A stretch of 64,000 nt of DNA, taken from Prorocentrum cordatum (Eukaryota > Sar > Dinophyceae > Prorocentrales > Prorocentraceae). Below the pieces are notes generated by a model. The model worked only from the letters and a program-made list of their open reading frames with translations. It had not been told where the DNA came from and did no database searches. Below are positions 1-64,000 of this stretch, piece after piece. Every line of letters starts with the position of its first letter. The stretch's first letter is position 1. Position numbers and translations under genes: made by a program. Where the stretch lies: assembly GCA_963575745.1 (NCBI GenBank), contig CAUYUJ010019364.1, forward strand, positions 117,636 through 181,635. The letters run 5' to 3'.

Positions 1-309
1 GGTTGCGTACTCCTCTCTTGCACACATGTATATACAAGTATATGTTGTATATGTGTACGTGTATGTATACTTTATAAGTATGTCATCTCTCTATGTTCTT
101 TGGAATACAATGTGCGTAATCTGGCAACAGAGCGACAATCTGCAAACACGATAATGAGCCGTGCGACCGAGATGTTTTTCCGAACCCTCCTTGGTTGGGT
201 ATTCGTTTTGCGTAGAACACCGCGGTCGATTCTTCCTCCTCCCGCTTCCCGCCTCCTGCCTCCCGCCTCCTGCCTCCCGCGAGACCTCGCCGTCACTGGG
301 GGGGGGGGG
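1..309. other. unannotated left edge
   Basis: No gene recognised. The last 80 bases are a pyrimidine-rich stretch of cctcccgc-type repeats ending in a run of G that leads into the satellite. Confidence 0.5.
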
Positions 310-1440
310 GGGGGGCGATCTGCGAAACTGTCGCCACTTTCGAGGGCTGCTGGTGGGTCCAGCGGAGTGAGGCACCGCGCAGACCTGAGCGGTAGCTCGC
401 TGTGCCTGGGGGGCTGCGATCTGCGAAACTGTCGCCACCTTCGAGGGCTGCAAGTGGGTCCAGCGGAGTGAGGCACGCGCAGACCTGAGGGGTAGCTCGC
501 CGTCCCTTGGGGGCTGCGATCTGCGAAACCGTCGCCACTTTCGAGGGCTGCTCGTGGGCCCAACGGAGTGAGGCACCGCGCAAACCTGAGCGGTAGCTCG
601 CCGTCCCTGGGGGGCTGCGATCTGCGAAACTGTCGCCACCTTCGAGGGCTGCTGGTGGGTCCAGCAGAGTGAGGAATCGCGCAGACCTGAGCGGTAGCTC
701 GCCGTCCCTGGGGGGCTGCGATCTGCAAACCCGTCGCCACTTGCGAGGGCTGCTGGTGGGTCCAGCGGAGTGAGGCACCGCGCAGACCTGAGCGGTAGCT
801 CGCCGTCCCTGGGGGGCTGCGATCTGCGAAACTGTCGCCACCTTCGAGGGCTGCTGGTGGGTCCAGCAGAGTGAGGAATCGCGCAGACCTGAGCGGTAGC
901 TCGCCGTCCCTGGGGGGCTGCGATCTGCAAACCCGTCGCCACTTGCGAGGGCTGCTGGTGGGTCCAGCGGAGTGAGGCACCGCGCAGACCTGAGCGGTAG
1001 CTCGCCGTCCCTGGGGGGCTGCGATCTGCGAAACTGTCGCCACCTTCGAGGGCTGCAAGTGGGACCAGCGGAGTGAGGCACCGCGCAGACCTGAGCGGTA
1101 GCTCGCCGTCCCTGGGGGGCTGCGATCTGCTAAACTGTCGCCACTTGCGAGGGCTGCTGGTGGGTCCAGCGGAGTGAGGCACCGCGCAGACATGAGCGGT
1201 AGCTCGCCGTCCCTGGGGGGGCTGCGATCTGCGAAACCGTCGCCACTTTCGAGGGTTGCTGGTGGGTCCAGCGGAGTGACCTTTCGAGGGCTGCTGGTGG
1301 GTCCAGCGGAGTGAGGCACCGCGCAGACCTGAGCGGTAGCTCGCCGTCCCTGGGGGGCTGCGATCTGCGAAACTGTCGCCACCTTCGAGGGCTGCTGGTG
1401 GGTCCGGCGGAGTGAGGCACCACGCAGATCTGAGCGGGAC
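310..1440. repeat. 101-bp satellite, about 11 tandem copies
   Basis: A roughly 101-bp unit, recognisable by gcgatctgcgaaactgtcgc, restarts near 316, 413, 513, 616, 717, 818, 919, 1020, 1121 and 1223, with a broken unit near 1278 and a last one near 1365. Two unit subtypes alternate, so 616-817 and 818-1019 are nearly identical 202-bp dimers, a sign of recent dimer duplication. The long reading frames here exist in several phases and encode only the repeated motif, so they are not genes. Confidence 0.95.
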
Positions 1441-1800
1441 CTCGCAATCCCGTGGGGACTGCGAGCATCACGAATGCCGCTCGCAGAAATACATGCGTCC
1501 ATGTCACGTCATCACCAACGTATAACGTCTCCCAAGCTACTCATGCCCCGCATTGCGCAGGGGTTGGGTACGTCGCCAGGGTAATTATCAGAATTTCTTG
1601 CGACCAGCCCGTTACCACGAGAAAACCCGACCATCGAAACATAACACATACACGCCGTATCTCTCAATTCGACTGGTCCCACAGCCGACCGGCTGTCAGC
1701 CTGCCGCCGGCGTGGCCCCTCCCGCCCCCAGGGCGCCGCCGCCAGCTCCGCCACGCGTAAGCCATCCCCTTCCATCGCCAGCGGCGCCCGGCTTCAGGCG
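1441..1800. other. no recognisable feature
   Basis: Unique sequence between the satellite and the GGA tract. I see no conserved protein or RNA in it. Confidence 0.4.
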
Positions 1801-2570
1801 GCAGGAGGAAGGGGGGGGGGAAGGGGGTGTAGGAAGGGGGAGGGGGAAGGAGGAAGAGAAGGAGGAGGAGGAGGAGGAGGAGGAGGAGGAGGAGGAGGAG
1901 GAGGAGGAGGAGGAGGAGGAGAGGAGGAGGAGGAGGAGAGGAGGAGGAGGAGGAGGAGGAAGAGGAGGACGAGGAGGAGGAAAAGGAGGAGGAGGAGAGG
2001 AGGAGGAGGAGGAGGAGGAGGGGAGGAAAAAGGAAGGAGAATGAGGAGGAGGAGGAGGAGGAGGAGAGAGAGGAGGAGGAGAGGAGGAGGAGGAGGGAGG
2101 AGGAGGAGAGAGGAGGAGGAAGAGGAGGACGAGAAGGAGGAGGAGGAGGAGGAGGAGGAGGAGGAGGAGGGGGAGGAGGTGGAGGAGGAGGAGGAGGCGG
2201 AACACGTAGCAGGAGGAGGAGGAGGAGGAGGAGGAAGAGGAGGACGAGGAGGAGGCTATGGAGATGGAGATGGAAATCGAGGAGGAGGAGGATGAACACG
2301 TAATTAGCAGGAGGGGGATGAGGTGGAGGAGGAAGAGTTCACCTCGCGGGCTGTGGAGGAGTCTGGGAGGATGCCGGTGAGGAGCAGGAGGGTGGTCAGG
2401 AGGTGAGAAGGAGGAGAATGAGGAGGAGTAGGAGGACGCGGAGAAGTAGAGGGGGCGGAGTGGGGGGGAGTGAGAAAACAAGGAACAGCAATAGCCTAAG
2501 GAGGATGTTGGGGGAGAAAACGATGATGATGAGGAGCATGAGGTGAGGAGAAGGAGGAGGAGGAGGTCAG
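1801..2570. repeat. imperfect GGA/GAG polypurine tract
   Basis: About 0.75 kb of interrupted (gga)n, purine on the plus strand. Frames read as poly-Glu/Gly/Arg on one strand and Ser/Pro/Leu on the other. These are low-complexity artefacts. Confidence 0.95.
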
Positions 2571-3103
2571 GTAATGTAAGGCAAGGCGCTCGTGGAGGTA
2601 AGTCCGAACGGTCGAAACCCGATGGGCTCTTCTGGCCTCCCTGCGAAGGGACGATTGGGCAGGGCCCCCTTTCTGGGCCTGCGCGCGGGAGCGGGCGGAG
2701 TCTCGGCCCTCGGCCCGCTGCCGCCACGCGGGGGGACACCCACAACATCGAAATAGGGGGGGGGGGGAACCGTCACCCCATCTGATGGGGTCAGGATCTC
2801 CCGACCGCTGGCAGGGCACAGATAAAGCGGGGCAGCGAGCGGCGAGGGGATGAGCGAAGGGCGGCGGCCGCGCGCTCTCCACCCTCGCCTCCCCCCCTCC
2901 GAAGGGCCCCCTCCTCTCCACCCCCCGACCCCCACTAAAATTAAGGTTGGCTCGGTGGACCCCGTAGCCGAATTCAAGAGGCTGGCTTGCTCATGTGCTC
3001 ACGATGCTCATCACGGAGGGTACTGTATTGATTTCCTCTCCCATTGGTAGTATACCCCATCTCGCTTACGCAGTGCAATACTAACGTATATGTCCGTGTT
3101 TGC
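2571..3103. other. no recognisable gene
   Basis: GC-rich unique sequence with short homopolymer runs (g10 near 2757). No conserved coding signal seen. Confidence 0.4.
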
Positions 3104-4000
3104 CTAGGCAGTATACTTCTGTCGGGGTCTGCACTGTTTAGTTCTGTCCACCAATTGTGTTGTGAACAACGGGTCCTGCGCCGACTTCTCAGGCCTTGCT
3201 GTTGGTGCTCGGCGCTTATGGGGGAAGGCGTCATCTTCCTTCTTCTTGCCATCCTCCAGTTGCTTCTCGAGCTCCTTGGTCCTGGCCCTCAGCGCTGTTG
3301 TTCGGGGCGTGCTCGGACTGCTGCTCGCACTCGTGCCCGACGCTCCTGCTCCTCCACCGTGCAAGCGCTGGTACCCTTCTGGCTCGATCCACTTCGACGG
3401 GTCTTTCTGCTGCCATCCATACTGCGGCCACGTGCTAGGATCGCTGTGATTCCACGGCGGCTGGTAAGGGGCCCCGCTCGTTTGAATCATCAGCGCCTCC
3501 ATCCCGTTTTCCTCCACGAACTGGGCCTGCTCGTCGCTCTGCGGCCCCGCGTAGTCCTTGCCGGCGTAGTGCTCGATCTCCTCGTGCATCTTCTCGTGCA
3601 GCATGCTGGGTGTCTCCGTCATCTTCTGAATCGCGATCTCTATCACGTTGGCCTGGTTCTCCAGCTGGTAGTATCACTCTTCTTGGGCAATGTCCTCTGC
3701 CGCGGTGTTCGTCTTCCCCATCTTGGTCCTGGCCGTGGAGTGGAGATCGCCAGCGTGCGTTTGTGGTCCTTCATCGTCTCCAACTCCTGCCATATTCCTT
3801 TCGTCACTGTCTGGAGGACGTGCTTCGTGCTCTTCAAGTTTACCTCCGCGCGCTTCAGCGCGTGCTCGAACGTGCCCACCTCCGTGGCCCCCTCGTCTCG
3901 GTAGTAGGTGCCCTTCACTCCGCTGGCCGACGTGACTCCGCAGTGGTAGTAGCTCGTAGCTTTCCCCTCGTGGTGGGAATCAGAATCCCGTCGCTGACTG
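3104..4000 (-). pseudogene. broken ORF with coiled-coil C-terminus, family not recognised
   Basis: Two minus-strand frames join into one protein-like reading: 3918 down to about 3725, then, one base out of phase, about 3715 down to 3104. In the second phase a TGA lies near 3672, just before YYQLENQAN. The phase of the first part stays open upstream to about 4010 (SHHEGKATSYYHCG). The chain has balanced, protein-like composition, including KRAEVNLKSTKHVLQTV, HEKMHEEIEHYAGKDYAGP, WNHSDPSTWPQYGWQQKDPS and a basic coiled coil (RARTKELEKQLEDGKKK). It could be a Gag-like or ORF1-like protein of a mobile element, but I cannot assign it. At least one frameshift and one stop make it a pseudogene in this copy. 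Confidence 0.5.
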
Positions 4001-4179
4001 TCCTGGTCTGAGCCTGAACAGCTGGTGTCGGATCACAACATTTGGACAATTATTGGTCGTAGTACTAGCGGGAGTCGTTCTTTTCTCTAGGGCTTCGAAT
4101 CCGTCAGGGTTCTCACGCAGTGTCTTTTGAGTCCCACGGGGCCCCTTGCGTTTCGCCCCTAGCCGTGCTCTGCACGCGG

Positions 4180-6310
4180 TCATATTCCTCCCCAGTTGTA
4201 TGGGGTTTTCCGATCGTGGTGGTGGTGCTCGTCATAAATACTGGACAACGCTCGTCCGCGGCTCATAGCTGGGGCCCACGCGCGCTTTTCTGATGCTTCG
4301 CTTCCGGCTCCCAGTCTGTTTGTTCCCTTGGCCCTACTCGAACGATGGTTCCCAATTAACCTCCCCTCGGTCTCGCCCTGCTGCCTCTTCCTCCTCCAGC
4401 GCAAGATCTTCTTGTGTACAGGGGCCTCTGATCCGTCCACCTTTTGTTGGTATACTGTATACATGATGCCCTCTCAATAGTCAACATGATCGCCCGAATA
4501 ATCTGGACATGTTCCCGCGTGGAGTCAATGGCGCGGCTGCGGGGGCGAATGGTCGTCAGGCTGACAAGATGGGTCGGATTCGCCGTGCGTGCACTGAGTA
4601 GCTGTTTTTCCTCTGCAGGATCCCCCCTGCTGATGCAGGGTCACATGCGCGAGCTCGAATGATGCAATCGCTTCGCCCAGCGTGGGAACAGCGCGGTTGA
4701 GATCTGCAACGCACGCAAAAAAACTCGCTCGATGTCATCACTTGGCCAGTCATCCTCTTCTTCTCCCCCTCCTTCCATCTTAGTGAGTCGCATCCCTCGG
4801 CCGTTCTTTTTTGGTGTGAATACTGGCTTGTTGCCCAAATCACCTCTTAACCAGACCCTTAGTACGTGTAACCCCGTTCCGTCAACGCCCTGGGAGAATA
4901 TGTGACCAGCTGGCCCCTGGAATCGTAGTTCTAGATGTCCGTCCGTCGCTGTCCGTGGTAGATGGCGCCCTGCAAGCCGAGCCTCAGCACCGCCAGGAGT
5001 AGTTATCACTGCAGGCCACCCCTGCCCCTGCAGTCTGGCAAAGAATGACTGTTCGCTTGCTCTCCTGGCGCGGTTGTGCTTCGCTGGCTCTCGTAATGCA
5101 TGCATTTTGCCGCTGTTGGCTGAGCTTTGTGAGCCTCGCGGGGTCTTTGCCCAAGTCCTCGGTGCATTTTTCTTCTTTTGTCCTCGGTGGGGCTGCATCC
5201 GGTGGTCCTGGGCCCCTCCGCGCTGTGTGCGACGCTCCTGGGCCCTGGGCTTTCCTGGGTGCAAGACTGTATCGTGTGCGTCGGAGTCGACGTGCTCTCT
5301 GCTCTGCTCGCTGCCTAGCGCCTCTGGAGCGCCTTCGAATTCCTCTCGCACGTCCGCTCGAGCTCCGTCTTCGGTCTGCAGCTCGCCGCCGTCCTGCCCC
5401 CCGGGGAGAACAGTCCGTGGTCGATCGCTGCCATGGGCTTCGACGCGTGGACCCCGTCGATCTTCTCGACGGGTTTCGGGGGACTTGCGTGCCCATCATC
5501 GCCGGGCTGACGCGCGGCATCGGGTTCACAGCGTAGCTCGCCTTGCCCAGCCGACGTTCGTCGTCCGCGTCGCTGAGCTCGCGCGCGTCCGCGGCCTTGC
5601 TGCGCGGGGTCGTCTCCGCCGAGAAATGTGGCCCCCGCTCCGTCTCCACCGCCCCTTGCCTTTGTCTCTGACTTGTTGCGCGTAGTCTCTGCCTGCTTTT
5701 GTCGTGGCCATGCGCGCTGCGCGCAGGATCGGCGCCGGCCAGCAACTCGATGCGAGGCGCTTGACTCCGATGCCCGCGCGCCACATCTCGAGCGCCTTTT
5801 TCTTGGGCGCATCGCGCAGAGTGCGGCCCCGCATGATGCTGCCGCGCGCGGCGTTGCAGCTCTCTCAATTCTTGAACCATGCGGTTGCAGATGGCGCGTG
5901 CCAGCGACTCGGGCTGCTGCGCTTCGCGTCTCCATTTGCCGTGGTCGATGTGGCATGCCCCGAACAGGTCTGCACCCCTAGTCGCACGGCCAGTCGCCGT
6001 GCGCCGATTGCTGAACGTGCTGAGGCACCGCGGGTACTGGTTCGCCACGACGAATTGTGCCACCAACGGCCTGACATGTGTCTCCCGTCTGTGCCCCCCC
6101 GGTGCCCGTGCTGTTGCAAATCTGTTGCCGCGCGTGTATCTGTCCCCCTCCCCCCCCATGCGCATGTGGTCGCGCCAGTAGGGTTTGTGGACGATTTCCT
6201 GTGACTCCTTCTCTCCGTCCCTCCCCTCCTGATGGTTATATGTTGTAGCTGCGCCGCGCAATGTGGCTGGGTCCGTATTTGTCCTGTGTTCGCACTGCTG
6301 TATCCCAAGT
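4180..6310 (-). pseudogene. degenerate coding remains, unknown function
   Basis: Overlapping minus-strand frames carry protein-like pieces that only make sense if the phase is switched repeatedly. Examples are VEKIDGVHASKPMAAIDHG near 5420-5470, DAPKKKALEMWRAGIGVKRL near 5770-5820, and GQGWPAVITTPGGAEARLAG followed by FTPKKNGRGMRLTKMEGG at about 4780-5030. The high-GC sequence also leaves long frames open by chance, so length alone is weak evidence. The pieces may belong to the same lost element as 3104-4000. No catalytic motif is visible and no function is proposed. Confidence 0.3.
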
Positions 6311-8159
6311 GTCAATGGGTTGATTTCTGACTTGCGAGTCGCGTGCAAGACCCTCACATCTTCGTGCGTCGCAGCCAGCGAACCCGAATCGGTCTCCGCA
6401 TTGCCTGGCCCACGGGACCTGTGCCTGCTCGCAAATGCATGTGTGCAGTCGTAGTACGAGTGCACTGCGCTGTGTCTCAGCTCCCCTGCTCTCCACTGCG
6501 AGGCCTGCGCGCGAAGGGCGGCGTTCTCTCTGCACCTGTGTGCTATCCCTTCCTGTGCCCGAGCTGGGTGGGAGATCAGCTGCAAACCGCGATCCTCGCG
6601 ACGCGAGGTAAGCCGCGCGAGAGTTTTCGACCGATAGGCCTGCTCCCTACCCCCGCCGGAATGTTCTGGAAACTGGATCGCCGTGACATAGGCGCCTGGA
6701 AGGCATGTGCCAAGCGGCCTTGCATGCGTGGCGTTTCTGGCAGGAGCTGTGAGAGAGCGGTCTGGGAGCAGAGTCTAGTGGTCGAACCGAACTTGAATGC
6801 AGGGGGGTGCTCGTCGGAGTGCCTCGTTGATTTAACGGCGGTGTGCGAGAGAGTGAACTACTGCCTTCTCGTCGAGGCCACAATGATGCATCGTTGCCAT
6901 CTCATTCGCTTTAACTTGCAATTGCCCGTGCACTGCGGCAGGCGGATCACCGGCATCTCAGGAGCGTTTGCGCAGGCAGCTGTAGTCGAGCGAGGCAGCT
7001 TGGCAGGGCGCGGGCAGGTCGCTCGTCTGCTGATCTGCCCCTTCTCGCCCCCCGCGACCGCGCGAAGCGTCGTTTTGGCAGCGTGCGCACGCGCGGCGCA
7101 ATAGAGGGGACATCGCATTGCAATCGCCAGGGCATCCGTCGCACATTGAAGCTCTGCAGCAGCGCGCAGTTGTTTATCCGCGCGCGTTGCTGGAACAGCT
7201 TCAGGCGGTCATTTCTCAATCTAAGGGGCCGGTCTTGAGCGCGCGCGCGAGTGCTGGGCGGGTCGTCGCAGGCAAGCTTGAGATGCGGAGCTTCAGGGCG
7301 CGCCGCGGGGCAATGACCTCGATTGCGACCGGGCTCTCGCCAGCAGAATGACCAGAGGCTCCAAGGTACTTCAGGCTCGACTTAGACACAAGGAGCACAT
7401 TCGAGGACTCAGGAGCTCCATCGAGGGGCTGGCGAGGGTCGCTCGTTCAAGGGGATTCGCTTCAGCTACCTATGGGGCCCGAGCCGATGGAATGTCCACC
7501 GCCGCGCTTAAGCAAGTTCGGAATGCTGTGGCCTTCCGCTCCCGACGCGGTGCCAGGCGGCCAGGCGCCAGTGGGCGGGGCCCAAAGTTATGCAGCAGGT
7601 TTTTCACTTTCTCATTGATAAGCGAGACTTCGACTGGAACCAGGTCAGAGGTCCCGCTGGTGCAATTGTGCTGACTCTTAGGAGACTAGGCTTGGAACCG
7701 CGAGCCTGGGACCTTTTCGCGACTCGCACTGGCCTGCAAATCGACGCAGCATATTTGGAAGGTCGGCCGCTCAAGATGATTGTGGAGAGGGTCGTTCGGG
7801 GGCGCTTGATCCTCGGGCTCGGAGACGGTCGGGTCGGAGGTCTTGATGATGGGCCATGTCTCGACCCGGGATCGGTGGCAGGCAGCGGCAGGTCTCGCAG
7901 GAGTGGTAGCAGGGGGATATCCGACCCAGAACACCCTTTCCAGGACCGCAGGGTGGTTGACAGCATGTGCCAGCTAAGCCAGTGCGAGAGAGGAACGCCT
8001 CTCCATCGCTTCCATTGCCAAGCGCATCGCACCACACTTCGAGATTTCAATGTCCAAGATCTCTTGGACTTACCGGTGCAGGATTGCACCGTGGCGCTCC
8101 TCACGAAGGCGTTTTTTCCAAGCGCGGAGTGGGCGTGGCCGGCTCCATGGCAGCAGGCA

Positions 8160-8650
8160 GGGTTTCAGTGGGGCGTGATGTCACCGAACGGAGTGCTGGT
8201 CAGGAAAGTGTGCGTTCCCGGCTGGCGTCTTGATCAAGAGAAGTCCCTCCTTGGCACGAGCAAAGTGGGCGATCGTCACAGTTTCCGATAGCGGGCGCAT
8301 CGCTGGCTCATCGTTTGGTCCCCTGCCCCACATCATCCAGCTGGCTGGCGCAGGTGAAGTCTAAATGGCGTTGCGGTTGGCTGGCCCTGAGGAGCTGGAG
8401 GTGATCACGGACTGCAAGATGGTCGAGGATACTTGGGGGTTCGGGCCGTCCCAAAACTTGCAGGATGTTGCTGTCTCGGAGCTTTGGAAGGGGATCTTCA
8501 GGCGTGCTGAAGTGATTGGAAATGAGGGAATATAGATGGGTAGGGTTAGGTCTGATTTAACCCTCGGTCAGGCCCGTAGGCAAGGTGCAAGCGACTGGGC
8601 TTGGAGGGGGAACGAGTGGGCCGACGAGCTTGCTAAGCGCCCCGCTTAGA
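8160..8650 (+). pseudogene. RNase H domain remnant of the decayed LINE
   Basis: In one plus frame the order is WAIVTVSDSGRIAGSS, then a stop, then AGPEELEVITDCKMVEDTW, a second stop, and WAWRGNEWADELAKRP. The TDC aspartate and the GNEWADELAK block match conserved RNase H sites. The first catalytic aspartate (usually in a TDGS context) appears lost, since the corresponding stretch reads VCVPGWRLDQEKS in another frame. Two in-frame stops confirm decay. Confidence 0.7.
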
Positions 8651-8811
8651 CGTAGTGTAGCACTGGTTTACCAATTTGCTTGGTTAATTGCAGAGGTCAC
8701 GGAAGACCTGGCGGACAAAGGCTTTCAAGATGCCGCTAAGTTTAAGAGGCCAGGACGGCCCGAGCCGCAAATACTTCAATTAATGCGCCCGATGGGCAGT
8801 GTGTTGAGAAA

Positions 8812-9039
8812 GTGGGCAAGCACTACAAGTGTGTAGCATGCGGGAAGCGCGGGCGACCGAAATTACACATTGATCTTGTCCCTTGCGGCGGTCCACCTAA
8901 GATTGCGAGGACGGCTCACAAGAGCAACCGTGTGTGGTTGAGTGGGGGGCGGGTGGCCTGGTGTTTGTGTTGTGGCGCTTTCACTTCTGCCCGCTCCCGT
9001 TTCCGGGGCCAAATGTTACGTGGGCCCTCGCAGTCGTGA
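8812..9039 (+). pseudogene. C-terminal Cys-rich tail of the decayed LINE
   Basis: An open stretch with YKCVACGKRGR and later VAWCLCCGAFTSARSRF, two Cys-x2-Cys pairs. This resembles the zinc-ribbon-like tail that ends many dinoflagellate LINE ORF2 proteins. A comparable Cys pair (FCSTCGG) occurs in the element at the right edge of the window. Confidence 0.55.
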
Positions 9040-9265
9040 TGCTGTGAAGATACTTGAGCAGCCCAGGAGCGGAGTGGACCCAAGCTCGGGTGCGAACTTT
9101 GGGCGTTCAACTCCGCGGAGGTGCATCGTACAGGCGGGGTGGACCTTTGCCTCCTCCCGAACCCACCGCTGCTCTTTCCTTGTCTTTCGCGCTGTCACTT
9201 ATGGGGGGGGGGGGGGCCTTGCCGCTCGGCGGTAACGGACACCATCGGGGCCACTAGGGGCCACG

Positions 9266-9283
9266 AGTGGGAGGGGGAGGAGG
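9266..9283. repeat. 18-bp target site duplication, left copy
   Basis: agtgggagggggaggagg, identical to 14757-14774. It flanks the LINE at 9284-14756 on its 3' side. Confidence 0.8.
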
Positions 9284-9313
9284 CGGAGCGTCCAGAGAGG
9301 TCCCTTGGTCAAT

Positions 9314-12300
9314 CTACCCTTGGCCCCTCTCACGCCGCTCACTCGATCGCCGCCATTCGCCCATCGGCAGGTCGGTGGCGAGGCGAGCAGCACGGGCGAT
9401 GAGGAGAGAGGATGGCGGGTCGGGCGCAGCCGAGCCTGGGGCCCTACGCTTCGCGCGCAGCAAACGGTGGAAATCATACAGAATGACAATCTGACGCAAG
9501 CGCACCAGCGAGCACTCTGACAGAGCAAGACGGTCAGAGAGAGAGGCAGGGAGGGAGAGACGGGAGACCATCGCAACATTCCAGAGAAAACGACGGCATT
9601 CAATATAATGAGATAGGCTATCTCGGGCGCATTCGCACCCGAGAAGGCAGCCCTGGTCGACATTCCTTAATCTTGTATCAGTGACCCACCCCCCAGTCCA
9701 CGTACGGATGGCGGCCATCCGCCAAGAGGGGGGGGGCCTTTGCAAGCATTGAATTAATGGCCCCCCAGTCGAATGACGCTGAGGCCTCGAGAGAGATCGA
9801 GAACCACTTCACGAGACGGAGACGCAGGCAGGCGATAAGAGAACGAGGAGGGGATGAAGGGGCACAAGGTGGGGACAGATAAATAGCAGGACGGATACCT
9901 CTCAAGAGAGCTCGCTGCATTTTGAGTATGTGTCCGCCCCTGCCAGCAGCGCCAGATCGTTCTACCCTCTGCGGCGTAGAGCGTTCTCGCGCAGCACGAC
10001 GCTCGGCCTCAAGGGCCGCCAGCCCTTCGAGGGCCGCCGCACGGTCCCGCCCCAGCGACGGCCGAGCTTCCGCCGCCTCCCGCAGAGACCACGCCACCGC
10101 CGGCTCCCGCCAGAAGGAGGGCCAGTGGCAGAGCTCCTGGGCTCCGATAGGGCCGCGCCAGTGCAACTGGCCAACTTGGGCATGCTCCCACGCGGCGGCT
10201 TCGAGGAGGCCGCACATCCTGGACCAGCACTTCTTAAAAGACAGGGCCGTCCTCATCCTAGCGGCGAGAGCGTTGCTTCGGATGCCCTGGGCCCGCGGAC
10301 CACCGAGGGAGTCGAGGTCAAGGAAGCAGGAGGCAGAGAGCCAGGATCCAGGAGCCCGAAACACACGAGCCAGGAGATCTCTCTCTCGCCGCTGGAGGGA
10401 CCGAGGGATCTCATATAGTTGCGACTTGTAAGAGAGCACACTGAGCGCTCGCTCGTGGTAGAGCGATATGTTGGCATCAGTGTCGGCGTGGGACCGTGCC
10501 AGTGCGGCAGCGCGGTGCTCCAGCTTCGCTACTGGGGCTGCCCACTGCTCTTCATTCACAGCCGCTGGGCCTACCGTGCATCCGAGGTACTCAAGCGTAG
10601 GGCCAACCCTGAATTCGGCCCAAAGAGCACACGCTGAGGCTAGCATCTCGGACGTAGGAGCACTGAGATCGTCCGACCACGGTGCCCAAAGAGGGGTGGC
10701 ACAACATTTCGAGGGCTTTAAAGCGAGACCTGCCAGTCTGTCCGAGTTCTTGAACCTAGCGAGCTCCCTGAGGCCAGCCTTTCCCCACACCACCGCCCCC
10801 ACGTCGTCCGCGCACCACCTCCCGACTCCCTTGCCAGCGGCCTCGAGGGTGCGCTCCATATCCGCACAAAACGGATGAGCCGCTAGCACGAACAGACTAC
10901 CAGAGAGAGGATCGCCCTGGAGGGCCCCAGCAAGGATGAGGAAGAGGAGGCCACGGGAGCAGTCGGAACGAACGGCGGCAGCCATAAGGTAGTTGGCGCG
11001 GATCGCATTCACTAGGGCCTCAGGGGCACCCCATTGGGACAGGACCTCCCAGAGCCACGAGTGGGCCACCGAGGGGAAAGCATGAGCATAGTCAAAAGCC
11101 AGAAGCAGAGGCGAGGCGAAGTCAGGTGGTGGATGATTCAGAGCCCGCATGCTTGCGATTCTCGCGTGACTGTCGAGCTCAATTAAATTCTCGAGAAAGT
11201 GGCGCTCACGAATGAATCCGCGCTGGCTGGGCGCCACTGCCGCTTTCACCGCTCTCTTCAGAGGGTGGTTCAGGGCGGCGCTGATCGCCTTGGCCCCTGT
11301 ATTGCGCAGCGACAGCGGGCGCGCGCAGCCAGGTGCCCGCGAGACGCTCACCATGTCGGCCGCCAGCGAGCCCTTCGGGAGGAAGACGCTGATCGCATGG
11401 TTGTAGTCCGAGCGCATGGGCAGGCCATCCAGCGTCCACACCAAGGCGCGGTGGAGAGCCTCAGCGCCACCATCGGCCACAGCCCAGGCCGCGGCTGGGA
11501 GCCCGTCAGGGCCAGGGGCCGCAGGGCGCGCACGTCGGAAGGCCTCCCGCACTGTCGCCACTGTGGGTGGGCAGAAGGCGTCCCAGTCGACCGCGGGGAC
11601 CCCGAAGCGCTTCAGGTAGGCCGGCTGCTCTCGGGCCCTCTGCTTGGAGATTGCAGGTGGCGTTGGCGGGCAGAATGCCTTGCCCCAGTGCTGGCCCAGC
11701 GCTGCGTTGATGTCGGCGGCTTCGGTCAGCTCGGTGCCCTCCGTCTCCAGGCACGCGAGGTATCGCCGAGCGTTGAAGGAAGCCCATAGCCGCGCCCGTC
11801 GCCTCAGAGCCCGCTGCTGAGCCACGAGCTGGCGCCGTCGGCATTCAGCAGACTCCTGCTGGGCTGCCTCTTCAAGGGCGCGGCGCCTGCTCGCAGCGTC
11901 CTTCCTCTGTGCGATGTTGTATCTCCTCTGGAACTCCGCATAGTCAAGGATCAACCGAGCGAGACTGCGCCGAGACTTTGACCAGCTCACGAGCCCAGGC
12001 ATTCTGCGCCACCACCAACTGCGCCAGCTTCCAGTCTTGGCGCCAGAACGCCCTAGCCAGTTGGCGCCAGATGATGGCTGAGGCCCCCTTGGTCCAGCCC
12101 TCGGCCACGAGGATCTCATTCTGGACGTCCTTGGCCGCTGCCTGCAGGATCCGCGCGAAGTACTTGTATTCGTCGGGTGGCTCTTGGCTCTGTAGAGGGA
12201 CCATCGCCATGTACCCGTCAACGATTTCCTTGAAGCGCGGCCGCTGGACCACGGCAAGGGGGATGGCCGCTGGCGTGTCAGGGTGTCGGTGTCCAGGCGT

Positions 12301-13190
12301 CCTCCGCATCAGCGATGCAGTGGCCAAGGAGTGATCGCTAATCCCTCTGATGTGCAACTCGCGCGCTTCGCCTCGGACTTGACATGTCTGCCAGCCTTGG
12401 CATAGCTGCCGCATCGGGGCCCCCGCGAACACGCGGTCGATGGAGGAGCTGGTGCGCGTGCTAGCGTTCCAGTGCGTTGGCTTGCCTGGCATCATCTCCG
12501 TGGACTCCCTCATCGCCTCCAGCCACTGCCGCTGGCCAGGGTGGCGGGCCAGACGTGCAGTCTGGCCAGATGCGGGAGCCGCATGTGCACGGCTGCCACC
12601 GCCACTGCTGGCCTGCGCGACATGCGCCTGCTGGGGCTGGTCGTCATCCAAGAAGTTGTCTGTCTCGTCGTAGTCGCCGAAGTTGAAGTCCCCCACGATG
12701 AAGGTGGAGCGGGTGGCGGGGCACTGGTGCGCCCAAGCCAGATCCTGTCGAAGACGATGGGCGGCGCGTCGCCGTTGATCAGGTGAAATGTCGTGGTTGT
12801 GGATGTTCCAGTGGATGAAGCTGCACGGCTGACTCCCCATAGCCGTGGATCGAACTTCACCAAAGCCTGAGAATGCGGCCAGGGACCATTTCCTCGGGAA
12901 CAACATCGCAGGCGTAGCCATCAGCAGCTGCTGGCACCACCGTGGCCACACCTCCTGCATCCTCTCGACCTCCTGTCATACACGAGGCAAAGCAGCAGAA
13001 CGGTCTCCCCATTCGCTCCAAGAGTACATGCATGCTATGCTCGGAAGCATGCGTCTCCTGCAGCGCTAGCAACATTGGCCCCTTCCAATGTCTCTGAATA
13101 TGTGCAAGCTTCTTCTTGATCTTCATGGTGGCATTCCCCCCAGACTGTTTCAGCGCCCTACAGTTCCAGGTCCCCAGGTGCACACCTTCT
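9314..13190 (-). pseudogene. LINE ORF2: AP endonuclease, reverse transcriptase, CCHC-like tail
   Basis: The endonuclease starts with GTWNCRALKQ and LLALQETHA (catalytic Glu) near 13185-13070. One base out of phase after about 12875 it continues with FIHWNIHNHDI, FIVGDFNF, SSIDRVFAGAP and ISDHSLA (Asp and His) down to about 12310. A second shift near 11965 leads to the RT frame: RRARPAAPGPDGLP, motif A FDYAHAFPSV (about 11090), motif B GALQGDPLSGSLF (about 10915) and motif C RWCADDVGAV (about 10810), with the three catalytic aspartates intact. A third shift lies in a run of nine G (9728-9736) and restores a tail reading RTWTGGWVTDTRLR, then C-x3-C-x7-H-x4-C (CLLGCECARDSLSHYIECRR). No RNase H domain is seen, unlike the plus-strand LINE next door. 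No clear ATG precedes the endonuclease, so ORF2 may be fused to or reinitiated after ORF1. Confidence 0.85.
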
Positions 13191-13220
13191 CCGTCACCTC
13201 CCCACGCACGTGATAAAGTG

Positions 13221-14570
13221 TCAAAGAGTCCACTGCTGCGCCTCTGGCTCCAGGACACGCTCCACCACCGCCTGTAAGGCTTCCTGTGTCTGGCCGATCG
13301 CGCGCACCGCCACCATGTTCCACGAGACCGTCGGCGTGGCTCCTGGAGACGCAATGGAGAGCTTGAGCAGCTGGCGCCATTTGACCGTGATGGCATTGGC
13401 TTCCTTGTCTGCGAAGAGTCGTGCTTCGATCGTTTCCTGGAGGGCGGCCTTGATACGCTTGAGGTAGATCTCGTGCGAGATTTGGGACTGGTTGCGGTCG
13501 CGGCCCACGCTGAGGGAGACGCTTGGGCCATTCGGCAGCACTGCAGCGAACTCTCTCCACGTAGATGGGCCTGTGCGAAGGAGGCCCACGAACTTCCCCA
13601 CCCGCCTCGTGGCCAGGCCCACAGCACCCACACAGCGGAGCTTGAAGTGTCTCCCCATCTCCTCACCCTCCAGCCTTGTCGCCTCTGGGGTGAGGTTGTG
13701 CAGCTCAGCGTCCACCAGGAGCTGCTGCAGTGCTTGCGCGACCGCCTCCTTCGGAACGTTCGAGCGCGCCACGATGGACAGGATGGTGGGGTCGATGGGC
13801 CTGGACCAGCCCGTCTCCAGCATCGGGGTCTGCGGGGAGGCCGACGCCACGACTCCCATCTCCGTGCGGAGGTCGGCCATCTCTTGCCGAAGGCGGCCGA
13901 AGTCTGCCATCCGCTGCTCCATGCATCCCAGGCGCGAGTCCACAGCGGCGAAGCGGGCGTCAATGGCTTGGGCGAACTCCTGCTGGGTGGACTGGAAAAT
14001 CTGCGAGAGGTTGTTGGTGGTGGACTGGATCTGGGAGCCGAGACGGCGTTCCATGTTGGCAAGCATGCTGGAGAGGTTCGCCGAGCCAGCGGCGGCGGCA
14101 TTAGCTCCTCCTGCTGCAGGCGGTGGGCCGAAGCGTTGTGCGGCCGCTGCCGCCCATGCATCCTGTTCGCCATGCTGCGGAGGATGCTGCGATGCGAAGG
14201 TCGGCATGAGCTCGAGCGCCTCGACATCGCCCTCGGAGAGCACCGTGCCACGCGGCACTCCCTCAGCAGCACCTCCCTCCGCATAGCCGCCAGATCGGTT
14301 TCCTTGGGTAGAGTGCTGCGGGGTGGGGGGCACCACATCCCAGCCAGAAAGGCGGGCGTCATGTTGTCGACGTAGGCGTGGCGTGGCCTCTTCACCAGCG
14401 GTGGCTTGCTGTCGCCGTTCCCTGCGACGTTCACCACGGCGGCGATGTTCGCTGCGGGAGGTGCTCCTGCTGCCCACAGTGACGGGCGAGGAGCTGCTGG
14501 TCTGCCTGCCACCACCGCTGCCGCCAGCACCGCCATCGCCAGCCTGCATGCCGTCCCGCGCTGGGCCCAT
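13221..14570 (-). CDS. LINE ORF1 protein (RNA-binding, coiled coil), intact
   Basis: Intact 449-residue frame. The ATG at 14570 follows an in-frame TAA about 50 bases upstream. Residues 1-155 are Gly/Ser/Arg/Ala-rich and probably disordered. About 160-245 is a heptad-like region (MERRLGSQIQSTTNNLSQIF, then LRQEMADLRTEMG) that should form a coiled coil. About 275-430 is a folded basic region (GEEMGRHFKLRCVGAVGL, ATRRVGKFVGLLRTG, SHEIYLKRIKAALQE) like the RRM-type domain of dinoflagellate LINE ORF1 proteins. The expected role is binding the element RNA and chaperoning target-primed reverse transcription. ORF2 begins about 30 nt downstream in another phase. Confidence 0.85.
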   Translation of the reverse strand: MGPARDGMQAGDGGAGGSGGGRQTSSSSPVTVGSRSTSRSEHRRRGERRRERRQQATAGEEATPRLRRQHDARLSGWDVVPPTPQHSTQGNRSGGYAEGGAAEGVPRGTVLSEGDVEALELMPTFASQHPPQHGEQDAWAAAAAQRFGPPPAAGGANAAAAGSANLSSMLANMERRLGSQIQSTTNNLSQIFQSTQQEFAQAIDARFAAVDSRLGCMEQRMADFGRLRQEMADLRTEMGVVASASPQTPMLETGWSRPIDPTILSIVARSNVPKEAVAQALQQLLVDAELHNLTPEATRLEGEEMGRHFKLRCVGAVGLATRRVGKFVGLLRTGPSTWREFAAVLPNGPSVSLSVGRDRNQSQISHEIYLKRIKAALQETIEARLFADKEANAITVKWRQLLKLSIASPGATPTVSWNMVAVRAIGQTQEALQAVVERVLEPEAQQWTL

Positions 14571-14734
14571 GGCTTCGAAGCAGATGGCGTTCGAGCCGAC
14601 AGGAACGGGAAATGCCTCCGTTTACCCCTCGGCCCGAGCGCAGGTGCGATGGCCCAGAGAGGACGCCAGACTTCAGGAAGTCTTGCCTGCCGCGGACTAG
14701 CGGTATCCGCTTTGTTCCCAGGGGAAACCTGCAT

Positions 14735-14756
14735 CTTTAGCCAAAATGGCTACGGA
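14735..14756 (-). other. dinoflagellate spliced-leader (dinoSL) relic
   Basis: Read on the minus strand, this 22-mer is T, then CCGTAGCCATTTTGGCT, then AAAG. The universal dinoflagellate leader has CAAG as its last four bases, so 21 of 22 positions agree. It sits exactly at the 5' boundary of the LINE, next to the 18-bp target duplication. This is what is expected if a trans-spliced LINE mRNA was the template for retrotransposition. Confidence 0.92.
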
Positions 14757-14774
14757 AGTGGGAGGGGGAGGAGG
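14757..14774. repeat. 18-bp target site duplication, right copy
   Basis: Identical to 9266-9283. It begins one base after the spliced-leader relic and runs into the GGA tract. Confidence 0.8.
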
Positions 14775-14870
14775 AGGAGGAGGAGGAGGAGGAGGAGGAG
14801 GAGGAGGAGGAGGAAGAGGAGGAAGAGGAGGAAAAGGAGGAGGACATGTAGGAGGAGGAAGAGGAGGGGG
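14761..14870. repeat. GGA microsatellite
   Basis: (gga)n with few interruptions, evidently the original target of the LINE insertion. Confidence 0.95.
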
Positions 14871-16099
14871 AACAGAACACACTCAACCCCCATTGGCCTT
14901 ACGCAGCTCTGCGTTGACTGGGGTTGTGTGCCCCAGCCTTCGGAGAAAGCACAGCCCGCAGTCGCAGGAGTGAACTGAAGAGAGAGGTGAGTAGAAGGAA
15001 TAATCGAAGTATGAGGATGGCGATGGTGATGGTGATGGCGGTGATGAGGACGGCTGATATGAAGATCATACATCTGTTGGTGGCGATAGCGATGACCATG
15101 ATGATGACACTGACGGTGGTCATGATGATGCTACTACCGATGAAGCTACTGCTGATGATGCTGATGACGTCGGTGATGATTCCAATGGGTGCGAGTGCGC
15201 TTCTGTTCATAGCATGGCATAACATACCATCGCGTATCGTTGCCCGGCATATTATAGGGTTGCGTACCATCGCGGTGCTTAGCTCTTGGGCGCATGGGCT
15301 CTTTAGAGGGACACCGCACCTTTATGACAAACTGCACGGTGGGAATCCATGCGGCGCCAAAAGCCCTGCTGCACAGAACAATCTGGGCGATTCCAATAAC
15401 CCCCATTGCCAAATTAAGCTATTGTGTACTTCGTGCGCAGCCATGTCGGCCCAGAACGCTCAAAGAGCGAGGCGACTTGCAGGATAATTGGAGCCCGCAA
15501 GGCCAACATTGCGAAATTGTGCATTCAGTTTCGCCGTAACGTCCCTAAGTGCGTAGTAAATCTTTGACCGTCTTATGCGAGTGTGGGCCTGGTGGTGGTC
15601 CCTCTGAGGTCGTGAAGCCAAGAAGTGCAAGCGCGAATAACGTAGCGTCTCAATGCCAAGGTGGAAGAGGCAACGAGGCACTCCACTCCAACATTTCGCC
15701 CCTTCGCCCCCCCCGAGTCTCGGGGAACCACACCGCATCGGGCAACCCGACGAAGGAGCCGCAATCTGCGGGGTTGTGAAGACGAAGAGGAAGAGGACCT
15801 ATCGCCAGCGGGAACCCGGGCGCACAGCCCAAGTGCAGAAAGATGTTCGGACCATGGCCGACGAGAAATTTGAAATTACATCACCGTGGACGTACGAAAG
15901 TACACCAAGAAATTTGTATGGAATCTGAATGCGGATATGGCCTCCTGCAATCACCGTTGCCAGCAACGACCGCTTAACGTAGGACTTGGTCTTGACGAAG
16001 GTGACTATGTCACGAGGCAGACAAACAAACACGCTGCTGAGGGAGTGACAGTGGCCTACAAAGATGTAGTGGGCAAGGCAACTCAAGTTTATTTGGCCA
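14871..16099. other. mostly featureless spacer with a GAT-rich stretch
   Basis: 15010-15190 is an imperfect gatgatggtgat repeat. 15200-15270 has degenerate catggcataacat-like repeats. The rest is unique sequence in which I recognise no gene. Several open frames reach 60-90 codons, but none has conserved features. Confidence 0.5.
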
Positions 16100-16104
16100 A
16101 GCCA
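16100..16104. repeat. 5-bp target site duplication (agcca), left
   Basis: agcca immediately before the left LTR, matched by agcca at 32117-32121 just after the right LTR. Five base pairs is the usual Ty1/copia target duplication length. Confidence 0.75.
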
Positions 16105-16340
16105 AGTCTAAAGTGAACCTGGTAGGTCACATTGCATCCAATGCCACGTCGAAAGAATACGATATGGGGTGTGGATGGGTAAGATAGGAGAAGATCGATG
16201 TATCGGTCTTTCCAGCACATAGCGAATACCACGTCAGGTATCCGGGCAAATCGGGCGCGCGTGCCTTGAGCCAAAGGCAACGGCGCGCGAGTTATACTCC
16301 TGATTCTATATAGCATCTCCCGAAAAGCTACCCTTAAAGT
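16105..16340 (-). repeat. 3' LTR of the copia element (236 bp)
   Basis: Begins agtctaaagt and ends cccttaaagt on the plus strand, as does the other LTR. It holds 37 bp (16291-16327) with a TATA-like tatatag that the 5' LTR lacks. It also holds a GC-rich inverted repeat (about 16256-16290). The ends do not follow the usual TG/CA rule. No polypurine tract is obvious at the inner edge: the purine run at 16341-16360 is on the plus strand, opposite to the element sense. Confidence 0.85.
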
Positions 16341-16715
16341 CGGGAGGGGAGGAGACGGAGAGTATAGCCGCGCAGCCGCTAGGCTCTACAAAGGCCGCGC
16401 GTGCAACTGTTTGCAAGAAAACAGTGCGTACAGACTGGCCTAACACCAGACTGTAAGGCGAGTTTCCTCGCAAGGCATTTCACGCAAATGCGAGACAGCC
16501 CCTTGAATGGTAAAGGGCTATCGGCCCGGCTAGAGGTAGGCCAAACGGGCCATACCTCACCGAGCAAACGGGTATTAAGGCAAAGGGCCTGAATCACATT
16601 AAACTGGCTCGCTACCAGGCGTGAAATGTAAGGCTCGTTTCCGAGCACCTAGAAGGGCGCCTCTGTAGTAGGCGCCCAGGCTAGCAAATTGGACCGCGGG
16701 GGCAACAAGGACAGA

Positions 16716-17802
16716 CTAAAATTGATTAGACTTAGGCTTGTTTCTGTCCTCGGGACCCCGAAAGGGAACAAACTGCTTCACGTCATGCTTAAATGACTGG
16801 TTGCCTGACATCACTTCCAAAAACAGCTCCCGATCGATGCTCCCCTTTGTATGCCCATCTGCGGTCATATCTCTAGTATCACACCACTGCGCATTATGCA
16901 CTATACCTATATCCATGAGCTCACGTATCCAGCTGATATGTCCAAGCAAGGTCCGTTCCGTCGGTATCTTAAGATCCTTGCTGGATAGCGATTTAAAAAC
17001 CGACTCAGCGTCTATGGCAAGAGATATTTTAATGGCTAGGCCCCCAACTTCACGCATATCTTGTAGTTGTCGTGGAGTTAGAGCCCCTGCCTTGAGCTCG
17101 TGGAGAGTGATGAGCGTAGGGTAACACTCATCAAGGTTGCGTGCAGCTGCGAGTGCCTCCGCGGCATAGCTGGACCTCACCTGCAGTCGGTGTGATTTGC
17201 ATAGTCCGTCGCAGAGGTGAACGACGGATTTGCCTCGAGGCGAGTTTCCTCGCCGTAGTACGTTGGCCCCGCGTATGCCATAGCCCTTGGTCTCATCGCC
17301 CTCCTCCCCGGTGAGCTTCCGATACCCCGAATCACTGTGGATGTCAACTTCATTCGTCGGCTTCATCCGAGGGAAGGTGATGCGTTTCGGGCTGCTGATC
17401 AGCTTTCGCGTCACAGCATTCAGTCGTCTGACTTGTAGGTTGGTGGGCTCTTGGATTTTCTGGAGAGAGACCACGTATACCATGAGCCAGACTTGAGTAA
17501 GAAGGGCATATGCGAGGGCTCCTCGCAAGCTGACGAACATGTCGGTGATGAGTTTGGTGGCTTTGGCATCGGCCGTCGCTCCTGTAAGTTCTGGGTGTGT
17601 GATAGGACGTAGTTGTTTGATATACTCGTCCTGATCCATGATCACATCCCCTTGGTCATTCTTAGTGTAGCGAACGGCGCAGTTCGGATATGAGGTTTTG
17701 TTAAGCTTACATTTGCCAAACACCTTTTTCGACACGTTGTACATAGTCGTCTGTATTCTTCTCTAGGCCTGTCATATTAATGTCATCGACATGTTTTGCC
17801 GT
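16716..17802 (-). pseudogene. pol: copia RT motif C, connection and RNase H
   Basis: From 17802 the phase of the upstream frame gives TAKHVDDINMTG and stops within 30 codons. A one-base shift at a run of five T near 17731 leads to the frame 17744-16716. That frame carries VFGKCKLNKTSYPNCAVRY, MDQDEYIKQLRPI, then RNase H with D138 (VDIHSDSGY), E196 (YAAEALAA), D245 (LAIDAESVF) and D292/D296 (CDTRDMTADGHTKG), all the catalytic acids. It ends at 16716, about 375 bp before the 3' LTR. That untranslated stretch holds two more hairpins (16458, 16633). Confidence 0.85.
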
Positions 17803-20800
17803 TCACAAATCTTGGCTGAATTCGAATTCAGGATCATAACTTGTCGGTGTAAGGCCTATAGCTCGTGTGGTCGTACGAAGCTTGTGAGAGAACGCTCTTG
17901 GGGCGTCCTTTGTACCCGTTCCTGGCTTGAGGCACCTGAGGCAGTGTCGGCTTTCGTCATAGGATGAAAAGCCGGGCAGTGTACGAAGTACCTGGGCACT
18001 TCCCGGTGGAAGAGTGAAGCAAACCATGCGAGTTTCCTCGCCGGTGGCATGGGCAAGTTCCTCATTGGTCAAACCCGTGAGGAACGCTTTGTCGATATCC
18101 ATGGATGCTAAGATCCACTCTGGATGGCATGCCGCCTCACTTGCCAGGAGTCTCTGGGACCGCCTTCGAGCGGTTCCCGAGAAGGTTTCCACATCGAAAG
18201 CCTCAGCGTCCATAAATCCACGAAGGACAAGTCTGAGACGGATGGTTTTAACGTTCTCGGTACCTACATTCACAAACTTCCACTTATATACATATCTGGA
18301 TGTCATGATGTTGGAAGCTTTGGATAAATCATACATCTCAAAGCACCGGTTATCAAGCCAGATCTTGAGTTCAGTGTACAAAGCTTCACTAACCTCTTTC
18401 GGGTGTGCTGCTATGTCGGCTTTGGTGAGTAGGTCGTCTTCCTTGACTACCACAGCGCGTTTAGCAGCAGAGGATACGTATACTCTCATCGTTGCGACCA
18501 TATCAGTGTCGAGCTGCGCAAGTTGAGTCTGATCCAACACTACCTTTGACATTTCTGATGTAAAACATAACTCAACATAGGGACCATATTCATCACTTTC
18601 AAGAGAGTAGCCCTCGTCAGGTGCGGTTGAACATGGAGAGACTAGACAGGGCTCTTGTGGTTCAGGCTCGTCTCCGAGCGTTTCCGACAATACGATATCT
18701 TCTTCGTCCACAGATGCTGAAACCAAAACACATTGGTCGGGCAGCATGGTTGTTGGGACGCAGTAGAGATAATCGTTGGTAGTCGTGGGATGAAGGTCCA
18801 TACGTAACTCGTCGTACCACTCTTCCAGCATCATGGCTTCGATATTATGTTCCTCGTTATCTTCATAGATTGTCGACAGACGGCCTTCACTTGGCGATGA
18901 AGCACCTGGGGTGTCTGGTGGAGGCCTGCTTCCAGGCGAATCGTGTTCTCCAGACGTGGTGCCCGAGTGCTGATACTTGGCCAGGTCGTCGTGAAATCCT
19001 GAGGAAGGAACATGTGAGGTCAAGCATTGGATGAGTCTGGAATGAATGCTACCAGTGATATGAGAAATGTTCAGGCCAGTGCCCACACACTCATAATAGT
19101 GGAAGGCTGGGCTAACATCATTGTCGTAGTGGATCAGCGTAGACCCGGTGGCGTACTTTACTGCAAGTAGACATGCCACACTCTTGGCCAATCTAACTGC
19201 TACTACGTGTTCTACTCGGAAATAGTTTCGCACGAGATACTGTAGTGCAAGATGTGCACGCGGGTGAAACTTGCTGTCGTCTGAAAGATTGAGGTTTCCC
19301 TTGTAGTCTGGGATGTAGCCAAAGACTTTGGCAGGTTTCCCTGCGCCAAGGTGTGCCACATACATAAGGACTGTTTGCATGGCCATATTATCCATGCCAA
19401 GTTCCCGTGTGAGGAGACATTCAATGTATAGCGTGTGACGAGCATCAGGATACATCACAATTACCTTACGAGATCCTGCCTTGACAACGATGTGTCCTCT
19501 TTCAGGCACGTTACGGATCACAGGGAATGGGCCGTTCCAGCCTCCATGATCGTCCTTAGTGGCGGTGGGTCGATGGTAGTCGACCAGATCCCCTGCTGAG
19601 TAAAGGCGAGCACCATCTGGAGCCGTTTTAGCCCTGAGAGCACGATTTGTCTTGGCCACAGCCGTGGCTTGAGTTATAGCTTCTAGGCTAACTTCCCTCA
19701 CACGACGTTCTCGTTCATGGCCTGATGTCTCGGGTCCCTTGGGAAAGTCAAGGGTGTCGAGGTCAGGAAGAAAGGAGGGCTGGCGTCCAGTGTGTGCTTG
19801 GTATGGCGATACTCCGTTATAAAACGTGAAGGCATTGGTAACGAAGATGCCTTCAGCCAATACTCTAGTGAATACAACAGGGATGTTGTGTCTGTTCAGC
19901 TCTTCCTCAATCATGTGGATGACGCCCCTGAGAATACCGTTTCGTGACTCGATTGAAGTCGCGCGTTGGCCAGGCGCTCGGATACGGAGTGTTGTGCCCT
20001 TGTTCGCCATGATGGCCTTAGCGGTATCATTGTTCAGGGCGCCTTCTCCATCTGAGTACAAGACTTTGAAGGGCCCATGATAGGCAATCCAGCAGTAGTG
20101 GTAGGCGTCGAGTATAGTGTCGCGTTCTCTGTCGGAAATTTCTTGGCCTGCTGCCAGGCGAATACAACGATCCATAATGTGGAATATGGTTCGTTTCTTG
20201 TAAAACATGAGATCCATTTCGCCTTCGTCGAGCCAATTTCCAGGAAGGCTCACCGAAGGTATTGTTGAGTTTCCTGGATGTTCCCATGCTCTGCATTCCC
20301 GACAGGTGTCGCAAACTTCTTTGATCATATTCAGTCGAATGTTGTCCAGTCCCACTTTGTCTAGGATTCGCCTCATCTTGGGTTCCTTCGCATGATGCCA
20401 CCGTAGGTGCAGTTTACGGAGTTCCTTTTTAACGACATGAGGTTCATGACTACGGAGATTGTGAAGACTATGTTGGATATCCAATCTCGCCCAGTCGGGT
20501 AGTCGTGGAGCCCCCGAGCCGGTGGAGGCAAGAGGGTTCCTTGTAGCTCTCCGCAGTCGGTCTCCTTCGTCAACTGCATCTGGTGGGGGTGGTACGTCTT
20601 GTAGGCGACCGCGACGGGCCGCTACCTGTGGCGGTTCGCTAGAGGACGCAGAAGGCGTGTTTCCACGCTCGGGAGCGTCTCGTAGCATGTCGTAACTGCT
20701 GGCTCCAGATGTCGGATCAGCGTTCCCGAAGGATCGTGGTCGCGGTGGCCTGGCGTGTGCGCCTTGACGGCCACCTGACGCTGAAGCTTGGCCCTCACCA

Positions 20801-20838
20801 GGCTTGGGTAAGGGTTTCCACCAAGCTGGTATAGTCAT
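17803..20838 (-). CDS. pol: copia integrase and N-terminal reverse transcriptase
   Basis: Integrase: an HHCC zinc site (LHLRWHH near 144-149, CDTC at 176-179), then catalytic D209 (GEMDLMF), D263 (VLYSDGEGA) and E297 (RATSIESRNGILRG). A C-terminal basic region (DLVDYHRPTATKDDHGGWNG) follows. Then comes about 350 residues of acidic linker, and an RVT_2-type RT: YVYKWKFVN, motif A ASMDIDKAFLTG (catalytic Asp, about residue 912) and TKDAPRAFSHKL (about 980). The frame ends at TGA 17803-17805. Three codons later, in the same phase, comes HVDD, the motif-C pair, so the stop truncates RT just before its active site. Several hairpins are embedded in this frame, in more than one phase. Confidence 0.88.
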   Translation of the reverse strand: MTIPAWWKPLPKPGEGQASASGGRQGAHARPPRPRSFGNADPTSGASSYDMLRDAPERGNTPSASSSEPPQVAARRGRLQDVPPPPDAVDEGDRLRRATRNPLASTGSGAPRLPDWARLDIQHSLHNLRSHEPHVVKKELRKLHLRWHHAKEPKMRRILDKVGLDNIRLNMIKEVCDTCRECRAWEHPGNSTIPSVSLPGNWLDEGEMDLMFYKKRTIFHIMDRCIRLAAGQEISDRERDTILDAYHYCWIAYHGPFKVLYSDGEGALNNDTAKAIMANKGTTLRIRAPGQRATSIESRNGILRGVIHMIEEELNRHNIPVVFTRVLAEGIFVTNAFTFYNGVSPYQAHTGRQPSFLPDLDTLDFPKGPETSGHERERRVREVSLEAITQATAVAKTNRALRAKTAPDGARLYSAGDLVDYHRPTATKDDHGGWNGPFPVIRNVPERGHIVVKAGSRKVIVMYPDARHTLYIECLLTRELGMDNMAMQTVLMYVAHLGAGKPAKVFGYIPDYKGNLNLSDDSKFHPRAHLALQYLVRNYFRVEHVVAVRLAKSVACLLAVKYATGSTLIHYDNDVSPAFHYYECVGTGLNISHITGSIHSRLIQCLTSHVPSSGFHDDLAKYQHSGTTSGEHDSPGSRPPPDTPGASSPSEGRLSTIYEDNEEHNIEAMMLEEWYDELRMDLHPTTTNDYLYCVPTTMLPDQCVLVSASVDEEDIVLSETLGDEPEPQEPCLVSPCSTAPDEGYSLESDEYGPYVELCFTSEMSKVVLDQTQLAQLDTDMVATMRVYVSSAAKRAVVVKEDDLLTKADIAAHPKEVSEALYTELKIWLDNRCFEMYDLSKASNIMTSRYVYKWKFVNVGTENVKTIRLRLVLRGFMDAEAFDVETFSGTARRRSQRLLASEAACHPEWILASMDIDKAFLTGLTNEELAHATGEETRMVCFTLPPGSAQVLRTLPGFSSYDESRHCLRCLKPGTGTKDAPRAFSHKLRTTTRAIGLTPTSYDPEFEFSQDL

Positions 20839-20865
20839 ACCTTCGGGGTCATGATCATCTGGAAG

Positions 20866-22302
20866 TTAAAACGGTTCAGCAAAACGACATTTACCTGGTT
20901 CGGTATCGAGGTGGTTCTTAACACCTTTGCTTATCGTAAGATCCTTTTGGCATGCGGGACATGGCCAATATACAGAGATAGAATCATGATACTTACACTG
21001 CGTAGGGTCTCTGTTGTTGCTAGGACTGTCCTTTCGGACATTGTCGATGCATGTTGGGCATGTAACCACTTTTGGGATGATACGATCGCCGATGCGTCTC
21101 ATACCTTCTCCCGGTTCAGCTTGATCAAGAAGGTCAGCAAGGTAAGCATGTGCGGTACGGGTAGGCGCGTTTCCGCGCGTAGTGTCAATGGCTTTCGCCA
21201 AATAGACGGCTTCCACAAAGGCAGACTGCAGTCGTCGAGTGTATTTTTGTGCCAGTGAAAGCTCTCTGTTGCACGGTTGTGCGTGTACACGCTGACCGCT
21301 GCATTTGAGTCGCTCAAAGGGTTTAAGAATCGTCTCGTCGTTGCCGGTGATATTTGTCGGCTTCTTAATACAGTCACCAGCCGTATCTTTAAGTCCCGTC
21401 GCACACTGATCAATGCGTACGGTTGTGATGTGTGGTCGGTGGGCAAGTTTCTTCCATGTGGAAACGTCATCCACCCATATTCCTGTAGGTTGTTCGCGTA
21501 TAAACCACCTCCGTGCATCATCTTGAGTGACAGCAATTTGACCACAATAACTTATGTGTGGTAAATCTTATTTGTGGTGCTGTTCCCAAGTATTGTGATT
21601 GACTGTGTAGTTGTAGTAGGATGGTGGTCCTGTGGTGCGGCAACTGGGTTGTAGCATGGCAACTCGTGCGTAGCATATTGCGAACTAGTGGTCTACAGCC
21701 CGCTGCGCCGAGGGGTCTCCCAGGTCGACACATGTGGTCTTGTCTAAGTTGCCTCCTGAGGAAAGTCCCCTTGAGAAGGCAAGCTCTGAAATGCCACCCT
21801 CACCGCCACAAAGCTCCAACATGTCCACGCAGTTGTTATGACCATAGCATAGAATAGCGACTATGCTGTATATGTCAGCGCGTGTGTCGGGCATATATGT
21901 GGGGAGGGTAAGGAACAGGTCATTATCCTCATCAGAGCTTATCAGCTCAGTAGGGACGTCAGTGCTCCAGGTCGCCATAAGATCCTGTCCGAGTCCTGAC
22001 AAGTCGTCGCCGCAATCGTCGTTTCCGTCTTCAACGTGCTTTGTGATGCGGCGAGGCTTGATGCCTGCTTCCTTTTCGGCTTTGAGCCTTTCCTTTTGCT
22101 TGATACGCGATTCCGTAGGTAAGACTTGCTCGTCTTGTTCACCGGTCTGCGTGCCCATCGTCGTGGTTGAGTGGGTACATGCGTCAATCGCCAGAGTCGG
22201 GGGGGGGAGAGGGCAGTCATCTATGATGACGCGTCTAGGTTTCTGTGGTGATTGAGCAGGCTCGCTTCCGAACAAGACCGGTTCCTCGGGTTGCCAATAC
22301 AA
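20866..22302 (-). pseudogene. copia polyprotein segment resembling a SAM-dependent methyltransferase
   Basis: One phase runs from 22302 to 20866 with a single internal TAG (21685-21687). VDMLELCGGEGGISELAFSR followed by TTCVDLGDP resembles motifs I and II of a SAM-binding methyltransferase. Past the TAG come AMLQPSCRTTGPPSYYN, HISYCGQIAV, REQPTGIW and DQCATGLKD...KKPTNI. Then a Cys-rich stretch (CPTCIDNV, WPCPACQKD) ends at a TAA (20866). The same phase continues nine codons later into integrase, so this is one polyprotein with stops. Retrotransposons with cytosine methyltransferases are known from dinoflagellates, but this one is too divergent to assign a substrate. Confidence 0.5.
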
Positions 22303-22512
22303 CCGTGTGCTGATGTTGGCAACCCCTGCAGGTAGTGGTGCATGCCAATTATATCCTGTTGGTTGATCGGAGATCGGCTACTGCGATATCCTGGATGACC
22401 GCATTGGTGTCCATGTTAATTGTTACACGTCGGATAACATCAGACCATTTCGGTCCTCCCTTGTTGGTCGTCACGTAGTGATGGATGTTATGGTCCGTGC
22501 GTGTACAGGTGT

Positions 22513-25500
22513 TCAAATATATATAGGGACGTTTCCGTGCGTGGTGGTGCTTCCCAGGATTTTGTCGTTCAGATGACGGATGAATGTAGTACGTGTCTGA
22601 GCTCGCCATTCAGCATGCCGCACCGTTTGGCCGTACGAATCCAACACATGTTGTGGTATCGCCAATTTACATGTACATGCCCACAGCTTAGAGTTAATCG
22701 ATATTGATGTAGCTACCTGCATATAAGTACCACTCGGTGTACTGTCTTGCATATTGAACCGAATACCGAAATGACACAAACGCATCCGTATCACTGACAA
22801 CTTAAGATATTCCAGAGTATCGCGTACTGGAGATAGCTTCCAAACATATCCTGGGGGACCAAATATTGTGATTTTCATACGGAGCTTCCTGGCTTTTATC
22901 AAAAGGTTTTGGATACGTGACCAATGTGGGGCCACTCTCTTCCCTGGAGTGCGTACATACCAGTCACCCGGGGTACTAATCCATATGAGAGTGTAATCTC
23001 CACTGATCACCGCACCCAGGTAATCTGTGCCCACAATCGTCATAAGCTCATTGTGGGAAATACGGTCACAGATATAACCTCGGGTGCGGAGGTCGGCGCA
23101 AGCCTCTCTCGTATCTTCAATGACAAAAGATCTTTTGCTAAGGCAGGTTGCCCCGCTGTCCTTTTTACCCCCCGGCTTTTCGGCCATCAGGCAAGACGAC
23201 GAGGGGGCAGCGTCGCCCTGCCATCTTCCAGATAAAGAAGATGTGCCTGCAATGTCTGCCAGCATCTGGGCTTCCCTCAGATGCTGGAGCTCAGCACTGC
23301 AGCGCGCCGTGGCCTCAGAGGCGGATTGCTCCGCAGATGCTGCCAGCATGGATGGATTATCCATCAGCTGCTTCAGCGCGCCCTTGGACCTTGCGTCGCT
23401 GGCTGTCTGCAGCTCGCGGTTCGTGTACCCCGTCACTATCTTCCGGCGGGACCGTGCAGCGTCCACGGGTACACTTCCACCATGCTGGGCCAGTGTCCTG
23501 GCTACGAAGCAATCGAACGTCTCAAGATCGTCGATGCTATCGCCTTTCGTCATAGCTTTGGCGAGCGTCTCCATCAACCCCTGAGGCAGGTTTCCCTGCA
23601 ATTGTTCGCGCTCCTGCGCCAGGGTCGGCTCGCCCGCCAGCACCGTCTGAAATGACGTGCTGCTTGAGCTCGAGGCGGGTTGCCCCGCAGCTCCAAATCG
23701 ATCACGCCTGATCGACAGATGCCCTGATGGCAGCTTCGTCGTCGGCATGATCTTGGAGCCCTCGGGGAGCTCCATCTTGACCTGTCCCTTCCCAGGGAAT
23801 CTCAGCTTCTCCTGGCCTCGTTCGAGCACAATAATAGTGCGTTTGTCCTGCGTACTATCGAGGCCGAGGATGGCTGGCAGGTCTTTGCCACAGCCTGACA
23901 CAATGTTCGTCTTGTGCGAATCGAGCTGGGTCGAGCCCTGGTACTCGCAGGCAATACTGAAGGTGCCTACGGTATCCGCTGGGGCCGACCCTTCGCCCAC
24001 CCCGTTGATGTTCAAACGAGAACGGGGTTCGAACGTACAAGAACGGCCGTGCGCCTCAGCAGCCTGGACAAACTTGCGGCTCGTGTTTTCTCCCATTATG
24101 TTGATCTTCGAGCCTGCATCGATGAAGATAGAGTTTCCACCATCGCCCAAGAAAGTCTTACTCGGCTGCTTGATGTGCACTGTTTCTGAAGTGCCGGCTG
24201 TGCCGTCTGGCGGGTTTCCCCGCGATTCGGTCGTACTCCCTGGCGGGTTTCCCCGCATTGCGCTGGCACCCGGCCTGCCTTCGGCCATACGTGCCAGGTC
24301 GATGTACTGGAAGTACGACGCGTTCTGAGCATGAGCGCCACGCTCCTCCCGCCAGTTGGCATACTCATCACGTATGCTCTTATACTGCTTGCGGGTAGTG
24401 CGTCTCGTCAGCGTCAGATACGAGTGAAGGGCGATGTCCTGCAACCCCTCATTCGTGAGGTGATCCCTGTACTGCAACCACTCATCGAACTCCTCGTTCG
24501 TCGCTGTGGGATCGACGGCCCTGGCTGCTGTTGCTGCTGTTGCCACTGAGGAGTCTGAGAGGTCAAACGACGCACCCTCAGTCTCAGGATTGTCGGCATC
24601 CAGCATAAAGGTTGTGTGCGCATTATCCATTTGGGTCTGGAAATGTCGAACACGCAACTCACGCAGCTGCTCAGGGTCCAGTGCCAGCTCTGCCCCGCCC
24701 CCACTCTGGGGAGACATCTGAGGAGACACCTGTGTGGTGTTAGGCAGGTTTCCCTGCTGAAGCACCGTCATCGGGATAAGCTGATCGAAGTGTCCCGTCT
24801 CCATCGGCGGCCTCACCTCCTCCGGCAGGTTTCCCTGCTGCTGGGGCTGAGCTGTCTGCCTGTCTAGCATCCTGGCTGTCATCTCCTCCACCATGCTCCT
24901 CAACTCCCGCAGCTCCCTCGCTGCTTGCTCAGGAGCCTGAGTGTCGGAGCCGGTCCATGGGAATGATGGCGCTATGATGCCAGGCGCTCGGCTGATAGCA
25001 CATGGTGGTTGCTGAGGGTCCCCCTCGCGCTGGTTTGCAACATGGCCCACCGCATTAGAATTCCAGCACTCCTCACGGAATAAGTGATTACACCTCAAAC
25101 GGCAAACACTCTCCCTAGGGTGAAATTCTTCGAGGCATACCGCGCAGGTATCTTCCATCCCAGTGAGAACTTCCACATCTGCTGCTCTGGGATATACCCG
25201 CCGCTGTCTCTCCAAGACCGTCTCGGAGGGCATGAAGGTCGCTGGAGGATCCCCCGATGGATCCAGCACCTCCGGCACTCCGGCAGCCACAACTGGAGGA
25301 GCTGCTGGCGCGGAGGCTGTAGGCGTCGCAGCTGGCGAGTTTCCTCGCATGGGTGAGCCTCTGTTCCTCACAACCTCAAGCGCGGCTGCACGTGAATGAT
25401 CACGCACGTTCTGCACGGCCTGCCTGCGCCTAAAGCATGCCTGTTGGGTGTGGTATGTCTGCCTGATATAATCAGGCACACCTCTACTGCCAGACGATAT

Positions 25501-26734
25501 CGAATGGGCAGTAGGCTGGACAGCCACATCTGGCGTCGTCGGCGCAGGCATAAAGGCCATGTGCGGATACATGGACTGATCGCTACAGCGCACGTTGGTG
25601 AGGCTGTGGAATTGATCCGCCATCTCGCGAACAAACTTGTTCGGAACTCTGGACCCATCAGGGTACAGCGGCGGATTCATGTGTGCTGGCGGTGGTCTCT
25701 GGCCCCGGGCCATGCTCGGGTGAGCATTGAAGGCTGGGACGAAGGCTCGTTGCCGAGCAGGATCCCTTGGATTGGGACCCTCGGGCTCCCAGGACCAGGC
25801 CGGCCTCCGCCTCTGGCCACTCGGGTGAGGCAGGTTATGACTCTGCACCTGTTGCGCAGCAGCTGCCACCCTTGCACGGTAGTCTTCAGGCACACCAGCG
25901 ACAGTGGTTTGTCCAGCAAACGGTCGATGATGGCTTGGAGTGCCGGGCAGGTTTCCCTGCTGACTCGTTGGAGTGCCGGGCGGCATCATGTTCAGGAGAG
26001 CTGTACCATGCTCGGCCCTGGCCGCTGCGATCCTCTCCATGAGGGTGCCACTAGTGGCAGGGCGACCAGGAGTCCCGAACGGAGACTGTGCAGGTGGCGT
26101 CGCCATTGGGGTCATGCCCCTCGGCGTGTGCATACTAGGCGAGGGGCTACCATGCATCTGCTCGAATCGAGCAGGCTCTCCAAAGATGCGGCCGAACGTC
26201 TGCGGGTCTCCCTGCGGCTCAGGCATCTCATTTCTGAGTCCATTTATGGGCAGGTTTCCCTGCGTGGCCTGACGATTACGCGTCGCCATGGCGGACATGG
26301 CTCCCTGGCCAGCGGCCCAGGGGTCTTGCTGATATAATATGTCCGCCAATTGCTCCACCTGGATTCAGAGCGGCCGCGATCTGGTCCAGATCCGAGGTGC
26401 TGATGGCCTGCCAAGATATGGCACTAGGCCCTTGGCTTGGAGCGCGGCTTGGAGCTGCGCTTCCGGCCTCACTCTCGGTGATCATAAAGATCTGGTGGAC
26501 CTCGGGCTGGTTTCCCAGCGTGGCAGGGCTGTGGTGGTCCCCAACTTCTCTGTGAACGTAAACCATAGGAGGGTCGACGCCCTCTTGGTCGCGGGACCAC
26601 TGGTACTTGACGCTGGCACTGCCTACGTCAGCCCACCTGCCAGGGGCCGTCATTAAGGCGGTGAAGACGCGTGCCTGGCGATCACCCAGATACTCTGGAT
26701 TGCGCCACTGCTTCCCCGTGGCAAGGTCTTCCAC
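22513..26734 (-). CDS. copia polyprotein segment: RING-like finger, aspartic protease, unknown domain
   Basis: The frame 26734-26276 hands over by a single-base shift to 26358-22513 (1281 codons). RING-like finger, about residues 400-450: CAVCLEEF...VCRLRCNHLFREEC. It keeps C-x2-C and C-x-H but has Arg where a zinc-binding His is usual and ends PPCAISR instead of CPxC. Aspartic protease, about 740-870: FIDAGSKINIMG (DAG in place of DTG/DSG) and later AILGLDS. Near the C-terminus lies a domain with DYTLIWISTPGDWYVRTPGK, KITIFGPPGYVWKL and RMRLCHFGIRF, which I cannot name. It may be one half of a split methyltransferase-like fold. Pro/Gln-rich linkers separate the domains and hold many of the 14-nt hairpins. 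Confidence 0.7.
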
Positions 26735-29405
26735 GTGGGAAATGTAGTACGGTTCGATGATACCGTCATTTCCCTCGGATAAAAGGACCCCGTTATCAGA
26801 CCAACAATTTTTTTATTCCATCTTGCAAGGCCTTATGCCAGTCCACAAAGATGATGATGTTGGAATCTGGGTCCCACCCACTGTTCGCACTGCGACGGCG
26901 GACCGTCGGCACGAAGTGGATGCGTGGCCGGCCTGTCCCCTTTTTCTTCGAGTTGTGTTCGGATCGACAGGAAAGGCCATGCCACATAATACCTTCAAAG
27001 GCATTCCATCGAGTGCCATGCATGGCGACCTCGGGGTATGGGGCCGGTCTCCCGGCAGGGTTGTCGCGCAGTACAATATACTTGTACAACGACCATGGAG
27101 CCTTCAGCGTCCACGAGTGCCCATGAGAGGCACGGATGAAGATGTCGGGCTTGCCAGAATCCCGCACTAACACCTTGAACTGAAGGCGTTGTTTCTCTTC
27201 ACCGTCTGGTTCGCGGACATGAACAATCTCCATCATGATGGCAGCCAGCTGGTCCACCGTTCGGCCGTATAGGTTCGCGGTGATGACTTTGGCCTCGTCA
27301 TGTTTGGGCTTGTACCCCTTATGTCTCGTTCGTCCGTGGTGCCGCGGATACTCATTTACGAGCTCTACTAGGTTAATCCAACCATCATGATCATCGAATG
27401 TATTCAGGCTCCACACAGGATTGTGTGCTTTGTCAGGCGCGTGTCTGCATATCCTACTGAGAGCTTTACTCAGTTGCTCGAGGGTGTGATTCTTACTCGG
27501 GAAAATGTTTTCTCGCCTGCATTTTCTCACGAATTCCTCATCCACCGAGCGAATCGGTGGGGGCTTCCGCAGAGCAAGTCTATCCCTGATCACGTTCGGT
27601 CTCCCACTGGTGAAGGACGTGTCTCCTGGGTGGTGCAGCTGATCCTCGGGCGGGCTTCCCCGCGCAGGAGCCTCTGTCGCCGAAGAGGCTGCGGCTCCTG
27701 AAGAGGAGGAAGCTGCAGCGGCAGCGCCTGGCGGGTTTCCCCGCGGTGACTCTCGACTGGCGCTGCCCCTAATCGTCGGCACCCAGGTGCCCCTAGACCG
27801 AGCGCCTTCATCGGACCTGTTTGAGCGCGCCGCCACAGGCGAGGCTGGCGCAGGGGCGTGCCCTGTGCGCTCGAAAGCCTTCGCCTTACTGGCGATAGAT
27901 CCGCTGCGACTAGGCGGGCGTCTCCGTTCCTCCACAGGGTCCTGAGGTTGCTGCTTGGGATCGGGTCCTTGTGCTGGAGTTGCTACAGTCGGTGATCTCG
28001 GCGTGTTAGAGCGAGGCCCCTCCATCTGCGCATCTGACCCAGGATCCTCAGAGCGTGCTGTTGTTTTCGGTCTCACCCCCGAAGGCGACTTCGGTGCTGG
28101 AGTTTCGCTCTTAGCCTCCGGTTGGAGTGGGAGTGGGGGCTTCTTCGCCCCCTTCATGTATATCTTTTGGGAGTCCATCAGCATCTGGCGAGTTGCCTCG
28201 CGTGTGCGTTCCTCTGCTATTCGCATACGTTCCTCATCCGCCGCAACTCGCTGGGCCTTCTGGTCATCGTTGGCTGTCGGTTCTGGCCGTTGGGACTGGC
28301 TGGAAACGCCGGGCGAGTTTCCTCGCATTCCAGGAAGGTTAAAGAGCGCATCCTTTTCCTCCTGGGTCATGGGCGCCAGTCCCCTTGGAGCCGGAGGAGG
28401 CTTATCCTCCTCGGCTTTCGGCCTCGTGTGAACCGTGATCCCGAGACGACGATTGATCTCTGCGATCTCGTCTTCTGTCATCGGGATCAGCGGCGGATGA
28501 CCCTCCTTATGAGGGGTGCGGCCTCTGTTCGGGCTCAGACCCTCGTTGAGCCCTACAGGGCATCCTGGCCTGTGCTCCTGAAACGGCTCAGAGCATGGCC
28601 CACAAACTGCCTGAGGTCGGTACAGTTTGCGTGCCGCGATGACGTTACGCAGCTGCGTTCGTACTTCTTGTATTTCACCAGTACGAATGTTTGTCGCAAG
28701 CTGGTAGCCACCGCGTATGGACTTACCCTGAGCGTCTCTATAGGCGGGATTGCCCTTGCCGAAGGCCGAATGTTCCCCTTTCCGACGCCTTGGGTCATTA
28801 TAAGGAAGCAATTCGCCTCCTCGCCTAAGAGCGTGTTCCTTTGGGCCAGCTTGTCTCCACCCACGAGGAAGCCGTGCCTGTGGATGGGGCTCTTCTCTAA
28901 GGCGCGGATGGGAACGAGACCTTCCGGTATGCTCATCAGAAGAGGCTGCCGAAGCAGCCTGAGCGGGAGCCGGCGGGGGCACCTGCGGAGGCTCCTGTGC
29001 GATCCCAGGTGGATCGTCTGATAGAGGCAGGTTTCCCTGCTGGCTGGAGCCTGACGCAATTGGCGCTTGTGCCGGTGGTGATGGTGCGTCAGGCTCGTCG
29101 GGATCGAAGTCCACCCCTTCCTCACCAGTGACCTCCATCATGAGGATTGTGGCTTCGTCCTCGCGCAGCCCGCAACCATCGCCCTCTTCATCTTCTGATG
29201 TAGAACTGCCAATGACGATGGCCATCGGTGCAGCCGGGACGGGCAGGTTTCCCTGCGTAGCCGGCGTCTGAGCGTCGCTCGGCTGTCCCGGAGTAGGCGG
29301 CACGGTTGTCGGCTCAGGCTCGTTGCCGAGCACAGGCTGCCCAGCAATGTTGCGCATGGCCGTATGATTGGGCCATAGCATAGTCCCGCCGCCTGGAGAC
29401 CCCAT
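26735..29405 (-). CDS. copia polyprotein segment with a Tpt1/KptA-like RNA 2'-phosphotransferase
   Basis: Residues 1-625 of the 869-codon frame are Pro/Gln/Ser-rich linker with a helical stretch (AADEERMRIAEERTREATRQ). About 640-869 matches the Tpt1/KptA family, which removes the 2'-phosphate left by tRNA ligation, using NAD+. Visible landmarks are LSKALSRICRHAP (the catalytic Arg-His pair, 654-655), GWINLVELV, IRASHGHSW (catalytic Arg 758), AMHGTRWNAFEGIMWHGLS (the HGT site), RPRIHF (the final basic/His strand) and ALQDGIK. A run of seven T (26808-26814) shifts the phase. Immediately beyond it the alternate phase gives SDNGVLLSEG and then PYYISHVEDLA, the expected Tpt1 C-terminus. All four core residues seem present, so the domain looks catalytically plausible. 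Confidence 0.8.
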
Positions 29406-29880
29406 CCTGGCGGAGGAAGAGCCTGGCCGCGCATGGCGATGGCCCTTTCAAGGGCCTCGCGCCATCTCCCTCGGGAGTACCACACATGCCTCTGCACGTC
29501 CTCAGGGTGCACGCTGTCGATAAGAGTCAAGGCTGCCAACACTAACTCCGAGTCGTCGCAGGCGTCAGTGTCCTGCAGCATCATGTTACCAGCCTCGATG
29601 CTTTCTTGACTCTCAGGATATGCTATGGTTAATATCTCGTGCATCCTCATGAGGGTTTGCAGTAGTGTGCGTGGCCCGTACTCGCCTGGAGCAAGCGAAC
29701 CAGGGGGTATTAATGGGTCCCCTGGTATGCCCGCAACGAACGCTTGAGACTCCATTTCTATAAGTTCAGCGTGATTTCGAGGATTTGTAGGCCTGTTTCC
29801 AGGCATGAGGTCGGGTGGAGGTTGGAGGTTGCGGTCAACCTCTGAAGGCGAGGCCTCCACAGTGACTTCCTCGTCACTGC
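29406..29880 (-). pseudogene. copia acidic linker segment
   Basis: In a third phase, SSDEEVTVEASPSEVDRN, then MESQAFVAGIPGDPLIP, RTLLQTLMRMHEILTIAYP and SVHPEDVQRHVWYSRGRW, connecting nucleocapsid to the next long frame. Function unknown. Phase changes at both ends imply single-base indels. Confidence 0.5.
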
Positions 29881-30332
29881 TCGTAGGCCATGATGTTGCC
29901 TGGGTTCCCGAACATCCAGTCGAAGAAAGATAAAGGCTGGTTTCCCAGCGTTCCTTGGTCCACGGGAGTGAGCTCGTTATTGCCGACAACGAACCTGCGG
30001 ACGTGCTCGAGGTAGTGCGCGTACAGTCCATGGCCATACGCCTCGAGCTCGTCGACGTTGTCCATGCAGCTAACCCAAGTGTAAAATATCTGTTCCATGG
30101 CCTCAAAATCCTGGAGGCTCAGATATTCAATGCATGGTTCACTTGAACCAACATGGACTTCGGTCGATCTGCCCTTTCCATTTCCCTTCGCTGGACAATC
30201 TCTCACAATATGGTCGGTACTATCACGCTCATGGCACTTTAGGACCTGGCCGTCTCTACCTCGCGGGTTTTTCCGCCTACGTTTGCCTTTTGCCTGAGGT
30301 ATCTCCACGGCCTTTGCCGCGGCCTTTTCCCC
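29874..30332 (-). pseudogene. gag: copia nucleocapsid with a damaged zinc knuckle
   Basis: Continues Gag in another phase: a basic lead (KNPRGRDGQVLK), then CHERDSTDHIVRDCP. A CCHC knuckle needs Cys at the fourth position, and here it is Arg (CGT, one transition from TGT). The C-terminal part (AMEQIFYTWVSC, EAYGHGLYAHYLEHV) has protein-like composition. The frame ends at a TGA at 29874, and the next coding phase starts across it. Confidence 0.7.
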
Positions 30333-31510
30333 AAAAAAAATATCTCATCATACTGATCATCTGAGGGCTTCTGGAGGAAGGCCGTGGTGCCTCGTCCATT
30401 CAACCTACGACGACCCCGTTTGCCTTTACCTTTTCCTTTGAAACTCCTCCGTATCCTCCTCCTAACACGACGCGCTGGTTTTCGCGCGAACCTCCTCCAC
30501 CTCCGTTTGGCCTGTTGCAATAACCAAAACAAGTTTTCAGCACGCTGATTATCATTTTCCATATTCATGATATCTGACCAATCTAAAGCTTCAACACCGT
30601 CTGATGATACAGTGTCAGTGTCGGTGCCGGAGTCGAAATCATCGTCTCCCAAGTAGGTGGATACACCGTCGGTTAGGGGGTTTGATTCGCCCCATAGAGA
30701 ACGGTGTGGTTGAGGTTCTCTGGAAGGCGGGCTGGTTGCCCAGCTTGGTTGTGATCGATCCCCTGCTAGTAGAGCAGTGGATTCTCCAGGATTGTCGGCC
30801 CATATGCTTGAGGGCCCGTTTCCAGGCTGGGCTTCAGCGGTTAAGGTAGTGTAGAAATTCCCACTACCAGATCCCCTTCCCCTTCCAAATACTGATCCTA
30901 TATTGCCAGGAGACCGTTCTGATAGGTGGCCTATCGAACGCATCCTCTCCAGCAGCTCATCATACTGTTGTTGTGTTCGGGGCATTTGATGATTGAGTGG
31001 CTGTGAGAGTTGCATGGCTCGCTGGTTGCCGACGCCTAAGGCGCGGAATAGGATCGTAGTTAGTAGTTGGAAGTTGGGAAGGTCAAATCCCACCGACTGT
31101 GCCTCAAGTCGGGCCATTTCGAATCGGGTAAGGGTGACATCGATTCGTTCTCCGTGAGGCACATGAAAGTCGATGAGCTGTGTGCCGGAAGTGAGCTGGC
31201 GCTCATCTTCCAAGCGTTCGAACTTCATGCTTAGGAGGAACATGATGTAGGTCACTGGGTCGGTGTGGACCCCATCGATGTCAGCACCATAGTTTATAAT
31301 GTCAGGTGGTGCCCCCATGGCGAGTGTCCTCGCTAGGCCACCCAGGCCGCGTTGTATGGCGGCCGCTTGGGCCTGTGGCGTCATGCGTCCACTTGTGACG
31401 TTGAGCCACGCGTTGACCTCATAAACGTACTCGCGGAAAGGTACGTTGCCTTGAGGGTCCCAGTATGGGCCATGTGTTTGCCCATCGGTGCTGTTCTCTC
31501 CACGGCGCAT
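30239..31510 (-). CDS. gag: copia Gag (capsid part)
   Basis: Structural protein of the particle. The first ATG in frame is at 31510. The frame YVYEVNAWLNVTSGRMTPQA, LGGLARTLAMGAP, VTYIMFLLSMKFERL, RFEMARLEAQSVGFDLP has the spacing of copia Gag (UBN2-like) capsid helices. A basic stretch (RRWRRFARKPARRVRRRIRR, KGKGKGKRGRRR) leads toward nucleocapsid. A run of eight A (plus strand 30333-30340) shifts the phase. After it this frame reads only about 30 unrelated codons, while the true continuation lies in the frame of the zinc knuckle. Confidence 0.8.
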   Translation of the reverse strand: MRRGENSTDGQTHGPYWDPQGNVPFREYVYEVNAWLNVTSGRMTPQAQAAAIQRGLGGLARTLAMGAPPDIINYGADIDGVHTDPVTYIMFLLSMKFERLEDERQLTSGTQLIDFHVPHGERIDVTLTRFEMARLEAQSVGFDLPNFQLLTTILFRALGVGNQRAMQLSQPLNHQMPRTQQQYDELLERMRSIGHLSERSPGNIGSVFGRGRGSGSGNFYTTLTAEAQPGNGPSSIWADNPGESTALLAGDRSQPSWATSPPSREPQPHRSLWGESNPLTDGVSTYLGDDDFDSGTDTDTVSSDGVEALDWSDIMNMENDNQRAENLFWLLQQAKRRWRRFARKPARRVRRRIRRSFKGKGKGKRGRRRLNGRGTTAFLQKPSDDQYDEIFFLGKRPRQRPWRYLRQKANVGGKTREVETARS

Positions 31511-31904
31511 GCGTCCGATTGCTGCCCCCAGCGCGAACCATATGATAGCGAAGATAACCAGCCCAAGGCTGTGAATATAGGGGTGGTTATTAGGCGCGTT
31601 GCCGCGCTGGGGTAGCGCCTTGTCAAGTCTTCGAGGCGCTCTATCTGGCGGATCATTCCGCCCATGCTTCAAGTACTGCGCTTTTGGCTCGTTGCCGAGC
31701 GGTTGGTAGTAGCGCAATGATGAAGCGTATATGGTACCAATGTTGTTGTCTAGACGTCGTACCTCTCGTGTTGCTTCTTGCTCTTGGATAGATCCTCGTA
31801 AACGTACTGGGAGTGGTGGCGCAGGGTGGTAGTTGGTCACGAGGATCGTGCCGTGTAGCGTGAGGATAAGAAGGGCAAGAGCTGACCACACGAGAGTGCG
31901 GCCA
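31511..31904 (-). other. copia leader with an open, hydrophobic reading frame
   Basis: The frame of Gag stays open upstream of its first ATG (31510), through the primer site and into the LTR, without any ATG. It encodes two hydrophobic stretches (TLVWSALALLILTLHGTILV and IHSLGLVIFAIIWFALGAAI). If translated from a non-AUG start or a spliced mRNA, Gag would carry two membrane segments. If not, this is leader RNA. Two of the 14-nt hairpins lie here. Confidence 0.4.
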
Positions 31905-31916
31905 GCTCCGCTACCA
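31905..31916 (-). promoter_or_regulatory. tRNA primer binding site of the copia element
   Basis: On the minus strand TGGTAGCGGAGC directly follows the 5' LTR. Its complement ends ...GCUACCA, the 3' end expected of an initiator-Met-type tRNA, the usual copia primer. It fixes the inner LTR boundary. Confidence 0.8.
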
Positions 31917-32116
31917 AGTCTAAAGTGAGCCTGGTAGGTCACATTGCATCAAATTCCATGTCGAAGAAATACGATATGGGGTGTGGATGGGTAAGATAGG
32001 AGAAGATCGATGTATCGGTCTTTCCAGCACATAGCGAATACCACGTCAGGTATCCGGGCAAATGGGGCGCGCGTGCCTTGAGCCAAAGGCAACGGCGCGC
32101 GATCTACCCTTAAAGT
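31917..32116 (-). repeat. 5' LTR of the copia element (200 bp)
   Basis: About 96% identical to 16105-16340 over the aligned part. It has one base where the 3' LTR has 37 bp around a TATA-like motif, so the putative promoter region of this LTR is deleted (or an insertion occurred in the other copy). Confidence 0.85.
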
Positions 32117-32121
32117 AGCCA
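32117..32121. repeat. 5-bp target site duplication (agcca), right
   Basis: Matches 16100-16104. Confidence 0.75.
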
Positions 32122-33270
32122 TTGGTACCTGGCTTCCGGAACGACGCCAGAGAGAAGACTACCTGCAGTAGGTGCGTTCCACGTTGGAGAATTTACTCAA
32201 GAAGCAGATGTCCACATGTCCAACCACCGACAGAGAGTGGAGAACGCGGCGGAGTTTCAAAGTGCGCAATTTGGGCCAGGACTTTGGATGTGGTGTGACT
32301 CCCTCAGCCTACTTCCAAGGCGTGGTGAACACAATTGTGGCCGCAGAAGATATCGATAACGCCCTGACCAATAATCACGACGTGCGTCAGTCCTTGAATT
32401 GCAAGGGTGCTTGCAAAGGAACAAAGACAGACCAGAGCAATGATGACAAAGGCCCATGCGCGGACATCACGAATAGAGCTGGCACATCCCAGGGGTATGA
32501 CAGAGGGTACATTCAACAAATAAGCAACGACTGGTGGTGCAAGCCAGCGGGCAAAAGCAAGTATGGCCAAAGCACGAAGGCGAAACGCACAGGCAATGAG
32601 AAACACACGCGCTCCAAAAGAAAACAGGCACGATCAAACGCTCGGAAAGGAAACGGAGCAACTACAAGGCTGGCAATGAAATGGCGAGGCACAAAAGTGT
32701 TTTGGACAATAATTCATGGCGGTCCAGTGGCAAACTTCATAGTTCTTTTTTAGATTGGGATCACTACGCCACATGTGTATGTGTAAGACATCAAGTGCAA
32801 AACTGGTGAAAACGAATTTACACCTGAAGCGACGTTTTGTGGGGGACTGCCCCGTTTGACCTTGAGCCAATGAGCCTATAGGCAACGCTGGAGTTTCTAC
32901 TTCGGCGTCAACCCGTCTTGGGAACAATGCGAAGATGAGGACGAATATCCGTACACAAAAATTCCGTGCTAAATTGGCCGCGGCCCCAGGATGCAATTTC
33001 CCAATCTCTGACTGTCAGGCCGCTTTCAGATCCAACGTGGTTGACAATGTTTGGCAGGAAAACAGCGTGCCAAGGGACAACTCTCAAGCAAGCAGTCTTC
33101 CAGACCTAACGTTTGCACTGCGCGCAAGCTGCCATTCTCAAGTCTCCGTCGAAGGGGCAAGGGCGCATTGCCAACGGAAGCAGGTACGATACTTTGCTGA
33201 ACTAGCTGGTGAATGTTGGCTGACGTGGGCCTCGAACGGTGTTTTCTAGCATACGACCGGATGCAACATA
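32122..33270. other. unique sequence right of the copia element, no gene recognised
   Basis: Two overlapping frames look mildly protein-like: plus 32172-32753 (193 codons, Lys/Asn/Thr-rich) and minus 32304-32606 (hydrophobic). They are antisense to each other over much of their length and I cannot choose. A minus-strand stretch at 32861-32888 contains TTGGCTCAAG, the end of the dinoflagellate spliced leader. Confidence 0.35.
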
Positions 33271-33635
33271 TGCAATGCAAGCTACGTGGTGTACGCTATG
33301 TGGTGCATACTATGCGGTGCAACCCGGGTTCTGTGACTTATGTGGTGTGAAATATGTGGCGCAATTTATGTGATAGGAGCTAAAGTGCTCATAAATGTTG
33401 CTTGATGTAAGCAATGTGGTATCGTGAATATGGTGCGATCTATGGTGTGTGCGCTATGTTTCGCAATCTACGTTGTGCAATCCCTGGGGCGCGTTCCATG
33501 TGGCGGACGCAATGCTGTGCAATCTGCGTGATGCCATATTGTTTGACATGAGATCTACGCGATGCTAGTTATAGCGCTGCAACATATGGAATACAATATA
33601 TGTGGTGTGAACTACGTGGTGAAAACTATGTGCAA
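33271..33635 (+). repeat. 14-bp minisatellite array (aatctatgtggtgc family), copy 1
   Basis: Degenerate tandem 14-mers of the type ctatgtggtgcaat, about 20 copies, with interruptions near 33480-33590. The same unit recurs at 35170-35216 and 37390-37615, and inverted at 48195-48415. Confidence 0.85.
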
Positions 33636-33639
33636 GTCG

Positions 33640-35165
33640 TCCTGCCGAACTTGACGCTGTCAACTCCTCTGCTCGCGCAGTCATCCTACCCACCCACCCA
33701 CAACTTGGTTTACAATACCCACGTGGCGGCGATTGCGATGATTGCTCGGCGCTGGCTGGCGCATCGCCGCGGCCGCGCTGGCGCGCATGCTCGCGCGCAA
33801 AGCGGCCCATTAGCTTGGCGCGACCGACGGGGCCGCGGTGGCGCTGAACGCTGGGCGCTCCCCAGCGGGCACTTCACTGCGAGTCGGCGACTTGGGCGGG
33901 CGCGGCGGTATCATAACAACGTGGAGAACGGTAGACACGAGGATGGCAATATCGATGGGATGCACAAAGACATACTAGTACTATATGTCCTCCTTGGAGG
34001 CGCGCGTCCGACCCGAACATATAGTATACCCATCTTGTAGTATATCGTTTCCCGAGCGGTGTGGCCAGAAAGCGCCCGCCACGACGCATATACTATAAGA
34101 TTTCTCGGTGCGCGCGTCGCCCCTGGGGGGGCGACGCACATATAGTATAAGTATGTTGGGGTGTTGCCGAATCGATGGTGGCGACGATGATAACAAAGGC
34201 GACGGCACGGCCAGTGACAGCGCCGATGCTGACCACGCCGGCGACGATGACGGCGTCTTCGCGAGGGTGAAGGAAGTTTTGGAAGGAATTCGGCATGCGC
34301 GCGCGGCCGACGCGCGAGAGTGACCCGCATGGTTTTTTTTGACACGGATCGTGCCCTCCCGCCCCCCAGCACGCGCGCAAGGGCGTTCGAATGATTCCGA
34401 CATGCGGCGCGAGGGGCCCGTCTGGCAGAATGTAATGGCCATGTTGACCAACCGATGGTTGATTTTTTCAAACCTCGCAAGGCTGCGAACACAAAAACGC
34501 AAACATGTGTTTAAAATATATGTTGCAAAACCATGAATGCTTCTACTTTCGGGACGCGTGACTTTGAAACCCATACGGGGCCCAATTGTTCGAAGAATTT
34601 CGGCATGCGCGCGACGACGCGCGCGTGTGCACATCGTCGCGCGTTTTTGCAATGGGTTCTTGCGGCAAAACACTCGCAACAGCGTTCTTGCGATTCCCAC
34701 ACGCGCGCACGCGAGGGGCCCGTTTGGCAGCATGTCGTGATTTACATGTAAAGCATGTTTTAAAACATTGGGCCCGCAAGAACCGAAACGCAAACTGTTT
34801 TGGAGAATCCGTGCTTCGGAAACCACATGGTTATTACATGTTTTCGGGACACTCGGTTTTGACATTCCTGCGCAACCTGCGGTTTTTGAGCGATTTCGGC
34901 ATGTGCGCGCGACGACGCACGCGCGCACTGCGCCCATTGCTTTTGCACTGATTTGTTTGGCAATTGATAGCTTTTGAAACCGGTTGCGCGCGCATTTTTT
35001 TCCAGAGGATGAAGGGGGGGTGGGGGGTGATATTGGTTTGGCTGGCGTGGTACGAACTCATATTTGCGATGGGCGATGGGGCAGAACCATATTCAACTTG
35101 CATTACGAAACGTGGTGCCGTTAATTTCGGAGGGGGTGGGGTAGATCCTATTACTCTTTTATAAC
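33640..35165 (+). repeat. GC-rich long repeat unit, copy A
   Basis: The first of three diverged copies with the order: caacttggttt lead, cggcggcgattgcg, ggccgcgctggcgcgcatgctcg, cagcgggcacttcactgcg, gacgatgacggcgtcttcgcg, several atttcggcatgcgcgcgacg blocks, and an end with gaactcatatttgcgatggg. This copy is longest because of a 187-bp insert (33970-34156) and an extra inner block (34500-34950). Short frames run through it but differ between copies, so no coding role is supported. Confidence 0.8.
33970..34156. mobile_element. 187-bp MITE-like insert with 19-bp terminal inverted repeats
   Basis: acatactagtactatatgt at 33970-33988 and acatatagtataagtatgt at 34138-34156 are inverted repeats with 17 of 19 matching positions. 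Copies B and C of the surrounding unit lack this segment, so it is an insertion. Related AT-rich inverted motifs lie inside (near 34017 and 34087). There is no coding capacity and I could not find a clear target duplication. Confidence 0.65.
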
Positions 35166-35169
35166 GGAG

Positions 35170-35216
35170 CACTCATGTGGTGTAAGCTGTGTGGTGCCAG
35201 CTACGTGGTGCAAGTC
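35170..35216 (+). repeat. 14-bp minisatellite array, copy 2 (short)
   Basis: Three to four units (catgtggtgtaagc, tgtgtggtgccagc, tacgtggtgcaagt) separate GC-rich unit copies A and B. Confidence 0.8.
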
Positions 35217-36190
35217 ACTTTTCGAATTTTAAATTGTCAACTCCACTGCTTGCTCAATCATCCCACAACTTGGTTTGCAAACCCCTTGTGGGAGCGATTG
35301 CGGTGGGTGCTTGGTATTGGCTGGTGCATCAATGCGGCCGCGCTTGCCCGCGCATGCTCGCACGCGCAGCGGCCACCTAGTCTGGCGCGGCCGACGCGAA
35401 TGCGGTGGCGCTGACCGCTCGGCACATCCCAGCGGGCACTTCATTGCGGGTCGGCGACTTGGGCGGGCGCGGTATCATGGCAACGTCGAGAACGGTATAC
35501 GCGATGATGATAGTAGCGATGCTAGTGACGATGCTGAGAGCGACGACAGGGCAGCCGGTGACGCTGCCGATGATGGCCACACGCCGCCGACGATGACGGC
35601 GTCTTCGCGAGGGTGATGGAAGTTTTGGAAGGCGTTCGACATGCGCGCGCGGCCGACGCGCGAGTCCCGCATGGTATTAGTTGACACGGATCGTGCCACC
35701 CCAGCCCGCGCGCAAGGGCGTTTGAACGATTCCGACATGCGCGCGCGGAGTCCGTTTGGTAGCATTGTCTGAGCACGTTGAAAGGCCCATGGTTTGCAGA
35801 AACATTCGCAAAAGCGCGCGCGCAAGGTTCATTTGGAAATCCGTGTTGCGAAACGTGTGTGTTTATATGTTGTCTTGACGCTCGATCTTGAAATCCTTAC
35901 GACAGCGACGGTGTTTGAATAATTTCGGCAAGCGAGCGACGACGCGTGCGTGTGCACTTCGTCCCGTTTTTGCACCAAGATCTTGACAACTCGTGATTTG
36001 TGAGAAACGAATGCGCGCATAGTACTTTTGCAGAGGATGACGGGGGGGCGATACCGGAAAAACTGGGATGGTATGAATTCATATTTCGGATGGACGACGG
36101 GGCAGGATCCGATGTAAATTGCAATGCGAAAAGTGGGCCGGTAATCAAGGGGGTGGTGGTGGTCAATTCTTTTAAGAAAGGAGAATCATT
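35217..36190 (+). repeat. GC-rich long repeat unit, copy B
   Basis: Same order of blocks as copy A, without the MITE-like insert. It ends with gaattcatatttcggatgg near 36075 and a gggggtggtggtgg stretch. Confidence 0.8.
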
Positions 36191-37389
36191 TCTGTCCGCA
36201 ATGAGTTGTCAATTCCACTGCTCGCGCATAACATAAACGCATACGGCGGCGATTGCGGTGGGTGCTTGGTGTTGGCTGGTACATCTCTGCGGCCGCGCTC
36301 GTCCGCGCATGCTTGCGCTCGCAGCGGCCAGTTAATTTGGCGCGACTGACGGGGCCGCGGTGGCGCTGATCGCTGGGCGCTTCCCAACGGGCACTTCAGT
36401 GCGAGTCGGCGATGTGGGTGTGCGCGGTATCATAGCAACGTCGAGAACATATCAACGAGGATGATAGTAGCGATGCTGATAGCGATGGTGACAACGACGA
36501 CGGCAAGGCCAGTGACGCCGCCGATACTGACCACGCCGACGACAAAGACGGAGTTTTCGCGTCGGTGCCGGTGATGGAGGTTTGGCAAGGACTTCGGCAT
36601 GCGCGAGCGGCCGACGCGCGAGTGGCCCGCATGGTGTTATTTGGCACCGCCCCCAGCGCGCGCGCAAGGGCGTCCGAATGACTTTGACATGCGGCGCGAG
36701 AGGCCCGTTTGGCAGAATGTAATGAACATGTTGAATAATCTATGGTTTTTCTGAGTATTCACAGGAGGACAAACCCACGCTGGCGACGAAACTTATGAAG
36801 GATTTCGGAGTGCGCGCGCGACGACGCGCGCGTGTGCACTTCGTCCTGTTTTTTGCAAGGGGCTCTTGCGACAGCACGCGCGTATGGGGCGTTCGAACGA
36901 CTTCGACACGCGCGTGCGAGAGCTCTGTATGGTATGATGTTATGCTCATGTTGAAACATGTTGTTTTCTTCCAGAACTCGCTAGAACGTGGGCGCAAACT
37001 TTTCCTGACCGTTCTTGTTGCGATTTGTCGCAATGTGTATGTGTGCGTGTGTGTGTGTGTGTGTTTCGGGACACTCGATTTTGGCATCGCTGCGAAACCC
37101 AATGTTGTTGCAGGATTTTTGGCATGCGCGCGCGACGACGCGCGGGTGTGCATTTCGTTCCAATATTTTGGCAAGAGGTTTTGACAACTGAAGATTTTGA
37201 TAGAAACGAGCGCGCGTAATATTTGTGTCCAAGGATGAGGGTGGGGTACCGGCCTGCCTGGGATGGCACGAACTCATATTTAGGATAGATGATGGGGCAG
37301 AATCATATGTGTGCTGCAATATGAAAGAGGGAATCGTTAATTCCGGGGGGGTAGATCCGAATACTCCTGTGGAATGGGGAGGGGAACCT
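36191..37389 (+). repeat. GC-rich long repeat unit, copy C
   Basis: Third copy, with a (gt)n stretch near 37037-37064. It ends with gaactcatatttaggatag near 37270. Confidence 0.8.
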
Positions 37390-37615
37390 AGGTAGTGCAA
37401 TCTATGTGGTGTGAGTTACGTGGTGTCAGGTATGTGGTGCAGTACACGTGGTTCAATCCATGTGATGTAAGCTCTTTGTACAATCTATGTGGTGCAGTCC
37501 ATGTGGTAAAATCTTTGTGGTGCAGGATGTGTGGTGCAACCAATATGGTACAATAGATGTGGTGTGCGCTATGTATTGTAATCTATGTTAAGCAATCTAT
37601 GTGGTGCAAGCTGGT
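37390..37615 (+). repeat. 14-bp minisatellite array, copy 3
   Basis: About 16 tandem 14-mers in good register, such as aatctatgtggtgc. Confidence 0.9.
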
Positions 37616-38167
37616 GCAACTGGGACCATGCTCCAGGCACCAATCCAATTCGTGACCAGCATGGCGCCCCCGACGGCCGGCGAGAACGGGTGGCGACGGG
37701 CGGCCACAAGCTAGCCCGACCGGCGCACAAGCCCAATTGGTGCGGCGGCGGGCGGCGGCGACAGGCGGCGACTGGCGTCCACAAGCCGGCCAGACCGGCG
37801 CACAGGCCCAGCTCCTTGAGAGAAGTAAGAACACTTAGATGCAAGCACTTCTTGATGAATAGACAAAACACGGTAGATCCGAACTGACAAATACAGACAG
37901 GTGGGACACTACATCATGGATGAATATTTGGAGGACTGCCTGTCGGCAGTGCAAGAGGCAGCACGCAACTCACAAGACAAGCGCTTCATCTTCGCCTCAC
38001 TTTGGTGAACTAGATATGACGCAACGGGCATCGCATCCAAGATGAAAGCGACCAGCACATCTCAAAGCGGCATTTGCCGAGTAGAGCTCAAACCATTGCA
38101 CACATCCCAGGGCAGCCCCATGAACGGGGCATCAAATGGGTATCTGCCACGTAGAACCAAGTAGGCG
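37616..38167. other. spacer with a short duplication; no gene
   Basis: 37680-37810 holds two diverged copies of a roughly 70-bp segment (ccacaagctagcccgaccgg and ccacaagccggccagaccgg). A 30-codon plus frame begins at 37917 (MDEYLEDCLSAVQEAARN) and may be the remnant of an upstream part of the ORF that follows. Confidence 0.4.
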
Positions 38168-38668
38168 ATGCACAACCTCACATATGAAGGGACACCAAAA
38201 ATCTTCCCAAACAGATCAGAAGCGCTTGACTTCTACCGACTCATACACACAGAAAACATCAAAAACGTCTTCAAGAACGGCCAGTACAGTGACTTCCGCA
38301 AACACCCCAGCCGGAGCGTGCCAGAGGGCAACACTTTATTCTCCTTCAAAATCATGCTTAATGCGACTCTGGCCAATCAAACTATTCAAGTGGATGCCGT
38401 CCCGGATTTGATCTGGACTGTGGAAATAGGAGCAAGCATGGGGTTCGGCTGCAGTAGAAAAGTCGATGATACTGCATTCGACTTCATGGTCGGGCCATTG
38501 GCGATGGATGGCCCTTCTCTTCGAACTGAAGACCAGATCGATATCCGATGCATCGGCCGTCACTTTGGACGCGAATTGTATAAACACGTGTGGTGGCACC
38601 ATACTGAATTCCTCGATTTCCGCATCCGCGTAAAGCCCACTTCCATTACGCCCAAGGAGGATGAGTAG
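38168..38668 (+). CDS. hypothetical protein, 166 residues
   Basis: An open frame starting at ATG 38168, three codons after an in-frame TAG, and ending before a GAT/GGA-rich stretch. The composition is globular and balanced: DFYRLIHTENIKNVFKNGQY, SFKIMLNATLANQTIQVDAV, DLIWTVEIGASMGFG, RCIGRHFGRELYKHVWW, FLDFRIRVKPTSITPKEDE. No signal peptide, membrane segment or known motif is visible. Neighbouring sequence in the same frame is broken, so this could be the last part of a decayed larger gene. I do not recognise the family. Confidence 0.4.
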   Translation: MHNLTYEGTPKIFPNRSEALDFYRLIHTENIKNVFKNGQYSDFRKHPSRSVPEGNTLFSFKIMLNATLANQTIQVDAVPDLIWTVEIGASMGFGCSRKVDDTAFDFMVGPLAMDGPSLRTEDQIDIRCIGRHFGRELYKHVWWHHTEFLDFRIRVKPTSITPKEDE

Positions 38669-38679
38669 GAGGAGTCGGA

Positions 38680-38985
38680 GGAGTGGCGAGGAGGAGGGAA
38701 ATAAAAAGAGACGCGCATCAGCAATAGCATGAAAAGCATGATGAGGAGGATTAAGGATCAGGGTATGTGGGTGGGTGGGGGGAAGAAGGAGGCGGCGCAT
38801 GAGGGAGGATTGTAAGGATGGGGGGGGTGGATGATGATGCTGATGATGCTACTGCTGATGCTGATGATGATGGTGATGATGCTGATGATGATAACGACGA
38901 AGATGATGCTGATGCTGATGCTGATGCTGCTGATGATGATGATGATGATGGCGATGCTGCTGCTGCTGCTGATGATGAGAGAGAA
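38680..38985. repeat. GAT/GCT trinucleotide repeats
   Basis: 38830-38980 is gatgatgctgatgctgct in many copies. 38660-38800 is GGA-rich. Confidence 0.9.
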
Positions 38986-39029
38986 CGTGATCCACCGCCG
39001 CTGTGCTGTGGAAAATTCACCCCCCCTCT

Positions 39030-39240
39030 TCCTCCGGAACCCGGGGTTCCCCCCCCTTCCGAAAGTCCGTCCCCCCATGCTCGAACCCCCCCTCCCCCTT
39101 CCCCCAGCAAAACCCCCCCCTCCCCCCTAACCCCCCTCCGGAAAACCGGGGGCGGGTCACTATCAGTTCGAACCTCCAGAAAACGGGGTGGGGTCACTAC
39201 TGGGTCGACCCCCCCCCCCATGCGCCGCCGGCAAACGACT
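39030..39240. repeat. left flank of the inverted pair around the minisatellite
   Basis: Units with gggtcactatcagttcgaac and ggggtcactactgggtcgac, C/G-rich. The reverse complement recurs at 40590-40740. Confidence 0.7.
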
Positions 39241-39259
39241 CCCGGGTCCCCCCCGGGTC

Positions 39260-40588
39260 CCCACCGCCGTTCTCACCACTGCCCCCACCACTGTCCCAAC
39301 TGTTCCCACCACTGTCCCCACTATCCCCACCAGTGCCCCCACCACTGTCGCACTGTCCCCACTGTCCCCACCACTGTCCCCACCACGGTCCCACTCGCCC
39401 CACTGTCCCCACTGCCCCCACCACTGTCCCACCGTCCCCAGCACTGTCCCACTGTCCCCACCACTGTCCCACTGAGCTGTCCCACAGTTTCCACCACTGT
39501 CCCACTGTACCCACTGTCCCCACTGTACCACTGTCCCATTGTCCCAATACTGTCACCACTGTCACCACCACCACCGTTCCCACCACAGTCACAGTGTCCC
39601 CACTGTCCCCGTCACTATCCCCACTGTCCCCACACCACTGTCCCACCACCACCGTCCCCACCACTGTCCCACTGTCCCCACTGTCCCCTCCACTGTCCCA
39701 CTGTCCCCACACCACTGTCCCCACCACCAGCGTCCCCACCACTGTCCCACTGTCTCCGCCACTGTCCCACTATCCCCACTGTTCCCACCGTCCCCACCAA
39801 TGTCCCCACCACCACCGTCCCCACTGTTGTCCCACTGTCCCCACTGTCCCCGCTGTCCCCACCACTGTCCCCACTGTTCCCACGAATGCCCCCACCACTG
39901 TCGCACTGTCCCCACTGTCCCCACCAATGTCCCCACCACGGTCCCACTCTCCCCGCTGTCTCCACTGTCTCCACCACTGTCCCACTGTCCTCACTGCACT
40001 GTCCCCGCCACTGTCCCACTGTCCTCACTGTTCCGTCACCACTGTCCCACTGAGCTGTCCCACTGTTCCCACCACTGTCCCACTGTCCCCAACACTGTCC
40101 CCACTCTACCACCGTCCCACCACCGTCCCACCACCGTCACCAGTGTCCCCCCCACCACCGTCCCCACCACTGTCACAGTGCTATCACCCTCCCCACCACT
40201 GTCCCACTGTCCCACTGTCACCACTGTCCCAACCACTGTCCCACTGTCCCCAAACCATTGGCCCCATCACCGCCGTCCCCACTACTGTCCCACTGTCCCC
40301 ACTGCTCCCACCACTGTCCCACTGTTTCCACCATTGTCCCGACTGTCCCCGCCAGTGCCCCCACCAGTGTCTCACTGTCCCCACTGTCCCAACCACTGTC
40401 TCCACCGCGGTCCCACTCCCCCCGCTGTCCCCCCTGTCCCCACCACTGTCCCTCTGTCCCCACCAGTCGCACTGCGCTGTCCCTCTGTCCCACTGTCCCT
40501 ACCATTGTCCCACTGTCCCTACTGTCCCCACCACTCTCCCCACTGCCCCCGCTCCCCACCACCATCCCCACCACCGTCCCACTGTCCC
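39260..40588. repeat. CCCACTGTCCC minisatellite, 1.3 kb
   Basis: Degenerate repeats of cccactgtccccaccactgt. Open frames exist in all plus phases and on the minus strand, and they encode only Pro/Ser/Thr/Cys/His or Gly/Thr/Val/Trp repeats, so none is treated as a gene. Confidence 0.95.
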
Positions 40589-40589
40589 G

Positions 40590-40740
40590 AGGGGGGGGGG
40601 GTCGAACTGGTAGTGACCCCCCCTCCCTTTCATGATGGACCGGGGGGGGGGGTTCGAACCGGCAGTGACTCCCCCTGGTTTTCGAGGCCGGGGGGAGGAC
40701 GGGGGGTTGAACCCCTCAGTGACCCCCCCGGGTTTTCTGC
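40590..40740. repeat. right flank of the inverted pair around the minisatellite
   Basis: Contains tcgaactggtagtgacc, ttcgaaccggcagtgact and ttgaacccctcagtgacc, the reverse complement of the 39030-39240 units. Confidence 0.7.
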
Positions 40741-40759
40741 GAGCAGCGGCAGAACACGC

Positions 40760-41060
40760 TCTTTCGATGATGATGCTGCTGATGATGATGCTGCTGCTGA
40801 TGATGATGATGATGACGATGATGATGGTGATGATGATGACGGTGCCGAGCATGACGAAGAGGAGTAGAGACTGAGGTTGGGAGCGGTGCGTATAATGCTG
40901 ATGTAAAGTAGGATGATGATGCTACTTATGATGGTTATGATGTTGCTGCTGTTGTTGATGATGCTGGTGATGATGATGAGTGTCATGATGGTTGGGATTA
41001 TGATGGCGATTCTGATGATGAAAACGATGCTGCTGCTGCTGAATATGCATCGCGCTCATG
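40760..41060. repeat. GAT trinucleotide repeats
   Basis: gatgatgctgctgctgatg stretches with interruptions. Confidence 0.9.
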
Positions 41061-42390
41061 TCGTACCCGTCATGGTGACGGCGATGCCAATGGCCGTGGT
41101 GGTAAACACAATGGGGACGATGGCGCTGCTGCTAGTGATGACGAACAATGACGAGGATTACATCCAAGGTCGGGGTGGATGACATCGAGGGGAGGTGGCT
41201 GACACCGAGAGGGAGGAGCACGAGGATGCTCACAAAGATGAGAAACTGGAGGAGGATGAGGAGCAGGCCAGAAAAAACGGGAGAAAGGAACGCGTCGAGT
41301 CTGGCCGCCCCGACAGCCAGCCGGACGAGCCCCATGGACGCGCGGGGCGCGCGCAACCAGCGAGGTAATGAGGAGGGATGAGAGAGGGACAAGGAGGGGG
41401 CGGGGGCGGGGGCGGGGAGACGAGTGGTTGCACTCTGTGAGGTGAGTGAAGGCGAAACGCACTTGACAATGTCAACCCGCCTGCGCCAGACGATATGACC
41501 TAACAAGGAAGGCTGTTGGGGTGAGGGTGGGGGGGGGTCGACGCAATCCTGGCTGGCGCGGTGAGAACTTCTGCTTATGACGAACGGCCTTGTGTCCTAG
41601 GATATGGTAACCCATTCGCGACATGGGCCCTATATTCAGGTAGCAGTAAAGGATCATGGTCTTTCAATTTGGGGAGTACGGGATCAACCCTGGGCCACTG
41701 GGTCAGCGCGCGGGGATGACTTCAATGCTCGAGCACATTCCCGCCCTCCCACCTGCAACTTTTTAGAACATATCAGAAGGGAAGATCGCAAGCCATCGTT
41801 AAGGGCGCTTCTGTGCGTCCGCCTGATGCGTGATATATCTGGCTAGTGCATGTGTATTTGTTCGCCTCGTGTTCGTCGATGAATGAACCATCATATGCCG
41901 ACCTTGGGCGCGCGTGCGATTGCTCGCGCGCGTACGGCTGTCTGTGCGCGTTGGGACGGTCTCGCATTAATTTCACACCAATGAACCATACAGCATGCCT
42001 TAAGACGTGTGAGGCTCTGATGCAAGCGCTGCTTCTCACATACAAGAGGAGCGCGACGGTCTCATCAGGACAGCACGCAAGCACCCAACAATCTTCTGAT
42101 TCGCCAGTGGCTGGAGCGTCCAATCTGTCCACTAAGGGCTACACATCGACAACTGCTGCCTCCAGTATCGCGCAGTATGGCTCGCAGTGGCCTCTCCAGC
42201 ATGGCTGTCATGAGCCCCAGCAACACCCCAAGGATGGCCCTGTGTGCCAAACCATGACAACACTATAATTTGTCTATGCTGATTTTCTTCCTCGCGCGTT
42301 CGCTTCCGATGGGCCTCTGAAGCTTCTTGAGAGAGTCGCACTAATTCGAGCTCCTCAGGGGAGCCTCAAATACCCACATGCCAGGGTCTA
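41061..42390. other. no recognisable gene
   Basis: Unique sequence. Frames of up to 140 codons (plus 41846-42268) have no conserved features that I can see. Confidence 0.4.
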
Positions 42391-42394
42391 CATC

Positions 42395-42650
42395 GCGCTG
42401 GTGCCTCATTTCAGCACGCACACACACACACGCCTCACGCTTTTCGTGGCCCCAGAAGGAGCTCCAACGAAGGCCCAACTGCCAGGGGCCGCATGGCGTC
42501 GGAGCTTAATTTCGGCACACCTCGTACACTTCTTCGTGGCCACAAAGGCCGTGGGGAGCTCCACCAGCGGCGACAGTGCGAAGGTCCACATGCCGTCGCC
42601 GCCTCATTTCGGCACACCTGTCACGCGTTTCGTTTCCCAATCGGGACTTC
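42395..42650 (-). repeat. inverted fragment of the 91-bp minisatellite family
   Basis: Two to three units with tttcggcacacc, cttcgtggcc and ggagctccacc, which on the other strand match the large array at 45890-46925. Confidence 0.6.
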
Positions 42651-43373
42651 CCCTTACTTCGTCCCACCTGCCTTGAGGTACTCACACCTGCATATGGTTT
42701 GGGCCCGCCGCCAGGACTTTTTGTTTGTAAGCGCTGCATAGCACTCCCTGTCGTGCGGCCGGCTGGAGCCCTGTGCCAACCGACATGAGTGTAAGTTCCT
42801 CCGCCCGCCAAATTCAGTGTAAGTCCCTCCGCCCGCCCGCCTGCTGGCACCACGGCGCTCAAGTAATGCAACCTGTCGGCTGTGGGGACTGTAACACGTG
42901 TAGTCGCTTCTTTACTTGCTCCACCATGAGAGAAGACATTCTGACTCCCTCTGCTTTCCACCCTTCCTTCTCAAGCTGGTGCTGCTTCTACTGATGCTCC
43001 TGGAACTTGTTTTAAATGCAGCGGATCACCATCGATCCCACAATAGTTTACACCGAGATGCTTGAATGAACGCAGGCATGCTTTAGTTCTGCACAAGACA
43101 TTCCTGATAAGAGACGTGCCTTCAGCCCGATTGTTTTTGTGAGCTCACGGGCGAATCATTATGATAGGCATTGAATGGCAGAGGCGAACTCCACCAGTGC
43201 CCAACCTCGACTGTCCTTGAACATCTCTGTTCCATACAGGCGCTACCATAATCACCAGGCCAAGATCCCGATCCGAGGACAATCAATGCAACGCATCCAT
43301 TGGTGGTACTGTCCTCAGATCATTGTGCCTTCGAATCGTGTCCAGCAGCCGATTTCCCAAGAGCTGCAACTTA
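42651..43373. other. downstream region of the Dus gene; nothing recognised
   Basis: A short direct duplication (gtgtaagttcctccgcccgcc and gtgtaagtccctccgcccgcc) lies at 42790-42835. The rest is unique sequence. Confidence 0.4.
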
Positions 43374-44651
43374 TCAACGGTGCCGCAAATACCATGGTCC
43401 AGGACATGTCGTTGACGGCGAATAAGTTTTCACAATACTGCATTGATGCAACTCTCGCACGCATCCGGCCCAAGCTTCCACACCACCTCTGTCTGGTGCT
43501 CGGGCGTACACCTCAGGATGTCGCTGAAACGCACCGTGCAACAAAGCAAACATATTCACGCTCAGAGCCTTGGGTGGCGTGTGGTATGTGCGAGCCAAGT
43601 CTAGGAACTCCTCCACAATCTGATAGTGATTAAGAGGCGGTTCTTCTGCAAACAACGTAGGTCTCTCTAACAACGCCTCCGCAGACATAACGGCATCACA
43701 ACGAGTGACCTGCAACGCGCGCAACGCATCCTCACGTGAACCAATACCTCCATTCAGGATGATCGGGATGCTCGCCCTTTGTTTCACTGCCGCCACGACG
43801 TCCCAATCGGCAACACCCTTGAACTGACCGATCTGCTCCTTCGTTCTTCCGTGGACAGTCAATGCCGATGCACCAGCTGCCTCGAGCCGCGCTGCCAACG
43901 CCAACATATCCTCCGCACGATTGGAAGGCTTCCGCAGCTTCACCGTGATCGGTACCTCTGGCACAGAATGGACACATTCCCGCACGATGGCCTCAATACA
44001 ATCTGGCATGGACAACAAAAATGCACCGTAACGACCGAGCTCTGCGCATGGCTGCGGACAGCCGCAATTCAAATCGATGGCGTCGCAAGCGTGAGCTACA
44101 TCTCGACCCGCCGCAGCAACGGTCTTAGGATCGTCGCCGGCCAATTGTGCCACGAGAGGCACGTCGCCGACAAGCGGCTTAGACCACAAAAAACGATCTC
44201 GTCTTGAAACAGTTGTGCCGCAACGCCAACCCGCGGCGTCGATCATGGGTGAGAACGCAAGGTCGCAGCCATATCTCCGAACCAGCATGCGAAAAGCCAG
44301 GCTTGAACCGCCGACCATCGGAGCGCACACGAATCTTGGACTACCGATCGAACGCCACCACTCGTAGCCCGTCAGACCTCTTGCTGGCCTTCGGCTGACG
44401 TCCAGTGCCGGCCAAGGCTCCAGCAGGTCTCCAGCGACCTCTCGCTGCTTTTGCTCATTCGCTTGCCTGCGTCGGGCACGCCGGCGGTAGCGACGACGGT
44501 CTCCGATCGTCATAGATGTGTCTTCGCCATCGCTGTCGCCGTGTTCGGCCAAGTGCGAAGCCATCCTCTGCTCTCTTTTACGACCAAATATTGTGCCAAG
44601 GTGGGCGACGTTGAAGAAGCCAGGCGTTCGATGCCACTTGATCCAAAACAT
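43374..44651 (-). CDS. DUS1: tRNA-dihydrouridine synthase (Dus1-like)
   Basis: Flavoenzyme that reduces uridine to dihydrouridine in the D-loop of tRNAs, using NADPH and FMN. The intact 425-codon frame has, in order: FVCAPMVGGSSLAFRML (FMN-binding start of the barrel, 108-123), VAQLAGDDPKTVAAA, AIDLNCGCPQ with the catalytic Cys at 198, GRYGAFLL, PITVKLRK (Lys 238), LTVHGRTKEQ (His 267), IPIILNGGIGS (phosphate site, about 296-305) and AVMSAEALLERP. The first ATG is 44651. A second at 44564 (MASHLAEHG) starts the acidic/basic extension RRRYRRRARRRQANEQ, a possible RNA-binding or nuclear-targeting tail. No introns are visible. Assignment to Dus1 rather than another Dus subfamily rests on overall resemblance and is less certain than the enzyme class. 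Confidence 0.9.
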   Translation of the reverse strand: MFWIKWHRTPGFFNVAHLGTIFGRKREQRMASHLAEHGDSDGEDTSMTIGDRRRYRRRARRRQANEQKQREVAGDLLEPWPALDVSRRPARGLTGYEWWRSIGSPRFVCAPMVGGSSLAFRMLVRRYGCDLAFSPMIDAAGWRCGTTVSRRDRFLWSKPLVGDVPLVAQLAGDDPKTVAAAGRDVAHACDAIDLNCGCPQPCAELGRYGAFLLSMPDCIEAIVRECVHSVPEVPITVKLRKPSNRAEDMLALAARLEAAGASALTVHGRTKEQIGQFKGVADWDVVAAVKQRASIPIILNGGIGSREDALRALQVTRCDAVMSAEALLERPTLFAEEPPLNHYQIVEEFLDLARTYHTPPKALSVNMFALLHGAFQRHPEVYARAPDRGGVEAWAGCVRELHQCSIVKTYSPSTTCPGPWYLRHR

Positions 44652-45885
44652 CTCATTCCTAACTTAACCTCTCAACATACTTCGCCAGCCCGAGATCAAC
44701 TTTCTTTTGGACGTTGCAACAACATGTGCAGACGAACATCGCATGTGGTATCATACAACGCGATCTACCGTATGAAGACACATCGCTTTCCGGTAATGTT
44801 GGTTGCTTCCGAGAGCCACCTCAACGACGCAGCGGCACGACACGCAACACAATCAACGCGACACGAATTTTCGGCTGCATGTTATACATGGGGTGTGCAA
44901 ACACTGTGCGCAACATATGCCTGTCACTCTCCTTGTTGGAATCCACAAGACTGGTGGACACGTGTGAAATCATAGGCATCGCCCCGGCACCTAGTATGCG
45001 ACGTATTTGCACGCCGCTCATCGCACTGAGATGCCATGTCTCCCAATTTGCTTGACACTAAAGCCAAAGATACATCGCATGACCAACTCGGCCAACACAA
45101 TCCACTCGGGCGTCAACCCGCTGCAAGGTTGCCCCGAGGGGCTGGCGATCGAGATTGGCTGAGGATGGGCCGAACAGGCACTTATGAACAGGTAACCCTG
45201 GACAGCCACCTCATCCTTGTTCTTGACGGCCACTGTATCTTAGGGCTACGCGTGTCTGTAATATCTGCCACCGTGCCGTTGGCACAAGTAGGGCGTCTTC
45301 AAGTCCCTGATCACCCCCCACACCCGCAACTTACGGGACTTCTGGGCGCTCCTGGGCACTGGGGCTCCCCGCGTGACTGTTTCCCGAGGCCTCGGACCCC
45401 TCGCTCGGGCTCCAGACTTCCAATGAGCTTCAAGATGCACTCAGGGGCCCGTCCTTAGGGCCTACCCAAGAAACCAACGTCGTTCCCGAACTTTAGGTTT
45501 TGTAGAGCGCTTTCGCCCAAGAGGCTCACTCAAGAGTGCTCCAAGAGGGGTCCAGAGTAGACGGTTTCGAAGCGGCCCCAGGAGCCCTCCTCCCCAAGAT
45601 GACACCCGAGACCGCCAACATGCCCCAAGGCGGCGCCTAGAGGCTTCCAAATGTCTCCAAGACGCCCCAAGACGGCCTCAAAAACTCCCAATCAACCTCC
45701 GAGATCCGCCACCTGATAAACTCATTTGGCCCTCTCTGGGAACCCCCCAAAATCCAACTGACCTTTCGGCTGGGTCAACTGGTGCAACCGTGCCCCAACC
45801 GTGTGCATGAGGAGGTTGCGTGCGTCGGGCCGCACGCTGATCAATATTAGCCTGGCGAAGGACTCAACCATATGCAGTTGTGAAT
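44652..45885. other. upstream of Dus and repeat-poor spacer
   Basis: No spliced-leader relic or promoter motif is seen upstream of the Dus gene. 45460-45720 is a low-complexity stretch of ccaagacggcc-like words that resembles 48590-49130. No gene recognised. Confidence 0.4.
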
Positions 45886-45889
45886 GCAG

Positions 45890-46925
45890 TCGTTGGGAGT
45901 GTCGCCTTCGGTGGATCTCCCTATGGAGCCACGAAGCGCGTGAAGGGCGGGCCGAAATGTGGCTGGGCCGCCATGCGGGCGCTGCCGATGGGGCTTCAAA
46001 CAGAGCCCCCTCATGGGGCCACGGAACGTGTGCGGAGTGTGCCGACATGAGGCGGGACCGCCATGCTGGCGCTGCCGCTGGGCCCTCAGGTGGAGCTCAA
46101 TATGAGGCCACGAAGCGCGGCATGCGGGCCCTGCCGCTGGGGCTGAGGTGGAGCTCCTTACGAAGCAACGGGACGTGTGTGAGGGGTGTGCCGACATGGG
46201 TGGCGGAGACGCGTGCGGCTGCAGCCATCGAGGCCTCACGCGGAGCTCCCTATCGACGAAACGTGTGAGGGGTGCGCTGACGTGAGTGGCGGGGGCGCAT
46301 GCGGCCGCAACCACTGGGGCCTCAAGTGTAACTCCCTACGGGGGCTCACAACGTGTGAACAAGTGTGCTGAAATAGGTGGCGGGGACTCGTGCGGCCGCA
46401 ACCGCTGGGGCCTCAGATGGAACTCCCTTATGGGACCACGAAGCGTGTGAATGGTGTGCCGACATGGGCGGCGGGGGCGCATGCGACCGAATCCACTGGG
46501 GCCAAAGGTGGAGCCCCCTACGGGGCCACGGAACGTGTGAGGGGTGCGCCGCACTGGGTGGAGGGGAAGCATGCGGCCGCAGCCACTGGGGCCTCAAGTG
46601 GGGTGTCCTATGCGGTCACGAAGCGTGTGAGAGGTGTGCCGAAATGTGTGGCGGGGGCGCATGCGGCCGTAACCACTGTGGCCTTCGGTAGGGCCCCTTA
46701 TGGGGCCACGAAACGTGTGAGGGGTGTGCCGACATGGGTGGCGGGGACGCATGTGGCCGCAGCCACTGGGGCCTCAGGTGGAGCTTTCCATGGGGCCATG
46801 GGTGGCGGGGACGCATGCGGCCGCATCCACTGGGGCCTCAGGTGGAGCTCCCTGTGGGGCCAAGAAACGTGCGAGAGGTGCGCCGAAAGGGGCGGCGCGG
46901 ACCAATGCGGACGGCGCCACTGAGA
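45890..46925 (+). repeat. 91-bp minisatellite, about 11 copies
   Basis: Unit of the type ggggcctcaggtggagctcc, then ctatggggccacgaaacgtg, then tgaggggtgtgccgacatgg, then gtggcggggacgcatgcggc, then cgcagccact. Copies diverge by about 10-20%. Open frames in several phases reflect the repeat only. Confidence 0.92.
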
Positions 46926-47302
46926 TGGGAGGCGGGGGGGGGAAGGGCGGAGGAGGGGGAGGCAAGCTAGCTGCGCTCGCGTCATATCTGACGTCCTATC
47001 CCTCCCTCTCATCCCTTACCATGTCGTAGATCTCCTCTCTATTCGCACAGTCGGATGCCGTAGCATGCCATATCATTGCATGGCATATCATGGTGTTGGA
47101 TATCAACGCGTAGCATGACATAGCATGGCGTGGCGACGCCCCAAAGTGGGTGCTTCTTCTGCTGCTTACACAATCAACGAATCGACACCGAATGTGGAAT
47201 CACTTCCAATGTTTTTTTTGGGGGGGGGGGCATTTTCTAGACTTTGGGGCCGATCTGGAAAGACCGAACATCATGCCCTGGCATGGCACTGGAAATGATG
47301 AC
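46926..47302. other. spacer with short degenerate repeats
   Basis: 47055-47135 has catggcatatcatgg-type repeats, and 47211-47230 is a homopolymer junction (t8 g11). No gene. Confidence 0.5.
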
Positions 47303-47490
47303 GCCAGCGCTGCAGCGGGAGCATGATTCGGAACGAGCGGAAGCGCGGAAATGAGGCCAGCGTTGCAGCGGGAACACGATTCGGAACGAGCGGAAGCGCG
47401 GAAACGAGGCCAGCGCTGCAGCGGGAACACGATTCGGAACGAGAGGAAGCCCGACAATGAGGCCAGCGCTTCAGCGGGAACAGCATGTTG
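47303..47490. repeat. 53-bp tandem repeat, 3.5 copies
   Basis: Units start with gccagcgctgcagcgggaac at 47303, 47356, 47409 and 47462, a spacing of exactly 53 bp. Confidence 0.95.
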
Positions 47491-47870
47491 AACAAAACCC
47501 CAAGCGAAAACCCAACTCCCGGGAATCCTGTGTAAAAAACAATACGCGGAGGGGGGCTGGATATCTTCGCCATCGGGGGAAAGAGGCGAGTAGTATTCAG
47601 ACTGTGTATTTGTAGAGGAGAGGAGAGGACGCGGGACGCTCTCAGAGGATCCGACACCACAAGATGGCTGGGAATCAAAACCCCAACTCCCGACGCCGCG
47701 GTGAACCCGCGATGCCATGATTCATCCTGGCTGGGGCCCTCGACTAAATCCCACCCTTCCTTTAAGCGTAAGTGGTCTTACGAGATTGCCCAAAACTATG
47801 CTTCCACTTCAAGAAGCTACTTATCTTCCTACGGCAATTGGTGGTGTGCCGGGTTTTCGCCACTCTGTGA
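47491..47870. other. no recognisable gene
   Basis: Unique sequence between two repeat arrays. Confidence 0.4.
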
Positions 47871-47875
47871 TCTGT

Positions 47876-48188
47876 GACGCCTCGTGGGCGCGTCGAGGGC
47901 GCCCCGTGCTCGGGGGGTATGCCGAGGTTGCGCCATGTTGATGCCCGTGCCGCCTCGTGGGTGCCCCGAGCGCTGGGGGCGCAGGGGGGGTATGCCGAGG
48001 TTGCGCCACGTCGCCGCCCGTGTCGCCCCGTTCGCTGGGGGGGTGGGGGGGTATGCATAGGTTGCACTGCGCTGTCGCCAGTGCAGCCCTGTGGGCGCCT
48101 CGTGGGTGCCCCGTTAGCTGGGGGGTGTGCCGAGGTTGCGCCACGTTGTCGCCCATGCCGCCTCGTGGGCGCCGCGTGGGCGTCCCGT
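47876..48188. repeat. 70-80 bp minisatellite, about 4 copies
   Basis: Units of the form gggggtatgccgaggttgcg, then ccacgtcgccgcccgtg, then ccgcctcgtgggcgccccg. Confidence 0.85.
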
Positions 48189-48194
48189 ACTCTG

Positions 48195-48415
48195 AGCTTG
48201 CACTGCATAGCTTTCACCATATAGCTTACACCGCATGAATTACACAACATAAGTTACTCCCTATAGCTTGCACCTAATAGATTACACCTCCGGTTCGCAC
48301 CACCTCGCATACATGACATAGCTTGCACCGCAGACTGTTCGCCTCATCAGCTCACACCACGCAACTTACCCGACAGATGTTTCACCGCATAGCTTACCCC
48401 GCATAACTATCACTT
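48195..48415 (-). repeat. 14-bp minisatellite array, inverted copy 4
   Basis: Units such as agcttacaccgcat, the reverse complement of the family at 33.3, 35.2 and 37.4 kb. Confidence 0.85.
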
Positions 48416-48419
48416 CCAC

Positions 48420-49440
48420 ACTTCCAATGCAATAACTCACTTTTGGGGGGCCACGCTGGCTGACATCTTCTTCCCTCATCCCAAGACCGTCTTCCCTTCA
48501 GGGAGGGATGCCCCCCCCTCCATCCTTGAGGTTTTTGTCCTCCACCCCCCTCCCCCTCCCCCTGGCGATGTGTCAGGCGGTCCTTCTTGGCCCAAGATGG
48601 ATCCAAAAGGGTCCCCCAATGGTCCAAGACGCCCCAGATGATGGCTCAAGATAACCTCAGATGGCTCAAGATGGCCTCCGACATGCCTCCTAGAAGCCCT
48701 CAGGGCTTCCCCACGAGGCCCGAATCCCTCAAACACCAACGGAGAAATAATGAGTTGTGCCTTCTCGCCTTTTCGCTTCCCATGCGGTTGAGGGCTCTAG
48801 ATGGCCAGTGAGAACTCCAAGAGAGGCCCAAGAAGCACCCAAGACGGCCCTACGACCGCTTAATATTGCACCAAGGGCGCCTCGCGAGGACCCCAAGATG
48901 CGATTTTGATGGCCCCAGACGGGGAGAGGAAATATGGGGGGCCCCCCTCTGTTGACCGACGCACTTCAACATAGCCGCATGAGGCCCTCCACGTCCAAGA
49001 TGTCAGAGGGCTCCGAGGAGAGCCCCAAGACCCCCCAAAAGAGCCCCAGGGGGACCCCAAGACCATCCAACATAGCCTCAAGAGAACCCCAAGAGAGCCT
49101 CGAAGAATCCTCAGAGGGCCTTAAGAAGACACCACGACGGCTGCCAGAGTCTTCGTCCTCCTCCTCCAACTCCTCCTCATCCCCCTCCTCCTGGTCTTCA
49201 TCCTCGTCCTCCTCGCCCTCCTCTTCCTCCTCGTCCTCCTCCTCGTCCACCTGTTCGTTCTCGTCCTCGTTCAGGCTCTGATCAGGCTGATCCAGAACTT
49301 GTTCCATTCCATGCTTCTACACTGCCCTGATCAAGGCAAGCCGCCTGTGCCTCGTTTCTGGATGGGCTGGCGGGGAGACACTTTTTTGCGGGGCGAGAGC
49401 GAACCTCTTCCGCTAAAAGCCAGGCGGGCTACGCACAGCT
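48420..49440. other. low-complexity ccaagatggcc-type sequence; no gene
   Basis: 48590-49130 is built from degenerate words such as agatggctcaagat and ccccaagaccccc. 49150-49270 is CTC/TCC-rich. No gene recognised. Confidence 0.5.
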
Positions 49441-50480
49441 TTAATTAGGGAGACAGGGCACAGGAAGGCGGGGCCTCAGGCGGCCGGAGTGGGCGGGGCC
49501 CTGGGGTGCAGGCGGTGCCGAAAATCTGGCGGGGAGACACGAAGCGCCAAGAATTCTTTCAACGCAGCACTTCTCCAGGGGGGCAGCGACACGATGCCAC
49601 GCAACTCCCTCCAGGGCGCCTGGAGACGCCAGGGCCTGCCCCCCTCTCAAAATCGGCCCCGTGCCTGTGCTGGAGCGAGTTCCGACCAGAGCGAGGCGAG
49701 CCCGGCCGTGGCGACGATGGCCCTCCCCCCGTCCCACATGCGGAAACCGCTGATGCAGCTCACCATCGTTTCCTCCATCTGCTCCGCCTCCGCCTCCAGA
49801 TGGATGGCCCTGACTGGTCTGCCCGTGGACTCCTCTGGCCCGCAGGCCCTGCGGGCGTCGCATCAGCGCCGCGGCGCGCGCGCCACCCCCTTGCCAGCCC
49901 GCCTGCCAGGGCTGCCGAGGCTGCCAAACCGCCAAACCTGCGCTCCGGAACTCTCGGCCCCAGCTTTCGCACGAGTCCTGCGCCAGTCGCGAGGCAGCTC
50001 CCAGACCCAGGTCGGCGGAGGGAGGGGCGGGGTCGGACGAACAGGGAGGGCGGATCAAGCGGGGGGGCGCCGGGGTCGACACTGGCTGCATGCAGCAGAT
50101 TTCGTCACCCCCGCCTCTCTCACAATCCCCTCCAATCGTCCGGCTCGAAAAGGGGAGGCAGAGTGGGCGGCTCCACGCGGCCGACCCCGAAGCCCCAGAT
50201 CCAAGACATGTTGACGCTTCACCCTGCTCTTCCGCCGCCCACCGCGGGCCCCTCTGCCAGCAGATCCGTCACCGTCTTGCTTTCGCTGGCTTTCAGCAAG
50301 TGTCCGCCGAAGGCGAGGCCCTTTCTGGGCAGGCTCTGGGGGGGCTTCCGGGCCCGGGTCCAACCAAGGGCCACTGGATGCGACTGGCCGGCCCCCGCCG
50401 CTGGGGCTGACCCCCGTTGCCTGCGCCCCAGGGCAATTTTTCCGCCGCGAGCGCCTCGCGTTTCAGCGCCCGGCGGCGTC
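49441..50480. other. GC-rich unique sequence with overlapping open frames, no assignment
   Basis: Long frames are open on both strands (minus 49441-50091; plus 49506-50795) because stops are rare in this GC-rich stretch. Neither has a recognisable motif and I cannot support a gene. Confidence 0.4.
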
Positions 50481-50489
50481 GCCCCCCCC

Positions 50490-50780
50490 TCCCCTACTCC
50501 CTGCTCCTGCTCCTGCTCCTCCTCCTCCTCCTCCTCCTCCTCCTCCTCCTCCTTCTCCTCCTCCCTCCTCCCTCCTCGCCTGCTCCTCCTCCTCCTCGTC
50601 CTCCTCCCTCCTCCCTCCTCCCTCCTCCCTCCTCCTCCCCATCCGCCCCTCCTCCTCCTCCTCCTCCACCTCCTCCCTCCTCCTCTCCTCCTCTCCTCCG
50701 ACTCTCCTCCTCTTACGCACCTCTCCTCTTACTCGCCTCACTCTTACCTCTTCCTCCCTCCTCCTCCCCGACCCCCCCCC
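50490..50780. repeat. CTC pyrimidine tract
   Basis: Imperfect (ctc)n, the complement of the GGA tracts elsewhere. Confidence 0.95.
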
Positions 50781-51149
50781 CCCCCGCGCGCATGAAGGAA
50801 ATCGGGTCCTGGGGGTACTGGGCGGCCTGGGGGACCCTCGCAGGACCGACCCTCCGTCTCCGACGTTGCGAAACATTGCAGCGTCGCCGGATCGATCTGT
50901 GACGCTCCCGGGGCCCGACCACTGGCGAAAACGCCCAATTTGAAGAACGTGCCGCGCCTAGATCTCAGGGTCGAGCTGGGGAGCCCGGGTCGACGGCCCC
51001 GCGAGCCCAGAGACGTCCAAGCTCACGCCTCCAGGACCCCTCTCTGTCAGGACCCCCTTTCCTTCATGGCGACGCGCGCGGCCGACGGCGCGCGAGGCCA
51101 GCGGGCAGGCGGCGCGCTCACTGGCCCGGGCGGTCCTGCGGCGGCTCGC

Positions 51150-51290
51150 CCCTCCTCCCCTCCTCCTCCTCCTCCTCCTCCTCCTCCTCCTCCTCCTCCT
51201 CCTCCTCCTCCTCCTCCTCTCCCTTCCGTTTTTCTCCTTACCTCCTCCTCCTCCTCCTTCTCCTCCTCCTCCTTCTGCCCTCCTGCTGCT
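51150..51290. repeat. CTC microsatellite
   Basis: (ctc)n, nearly perfect over 51160-51220. Confidence 0.95.
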
Positions 51291-51689
51291 CCAGCTGCGA
51301 ACATACATCAACTGTGGTCGCCGAATAAGACGGGAGGAGGCAAGACAAGGGACAATATGTACTCGACTGTGTCAAAGCACGCCAGACGGCCGTAACAGCT
51401 CCTCATTCTCCTGCTCCTTTCCCCCTCCTCCCTCCCCCCTCTCCCTTCCTGCGTGTGAGCACGGCTGTCATGGCCATGCCGCCGTCCCCACCAACATCCT
51501 CCTCCCCTCTCCTGCTCCATCCTCCTTTTTCTCTCACTTCTCCTCACACTTTTCTACCTCCAGCTCCTAAGTACTCCTCACTCCTCTCCCTCAATATCCT
51601 CCTCCTGCCACTTCTACTCACCCCCCCAAAGGCCAGGATGAGGAATAAAAGCCTGATGATGCTGATGCTGATGATGATGACGTGCACGC

Positions 51690-52455
51690 CTGCGGAGAGC
51701 ATCCGCGGTGTACCACAGCCTGGTGTGGAAGGTCTTCGCAATGCAATGCATGAGCGTGCAGCTCAGGTTGCGACTTTTCCAGTCCCTCCCCTCGTCCTTT
51801 CAGTGCTGTTCTATAACTCTGAGCTGTGGACGCCTTCGCGCACGCACATACAATGGCTGCACACATTATATCTGCGCGCCGCGCGCAGGATCGCCCATGA
51901 GAGCCGTTTCCCGATCCCTGGGAAGCCCCGCCTAAGCGATCTTGCACTTTTTCAGAAATTGCAGCTTCCCTCCATTGACAATCTACTCAGGCGGCGCCGC
52001 CTGCTATACATATCCAGCTTGATCTACAAGCCCTTCTCTGCGCTGCAGGCCCTCCTCCTGCCCCACTCGGCCTATCCATCCCTGTGGTCTCAATCTCGCC
52101 GACCTCCAGACGATTCCTGGGCTCGCGCCGCCGCCAGCTTGGTGCGATCTTGATGCGTTAGAGGACCCACTCAGCAAAAGGAGCAACCGCATGGACAGAA
52201 ATCATAGCCACCGACTGGTGGACATGGAAACGTCTCGCCCCGGACGTTACGCTAGAATATTTGTTGTTGCCGACGACTACACAAATCCTCTTACAATTCC
52301 GTGCCTGGAGCGTGACACACTTTTCAGTGGCAACAAAGCCGTCGCTACGCACATAATGAGGGTTCACGGCCATCGGGAACCCGTGGCGTCCGTGATCCCA
52401 GAGGGACTACGGGCATCTTACCGACACCGCGGCACGACCCGACGCTTTAGCTGAT
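51690..52455 (+). pseudogene. 3' fragment of a LINE ORF2 with a damaged C2H2 finger
   Basis: After a CTC-rich lead, one phase (to 52153) reads LVLSVLFYNSELWTPSRTH, YLRAARRIAHESRFPIPG and IDNLLRRRRLLYISSLI, the post-RT region of a LINE. A stop follows. A second phase (52191-52454) ends with IPCLERDTLFSGNKAVATHI and MRVHGH, a C2H2-type finger in which the second Cys is Arg. No RT active site lies in this fragment. Confidence 0.6.
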
Positions 52456-52514
52456 TATTTCGAAAAGGGTTCAATGGCAAGTTCGCTTCCCACAACTGAC
52501 GCCATCATCGACAG

Positions 52515-54150
52515 AAACATTGGGACCAACCTTCAACGTGGACACGAATGACTTCACCATGCTGGAACTGCAAACGACCCTACGTAAGATGAGAAACCGG
52601 AAAGCAGCAAGACCTGACGATATCCCGCCAGAATTTTGGAAAGTTGTTGCCAAAAGCGATGATGCATGCGAAGCTCTATTGCAGATGTGCGCCAGATGTT
52701 GGGAACACAAAAGGCTTGCCGAAGTCTTGGAGATCAACAAGCGTGCCCCTTCTCTTCAAGAAATGCGACGCCACGCTCCCAAGCAACGACCGCCCCATCT
52801 CGCTGCTAGCTGTGTGGTACAAGGCTTTGGCAAAAATGTTGCGTAAACGGTTACTACAAGGAGAAGCCGAAGGACGCATCCGGGAATCCCAGTTTGGCTT
52901 TCGTCCAAAACGTGGTACAGTAGATGCCCTCATGCTCGACAGGAGGATGGTGAACGCAGCGTACCAAAACAAAGGAGATGTAATGGCATCGTCTCTGCTA
53001 AATTGGGCAAAAGCTTTCGACCGCCTCAAACCAGACTGCCTTTGCAAAGCGTTCGAACGATTCGGCCTGCCTGCCCCGATGGTGGAAATGGTTACCGTTT
53101 TTTCTCAGCGGTACTTTACCATAGTAAATCACTGTGGGCGCTCTACAGAAAGACAACATCATGCTGGCATTGCTCAAGGGTGCCCCCTCTCACCATATTT
53201 TCTAATTGCAATACAAACCGTTTTGCTACATGATGCTTTTGCTCTTCTGGCATTGGAGAGCAAACCCGGATACATTGTCACCCGCGACATACTCTACGTC
53301 GACGACACATTGTTGGTTTCGAAGCATATGTCGAATTTGCAAGTTATGCTTGAAGAAATCGTTTTGGAAGGACCAGAACGTGGTATTGAAATGAACTGGG
53401 ACCAAGTCTTACGCATCCAGATTGAATGTGGTGGTACGATCACAGAACCACGGGCCAGCCGATCAAGACCGTCAGGGAAGCCGTATACCTTGGAGGGATC
53501 GTGTCCTGCGATGGGCGGGCAAAGAACGAGCTGTCCCGCCGCATTGGCGAAAGCGCACATGCATTCAAACAACTGCAAAACGTGTGGGCGTACGCTTCTG
53601 TTGGGAAATGCTGGAAGTTGTATATTTACTCAAGTTGTGTTGTCAGCAAGCTCCTGTACTCGAGAGATTCACTTTGGCTGCTCAAGGCGGGCAAGACAAA
53701 AATCGCTTAGACGCTTACTTTGCAGGTGTTTGCGGACCATCATGGGTATCCCACATGCGTGCTACTCGCGCGTATCTAATGGAAGCGTCTTGGGAAGGGC
53801 AGGCTCGAAGCCGTTGTCGCAGATTGTATACGACAAACAAACAAGTTATACAAACATATCGTTGTTCAACCAAACAATTCTCGAGTGAAGGAACTCGTAT
53901 GCAACGCGGGCGGCTCACCGAGGAATTGGGCTCTTCGCCGGCACAGAAGCCGCCCAAGACAGCCGTGGGCACACGAAGTGTACGCAACGGTGCATCTCCA
54001 TGTTTGACCGCATACCTTTGCATCACATCATCGTCTTTGCAACGCGTTGGGCGTTCTGCATCCAGGACGCGTTTGGCGCACCAACATAATTTTAAAATCA
54101 TTGCATTGCCCACGCGCCCACAGGACGCACGGCTTGTTTACTTACGGCAA
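52515..54150 (+). pseudogene. LINE ORF2 reverse transcriptase, inactive
   Basis: Pieces in alternating phases: TMLELQTTLRKMRNRKAARP and DDIPPEFWKVV (52556-52650), then VPLLFKKCDATLPSNDRPIS and QFGFRPKRGTVDAL (52745-52930). Motif A reads LLNWAKAFDRL (near 53000), with Asn in place of the first catalytic Asp. Motif B is GIAQGCPLSPYF (near 53170) and motif C ILYVDDTLLVS (near 53290). Then YLGGIVSCDGRAKNELSRRI, FKQLQNVWAYASV and VSKLLYSRDSLWLLK (53490-53700), followed by LRTIMGIPHACYSRVSNGSV and a final RPRQPWAHEVYA (near 53960). At least four frame changes and the motif-A substitution show it is dead. The ORF1 and endonuclease parts are absent. Confidence 0.8.
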
Positions 54151-54239
54151 CTTTAGACCACGTGCAGTACAGAGCTGCGATTCTCGCACTCTGATGTGTC
54201 TTTCCGATCTTTGTCTTGCCGCACGACTTAGGTATTCTA

Positions 54240-54725
54240 TGGCTTCTGCCTGTCTGTATGATGGTGATGATGATGTTGATGGTGATGATGATGGTAACGG
54301 TGAAGATTAAGGAGGGAAATAAAGCGGTACACATACACTTTTTAAGGTCTTTCCGCCATCGCACCGCACCCTCGGGCGGGGCGGTAGCCTGATGATGATG
54401 ATGACGATCGTCATCATCACCATCTTAGATGTTGATGATGACGATGCTGATTATGCAGATGATTCTCATGATGAGATGGTGATGCTGTGGCGATGATGAT
54501 GATGGAGGTGGTATGATGATGACGATGGCTGATGATGCCGGATTATTATCAAGCTGGTGGAAGGGGACGATGAGATGTGAATGATGATGATGCCTGATGT
54601 TGGTGTTGATTAATGGTGATTATGGCGACGGATGGTGGATGAGGACGATGAAGCAGATTGTGATAGATGATGATGATGATGCTGCTGCTGCTGATTGATA
54701 TGATGATGATGATGATGATGATATG
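54240..54725. repeat. GAT trinucleotide repeats
   Basis: Imperfect gatgatgatg stretches separated by short unique segments. Confidence 0.85.
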
Positions 54726-55400
54726 ATTAATGCTGAAGAGGAGTAAGAGAGGAGGAGAGACGATGCCACGACGAGGTGAGGTGAGATGAGTATCGAGATG
54801 CAGAAGAAGATGTAGAGGAGCATGAGGAGAGGAGGAGGTTGAGAGGAGGAAGGGGAGGTAGGGAAGCGAGTAGGATAGGATGAGAGGGGGAGGAGCGCAC
54901 GTAGCTCAGGAGGAGGAGGATGAGGAGCAAGATGACGAGGACGAGGAGGAGGAACGACTTTGCAGCCGTGAGGAATCAGGAACTAGGAATCACGAGGAGG
55001 ACATCGAAGCAGGAGGAGGAGGAGGAAGCAACATAAGTCGTATAGTGAGAAGAGAAGACAGCGAAACAAATATGCAAACATACACATATGTTGGACGATG
55101 ATGAGGGGGAGAGGAAGAGAGGGAGGAACGTTCGGACAAAGAGGAGGGAAGAACAGGGGGAAGAGAATGTCGAGGGGGAGGGGATGGGGGGGGAGGAGGG
55201 GGAGGGTATGAAAAGGGGAAGGGTGAGGCAGGGGACGGCATACGACTTGAACCAATATGGACACGGAAGAGGGATGGGGGGGGAGGGGGGGGGGGATGGG
55301 GAGGACAACGGGGAGGGGGACGAGGAGCACGACGGGGAGGGAAAAGGAGGAACAGGAAGGTGGAACAGGAAAAGGGGGTGGGCTGGTGGTGGTCGGTGCG
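54726..55400. repeat. GGA-rich polypurine tract
   Basis: Interrupted gga/gag/ggg sequence. Its minus-strand frames (for example 54976-55620) are Pro/Ser/Leu low complexity. Confidence 0.85.
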
Positions 55401-57020
55401 CAGGGGAAGCAAGCCCTGAACAGAACAACGTGCACCACGACCGCGACGACGCCGACGACGCCGACAACGGAGACGAGGCACGCTGACGATTCGCACCGAA
55501 GCGCGGACCTGCGAAAAGGGCCAACGTGCGAGGTTTGGTGCACAGCGCATCGCTGAGCGGTGCTGCGGCCTGCTCCCGAGCACAGCCCCCCCCCCTCCCC
55601 CCGGAGCAGCAGCCAGGCATTTCAGGCTGATACCCTCACGCCTTGCCGATCCCAGGGGCGCGTTGCGGCACCCTTCCTCCCAATCTCGAGGAGGGCTCAA
55701 TTGTTTTAAACATGGGGAACAGCTATGAGCGGGCGTGGCCAGCACGAACACCACGAAGACCTTGAGGAAGACTCCGAACATCTTGCGGCAGCAATGCTGC
55801 GCCACACCTTCGCCAACGCCATACACGAGTGTATTTACAGCGAAGCCCATCTCGAGAATCACATTAAAAACACACAGCGAACCACGGCGCGAATGACATC
55901 CCACGACACTGGAAATGAATATCGGCCCGGTCTGTAATGTACCTTGCGGGGATGAGGACGCGTAATTAAAATATCGCCGCAACACAGAGATGGTGGAAAA
56001 CACGCATGACATCCCGCAACCTGTAGAGATAACGCAAAGACGCAAATACCCGCGCCGTCGCCCAAGCCGCCAGCGCCGCAAATCCACGAGGGTAGTCCAA
56101 TATGCACTGCGGCGATAGCCACTGCGGACAATCATAACCAGGTGCATGCCAAGCCGCCAACGCAGACGAGGATGAACACGCACGCTTCACGTAGCATACC
56201 CTCACGTTCAACGATGAGGAACAACGTGAGGGAGAAACCCAAACATCGGTGATCAAGTGAGCACACGTATGCTGCAGCCCTGGGGCATCGCGGCGCAGGC
56301 AGCTTGCTCATTCAAGCCAAGGCTGGCCTTACGCCAAAGGATGGATGGAGGGCGGAAGGGTGGAAGGTGGGAGGGTGGAGGGAGGCGGATAAGGGGAAGG
56401 AGGAGAGCCGTCCTCCTCCGTTCGCCCGTTCGCGCTCCCAGATGTACCCAGAAGCCCGCAAAAATGTCCAAAAAGGTCCTCGGAGCCTCCCGGAGGCCCC
56501 TCAGAACTCTCCTTGGAGGCCTCCAGAAGTTTCCAGAGCCCCCCCGAGCTTTGTGGAGCCTGCCAGAGGCCCAGACATGTACAGAACCTCTCAGCATCGC
56601 AATCCTCGCTCTTCCAAATACGCAGAAAAACCTTGACCCCTACAGTAGACATATACGATAATAAATCGTGAAATGACAAATCCTAGGGCACATTCTTCGT
56701 CGATCTTTGAAGGCCCTAAGGTGCCCAAGCGCTTCTGTAGGTCCCTGGGGGCGTCTCTGGCGCGAACAGTTTCTGTTCATGCAGCTCTTACTCCTCTGCC
56801 GAAACATGTCCGTCCTCGCACTGCCACAAGAGCGCCAGAAAACCTGGGCCCATATGAGCGCTGTGAGCCCTATGAGCTTCATTCCTGCCCAAGAACAGGT
56901 AACCTTTACAGGGATTCCGACGGCATGTAGGCCCAACGCGCCCAGCATCCGAGGCTACAGCAGGGGTTCAAAGTCCCTTAGGCCCACTCTGCAGTCGCCC
57001 TGGCAGCAAAAACGCTTGCA
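55401..57020. other. no recognisable gene
   Basis: Unique sequence. 56440-56560 has ccaaaaaggtcctcggagcc-like degenerate repeats similar in style to 48.6-49.1 kb. Frames of 100-130 codons near 56257-56680 and the long minus frame 54990-56183 lack conserved features. Confidence 0.4.
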
Positions 57021-57546
57021 TTGCTATCATCGTCATCACCATCACCACCCGCATCACCATCACCATCACGACCATCATTATCATCAGCAACACTATCAAT
57101 ATCAACAACATCACCATCATCATCACCATCGTCGTCATCATTTGCATCGTCATCCTCACCATCATCATCACAATCGGTATAGTCATCACCATCATCATCA
57201 ACGTCACCGCCACCACATCATCAGCATAATCAGCATCGCCATCATCAGCACCATCATAAACATCACCTCCACCATCACAGTCACCATCATCAGCATCAGG
57301 GGCCGCCATCGTCACACAAACACCATCGTCACCACCATCATCATCGTCGTCGTCATCATCGTCGTCGTCGTGATCATCATCATCAGCAGCAACGTCAGCA
57401 TCATTAGCATCAACATCATCACCATCATCACTACTACCATCATGTTCATCACCATCATCAGTTCACATCATCATCATCAACATCATCATGTTCATCATCG
57501 TCTTCATCATCATCATCACCGTCGTCGCCATCATCCTAAGCATCAC

Positions 57547-57578
<32 letters not shown>

Positions 57579-58776
57579 ACGTTTTCATCATCATCATCAT
57601 CACTTCACATGTTAAGCTCATCACCATCATCATCACAGTCATAACCACGACAACCACCATTACCATCACCATCATAAGCATCACCACCACCATCGTCATC
57701 ATCATCATCATCGCCACCACCATCACACAACCACCATACTACCAGCATCATCGCCACCATCATCATCACCATCGTCGTTGTCATCACCATCACCATCATC
57801 ATCATCAGGTTCATCATCACCATCAGCAGCAGCACCAGCAAATTCATCAACAGCATCACCATCATCACTAGCATCACTATCATCATCACCATCATCTTCG
57901 TCGCCATCATCATTTGCATCCTCATCATCATTATCACAATCACACTTGTTATAATCATTGCTATCATCATCGCCATCACCACCACCATAATCATCAGCAT
58001 CACCATTGCCACCACCATCATATACATTGCCACTTCCATCATCGTCATTATCATCATCGCCACCATCGTCACACACCCATCGTACTGATCATTGCCACCA
58101 TCAGCACCAACATTCACATCATCGTCGTCGTCATCGTCGCCATCACCATCGTAGTCCACGTCATCATCATCATCTTCTTCATCCCCATAGCCACTATCAT
58201 CACCAGCATCAGCATCAGCATCGCCAACATCATCACTATCATCACCATCACTACTATAATCATCAACATCATATTCATCCTCGTTGTTAGCATCATCATC
58301 AACACCATCAAAACAATCATCACCACCACAATCGGTATACGCATCACCATCATCACCGGCAGCACCACCATAAACATCAGCATCACCACCATCAGCAACA
58401 TCATCATAAACATCACCTCCACCATTATCGTCATCACAATCAACACCACCACCGTCACACATCCATCAGACTAACCATCACCACCGTCATCACGACCAAC
58501 ATCATCATCATCATCGTCGTCATCATCATCACCATCATCTCCCACTTCACCATGATCATCGCCATCATCTTCATCATGTTCATCATTATGAGCAGCAGAC
58601 GCATCAGCACCAGTATAAGCATCAACAACATCACCATCAACATCATCGGCATCAACAGCATCACCATCAGCATCATCGTCGTCATCATCGTCGTCATAAC
58701 CACCAGCATCATCAACATCATCACCATCCCAATCGTTATACTCATCATCACTGTCACCACCACCATAATCGGTAGC

Positions 58777-58807
<31 letters not shown>

Positions 58808-59760
58808 AAGGCACAACCACCATCATCGTCAAAATCATGGCCATCGCTACCATGATCACACATCCAGAATGCTAACCATCATCATCACCATCGCCACCAC
58901 CATCATCATTATCATCGTCGTCGTCGTCACCATCACTATCACTATCACTATCATCACCCGCATCACCATCATCATCCTTATCAGCATCATCATCACCAGA
59001 CTCATCATCAGCAACAGCAGCATAATCATCAACACCATCACCATCATCATCACTACCATCATCACCAGCATCATCATCGTCGTCATGATCACCAAAAGCA
59101 TCATCATCGTCATCATTACTAATATCATCATCATCATCATCATCATCGCGATCGTTGTCATCATCACCATCATCATCACCGTCACCACCACCAAATCGCC
59201 ACCATCATCATCATAACATCACCACCAGCAAAACCATCATCATTATCATCGCCACCATCATTACACAACCATCGCACTGACCATCATCGTCATCACCATC
59301 ATCATCGTTGTCGACGTCATTATCATCACCATCATCACCCGCAGCATCATAATCATCAGCAACATCAACATCATCACCGTTATCGTCATCATCACTATCA
59401 TCACTATCATTATAATGTTCATCATAATCCTTGTCGTTGTCATCATTCTGAACACCATCATCGCCACACTCGGTATCATAACCATCATCACCACCGTCAC
59501 CACCATTCTAATCATCAGCATCATCATACACACCACCACCAGCATCATCGTCATCATCATCGTCGCCATCATCATCACGCAACCATTCGACCAATCATCA
59601 TCATCACCACCATCATCATCGTCGTCGTGATCATCACCATCGTCACCCGCACCACCACCATCATCATCATCAACATCATCATACCATCATCATCATCGTC
59701 GTCGTCGTCATCGTCATCACCATCTCAGCACCCTTATCAACATCACCATCCGCATCAATC
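57021..59760. repeat. 2.7-kb ATC (CAT/CAC) trinucleotide tract with a longer internal period
   Basis: Imperfect (atc)n with cac, gtc and agc variants. A non-repeat marker (cacaNcCATC followed by an actaacc- or actgatc-like word) recurs near 57723, 58068, 58455, 58857, 59263 and 59575, about 0.3-0.4 kb apart, suggesting that a composite unit was amplified. Frames of 100-300 codons here are His/Ile/Met/Asp homopolymer-like artefacts. Confidence 0.92.
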
Positions 59761-60900
59761 TATCCGTCGTCGGTCTGGCCTGGTCCAGGAAGTCCCCGAG
59801 CAACTTCGCCGAGGGGTCGGCGGGCGCCGCCGCGCTGGCCTCCGGTGCGCGCCGCCGCCCTCGCGGGAGCCGGCACCACGCTCGGGGAGCACGGCCAAGG
59901 GCTGGGCATCGGCTAGACACATCGGCTGGCACCGGGCATTCACTTCCCCCATCCGCCTCCCCCCCCCCCTCTCCCCTCCTCCCTACCCTCCCTCCGCTTG
60001 CAGATGAATCGTGAAGGGCCAAGGAGAGACGACACAAGAGAATCGCTCCATGGGCAGGCCGCCTTAAATTCACATTCAGATCCCCGCTACGGTATTTTTC
60101 TCAGGCTCGGACGTACCTTAACTGTTGTGAGCTGAAGGTTTCCATCGGTTGCTTGCATATCCACGTGAGCACGGCTCCATATGCATGCCACCGTGCCTAC
60201 CACACCCCTCCCTCCTCTCTCTGGCTTGGCGTGCCCGGCGTGTGCAAGAGCACGGCCAGCACGTGTAGCCATGCGAAGTCCTCGAGAGCCGAAGCCTCAG
60301 GCTATAGCTGGGTCTGCTTGCTCATTGTCTGAGGAGCAAGCCGGCGCACGCTGATGAAAGAACAACGCGCGATCAAACATGTTGGGAGGAGTCTCGGGGA
60401 AGGGCTAGGCGATGAAGGCGCGGTCGGTGTGAAATGAAACACATGAACAAGGGCTGCCTGTCCTCCCTAAAACAAGCGAGAATTGCGAGCGTGGAGCCGT
60501 GTTGCGACGACCCTGGCTGTGGATCTGCCTTGGCTGGTAGCACCGCCTTGGCCGTCGTGCCCTGTGCTGGGTTGACGTCTCCCTGGCCTGGTGCAGCTGC
60601 GCCGCAGCTCGAGAAAACGCCTCCCCCCCCTGGCTACTGTGGCCGCTGGGCTCAGACTCGGCCTTTGCCCCCAGCCTCGGGCCCTCACCTGCCTTCCTCG
60701 TTTTTTTTATGACGCCGAGGCTGATTCTTCTGGTGTTGTTCAGTCTTCGTTTGATGTAGTCAACGGAGCCTTCAAGGGTGGCCTGGGCTGTTGTTTTGGA
60801 GAATCTGCGCTCTCCACTGCCTGCTGCACTTCTGCACGTGCCGGAGAAAGGTTCAAGGGTTGACGCGTGCCATTCTTCACTGCTGACAGGGATACACGTT
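59761..60900. other. no recognisable gene
   Basis: GC-rich unique sequence. A minus-strand frame at 59717-60073 contains AEASAAAPADPSAKLLGDFL-like composition in one phase, too weak to call. Confidence 0.35.
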
Positions 60901-60903
60901 GTT

Positions 60904-61000
60904 CATTTCTAATCGCGCTCATTTCTAATTGTGCTCGTTTCTAATTGTTCCTGGCCCCCTAGTGGCCAGGAAGAGGCCCAGGATAGAACAATTAGAAATG
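60904..61000. repeat. 16-bp direct repeats forming an inverted repeat
   Basis: catttctaatcgcgct, catttctaattgtgct and cgtttctaattgttcc are tandem at 60904-60951. The reverse complement (agaacaattagaaatg) ends at 61000. Around the centre, cctgg and ccagg also pair. A small hairpin or transposon-end relic is possible. Confidence 0.7.
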
Positions 61001-61139
61001 AAAGGATCTTGCCCCCCAAACAAAAATCGAAGAACTTTCGAATACTTAGAAATGATCCATGTATATGTGCTTCCGTGCATCGCTCCATGCTAACCTCGCT
61101 CCGCTACCATGCGCACTTCCTAGGGCGACAGCCTCAAAC

Positions 61140-61310
61140 ACACAGCACGGCACGGCACGCGGCCACGGCACGCCACGCGGAGCGTTCCTCTTTCCCCCTG
61201 GAAGCCGAGCGCGGCACGGCCACGGCGCGGCACGGCATGCATGGCATCCGGGCGACACGGCACGGGCCAACAGCAAGCGTGCCTTCTAAAGGCACGGCAC
61301 GGCCTGTCGC
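61140..61310. repeat. degenerate GCACG pentamer repeats
   Basis: cggcacggcacgcggccacgg-type sequence, repeated with variants. Confidence 0.7.
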
Positions 61311-61394
61311 TCCAGAGACCGAGCACCGCCTGGCGCACGCGGGCGGTGCGGCCAGGGACGGCGGGCAGGCGCAGCCGTCCCTGGGAGTGGCCTG

Positions 61395-61690
61395 ATTGGG
61401 GGAGAGGAGGAGGAGGATGAGGATGAGGAGGAGGAGGAGGAGGAGAAGGAGGAGGAGGAGGAGGAGGGAGAGATGAGGAGGAGGAGGGGAGGAGGAGGAT
61501 GAAGATGAGGAGGAGGAGGAGAAAGAGGAGGAGGAGGAAGAGGAGGAGGAGAAGAGGAGGAGGAGGAGCAGGAGGATGAGGAGTGAGGGGAAGGAGAGGG
61601 GGGAGAAGGAGGAGGAAGAGGAGGAGGAGAAGGAGGAAGAGGAGGAGAAGAAGGAGGAGCAGGAGGAGGAGGAGGATGAGGGTTGGGCCA
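61395..61690. repeat. GGA microsatellite
   Basis: (gga)n with gat and gaa variants. Confidence 0.95.
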
Positions 61691-62160
61691 ACAACACCAA
61701 CCAGGCCTAGCCCATCCGTAGGCAGTGCAGCCCCGGAAAGCTGCGGGCCCCGAGTTCGCGGGCTGGCGCGCACAGGCACGCAAGGCACGGCCGGGCGCGA
61801 GAGCGCCGGCAGCGACCGCGCGGAGCTCGGCCTGGACGCTCACGAACGCACTCATCACATGACCCTTTCTCCGTGCGTGTTCTGGGGTGTTCCGCTTTGG
61901 CTTGCAGGCTGCAGTGGATCTGATACACTAGTCGATTAGCCGAAGGAACACCCCTAGATGCCGTGCCATATGTGTGAAATACTCACACGCCTCCTGCCTC
62001 CCTCCCTACCCCCCGCTCTCTCGTTTCCGCTCGTTCGCCTCTCCCTTCTTTCGAGAGCTTGCCGCCTCGGGCCCTTCGACCATCACAGGCTGTCCCACTC
62101 AGACGAGGAGGCAATTATCAGTCATCGTCATGGGGGGGCGCGATCGGTGGTCTGCCGGGG
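61691..62160. other. no recognisable gene
   Basis: Unique sequence between GGA tracts. Confidence 0.4.
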
Positions 62161-62164
62161 AAGC

Positions 62165-62500
62165 AGGATGGTAGAGGGAAGGATGATGATGAGGATGAGG
62201 CGCATGAGAAGAAGGGAGGAGCGAAGAAAATAATGAGAAGGATAAGGAAATAGAGGAGGACCAGTGAAAGGAGGATGATGACGATGAGGAGGGGGAGGGA
62301 GGATAGGGGAGAGGAGGGCAGAGAGAGAGAGAACCCGAGAGAGAGGGAGAGGAGGGCGGTGGTGGGGAGGCGGAAGATGCATGATCAAGACATTTTTTTT
62401 CTTCCACTCCTCCCCTCCTCCTCCTCCTCCTTTTCCTCCTCCTTTTCCTCCTCCTTTTCCTCCTCCTCCTCCTCCTCCTCCTCCTCTTCCTCCCCCTCCC
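62165..62500. repeat. polypurine then polypyrimidine (GGA/CTC) tracts
   Basis: 62170-62370 is gga/gat/gag-rich. After t8 at 62391-62398, 62400-62500 is (ctc)n with tttt interruptions. Opposite polarity side by side could fold as an inverted repeat. Confidence 0.85.
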
Positions 62501-62699
62501 GCACCCCGCCACAGGCTGCCTCCGAGGAGCGGTGATCAGACCGCTCGGCCGTCGCCCACCGGGCTCTCAACGGCCTGCGCGGGCTTCGGCGGTCAGGGGC
62601 TTGCAGCGAGGCAGAATGGAACACTTGTGCATGCCCTGCCAATGAGCGCCCACTGCGCCAGCCCGAGGCAAGACGAGGGAGGAGGCGAAAGAGCAGGAC

Positions 62700-62935
62700 G
62701 CGAGAGAGGATGGTGATGCTGCTGCTGCTGCTGATGATGATAGTGATGCTGTCGATGATGATGATGCTGATGATGAGGAGCAGGCGGATCAGGAGGGAGG
62801 AAAAGGATGAAGGAGGATGAGAAGGAGGCGGTGGGAGAGGGAGAGGTGGCTAAGGAACGATGAGGAGGAGGAAGAAGAGGAGGAGAGGCACGGAGGCACG
62901 TGCAAGAGAGGGGGGAGGGAAAGCGGGAGGAGGGG
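62700..62935. repeat. GCT/GAT then GGA repeats
   Basis: gatgctgctgctgctgatg near 62712, then gga-rich to 62930. Confidence 0.85.
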
Positions 62936-63264
62936 GCTTGCTGTGTGACAAGCTGATGCCAACAACTCCCCGCGACAATCTGTGAGCTTCCATCATCCGC
63001 GGCAGTTTACGCTGGGATGCATGGATTTGGAAATCTAGATTCCCCAATCAGTGCGTGCACTGAAGAAGAGGTAAAGAAGCAGGAGGAGGAAGAGGAAGAG
63101 GAGGAGGAGCAGGAGGATCGCACGCCACTGAGGGGAAAGGGGGGGGGGAGAAAGTCCGACGGTCCTAAAAACCCAGGGGGGCCATCAGAGGGGAACTTTG
63201 TGTCACCCTGGCAGGAAGGCCAAAGACCTGCCAGGGGCCAACGACAGGGCCCCCCCCTGGGTAT
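62936..63264. other. no recognisable gene
   Basis: Short GAA/GGA stretch at 63062-63115. Otherwise unique sequence downstream of the LINE-like ORF end. Confidence 0.4.
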
Positions 63265-64000
63265 CTAACCGCCCAGTTCTTCTTCCTCCAGATCATTGTC
63301 TGGGCCTCGCTCACGTAGCCTCAGTCCCAACTCAGCGGCTTCGAACTCATTAAGTCCAAACGCTTGCAGGACATCAGCCAGGCACAAAAATGCACGTGCA
63401 GGATGGTCCGAAATGGCTCTGGACAAGCCTCCAGCTCCCATCTGGGCCTTCTTGGACTCCGAGACCCCCCCCCCCGCCAGCTCTCGCGCCCAAGCCCCAG
63501 GAGTACGCCAAGAGCCCAGTTTGAGAGGCCTGTTGGGGTGCTTGCCCTTGCAGACTGCCCGAGAGTTCTTCCTGCCTGGGTCCACCAATGCCTGCTGGGG
63601 CCCTCCGCAGCCCTTACGCAGGCCTCTGGAGCCCGCAGACACCGTGGCATAGCCCCCCGCAGGTCGAACAAAAAAGGATGGGAGGCTGGTTACCTTCAAC
63701 CGCGAATTGCAACAACACATGCCCTCCGATGAAGGCAGGGGTCTGGCGAGCATCCGCTGCCAGCGCCAGCAGCTCGGGCACCAAGGGCTCAGATGGAGGT
63801 CTCGAGGGCTGTTGAGGAGCGTCGGGAGGAGGAGCAGGCGCAGCAGCACCCTCGTCACCTCCCTCCTCCTGCCTCCTCACCGCCTCAAGGGCCTCCTCAA
63901 AGTCGGACCCCCCCTCCAGGGAGATATCTGTGAGCCCCTGGGCTCCAACATTGTCCCACCTGCCTTCTTGCGCATATTGGCCTTCAGCCCTACTAATGAA
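63265..64000 (-). pseudogene. C-terminal end of a LINE-like ORF, runs off the window
   Basis: One minus phase is open from the window edge (DISLEGGSDFEEALEAVRRQ) through GHVLLQFAVEG to a Cys pair (ILFCSTCGG) near 63660. At a run of six C (63653-63658) the phase changes by one, and the other phase continues YATVSAGSRGLRKGCGG, then RAVCKGKHPNRPLKLGSW, to a stop at 63265. The Cys-rich G-Y-A-T block and the following R-G-L..C pattern resemble the zinc-ribbon-like tail of dinoflagellate LINE ORF2 proteins. Everything upstream, including any RT, lies outside the window. Confidence 0.6.

Follow-up and report, generated by a model that had tools for sequence, protein, structure and literature searches.

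Repeated, covarying hairpins under apparent sense-strand selection in a copia-type retrotransposon of Prorocentrum cordatum

The Element and Its Coding Regions

The stretch analyzed here, the window, comprises 64,000 nt of Prorocentrum cordatum DNA (GCA_963575745.1, contig CAUYUJ010019364.1, positions 117,636-181,635 of the forward strand) from a very large genome. A hairpin-bearing retrotransposon occupies window positions 16102-32102 on the minus strand, with the following features:

16102..16290, minus: 3' end repeat (LTR-like), 189 bp, 182/189 identical to 31914-32102
17803..20838, minus: copia-type reverse transcriptase (RVT_2) ORF; PF07727, E 2.8e-7, 30.8 bits, just under the 31.6 cut-off
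22513..26358, minus: ORF with a RING-finger match; PF13639 at E 5.1e-5, short of the curated cut-off
26796..29405, minus: ORF with a Tpt1/KptA RNA 2'-phosphotransferase domain at aa 643-865; PF01885, E 2.9e-16, 60.5 bits, cut-off 26
30239..31942, minus: Gag-like ORF with an arginine-rich stretch at its end; 219/433 aa identical to family B
31914..32102, minus: 5' end repeat (LTR-like), 189 bp, pairing with the 16102-16290 repeat at 96%

TG..CA ends are absent from both repeats, and a 5-bp target duplication was not found within 6 bases of the element's ends. The element and its copies are referred to as family A, and two related families as B and C. The placement of RVT_2 downstream of the Gag-like ORF is that of Ty1/copia elements; the RVT_2 match, slightly sub-threshold in the window, reaches 44.8 bits in family B, over the cut-off, and the RING-finger match also exceeds its curated cut-off in the family B counterpart. 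No integrase was matched in Pfam at E 0.01 in the window element or family B, and the RT ORF had no match in IMG/VR. The Gag-like ORF is without a Pfam match, and a lone-sequence fold of 201 of its residues was poor (pLDDT 41) and was set aside; its arginine-rich stretch is conserved between families A and B. The Tpt1/KptA assignment of the ORF at 26796-29405 combines the PF01885 match with conserved motifs, and no homologues of this ORF at E 0.001 were present among 7993 scored candidates from a set of 5.8 billion proteins.

A Repeated Hairpin in the Internal Region

Thirty-six perfect hairpins of the form GCNNG-GNNR-CNNGC lie within 16458-31700, each of them (36/36) with its G-loop on the minus, or sense, strand. 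Ten stem sequences occur among them, with the loops GAAA (22), GCAA (7), GAGA (2), GACA (2), GAAG (2), and GCAG (1). A first-pass annotation had described 33 perfect copies with nine stems; the repetition and the uniform orientation stand, while both figures are corrected upward. Dinucleotide shuffles, a check which that annotation had proposed, gave a mean of 0.46 and a maximum of 2 in 100 against the 36 observed, and hairpins with G..A loops numbered 33 vs. 0.03; the covarying hairpin family is real, on evidence stronger than that first offered. The hairpins, including off-type copies, are listed below as 5' arm and loop, with the 3' arm where needed:

16458..16471, minus: GCGAG-GAAA; downstream of last listed ORF
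16633..16646, minus: GCTCG-GAAA; downstream of last listed ORF
17240..17253, minus: GCGAG-GAAA; GCGTG/CACGC stems at same site in families B and C
18028..18041, minus: GCGAG-GAAA; within RT coding sequence, next base A; missing from B and C with no indel
18666..18679, minus: GCTCG-GAGA
18924..18937, minus: GCCTG-GAAG
19331..19344, minus: GCAGG-GAAA; synonymous double change in B
20146..20159, minus: GCCTG-GCAG; two G-U pairs in B
20655..20668, minus: GCGTG-GAAA
21165..21178, minus: GCGCG-GAAA
23143..23156, minus: GCGGG-GCAA-CCTGC; pairs only with sense G-U
23321..23334, minus: GCGGA-GCAA-TCCGC; A-U closing pair, a 37th hairpin beyond the 36 perfect
23489..23502, minus: GCCAG-GACA
23586..23599, minus: GCAGG-GAAA
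23675..23688, minus: GCGGG-GCAA
24210..24223, minus: GCGGG-GAAA
24243..24256, minus: GCGGG-GAAA
24744..24757, minus: GCAGG-GAAA
24825..24838, minus: GCAGG-GAAA
25335..25348, minus: GCGAG-GAAA
25745..25758, minus: GCTCG-GCAA
25947..25960, minus: GCAGG-GAAA
26202..26215, minus: imperfect GCAGG-GAGA-CCCGC, A-C mismatch; perfect GCGGG-GAGA-CCCGC in 6/8 copies compared
26250..26263, minus: GCAGG-GAAA
26506..26519, minus: GCTGG-GAAA; no listed ORF
27043..27056, minus: GCCGG-GAGA; inside Tpt1 coding region
27650..27663, minus: GCGGG-GAAG; loop differs among copies
27731..27744, minus: GCGGG-GAAA
28188..28201, minus: GCGAG-GCAA
28313..28326, minus: GCGAG-GAAA; GCGGG/CCCGC in copies L040 and L041
29027..29040, minus: GCAGG-GAAA
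29243..29256, minus: GCAGG-GAAA
29318..29331, minus: GCTCG-GCAA; broken in copy L039
29791..29804, minus: GCCTG-GAAA
29936..29949, minus: GCTGG-GAAA; GCTCG/CGAGC in copy L039
30731..30744, minus: GCTGG-GCAA
30814..30827, minus: GCCTG-GAAA-CGGGC; pairs only with sense G-U
31320..31333, minus: GCGAG-GACA; within gag coding sequence; missing from B with no indel
31594..31607, minus: GCGCG-GCAA
31687..31700, minus: GCTCG-GCAA; first after 5' repeat

With sites chosen only by the fixed letters, both free positions paired in 36 of 40 matches on the sense strand, and the antisense strand of the element had one match; this selection is unbiased, whereas a covariation score from an alignment chosen mostly by pairing is partly circular. 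The base 3' of the hairpin is C in 35/36 and the base 5' is G in only 2/36, and the unit is therefore taken to be 15 nt with five pairs; a sixth Watson-Crick pair is possible in 1/36 helices. Mean pair probability is 0.83 in 134 nt of sense context. Both 189-bp repeats are hairpin-free, and the window outside the element holds four perfect GCNNG stems on the plus strand with unrelated loops (ACGA in three, GGTG in one). Rfam 15 gave 0 matches at gathering score within 16000-32200.

The same annotation had noted two additional copies that pair only through sense G-U, and had read them as pointing to RNA and not DNA; both sites, 30814-30827 and 23143-23156, are as described, but the A-C mismatch at 26202-26215 runs against such a trend. 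Its statement that all three codon phases are used also holds: among 38 listed sites (including two off-type ones, 23334 and 19668, both in phase 0), 20 are in phase 2, 8 in phase 0, and 5 in phase 1, with two in overlapping frames and three in no listed frame. The further claim that protein selection cannot explain the hairpins is correct for protein selection as sole cause; the codon-phase bias, toward phase 2 here and toward phase 0 in the family B locus L075, shows that protein tolerance shapes their placement.

Conservation and Covariation Among Family A Copies

Conservation, pairs, and third codon positions were counted over the window and 28 copies; the 30-row alignment left out L010, which is the window itself, and these counts also left out L009, identical to it. 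Outside the inner loop, each column of the 15-nt unit is 96.5-99.7% identical, and conservation drops at both edges of the unit; this comparison with sister copies, too, favors the finding. Third codon positions are 0.990 identical in stems (32 columns) vs. 0.905 outside (1028 columns), with site 26519, which has no listed ORF, and site 26215 left out (sites are named here by their higher coordinate). Compensatory stem changes occur among copies at orthologous sites 29949 and 28326. Across 10 sites in 28 copies, an exact loss of the 15-nt unit is never seen; gaps are confined to seven site-copy cells of 1-15 gapped columns, with no clean excision. Loop A has changed to G in 35/747 cells, which equals the background of 0.048, and to C or T in 2/747, under background; RNA editing of the loops was rejected on the A-to-G rate.

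Sister Families and Genome-Wide Counts

Families B and C share 55-58% DNA identity with family A over pol and have the same hairpin architecture, each with its own code. Family A uses a GNAA loop followed by an unpaired 3' C and family B a GNCA loop, while family C has mostly a G-U third pair on the sense strand (12/17), with GCAA as its commonest loop. Sense and antisense hairpins number 49 vs. 5 in B and 17 vs. 3 in C, counted on strings that overrun the element ends or reach into undelimited flanks. Compensatory changes between families are found at orthologous sites 19344, where the change is synonymous, and 17253. The five sites with reliable A/B alignment (four of them reliable in C too) are free of indels inside the hairpin; hairpins are gained and lost by substitution. 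Alignments of A with B and C at 30827, 29331, 27056, 23156, 23334, and 23502, and of A with C at 31333, scored too low and were excluded.

In the 5' 10 kb of L075, 32/34 hairpins are in codon phase 0; because tandem duplication produced some of them, these 34 are not independent. One hairpin seemingly in two codon phases in a family C piece (L077) was dropped, as its reading frame was not established. Genome-wide, the G-U form occurs 7340 times (control 250) and the mirror A-C form 491 times (control 168), counts that are inflated by copying of the elements.

Interpretation of the Hairpins

Because of their conservation, third-position constraint, covariation, indel-free turnover, and G-U excess, the hairpins are best read as selected sense-RNA structures, and not as mobile palindromes or peptide repeats alone. 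These comparisons show the hairpins themselves, selection, a strand preference, and a family-specific code. The suggestion of RNA tags in the first-pass annotation is supported as far as sequence goes, by sense orientation, covariation, synonymous constraint, the G-U pairs of family C, and the loops particular to each family.

We put at roughly 45% the probability that the hairpins are cis-acting recognition or packaging sites of the element's own full-length RNA, read by the arginine-rich Gag-like tail. In every 15-16 kb, selection on the sense RNA keeps about 17-49 GNNA-type hairpins of 5 bp, whether the surrounding sequence is coding or untranslated; the candidate reader, the arginine-rich C terminus of the Gag-like protein, would bind them cooperatively, like lambda N on boxB; bound hairpins may then act as dispersed self-recognition and packaging sites; and the family-specific form would keep the RNAs of sister families apart. 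More tentatively, each family may possess a private hairpin code of about 15-50 repeats, read by a co-evolving Gag, as orthogonal self/non-self labeling that would let every family package the RNA of its own elements from a pool of thousands of related copies. Several observations count against packaging: spacing is no different from random and not regular; the favored local fold is not the hairpin in 6/36; some flanking columns match the stems in conservation (0.89-0.997); the A-C pair at site 26215 is well established, remaining the same in 0.71 of copies; G-U vs. A-C pairs within family A number only 14 vs. 6, with site 26215 left out; the hairpins in the 5' 10 kb of B are not independent; the Gag-like ORF has neither a Pfam match nor a good lone-sequence model; and in the one family C copy examined hairpins are much scarcer than in A or B, and gag has no match.

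Lambda boxB has a 5-bp GC-rich stem and a GNRA-type fold bound by the arginine-rich motif of N, with a pentaloop and few sites serving antitermination. The element shares with it the 5-bp GC-rich stem, a GNRA-type loop, and an arginine-rich segment, the putative binder, encoded by the same element; unlike boxB it has tetraloops and dozens of sites. In RNA viruses and hepatitis B virus (HBV), numerous short stem-loops that share a loop motif (RGAG in HBV) are dispersed over the genomic RNA, with one type of coat protein proposed as reader (PMC6281560, PMC7612645). Two marks of such dispersed packaging signals recur here, namely stem-loops of a shared motif repeated across the RNA and a motif kept at the RNA level against synonymous change. 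The viral signals vary around a short motif, whereas the present elements repeat a near-identical 14-15 nt module some 17-49 times, covariation of the stems is plain, and the form differs from one sister family to the next. Ty1, also an LTR retrotransposon whose RNA has cis-acting packaging structures, has its packaging and dimer structures placed at the 5' end, with no mention of a repeated module (PMC5454406), while the hairpins here span the internal part. Among the matches listed from the open-access literature, judged by titles and the starts of abstracts, there is no paper on such retrotransposon hairpins.

RNA-level hairpins that are spread across the entire internal part, the sequence past the last ORF included, could also be sites for a host factor in RNA export, stability, localization, or translation, or a self-mark against a host nuclease or editing enzyme. 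This is unlikely, as loops that differ by family within one genome suit a reader encoded by the element more than a host reader common to all families, one isolated match, on the opposite strand, is all that 16 other copia-type RT loci hold, and the background rate of loop A-to-G speaks against host editing. Slightly less likely still is RNA processing or repair, whereby hairpins would be cut, protected, or rejoined and Tpt1/KptA would clear the 2'-phosphate of the ligation junction, letting reverse transcription pass. A Tpt1 domain is present in the window element, family B, and family C (tblastn E 8e-12), and its IRAxxGHS-like and HGT motifs, which we take to be catalytic, align to the solved tRNA 2'-phosphotransferase 1, 7yw3_A (E 3.6e-4). 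However, signs of cleavage are absent, two open frames in family B, 2915 and 1781 aa long, read through hairpins, the families share only about 28% identity in the domain, and some forty cut sites per genomic RNA would presumably be costly.

A tiny mobile palindrome inserting in one orientation, the other proposal of the first-pass annotation, would be comparable to the palindromic elements of Rickettsia or the mitochondrial byps. Descriptions of the Rickettsia and Magnusiomyces palindromes treat them as insertion elements, the former losing repeat identity over time (PMC6649704), and place them, like the present hairpins, within protein-coding genes. Near-identical units, a 15-nt length that preserves frame, and local tandem multiplication in B would suit this account, but it is improbable: hairpins here turn over by substitution, with covariation, the reliably aligned A/B sites and the 28 copies yield no filled and exactly empty sites, and a decaying insert would not predict compensatory changes or sense G-U pairs. 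Even less credible is selection for a recurring peptide motif (xGNxP in A and AG[PST]PA in B) with the palindrome as by-product. The phase bias (20/38 in A, 32/34 in L075) is in its favor, yet as sole cause it is refuted by A hairpins in every phase and outside listed ORFs, by 14 hairpins spread over phases 0, 1, and 2 (7, 4, and 3) in one open frame of the family B locus L064, by nearly fixed third positions in stems, and by covariation of codons 1 and 4 over many residues. Template switching is known at quasi-palindromes in general, but maintenance of complementarity between arms by this route without function is the least plausible account, as it would not hold constant the G and A of the loop, the outer G-C and C-G pairs, or the 3' C, and explains neither the one-strand G-U pair nor the single orientation.

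Implications for Retrotransposon Self-Recognition

To our knowledge, it is poorly understood how an LTR retrotransposon that has thousands of sister copies picks out its own RNA. The hairpins are a candidate for such a signal, visible in sequence, with dozens of repeats per element and three natural family versions, in a system small enough that a peptide and a 15-nt RNA would suffice for testing. Should dispersed packaging signals extend to retrotransposons, the hairpins would exemplify them with unusual clarity in nature; with a different reader, such as Tpt1 or a host factor, they would represent an unknown RNA-marking system.

Architecture and Abundance of the Element

The copia-type element of the window occupies 16 kb of the minus strand and is bounded by two 189-bp repeats that are identical at 182 of 189 positions. 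In the sense direction it encodes a Gag-like protein, an ORF with a Tpt1/KptA domain, an ORF with a weak RING-finger match and, last, a reverse transcriptase of copia type that scores slightly below the Pfam cut-off. The following features were located in this element (family A) and in the related families B (L075 with L064) and C (L076 with L065):

31914-32102, minus strand: 189-bp repeat, sense start of the element (pairwise repeat comparison)
16102-16290, minus strand: 189-bp repeat, sense end of the element (pairwise repeat comparison)
26811-27479, minus strand: Tpt1/KptA RNA 2'-phosphotransferase domain (PF01885, E 2.9e-16)
22513-26358, minus strand: ORF with RING-finger match, weak here and above the Pfam cut-off in family B
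L075:4345-5013: Tpt1/KptA domain, family B
L076:2625-3209: Tpt1/KptA domain, family C
L075:2911-2984 and 8254-8339: tandem hairpin arrays, 30- and 24-nt units, perfect-unit number varying between copies

TG..CA termini and a 5-bp target duplication were looked for at the repeats and not found, and there was no Pfam match to an integrase in the window element or family B. Searching the 4.13-Gb assembly (the window lies on contig C18515) with the Tpt1 domain returned 3136 first-look candidates, of which the 150 scored were 81-100% identical; the element family thus probably comprises thousands of copies. Other ORFs in the window, judged by eye, resemble a tRNA-dihydrouridine synthase (43374-44651, minus strand) and non-LTR reverse transcriptases (9678-12257, minus strand; 52644-53888, plus strand).

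The Hairpin Unit

The element contains 36 perfect GCNNG-GNNR-CNNGC hairpins against a mean of 0.46 in dinucleotide shuffles, so that shuffling, the check proposed in the first-pass annotation, does not yield similar counts. One additional hairpin is closed by an A-U pair, and two others have one sense G-U pair, recovering both of the G-U-dependent hairpins reported at that stage. All matches to GCNNGGNNRCNNGC were also taken, making selection independent of pairing. The sense strand holds 40, paired at both free positions in 36, with one G-U in two and with A-C in two; the antisense strand of the element holds one. The base 3' of the hairpin is C in 35/36 cases, the base 5' is G in 2/36 (P 0.001), and a sixth Watson-Crick pair is possible in 1/36 helices. 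Because of these counts the module is taken as a five-pair stem with an unpaired C on its 3' side. A stretch of about 2 kb (21178-23143) is hairpin-free in family A, and family B has one hairpin there, at 21903. GCGCG-ACGA-CGCGC occurs three times on the plus strand (34609, 36816, and 37130), probably as a local repeat unrelated to the element hairpins.

Conservation and Covariation

A 3.6-kb segment of the window was aligned with its relatives, and the figures here rest on the window and 28 copies (mean column identity 0.944). Across 11 sites, mean identity is 0.965-0.997 at unit positions 1-6 and 10-15, each at least 0.978 except position 10, the 3' closing C, and 0.944-0.968 at the three inner loop bases. 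Adjoining columns average 0.937 directly 5' and 0.909 directly 3' of the unit, with individual flanking columns ranging from 0.89 to 0.997. Third codon positions are 0.990 identical in stems (32 columns) but 0.905 outside hairpins (1028 columns), and 0.895 in loops (nine columns). Among 1419 pair cells at 10 sites, 1386 are Watson-Crick, 14 G-U, 6 A-C, and 13 other, a modest excess of G-U over A-C; site 26215 (sites are named by upper window coordinate), with an A-C pair in 0.71 of copies, was excluded from this count. In eight further copies, 75/80 site-copy cells at ten sites are perfect hairpins.

Four copies (L039-L042, 80-86% identical to the window) provide paired substitutions. With the window included, four of the five rows read GCTGG/CCAGC at site 29949 and the fifth reads GCTCG/CGAGC; at site 28326, GCGAG/CTCGC stands in three rows and GCGGG/CCCGC in the other two. 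Departures also occur: L039 has a disrupted hairpin at 29331, a changed loop at 26263, and none at 26215; L040 has a single mismatch at 26519, L041 one each at 26263 and 28201, and both are imperfect at 26215; L042 has a sense G-U pair at 25758. At position 30276 the hairpin is kept in three relatives and lost in the window. Between families, site 19344 is GCAGG/CCTGC in A, GCGGG/CCCGC in B, and GCGGG/CCTGC in C, the double change from A to B being synonymous (Ala-Gly-Lys-Pro-Ala is retained). Site 17253 is GCGAG/CTCGC in A and GCGTG/CACGC in B and C, and the stem at 20159 in B includes two G-U pairs.

Hairpin Codes of Families B and C

The Tpt1/KptA domain is common to copia-type elements of all three families, with about 28% identity in B and C. 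Over pol, DNA identity to the window element is 58% for B and 55% for C, and 219/433 Gag-like residues are common to B and the window element. Counting G-U, sense and antisense hairpins number 39/1 in A, 49/5 in B, and 17/3 in C (composition shuffles, mean 0.5-0.7, maximum 4). The hairpin code differs between families: family A has adenine at the third loop position in 35/39 hairpins and family B has cytosine there in 39/49, family C has G-U as third pair in 12/17, and a 3'-adjoining C is found in 38/39, 12/49, and 3/17 for A, B, and C. Genome-wide, the B-type sequence GCGGGGNCACCCGC is found 16925 times and its control 995 times. Sixteen other copia-type reverse transcriptase loci (3.5-3.7 kb each) yielded one isolated GNNR hairpin, in L054 on the strand opposite the match; the comparable family A span has six. 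Eight loci around scattered pattern matches yielded two, and the four best Tpt1 matches one. In L076 (reverse complement, 1796-3053), a tandem repeat of about 53 nt with GATCC-TATA-GGATC palindromes lies upstream of the coding region of family C.

Protein Constraint, Strand, and Origin

Protein constraint shapes hairpin placement, since the hairpins favor one codon phase (phase 2 in A; phase 0 in 32/34 of L075) and the free loop base in that phase falls where the genetic code tolerates change. As a full cause it fails on the hairpins outside listed ORFs, on the use of three phases in family A, and on the fixed third positions; one open frame of B (L064) has 14 hairpins in phases 0, 1, and 2 (7, 4, and 3). 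The initial view that protein selection cannot explain the hairpins therefore holds as regards a sole cause and gives way as regards placement.

Pairing in sense RNA is favored over a DNA cruciform because G-U is the common form in C and A-C is a standing pair at one site among those examined (26215, family A). Genome-wide totals, which count copies rather than independent events, are 7340 for GCGGGGNAACCTGC, the sense form with G-U (control 250), and 491 for GCAGGGNAACCCGC, its A-C mirror (control 168). In 134-nt context, mean pair probability is 0.83 for sense and 0.62 for antisense, exceeding 0.5 in 30/36 and 23/36 hairpins.

Clean insertion or excision of the unit is not supported at the aligned sites, where length is kept and deletion ends do not match. 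Alignment of A with B is reliable at five sites (31333, 20159, 19344, 18041, and 17253), and of C at the last four; none has an indel within the hairpin, and C has a small gap downstream of that at 20159. The hairpin that A has at 18041 and at 31333 is missing from B with length unchanged. Among 28 copies at 10 sites no exact loss of the unit was found, and in seven site-copy cells with 1-15 gapped columns deletion ends do not match unit ends. Hairpins in conserved coding regions are thus gained or lost via point changes. Some family B hairpins were multiplied through tandem duplication, with units 18, 24, or 30 nt apart; the 30-nt array has two perfect members on C1, three on C2 and C83, and four on C159.

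Possible Readers of the Array

Among the open-access matches listed, titles and abstract openings revealed no such hairpins in any retrotransposon. De Mendoza et al. (PMC5890265) treat other dinoflagellate retroelements, and neither "hairpin" nor "phosphotransferase" occurs in the portion consulted; "hairpin" is likewise absent from that of a dinoflagellate genome review (PMC11453091). A published model for several RNA viruses and HBV has coat protein reading dispersed loops (PMC6281560, PMC7612645), and MS2 is also covered in PMC8472981. The literature considered further included PMC6649704, on Rickettsia palindromic elements and Magnusiomyces mitochondrial palindromes, and PMC5454406, listed for Ty1 RNA packaging and dimer structures.

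The hairpin array is shown to be an RNA-level, mainly sense-strand, family-specific feature under selection. Because its code differs between families within one genome, the putative reader may be encoded by the element itself, the best candidate being the Gag-like protein's Arg-rich end, which is conserved between A and B. Lambda N is a known case of Arg-rich peptides binding GNRA folds; a title on it stands among the references of PMC8633718. Tpt1 removes 2'-phosphates from ligated RNA, and the domain is a second lead, one that would be relevant to reverse transcription if element RNA were cut and then rejoined.
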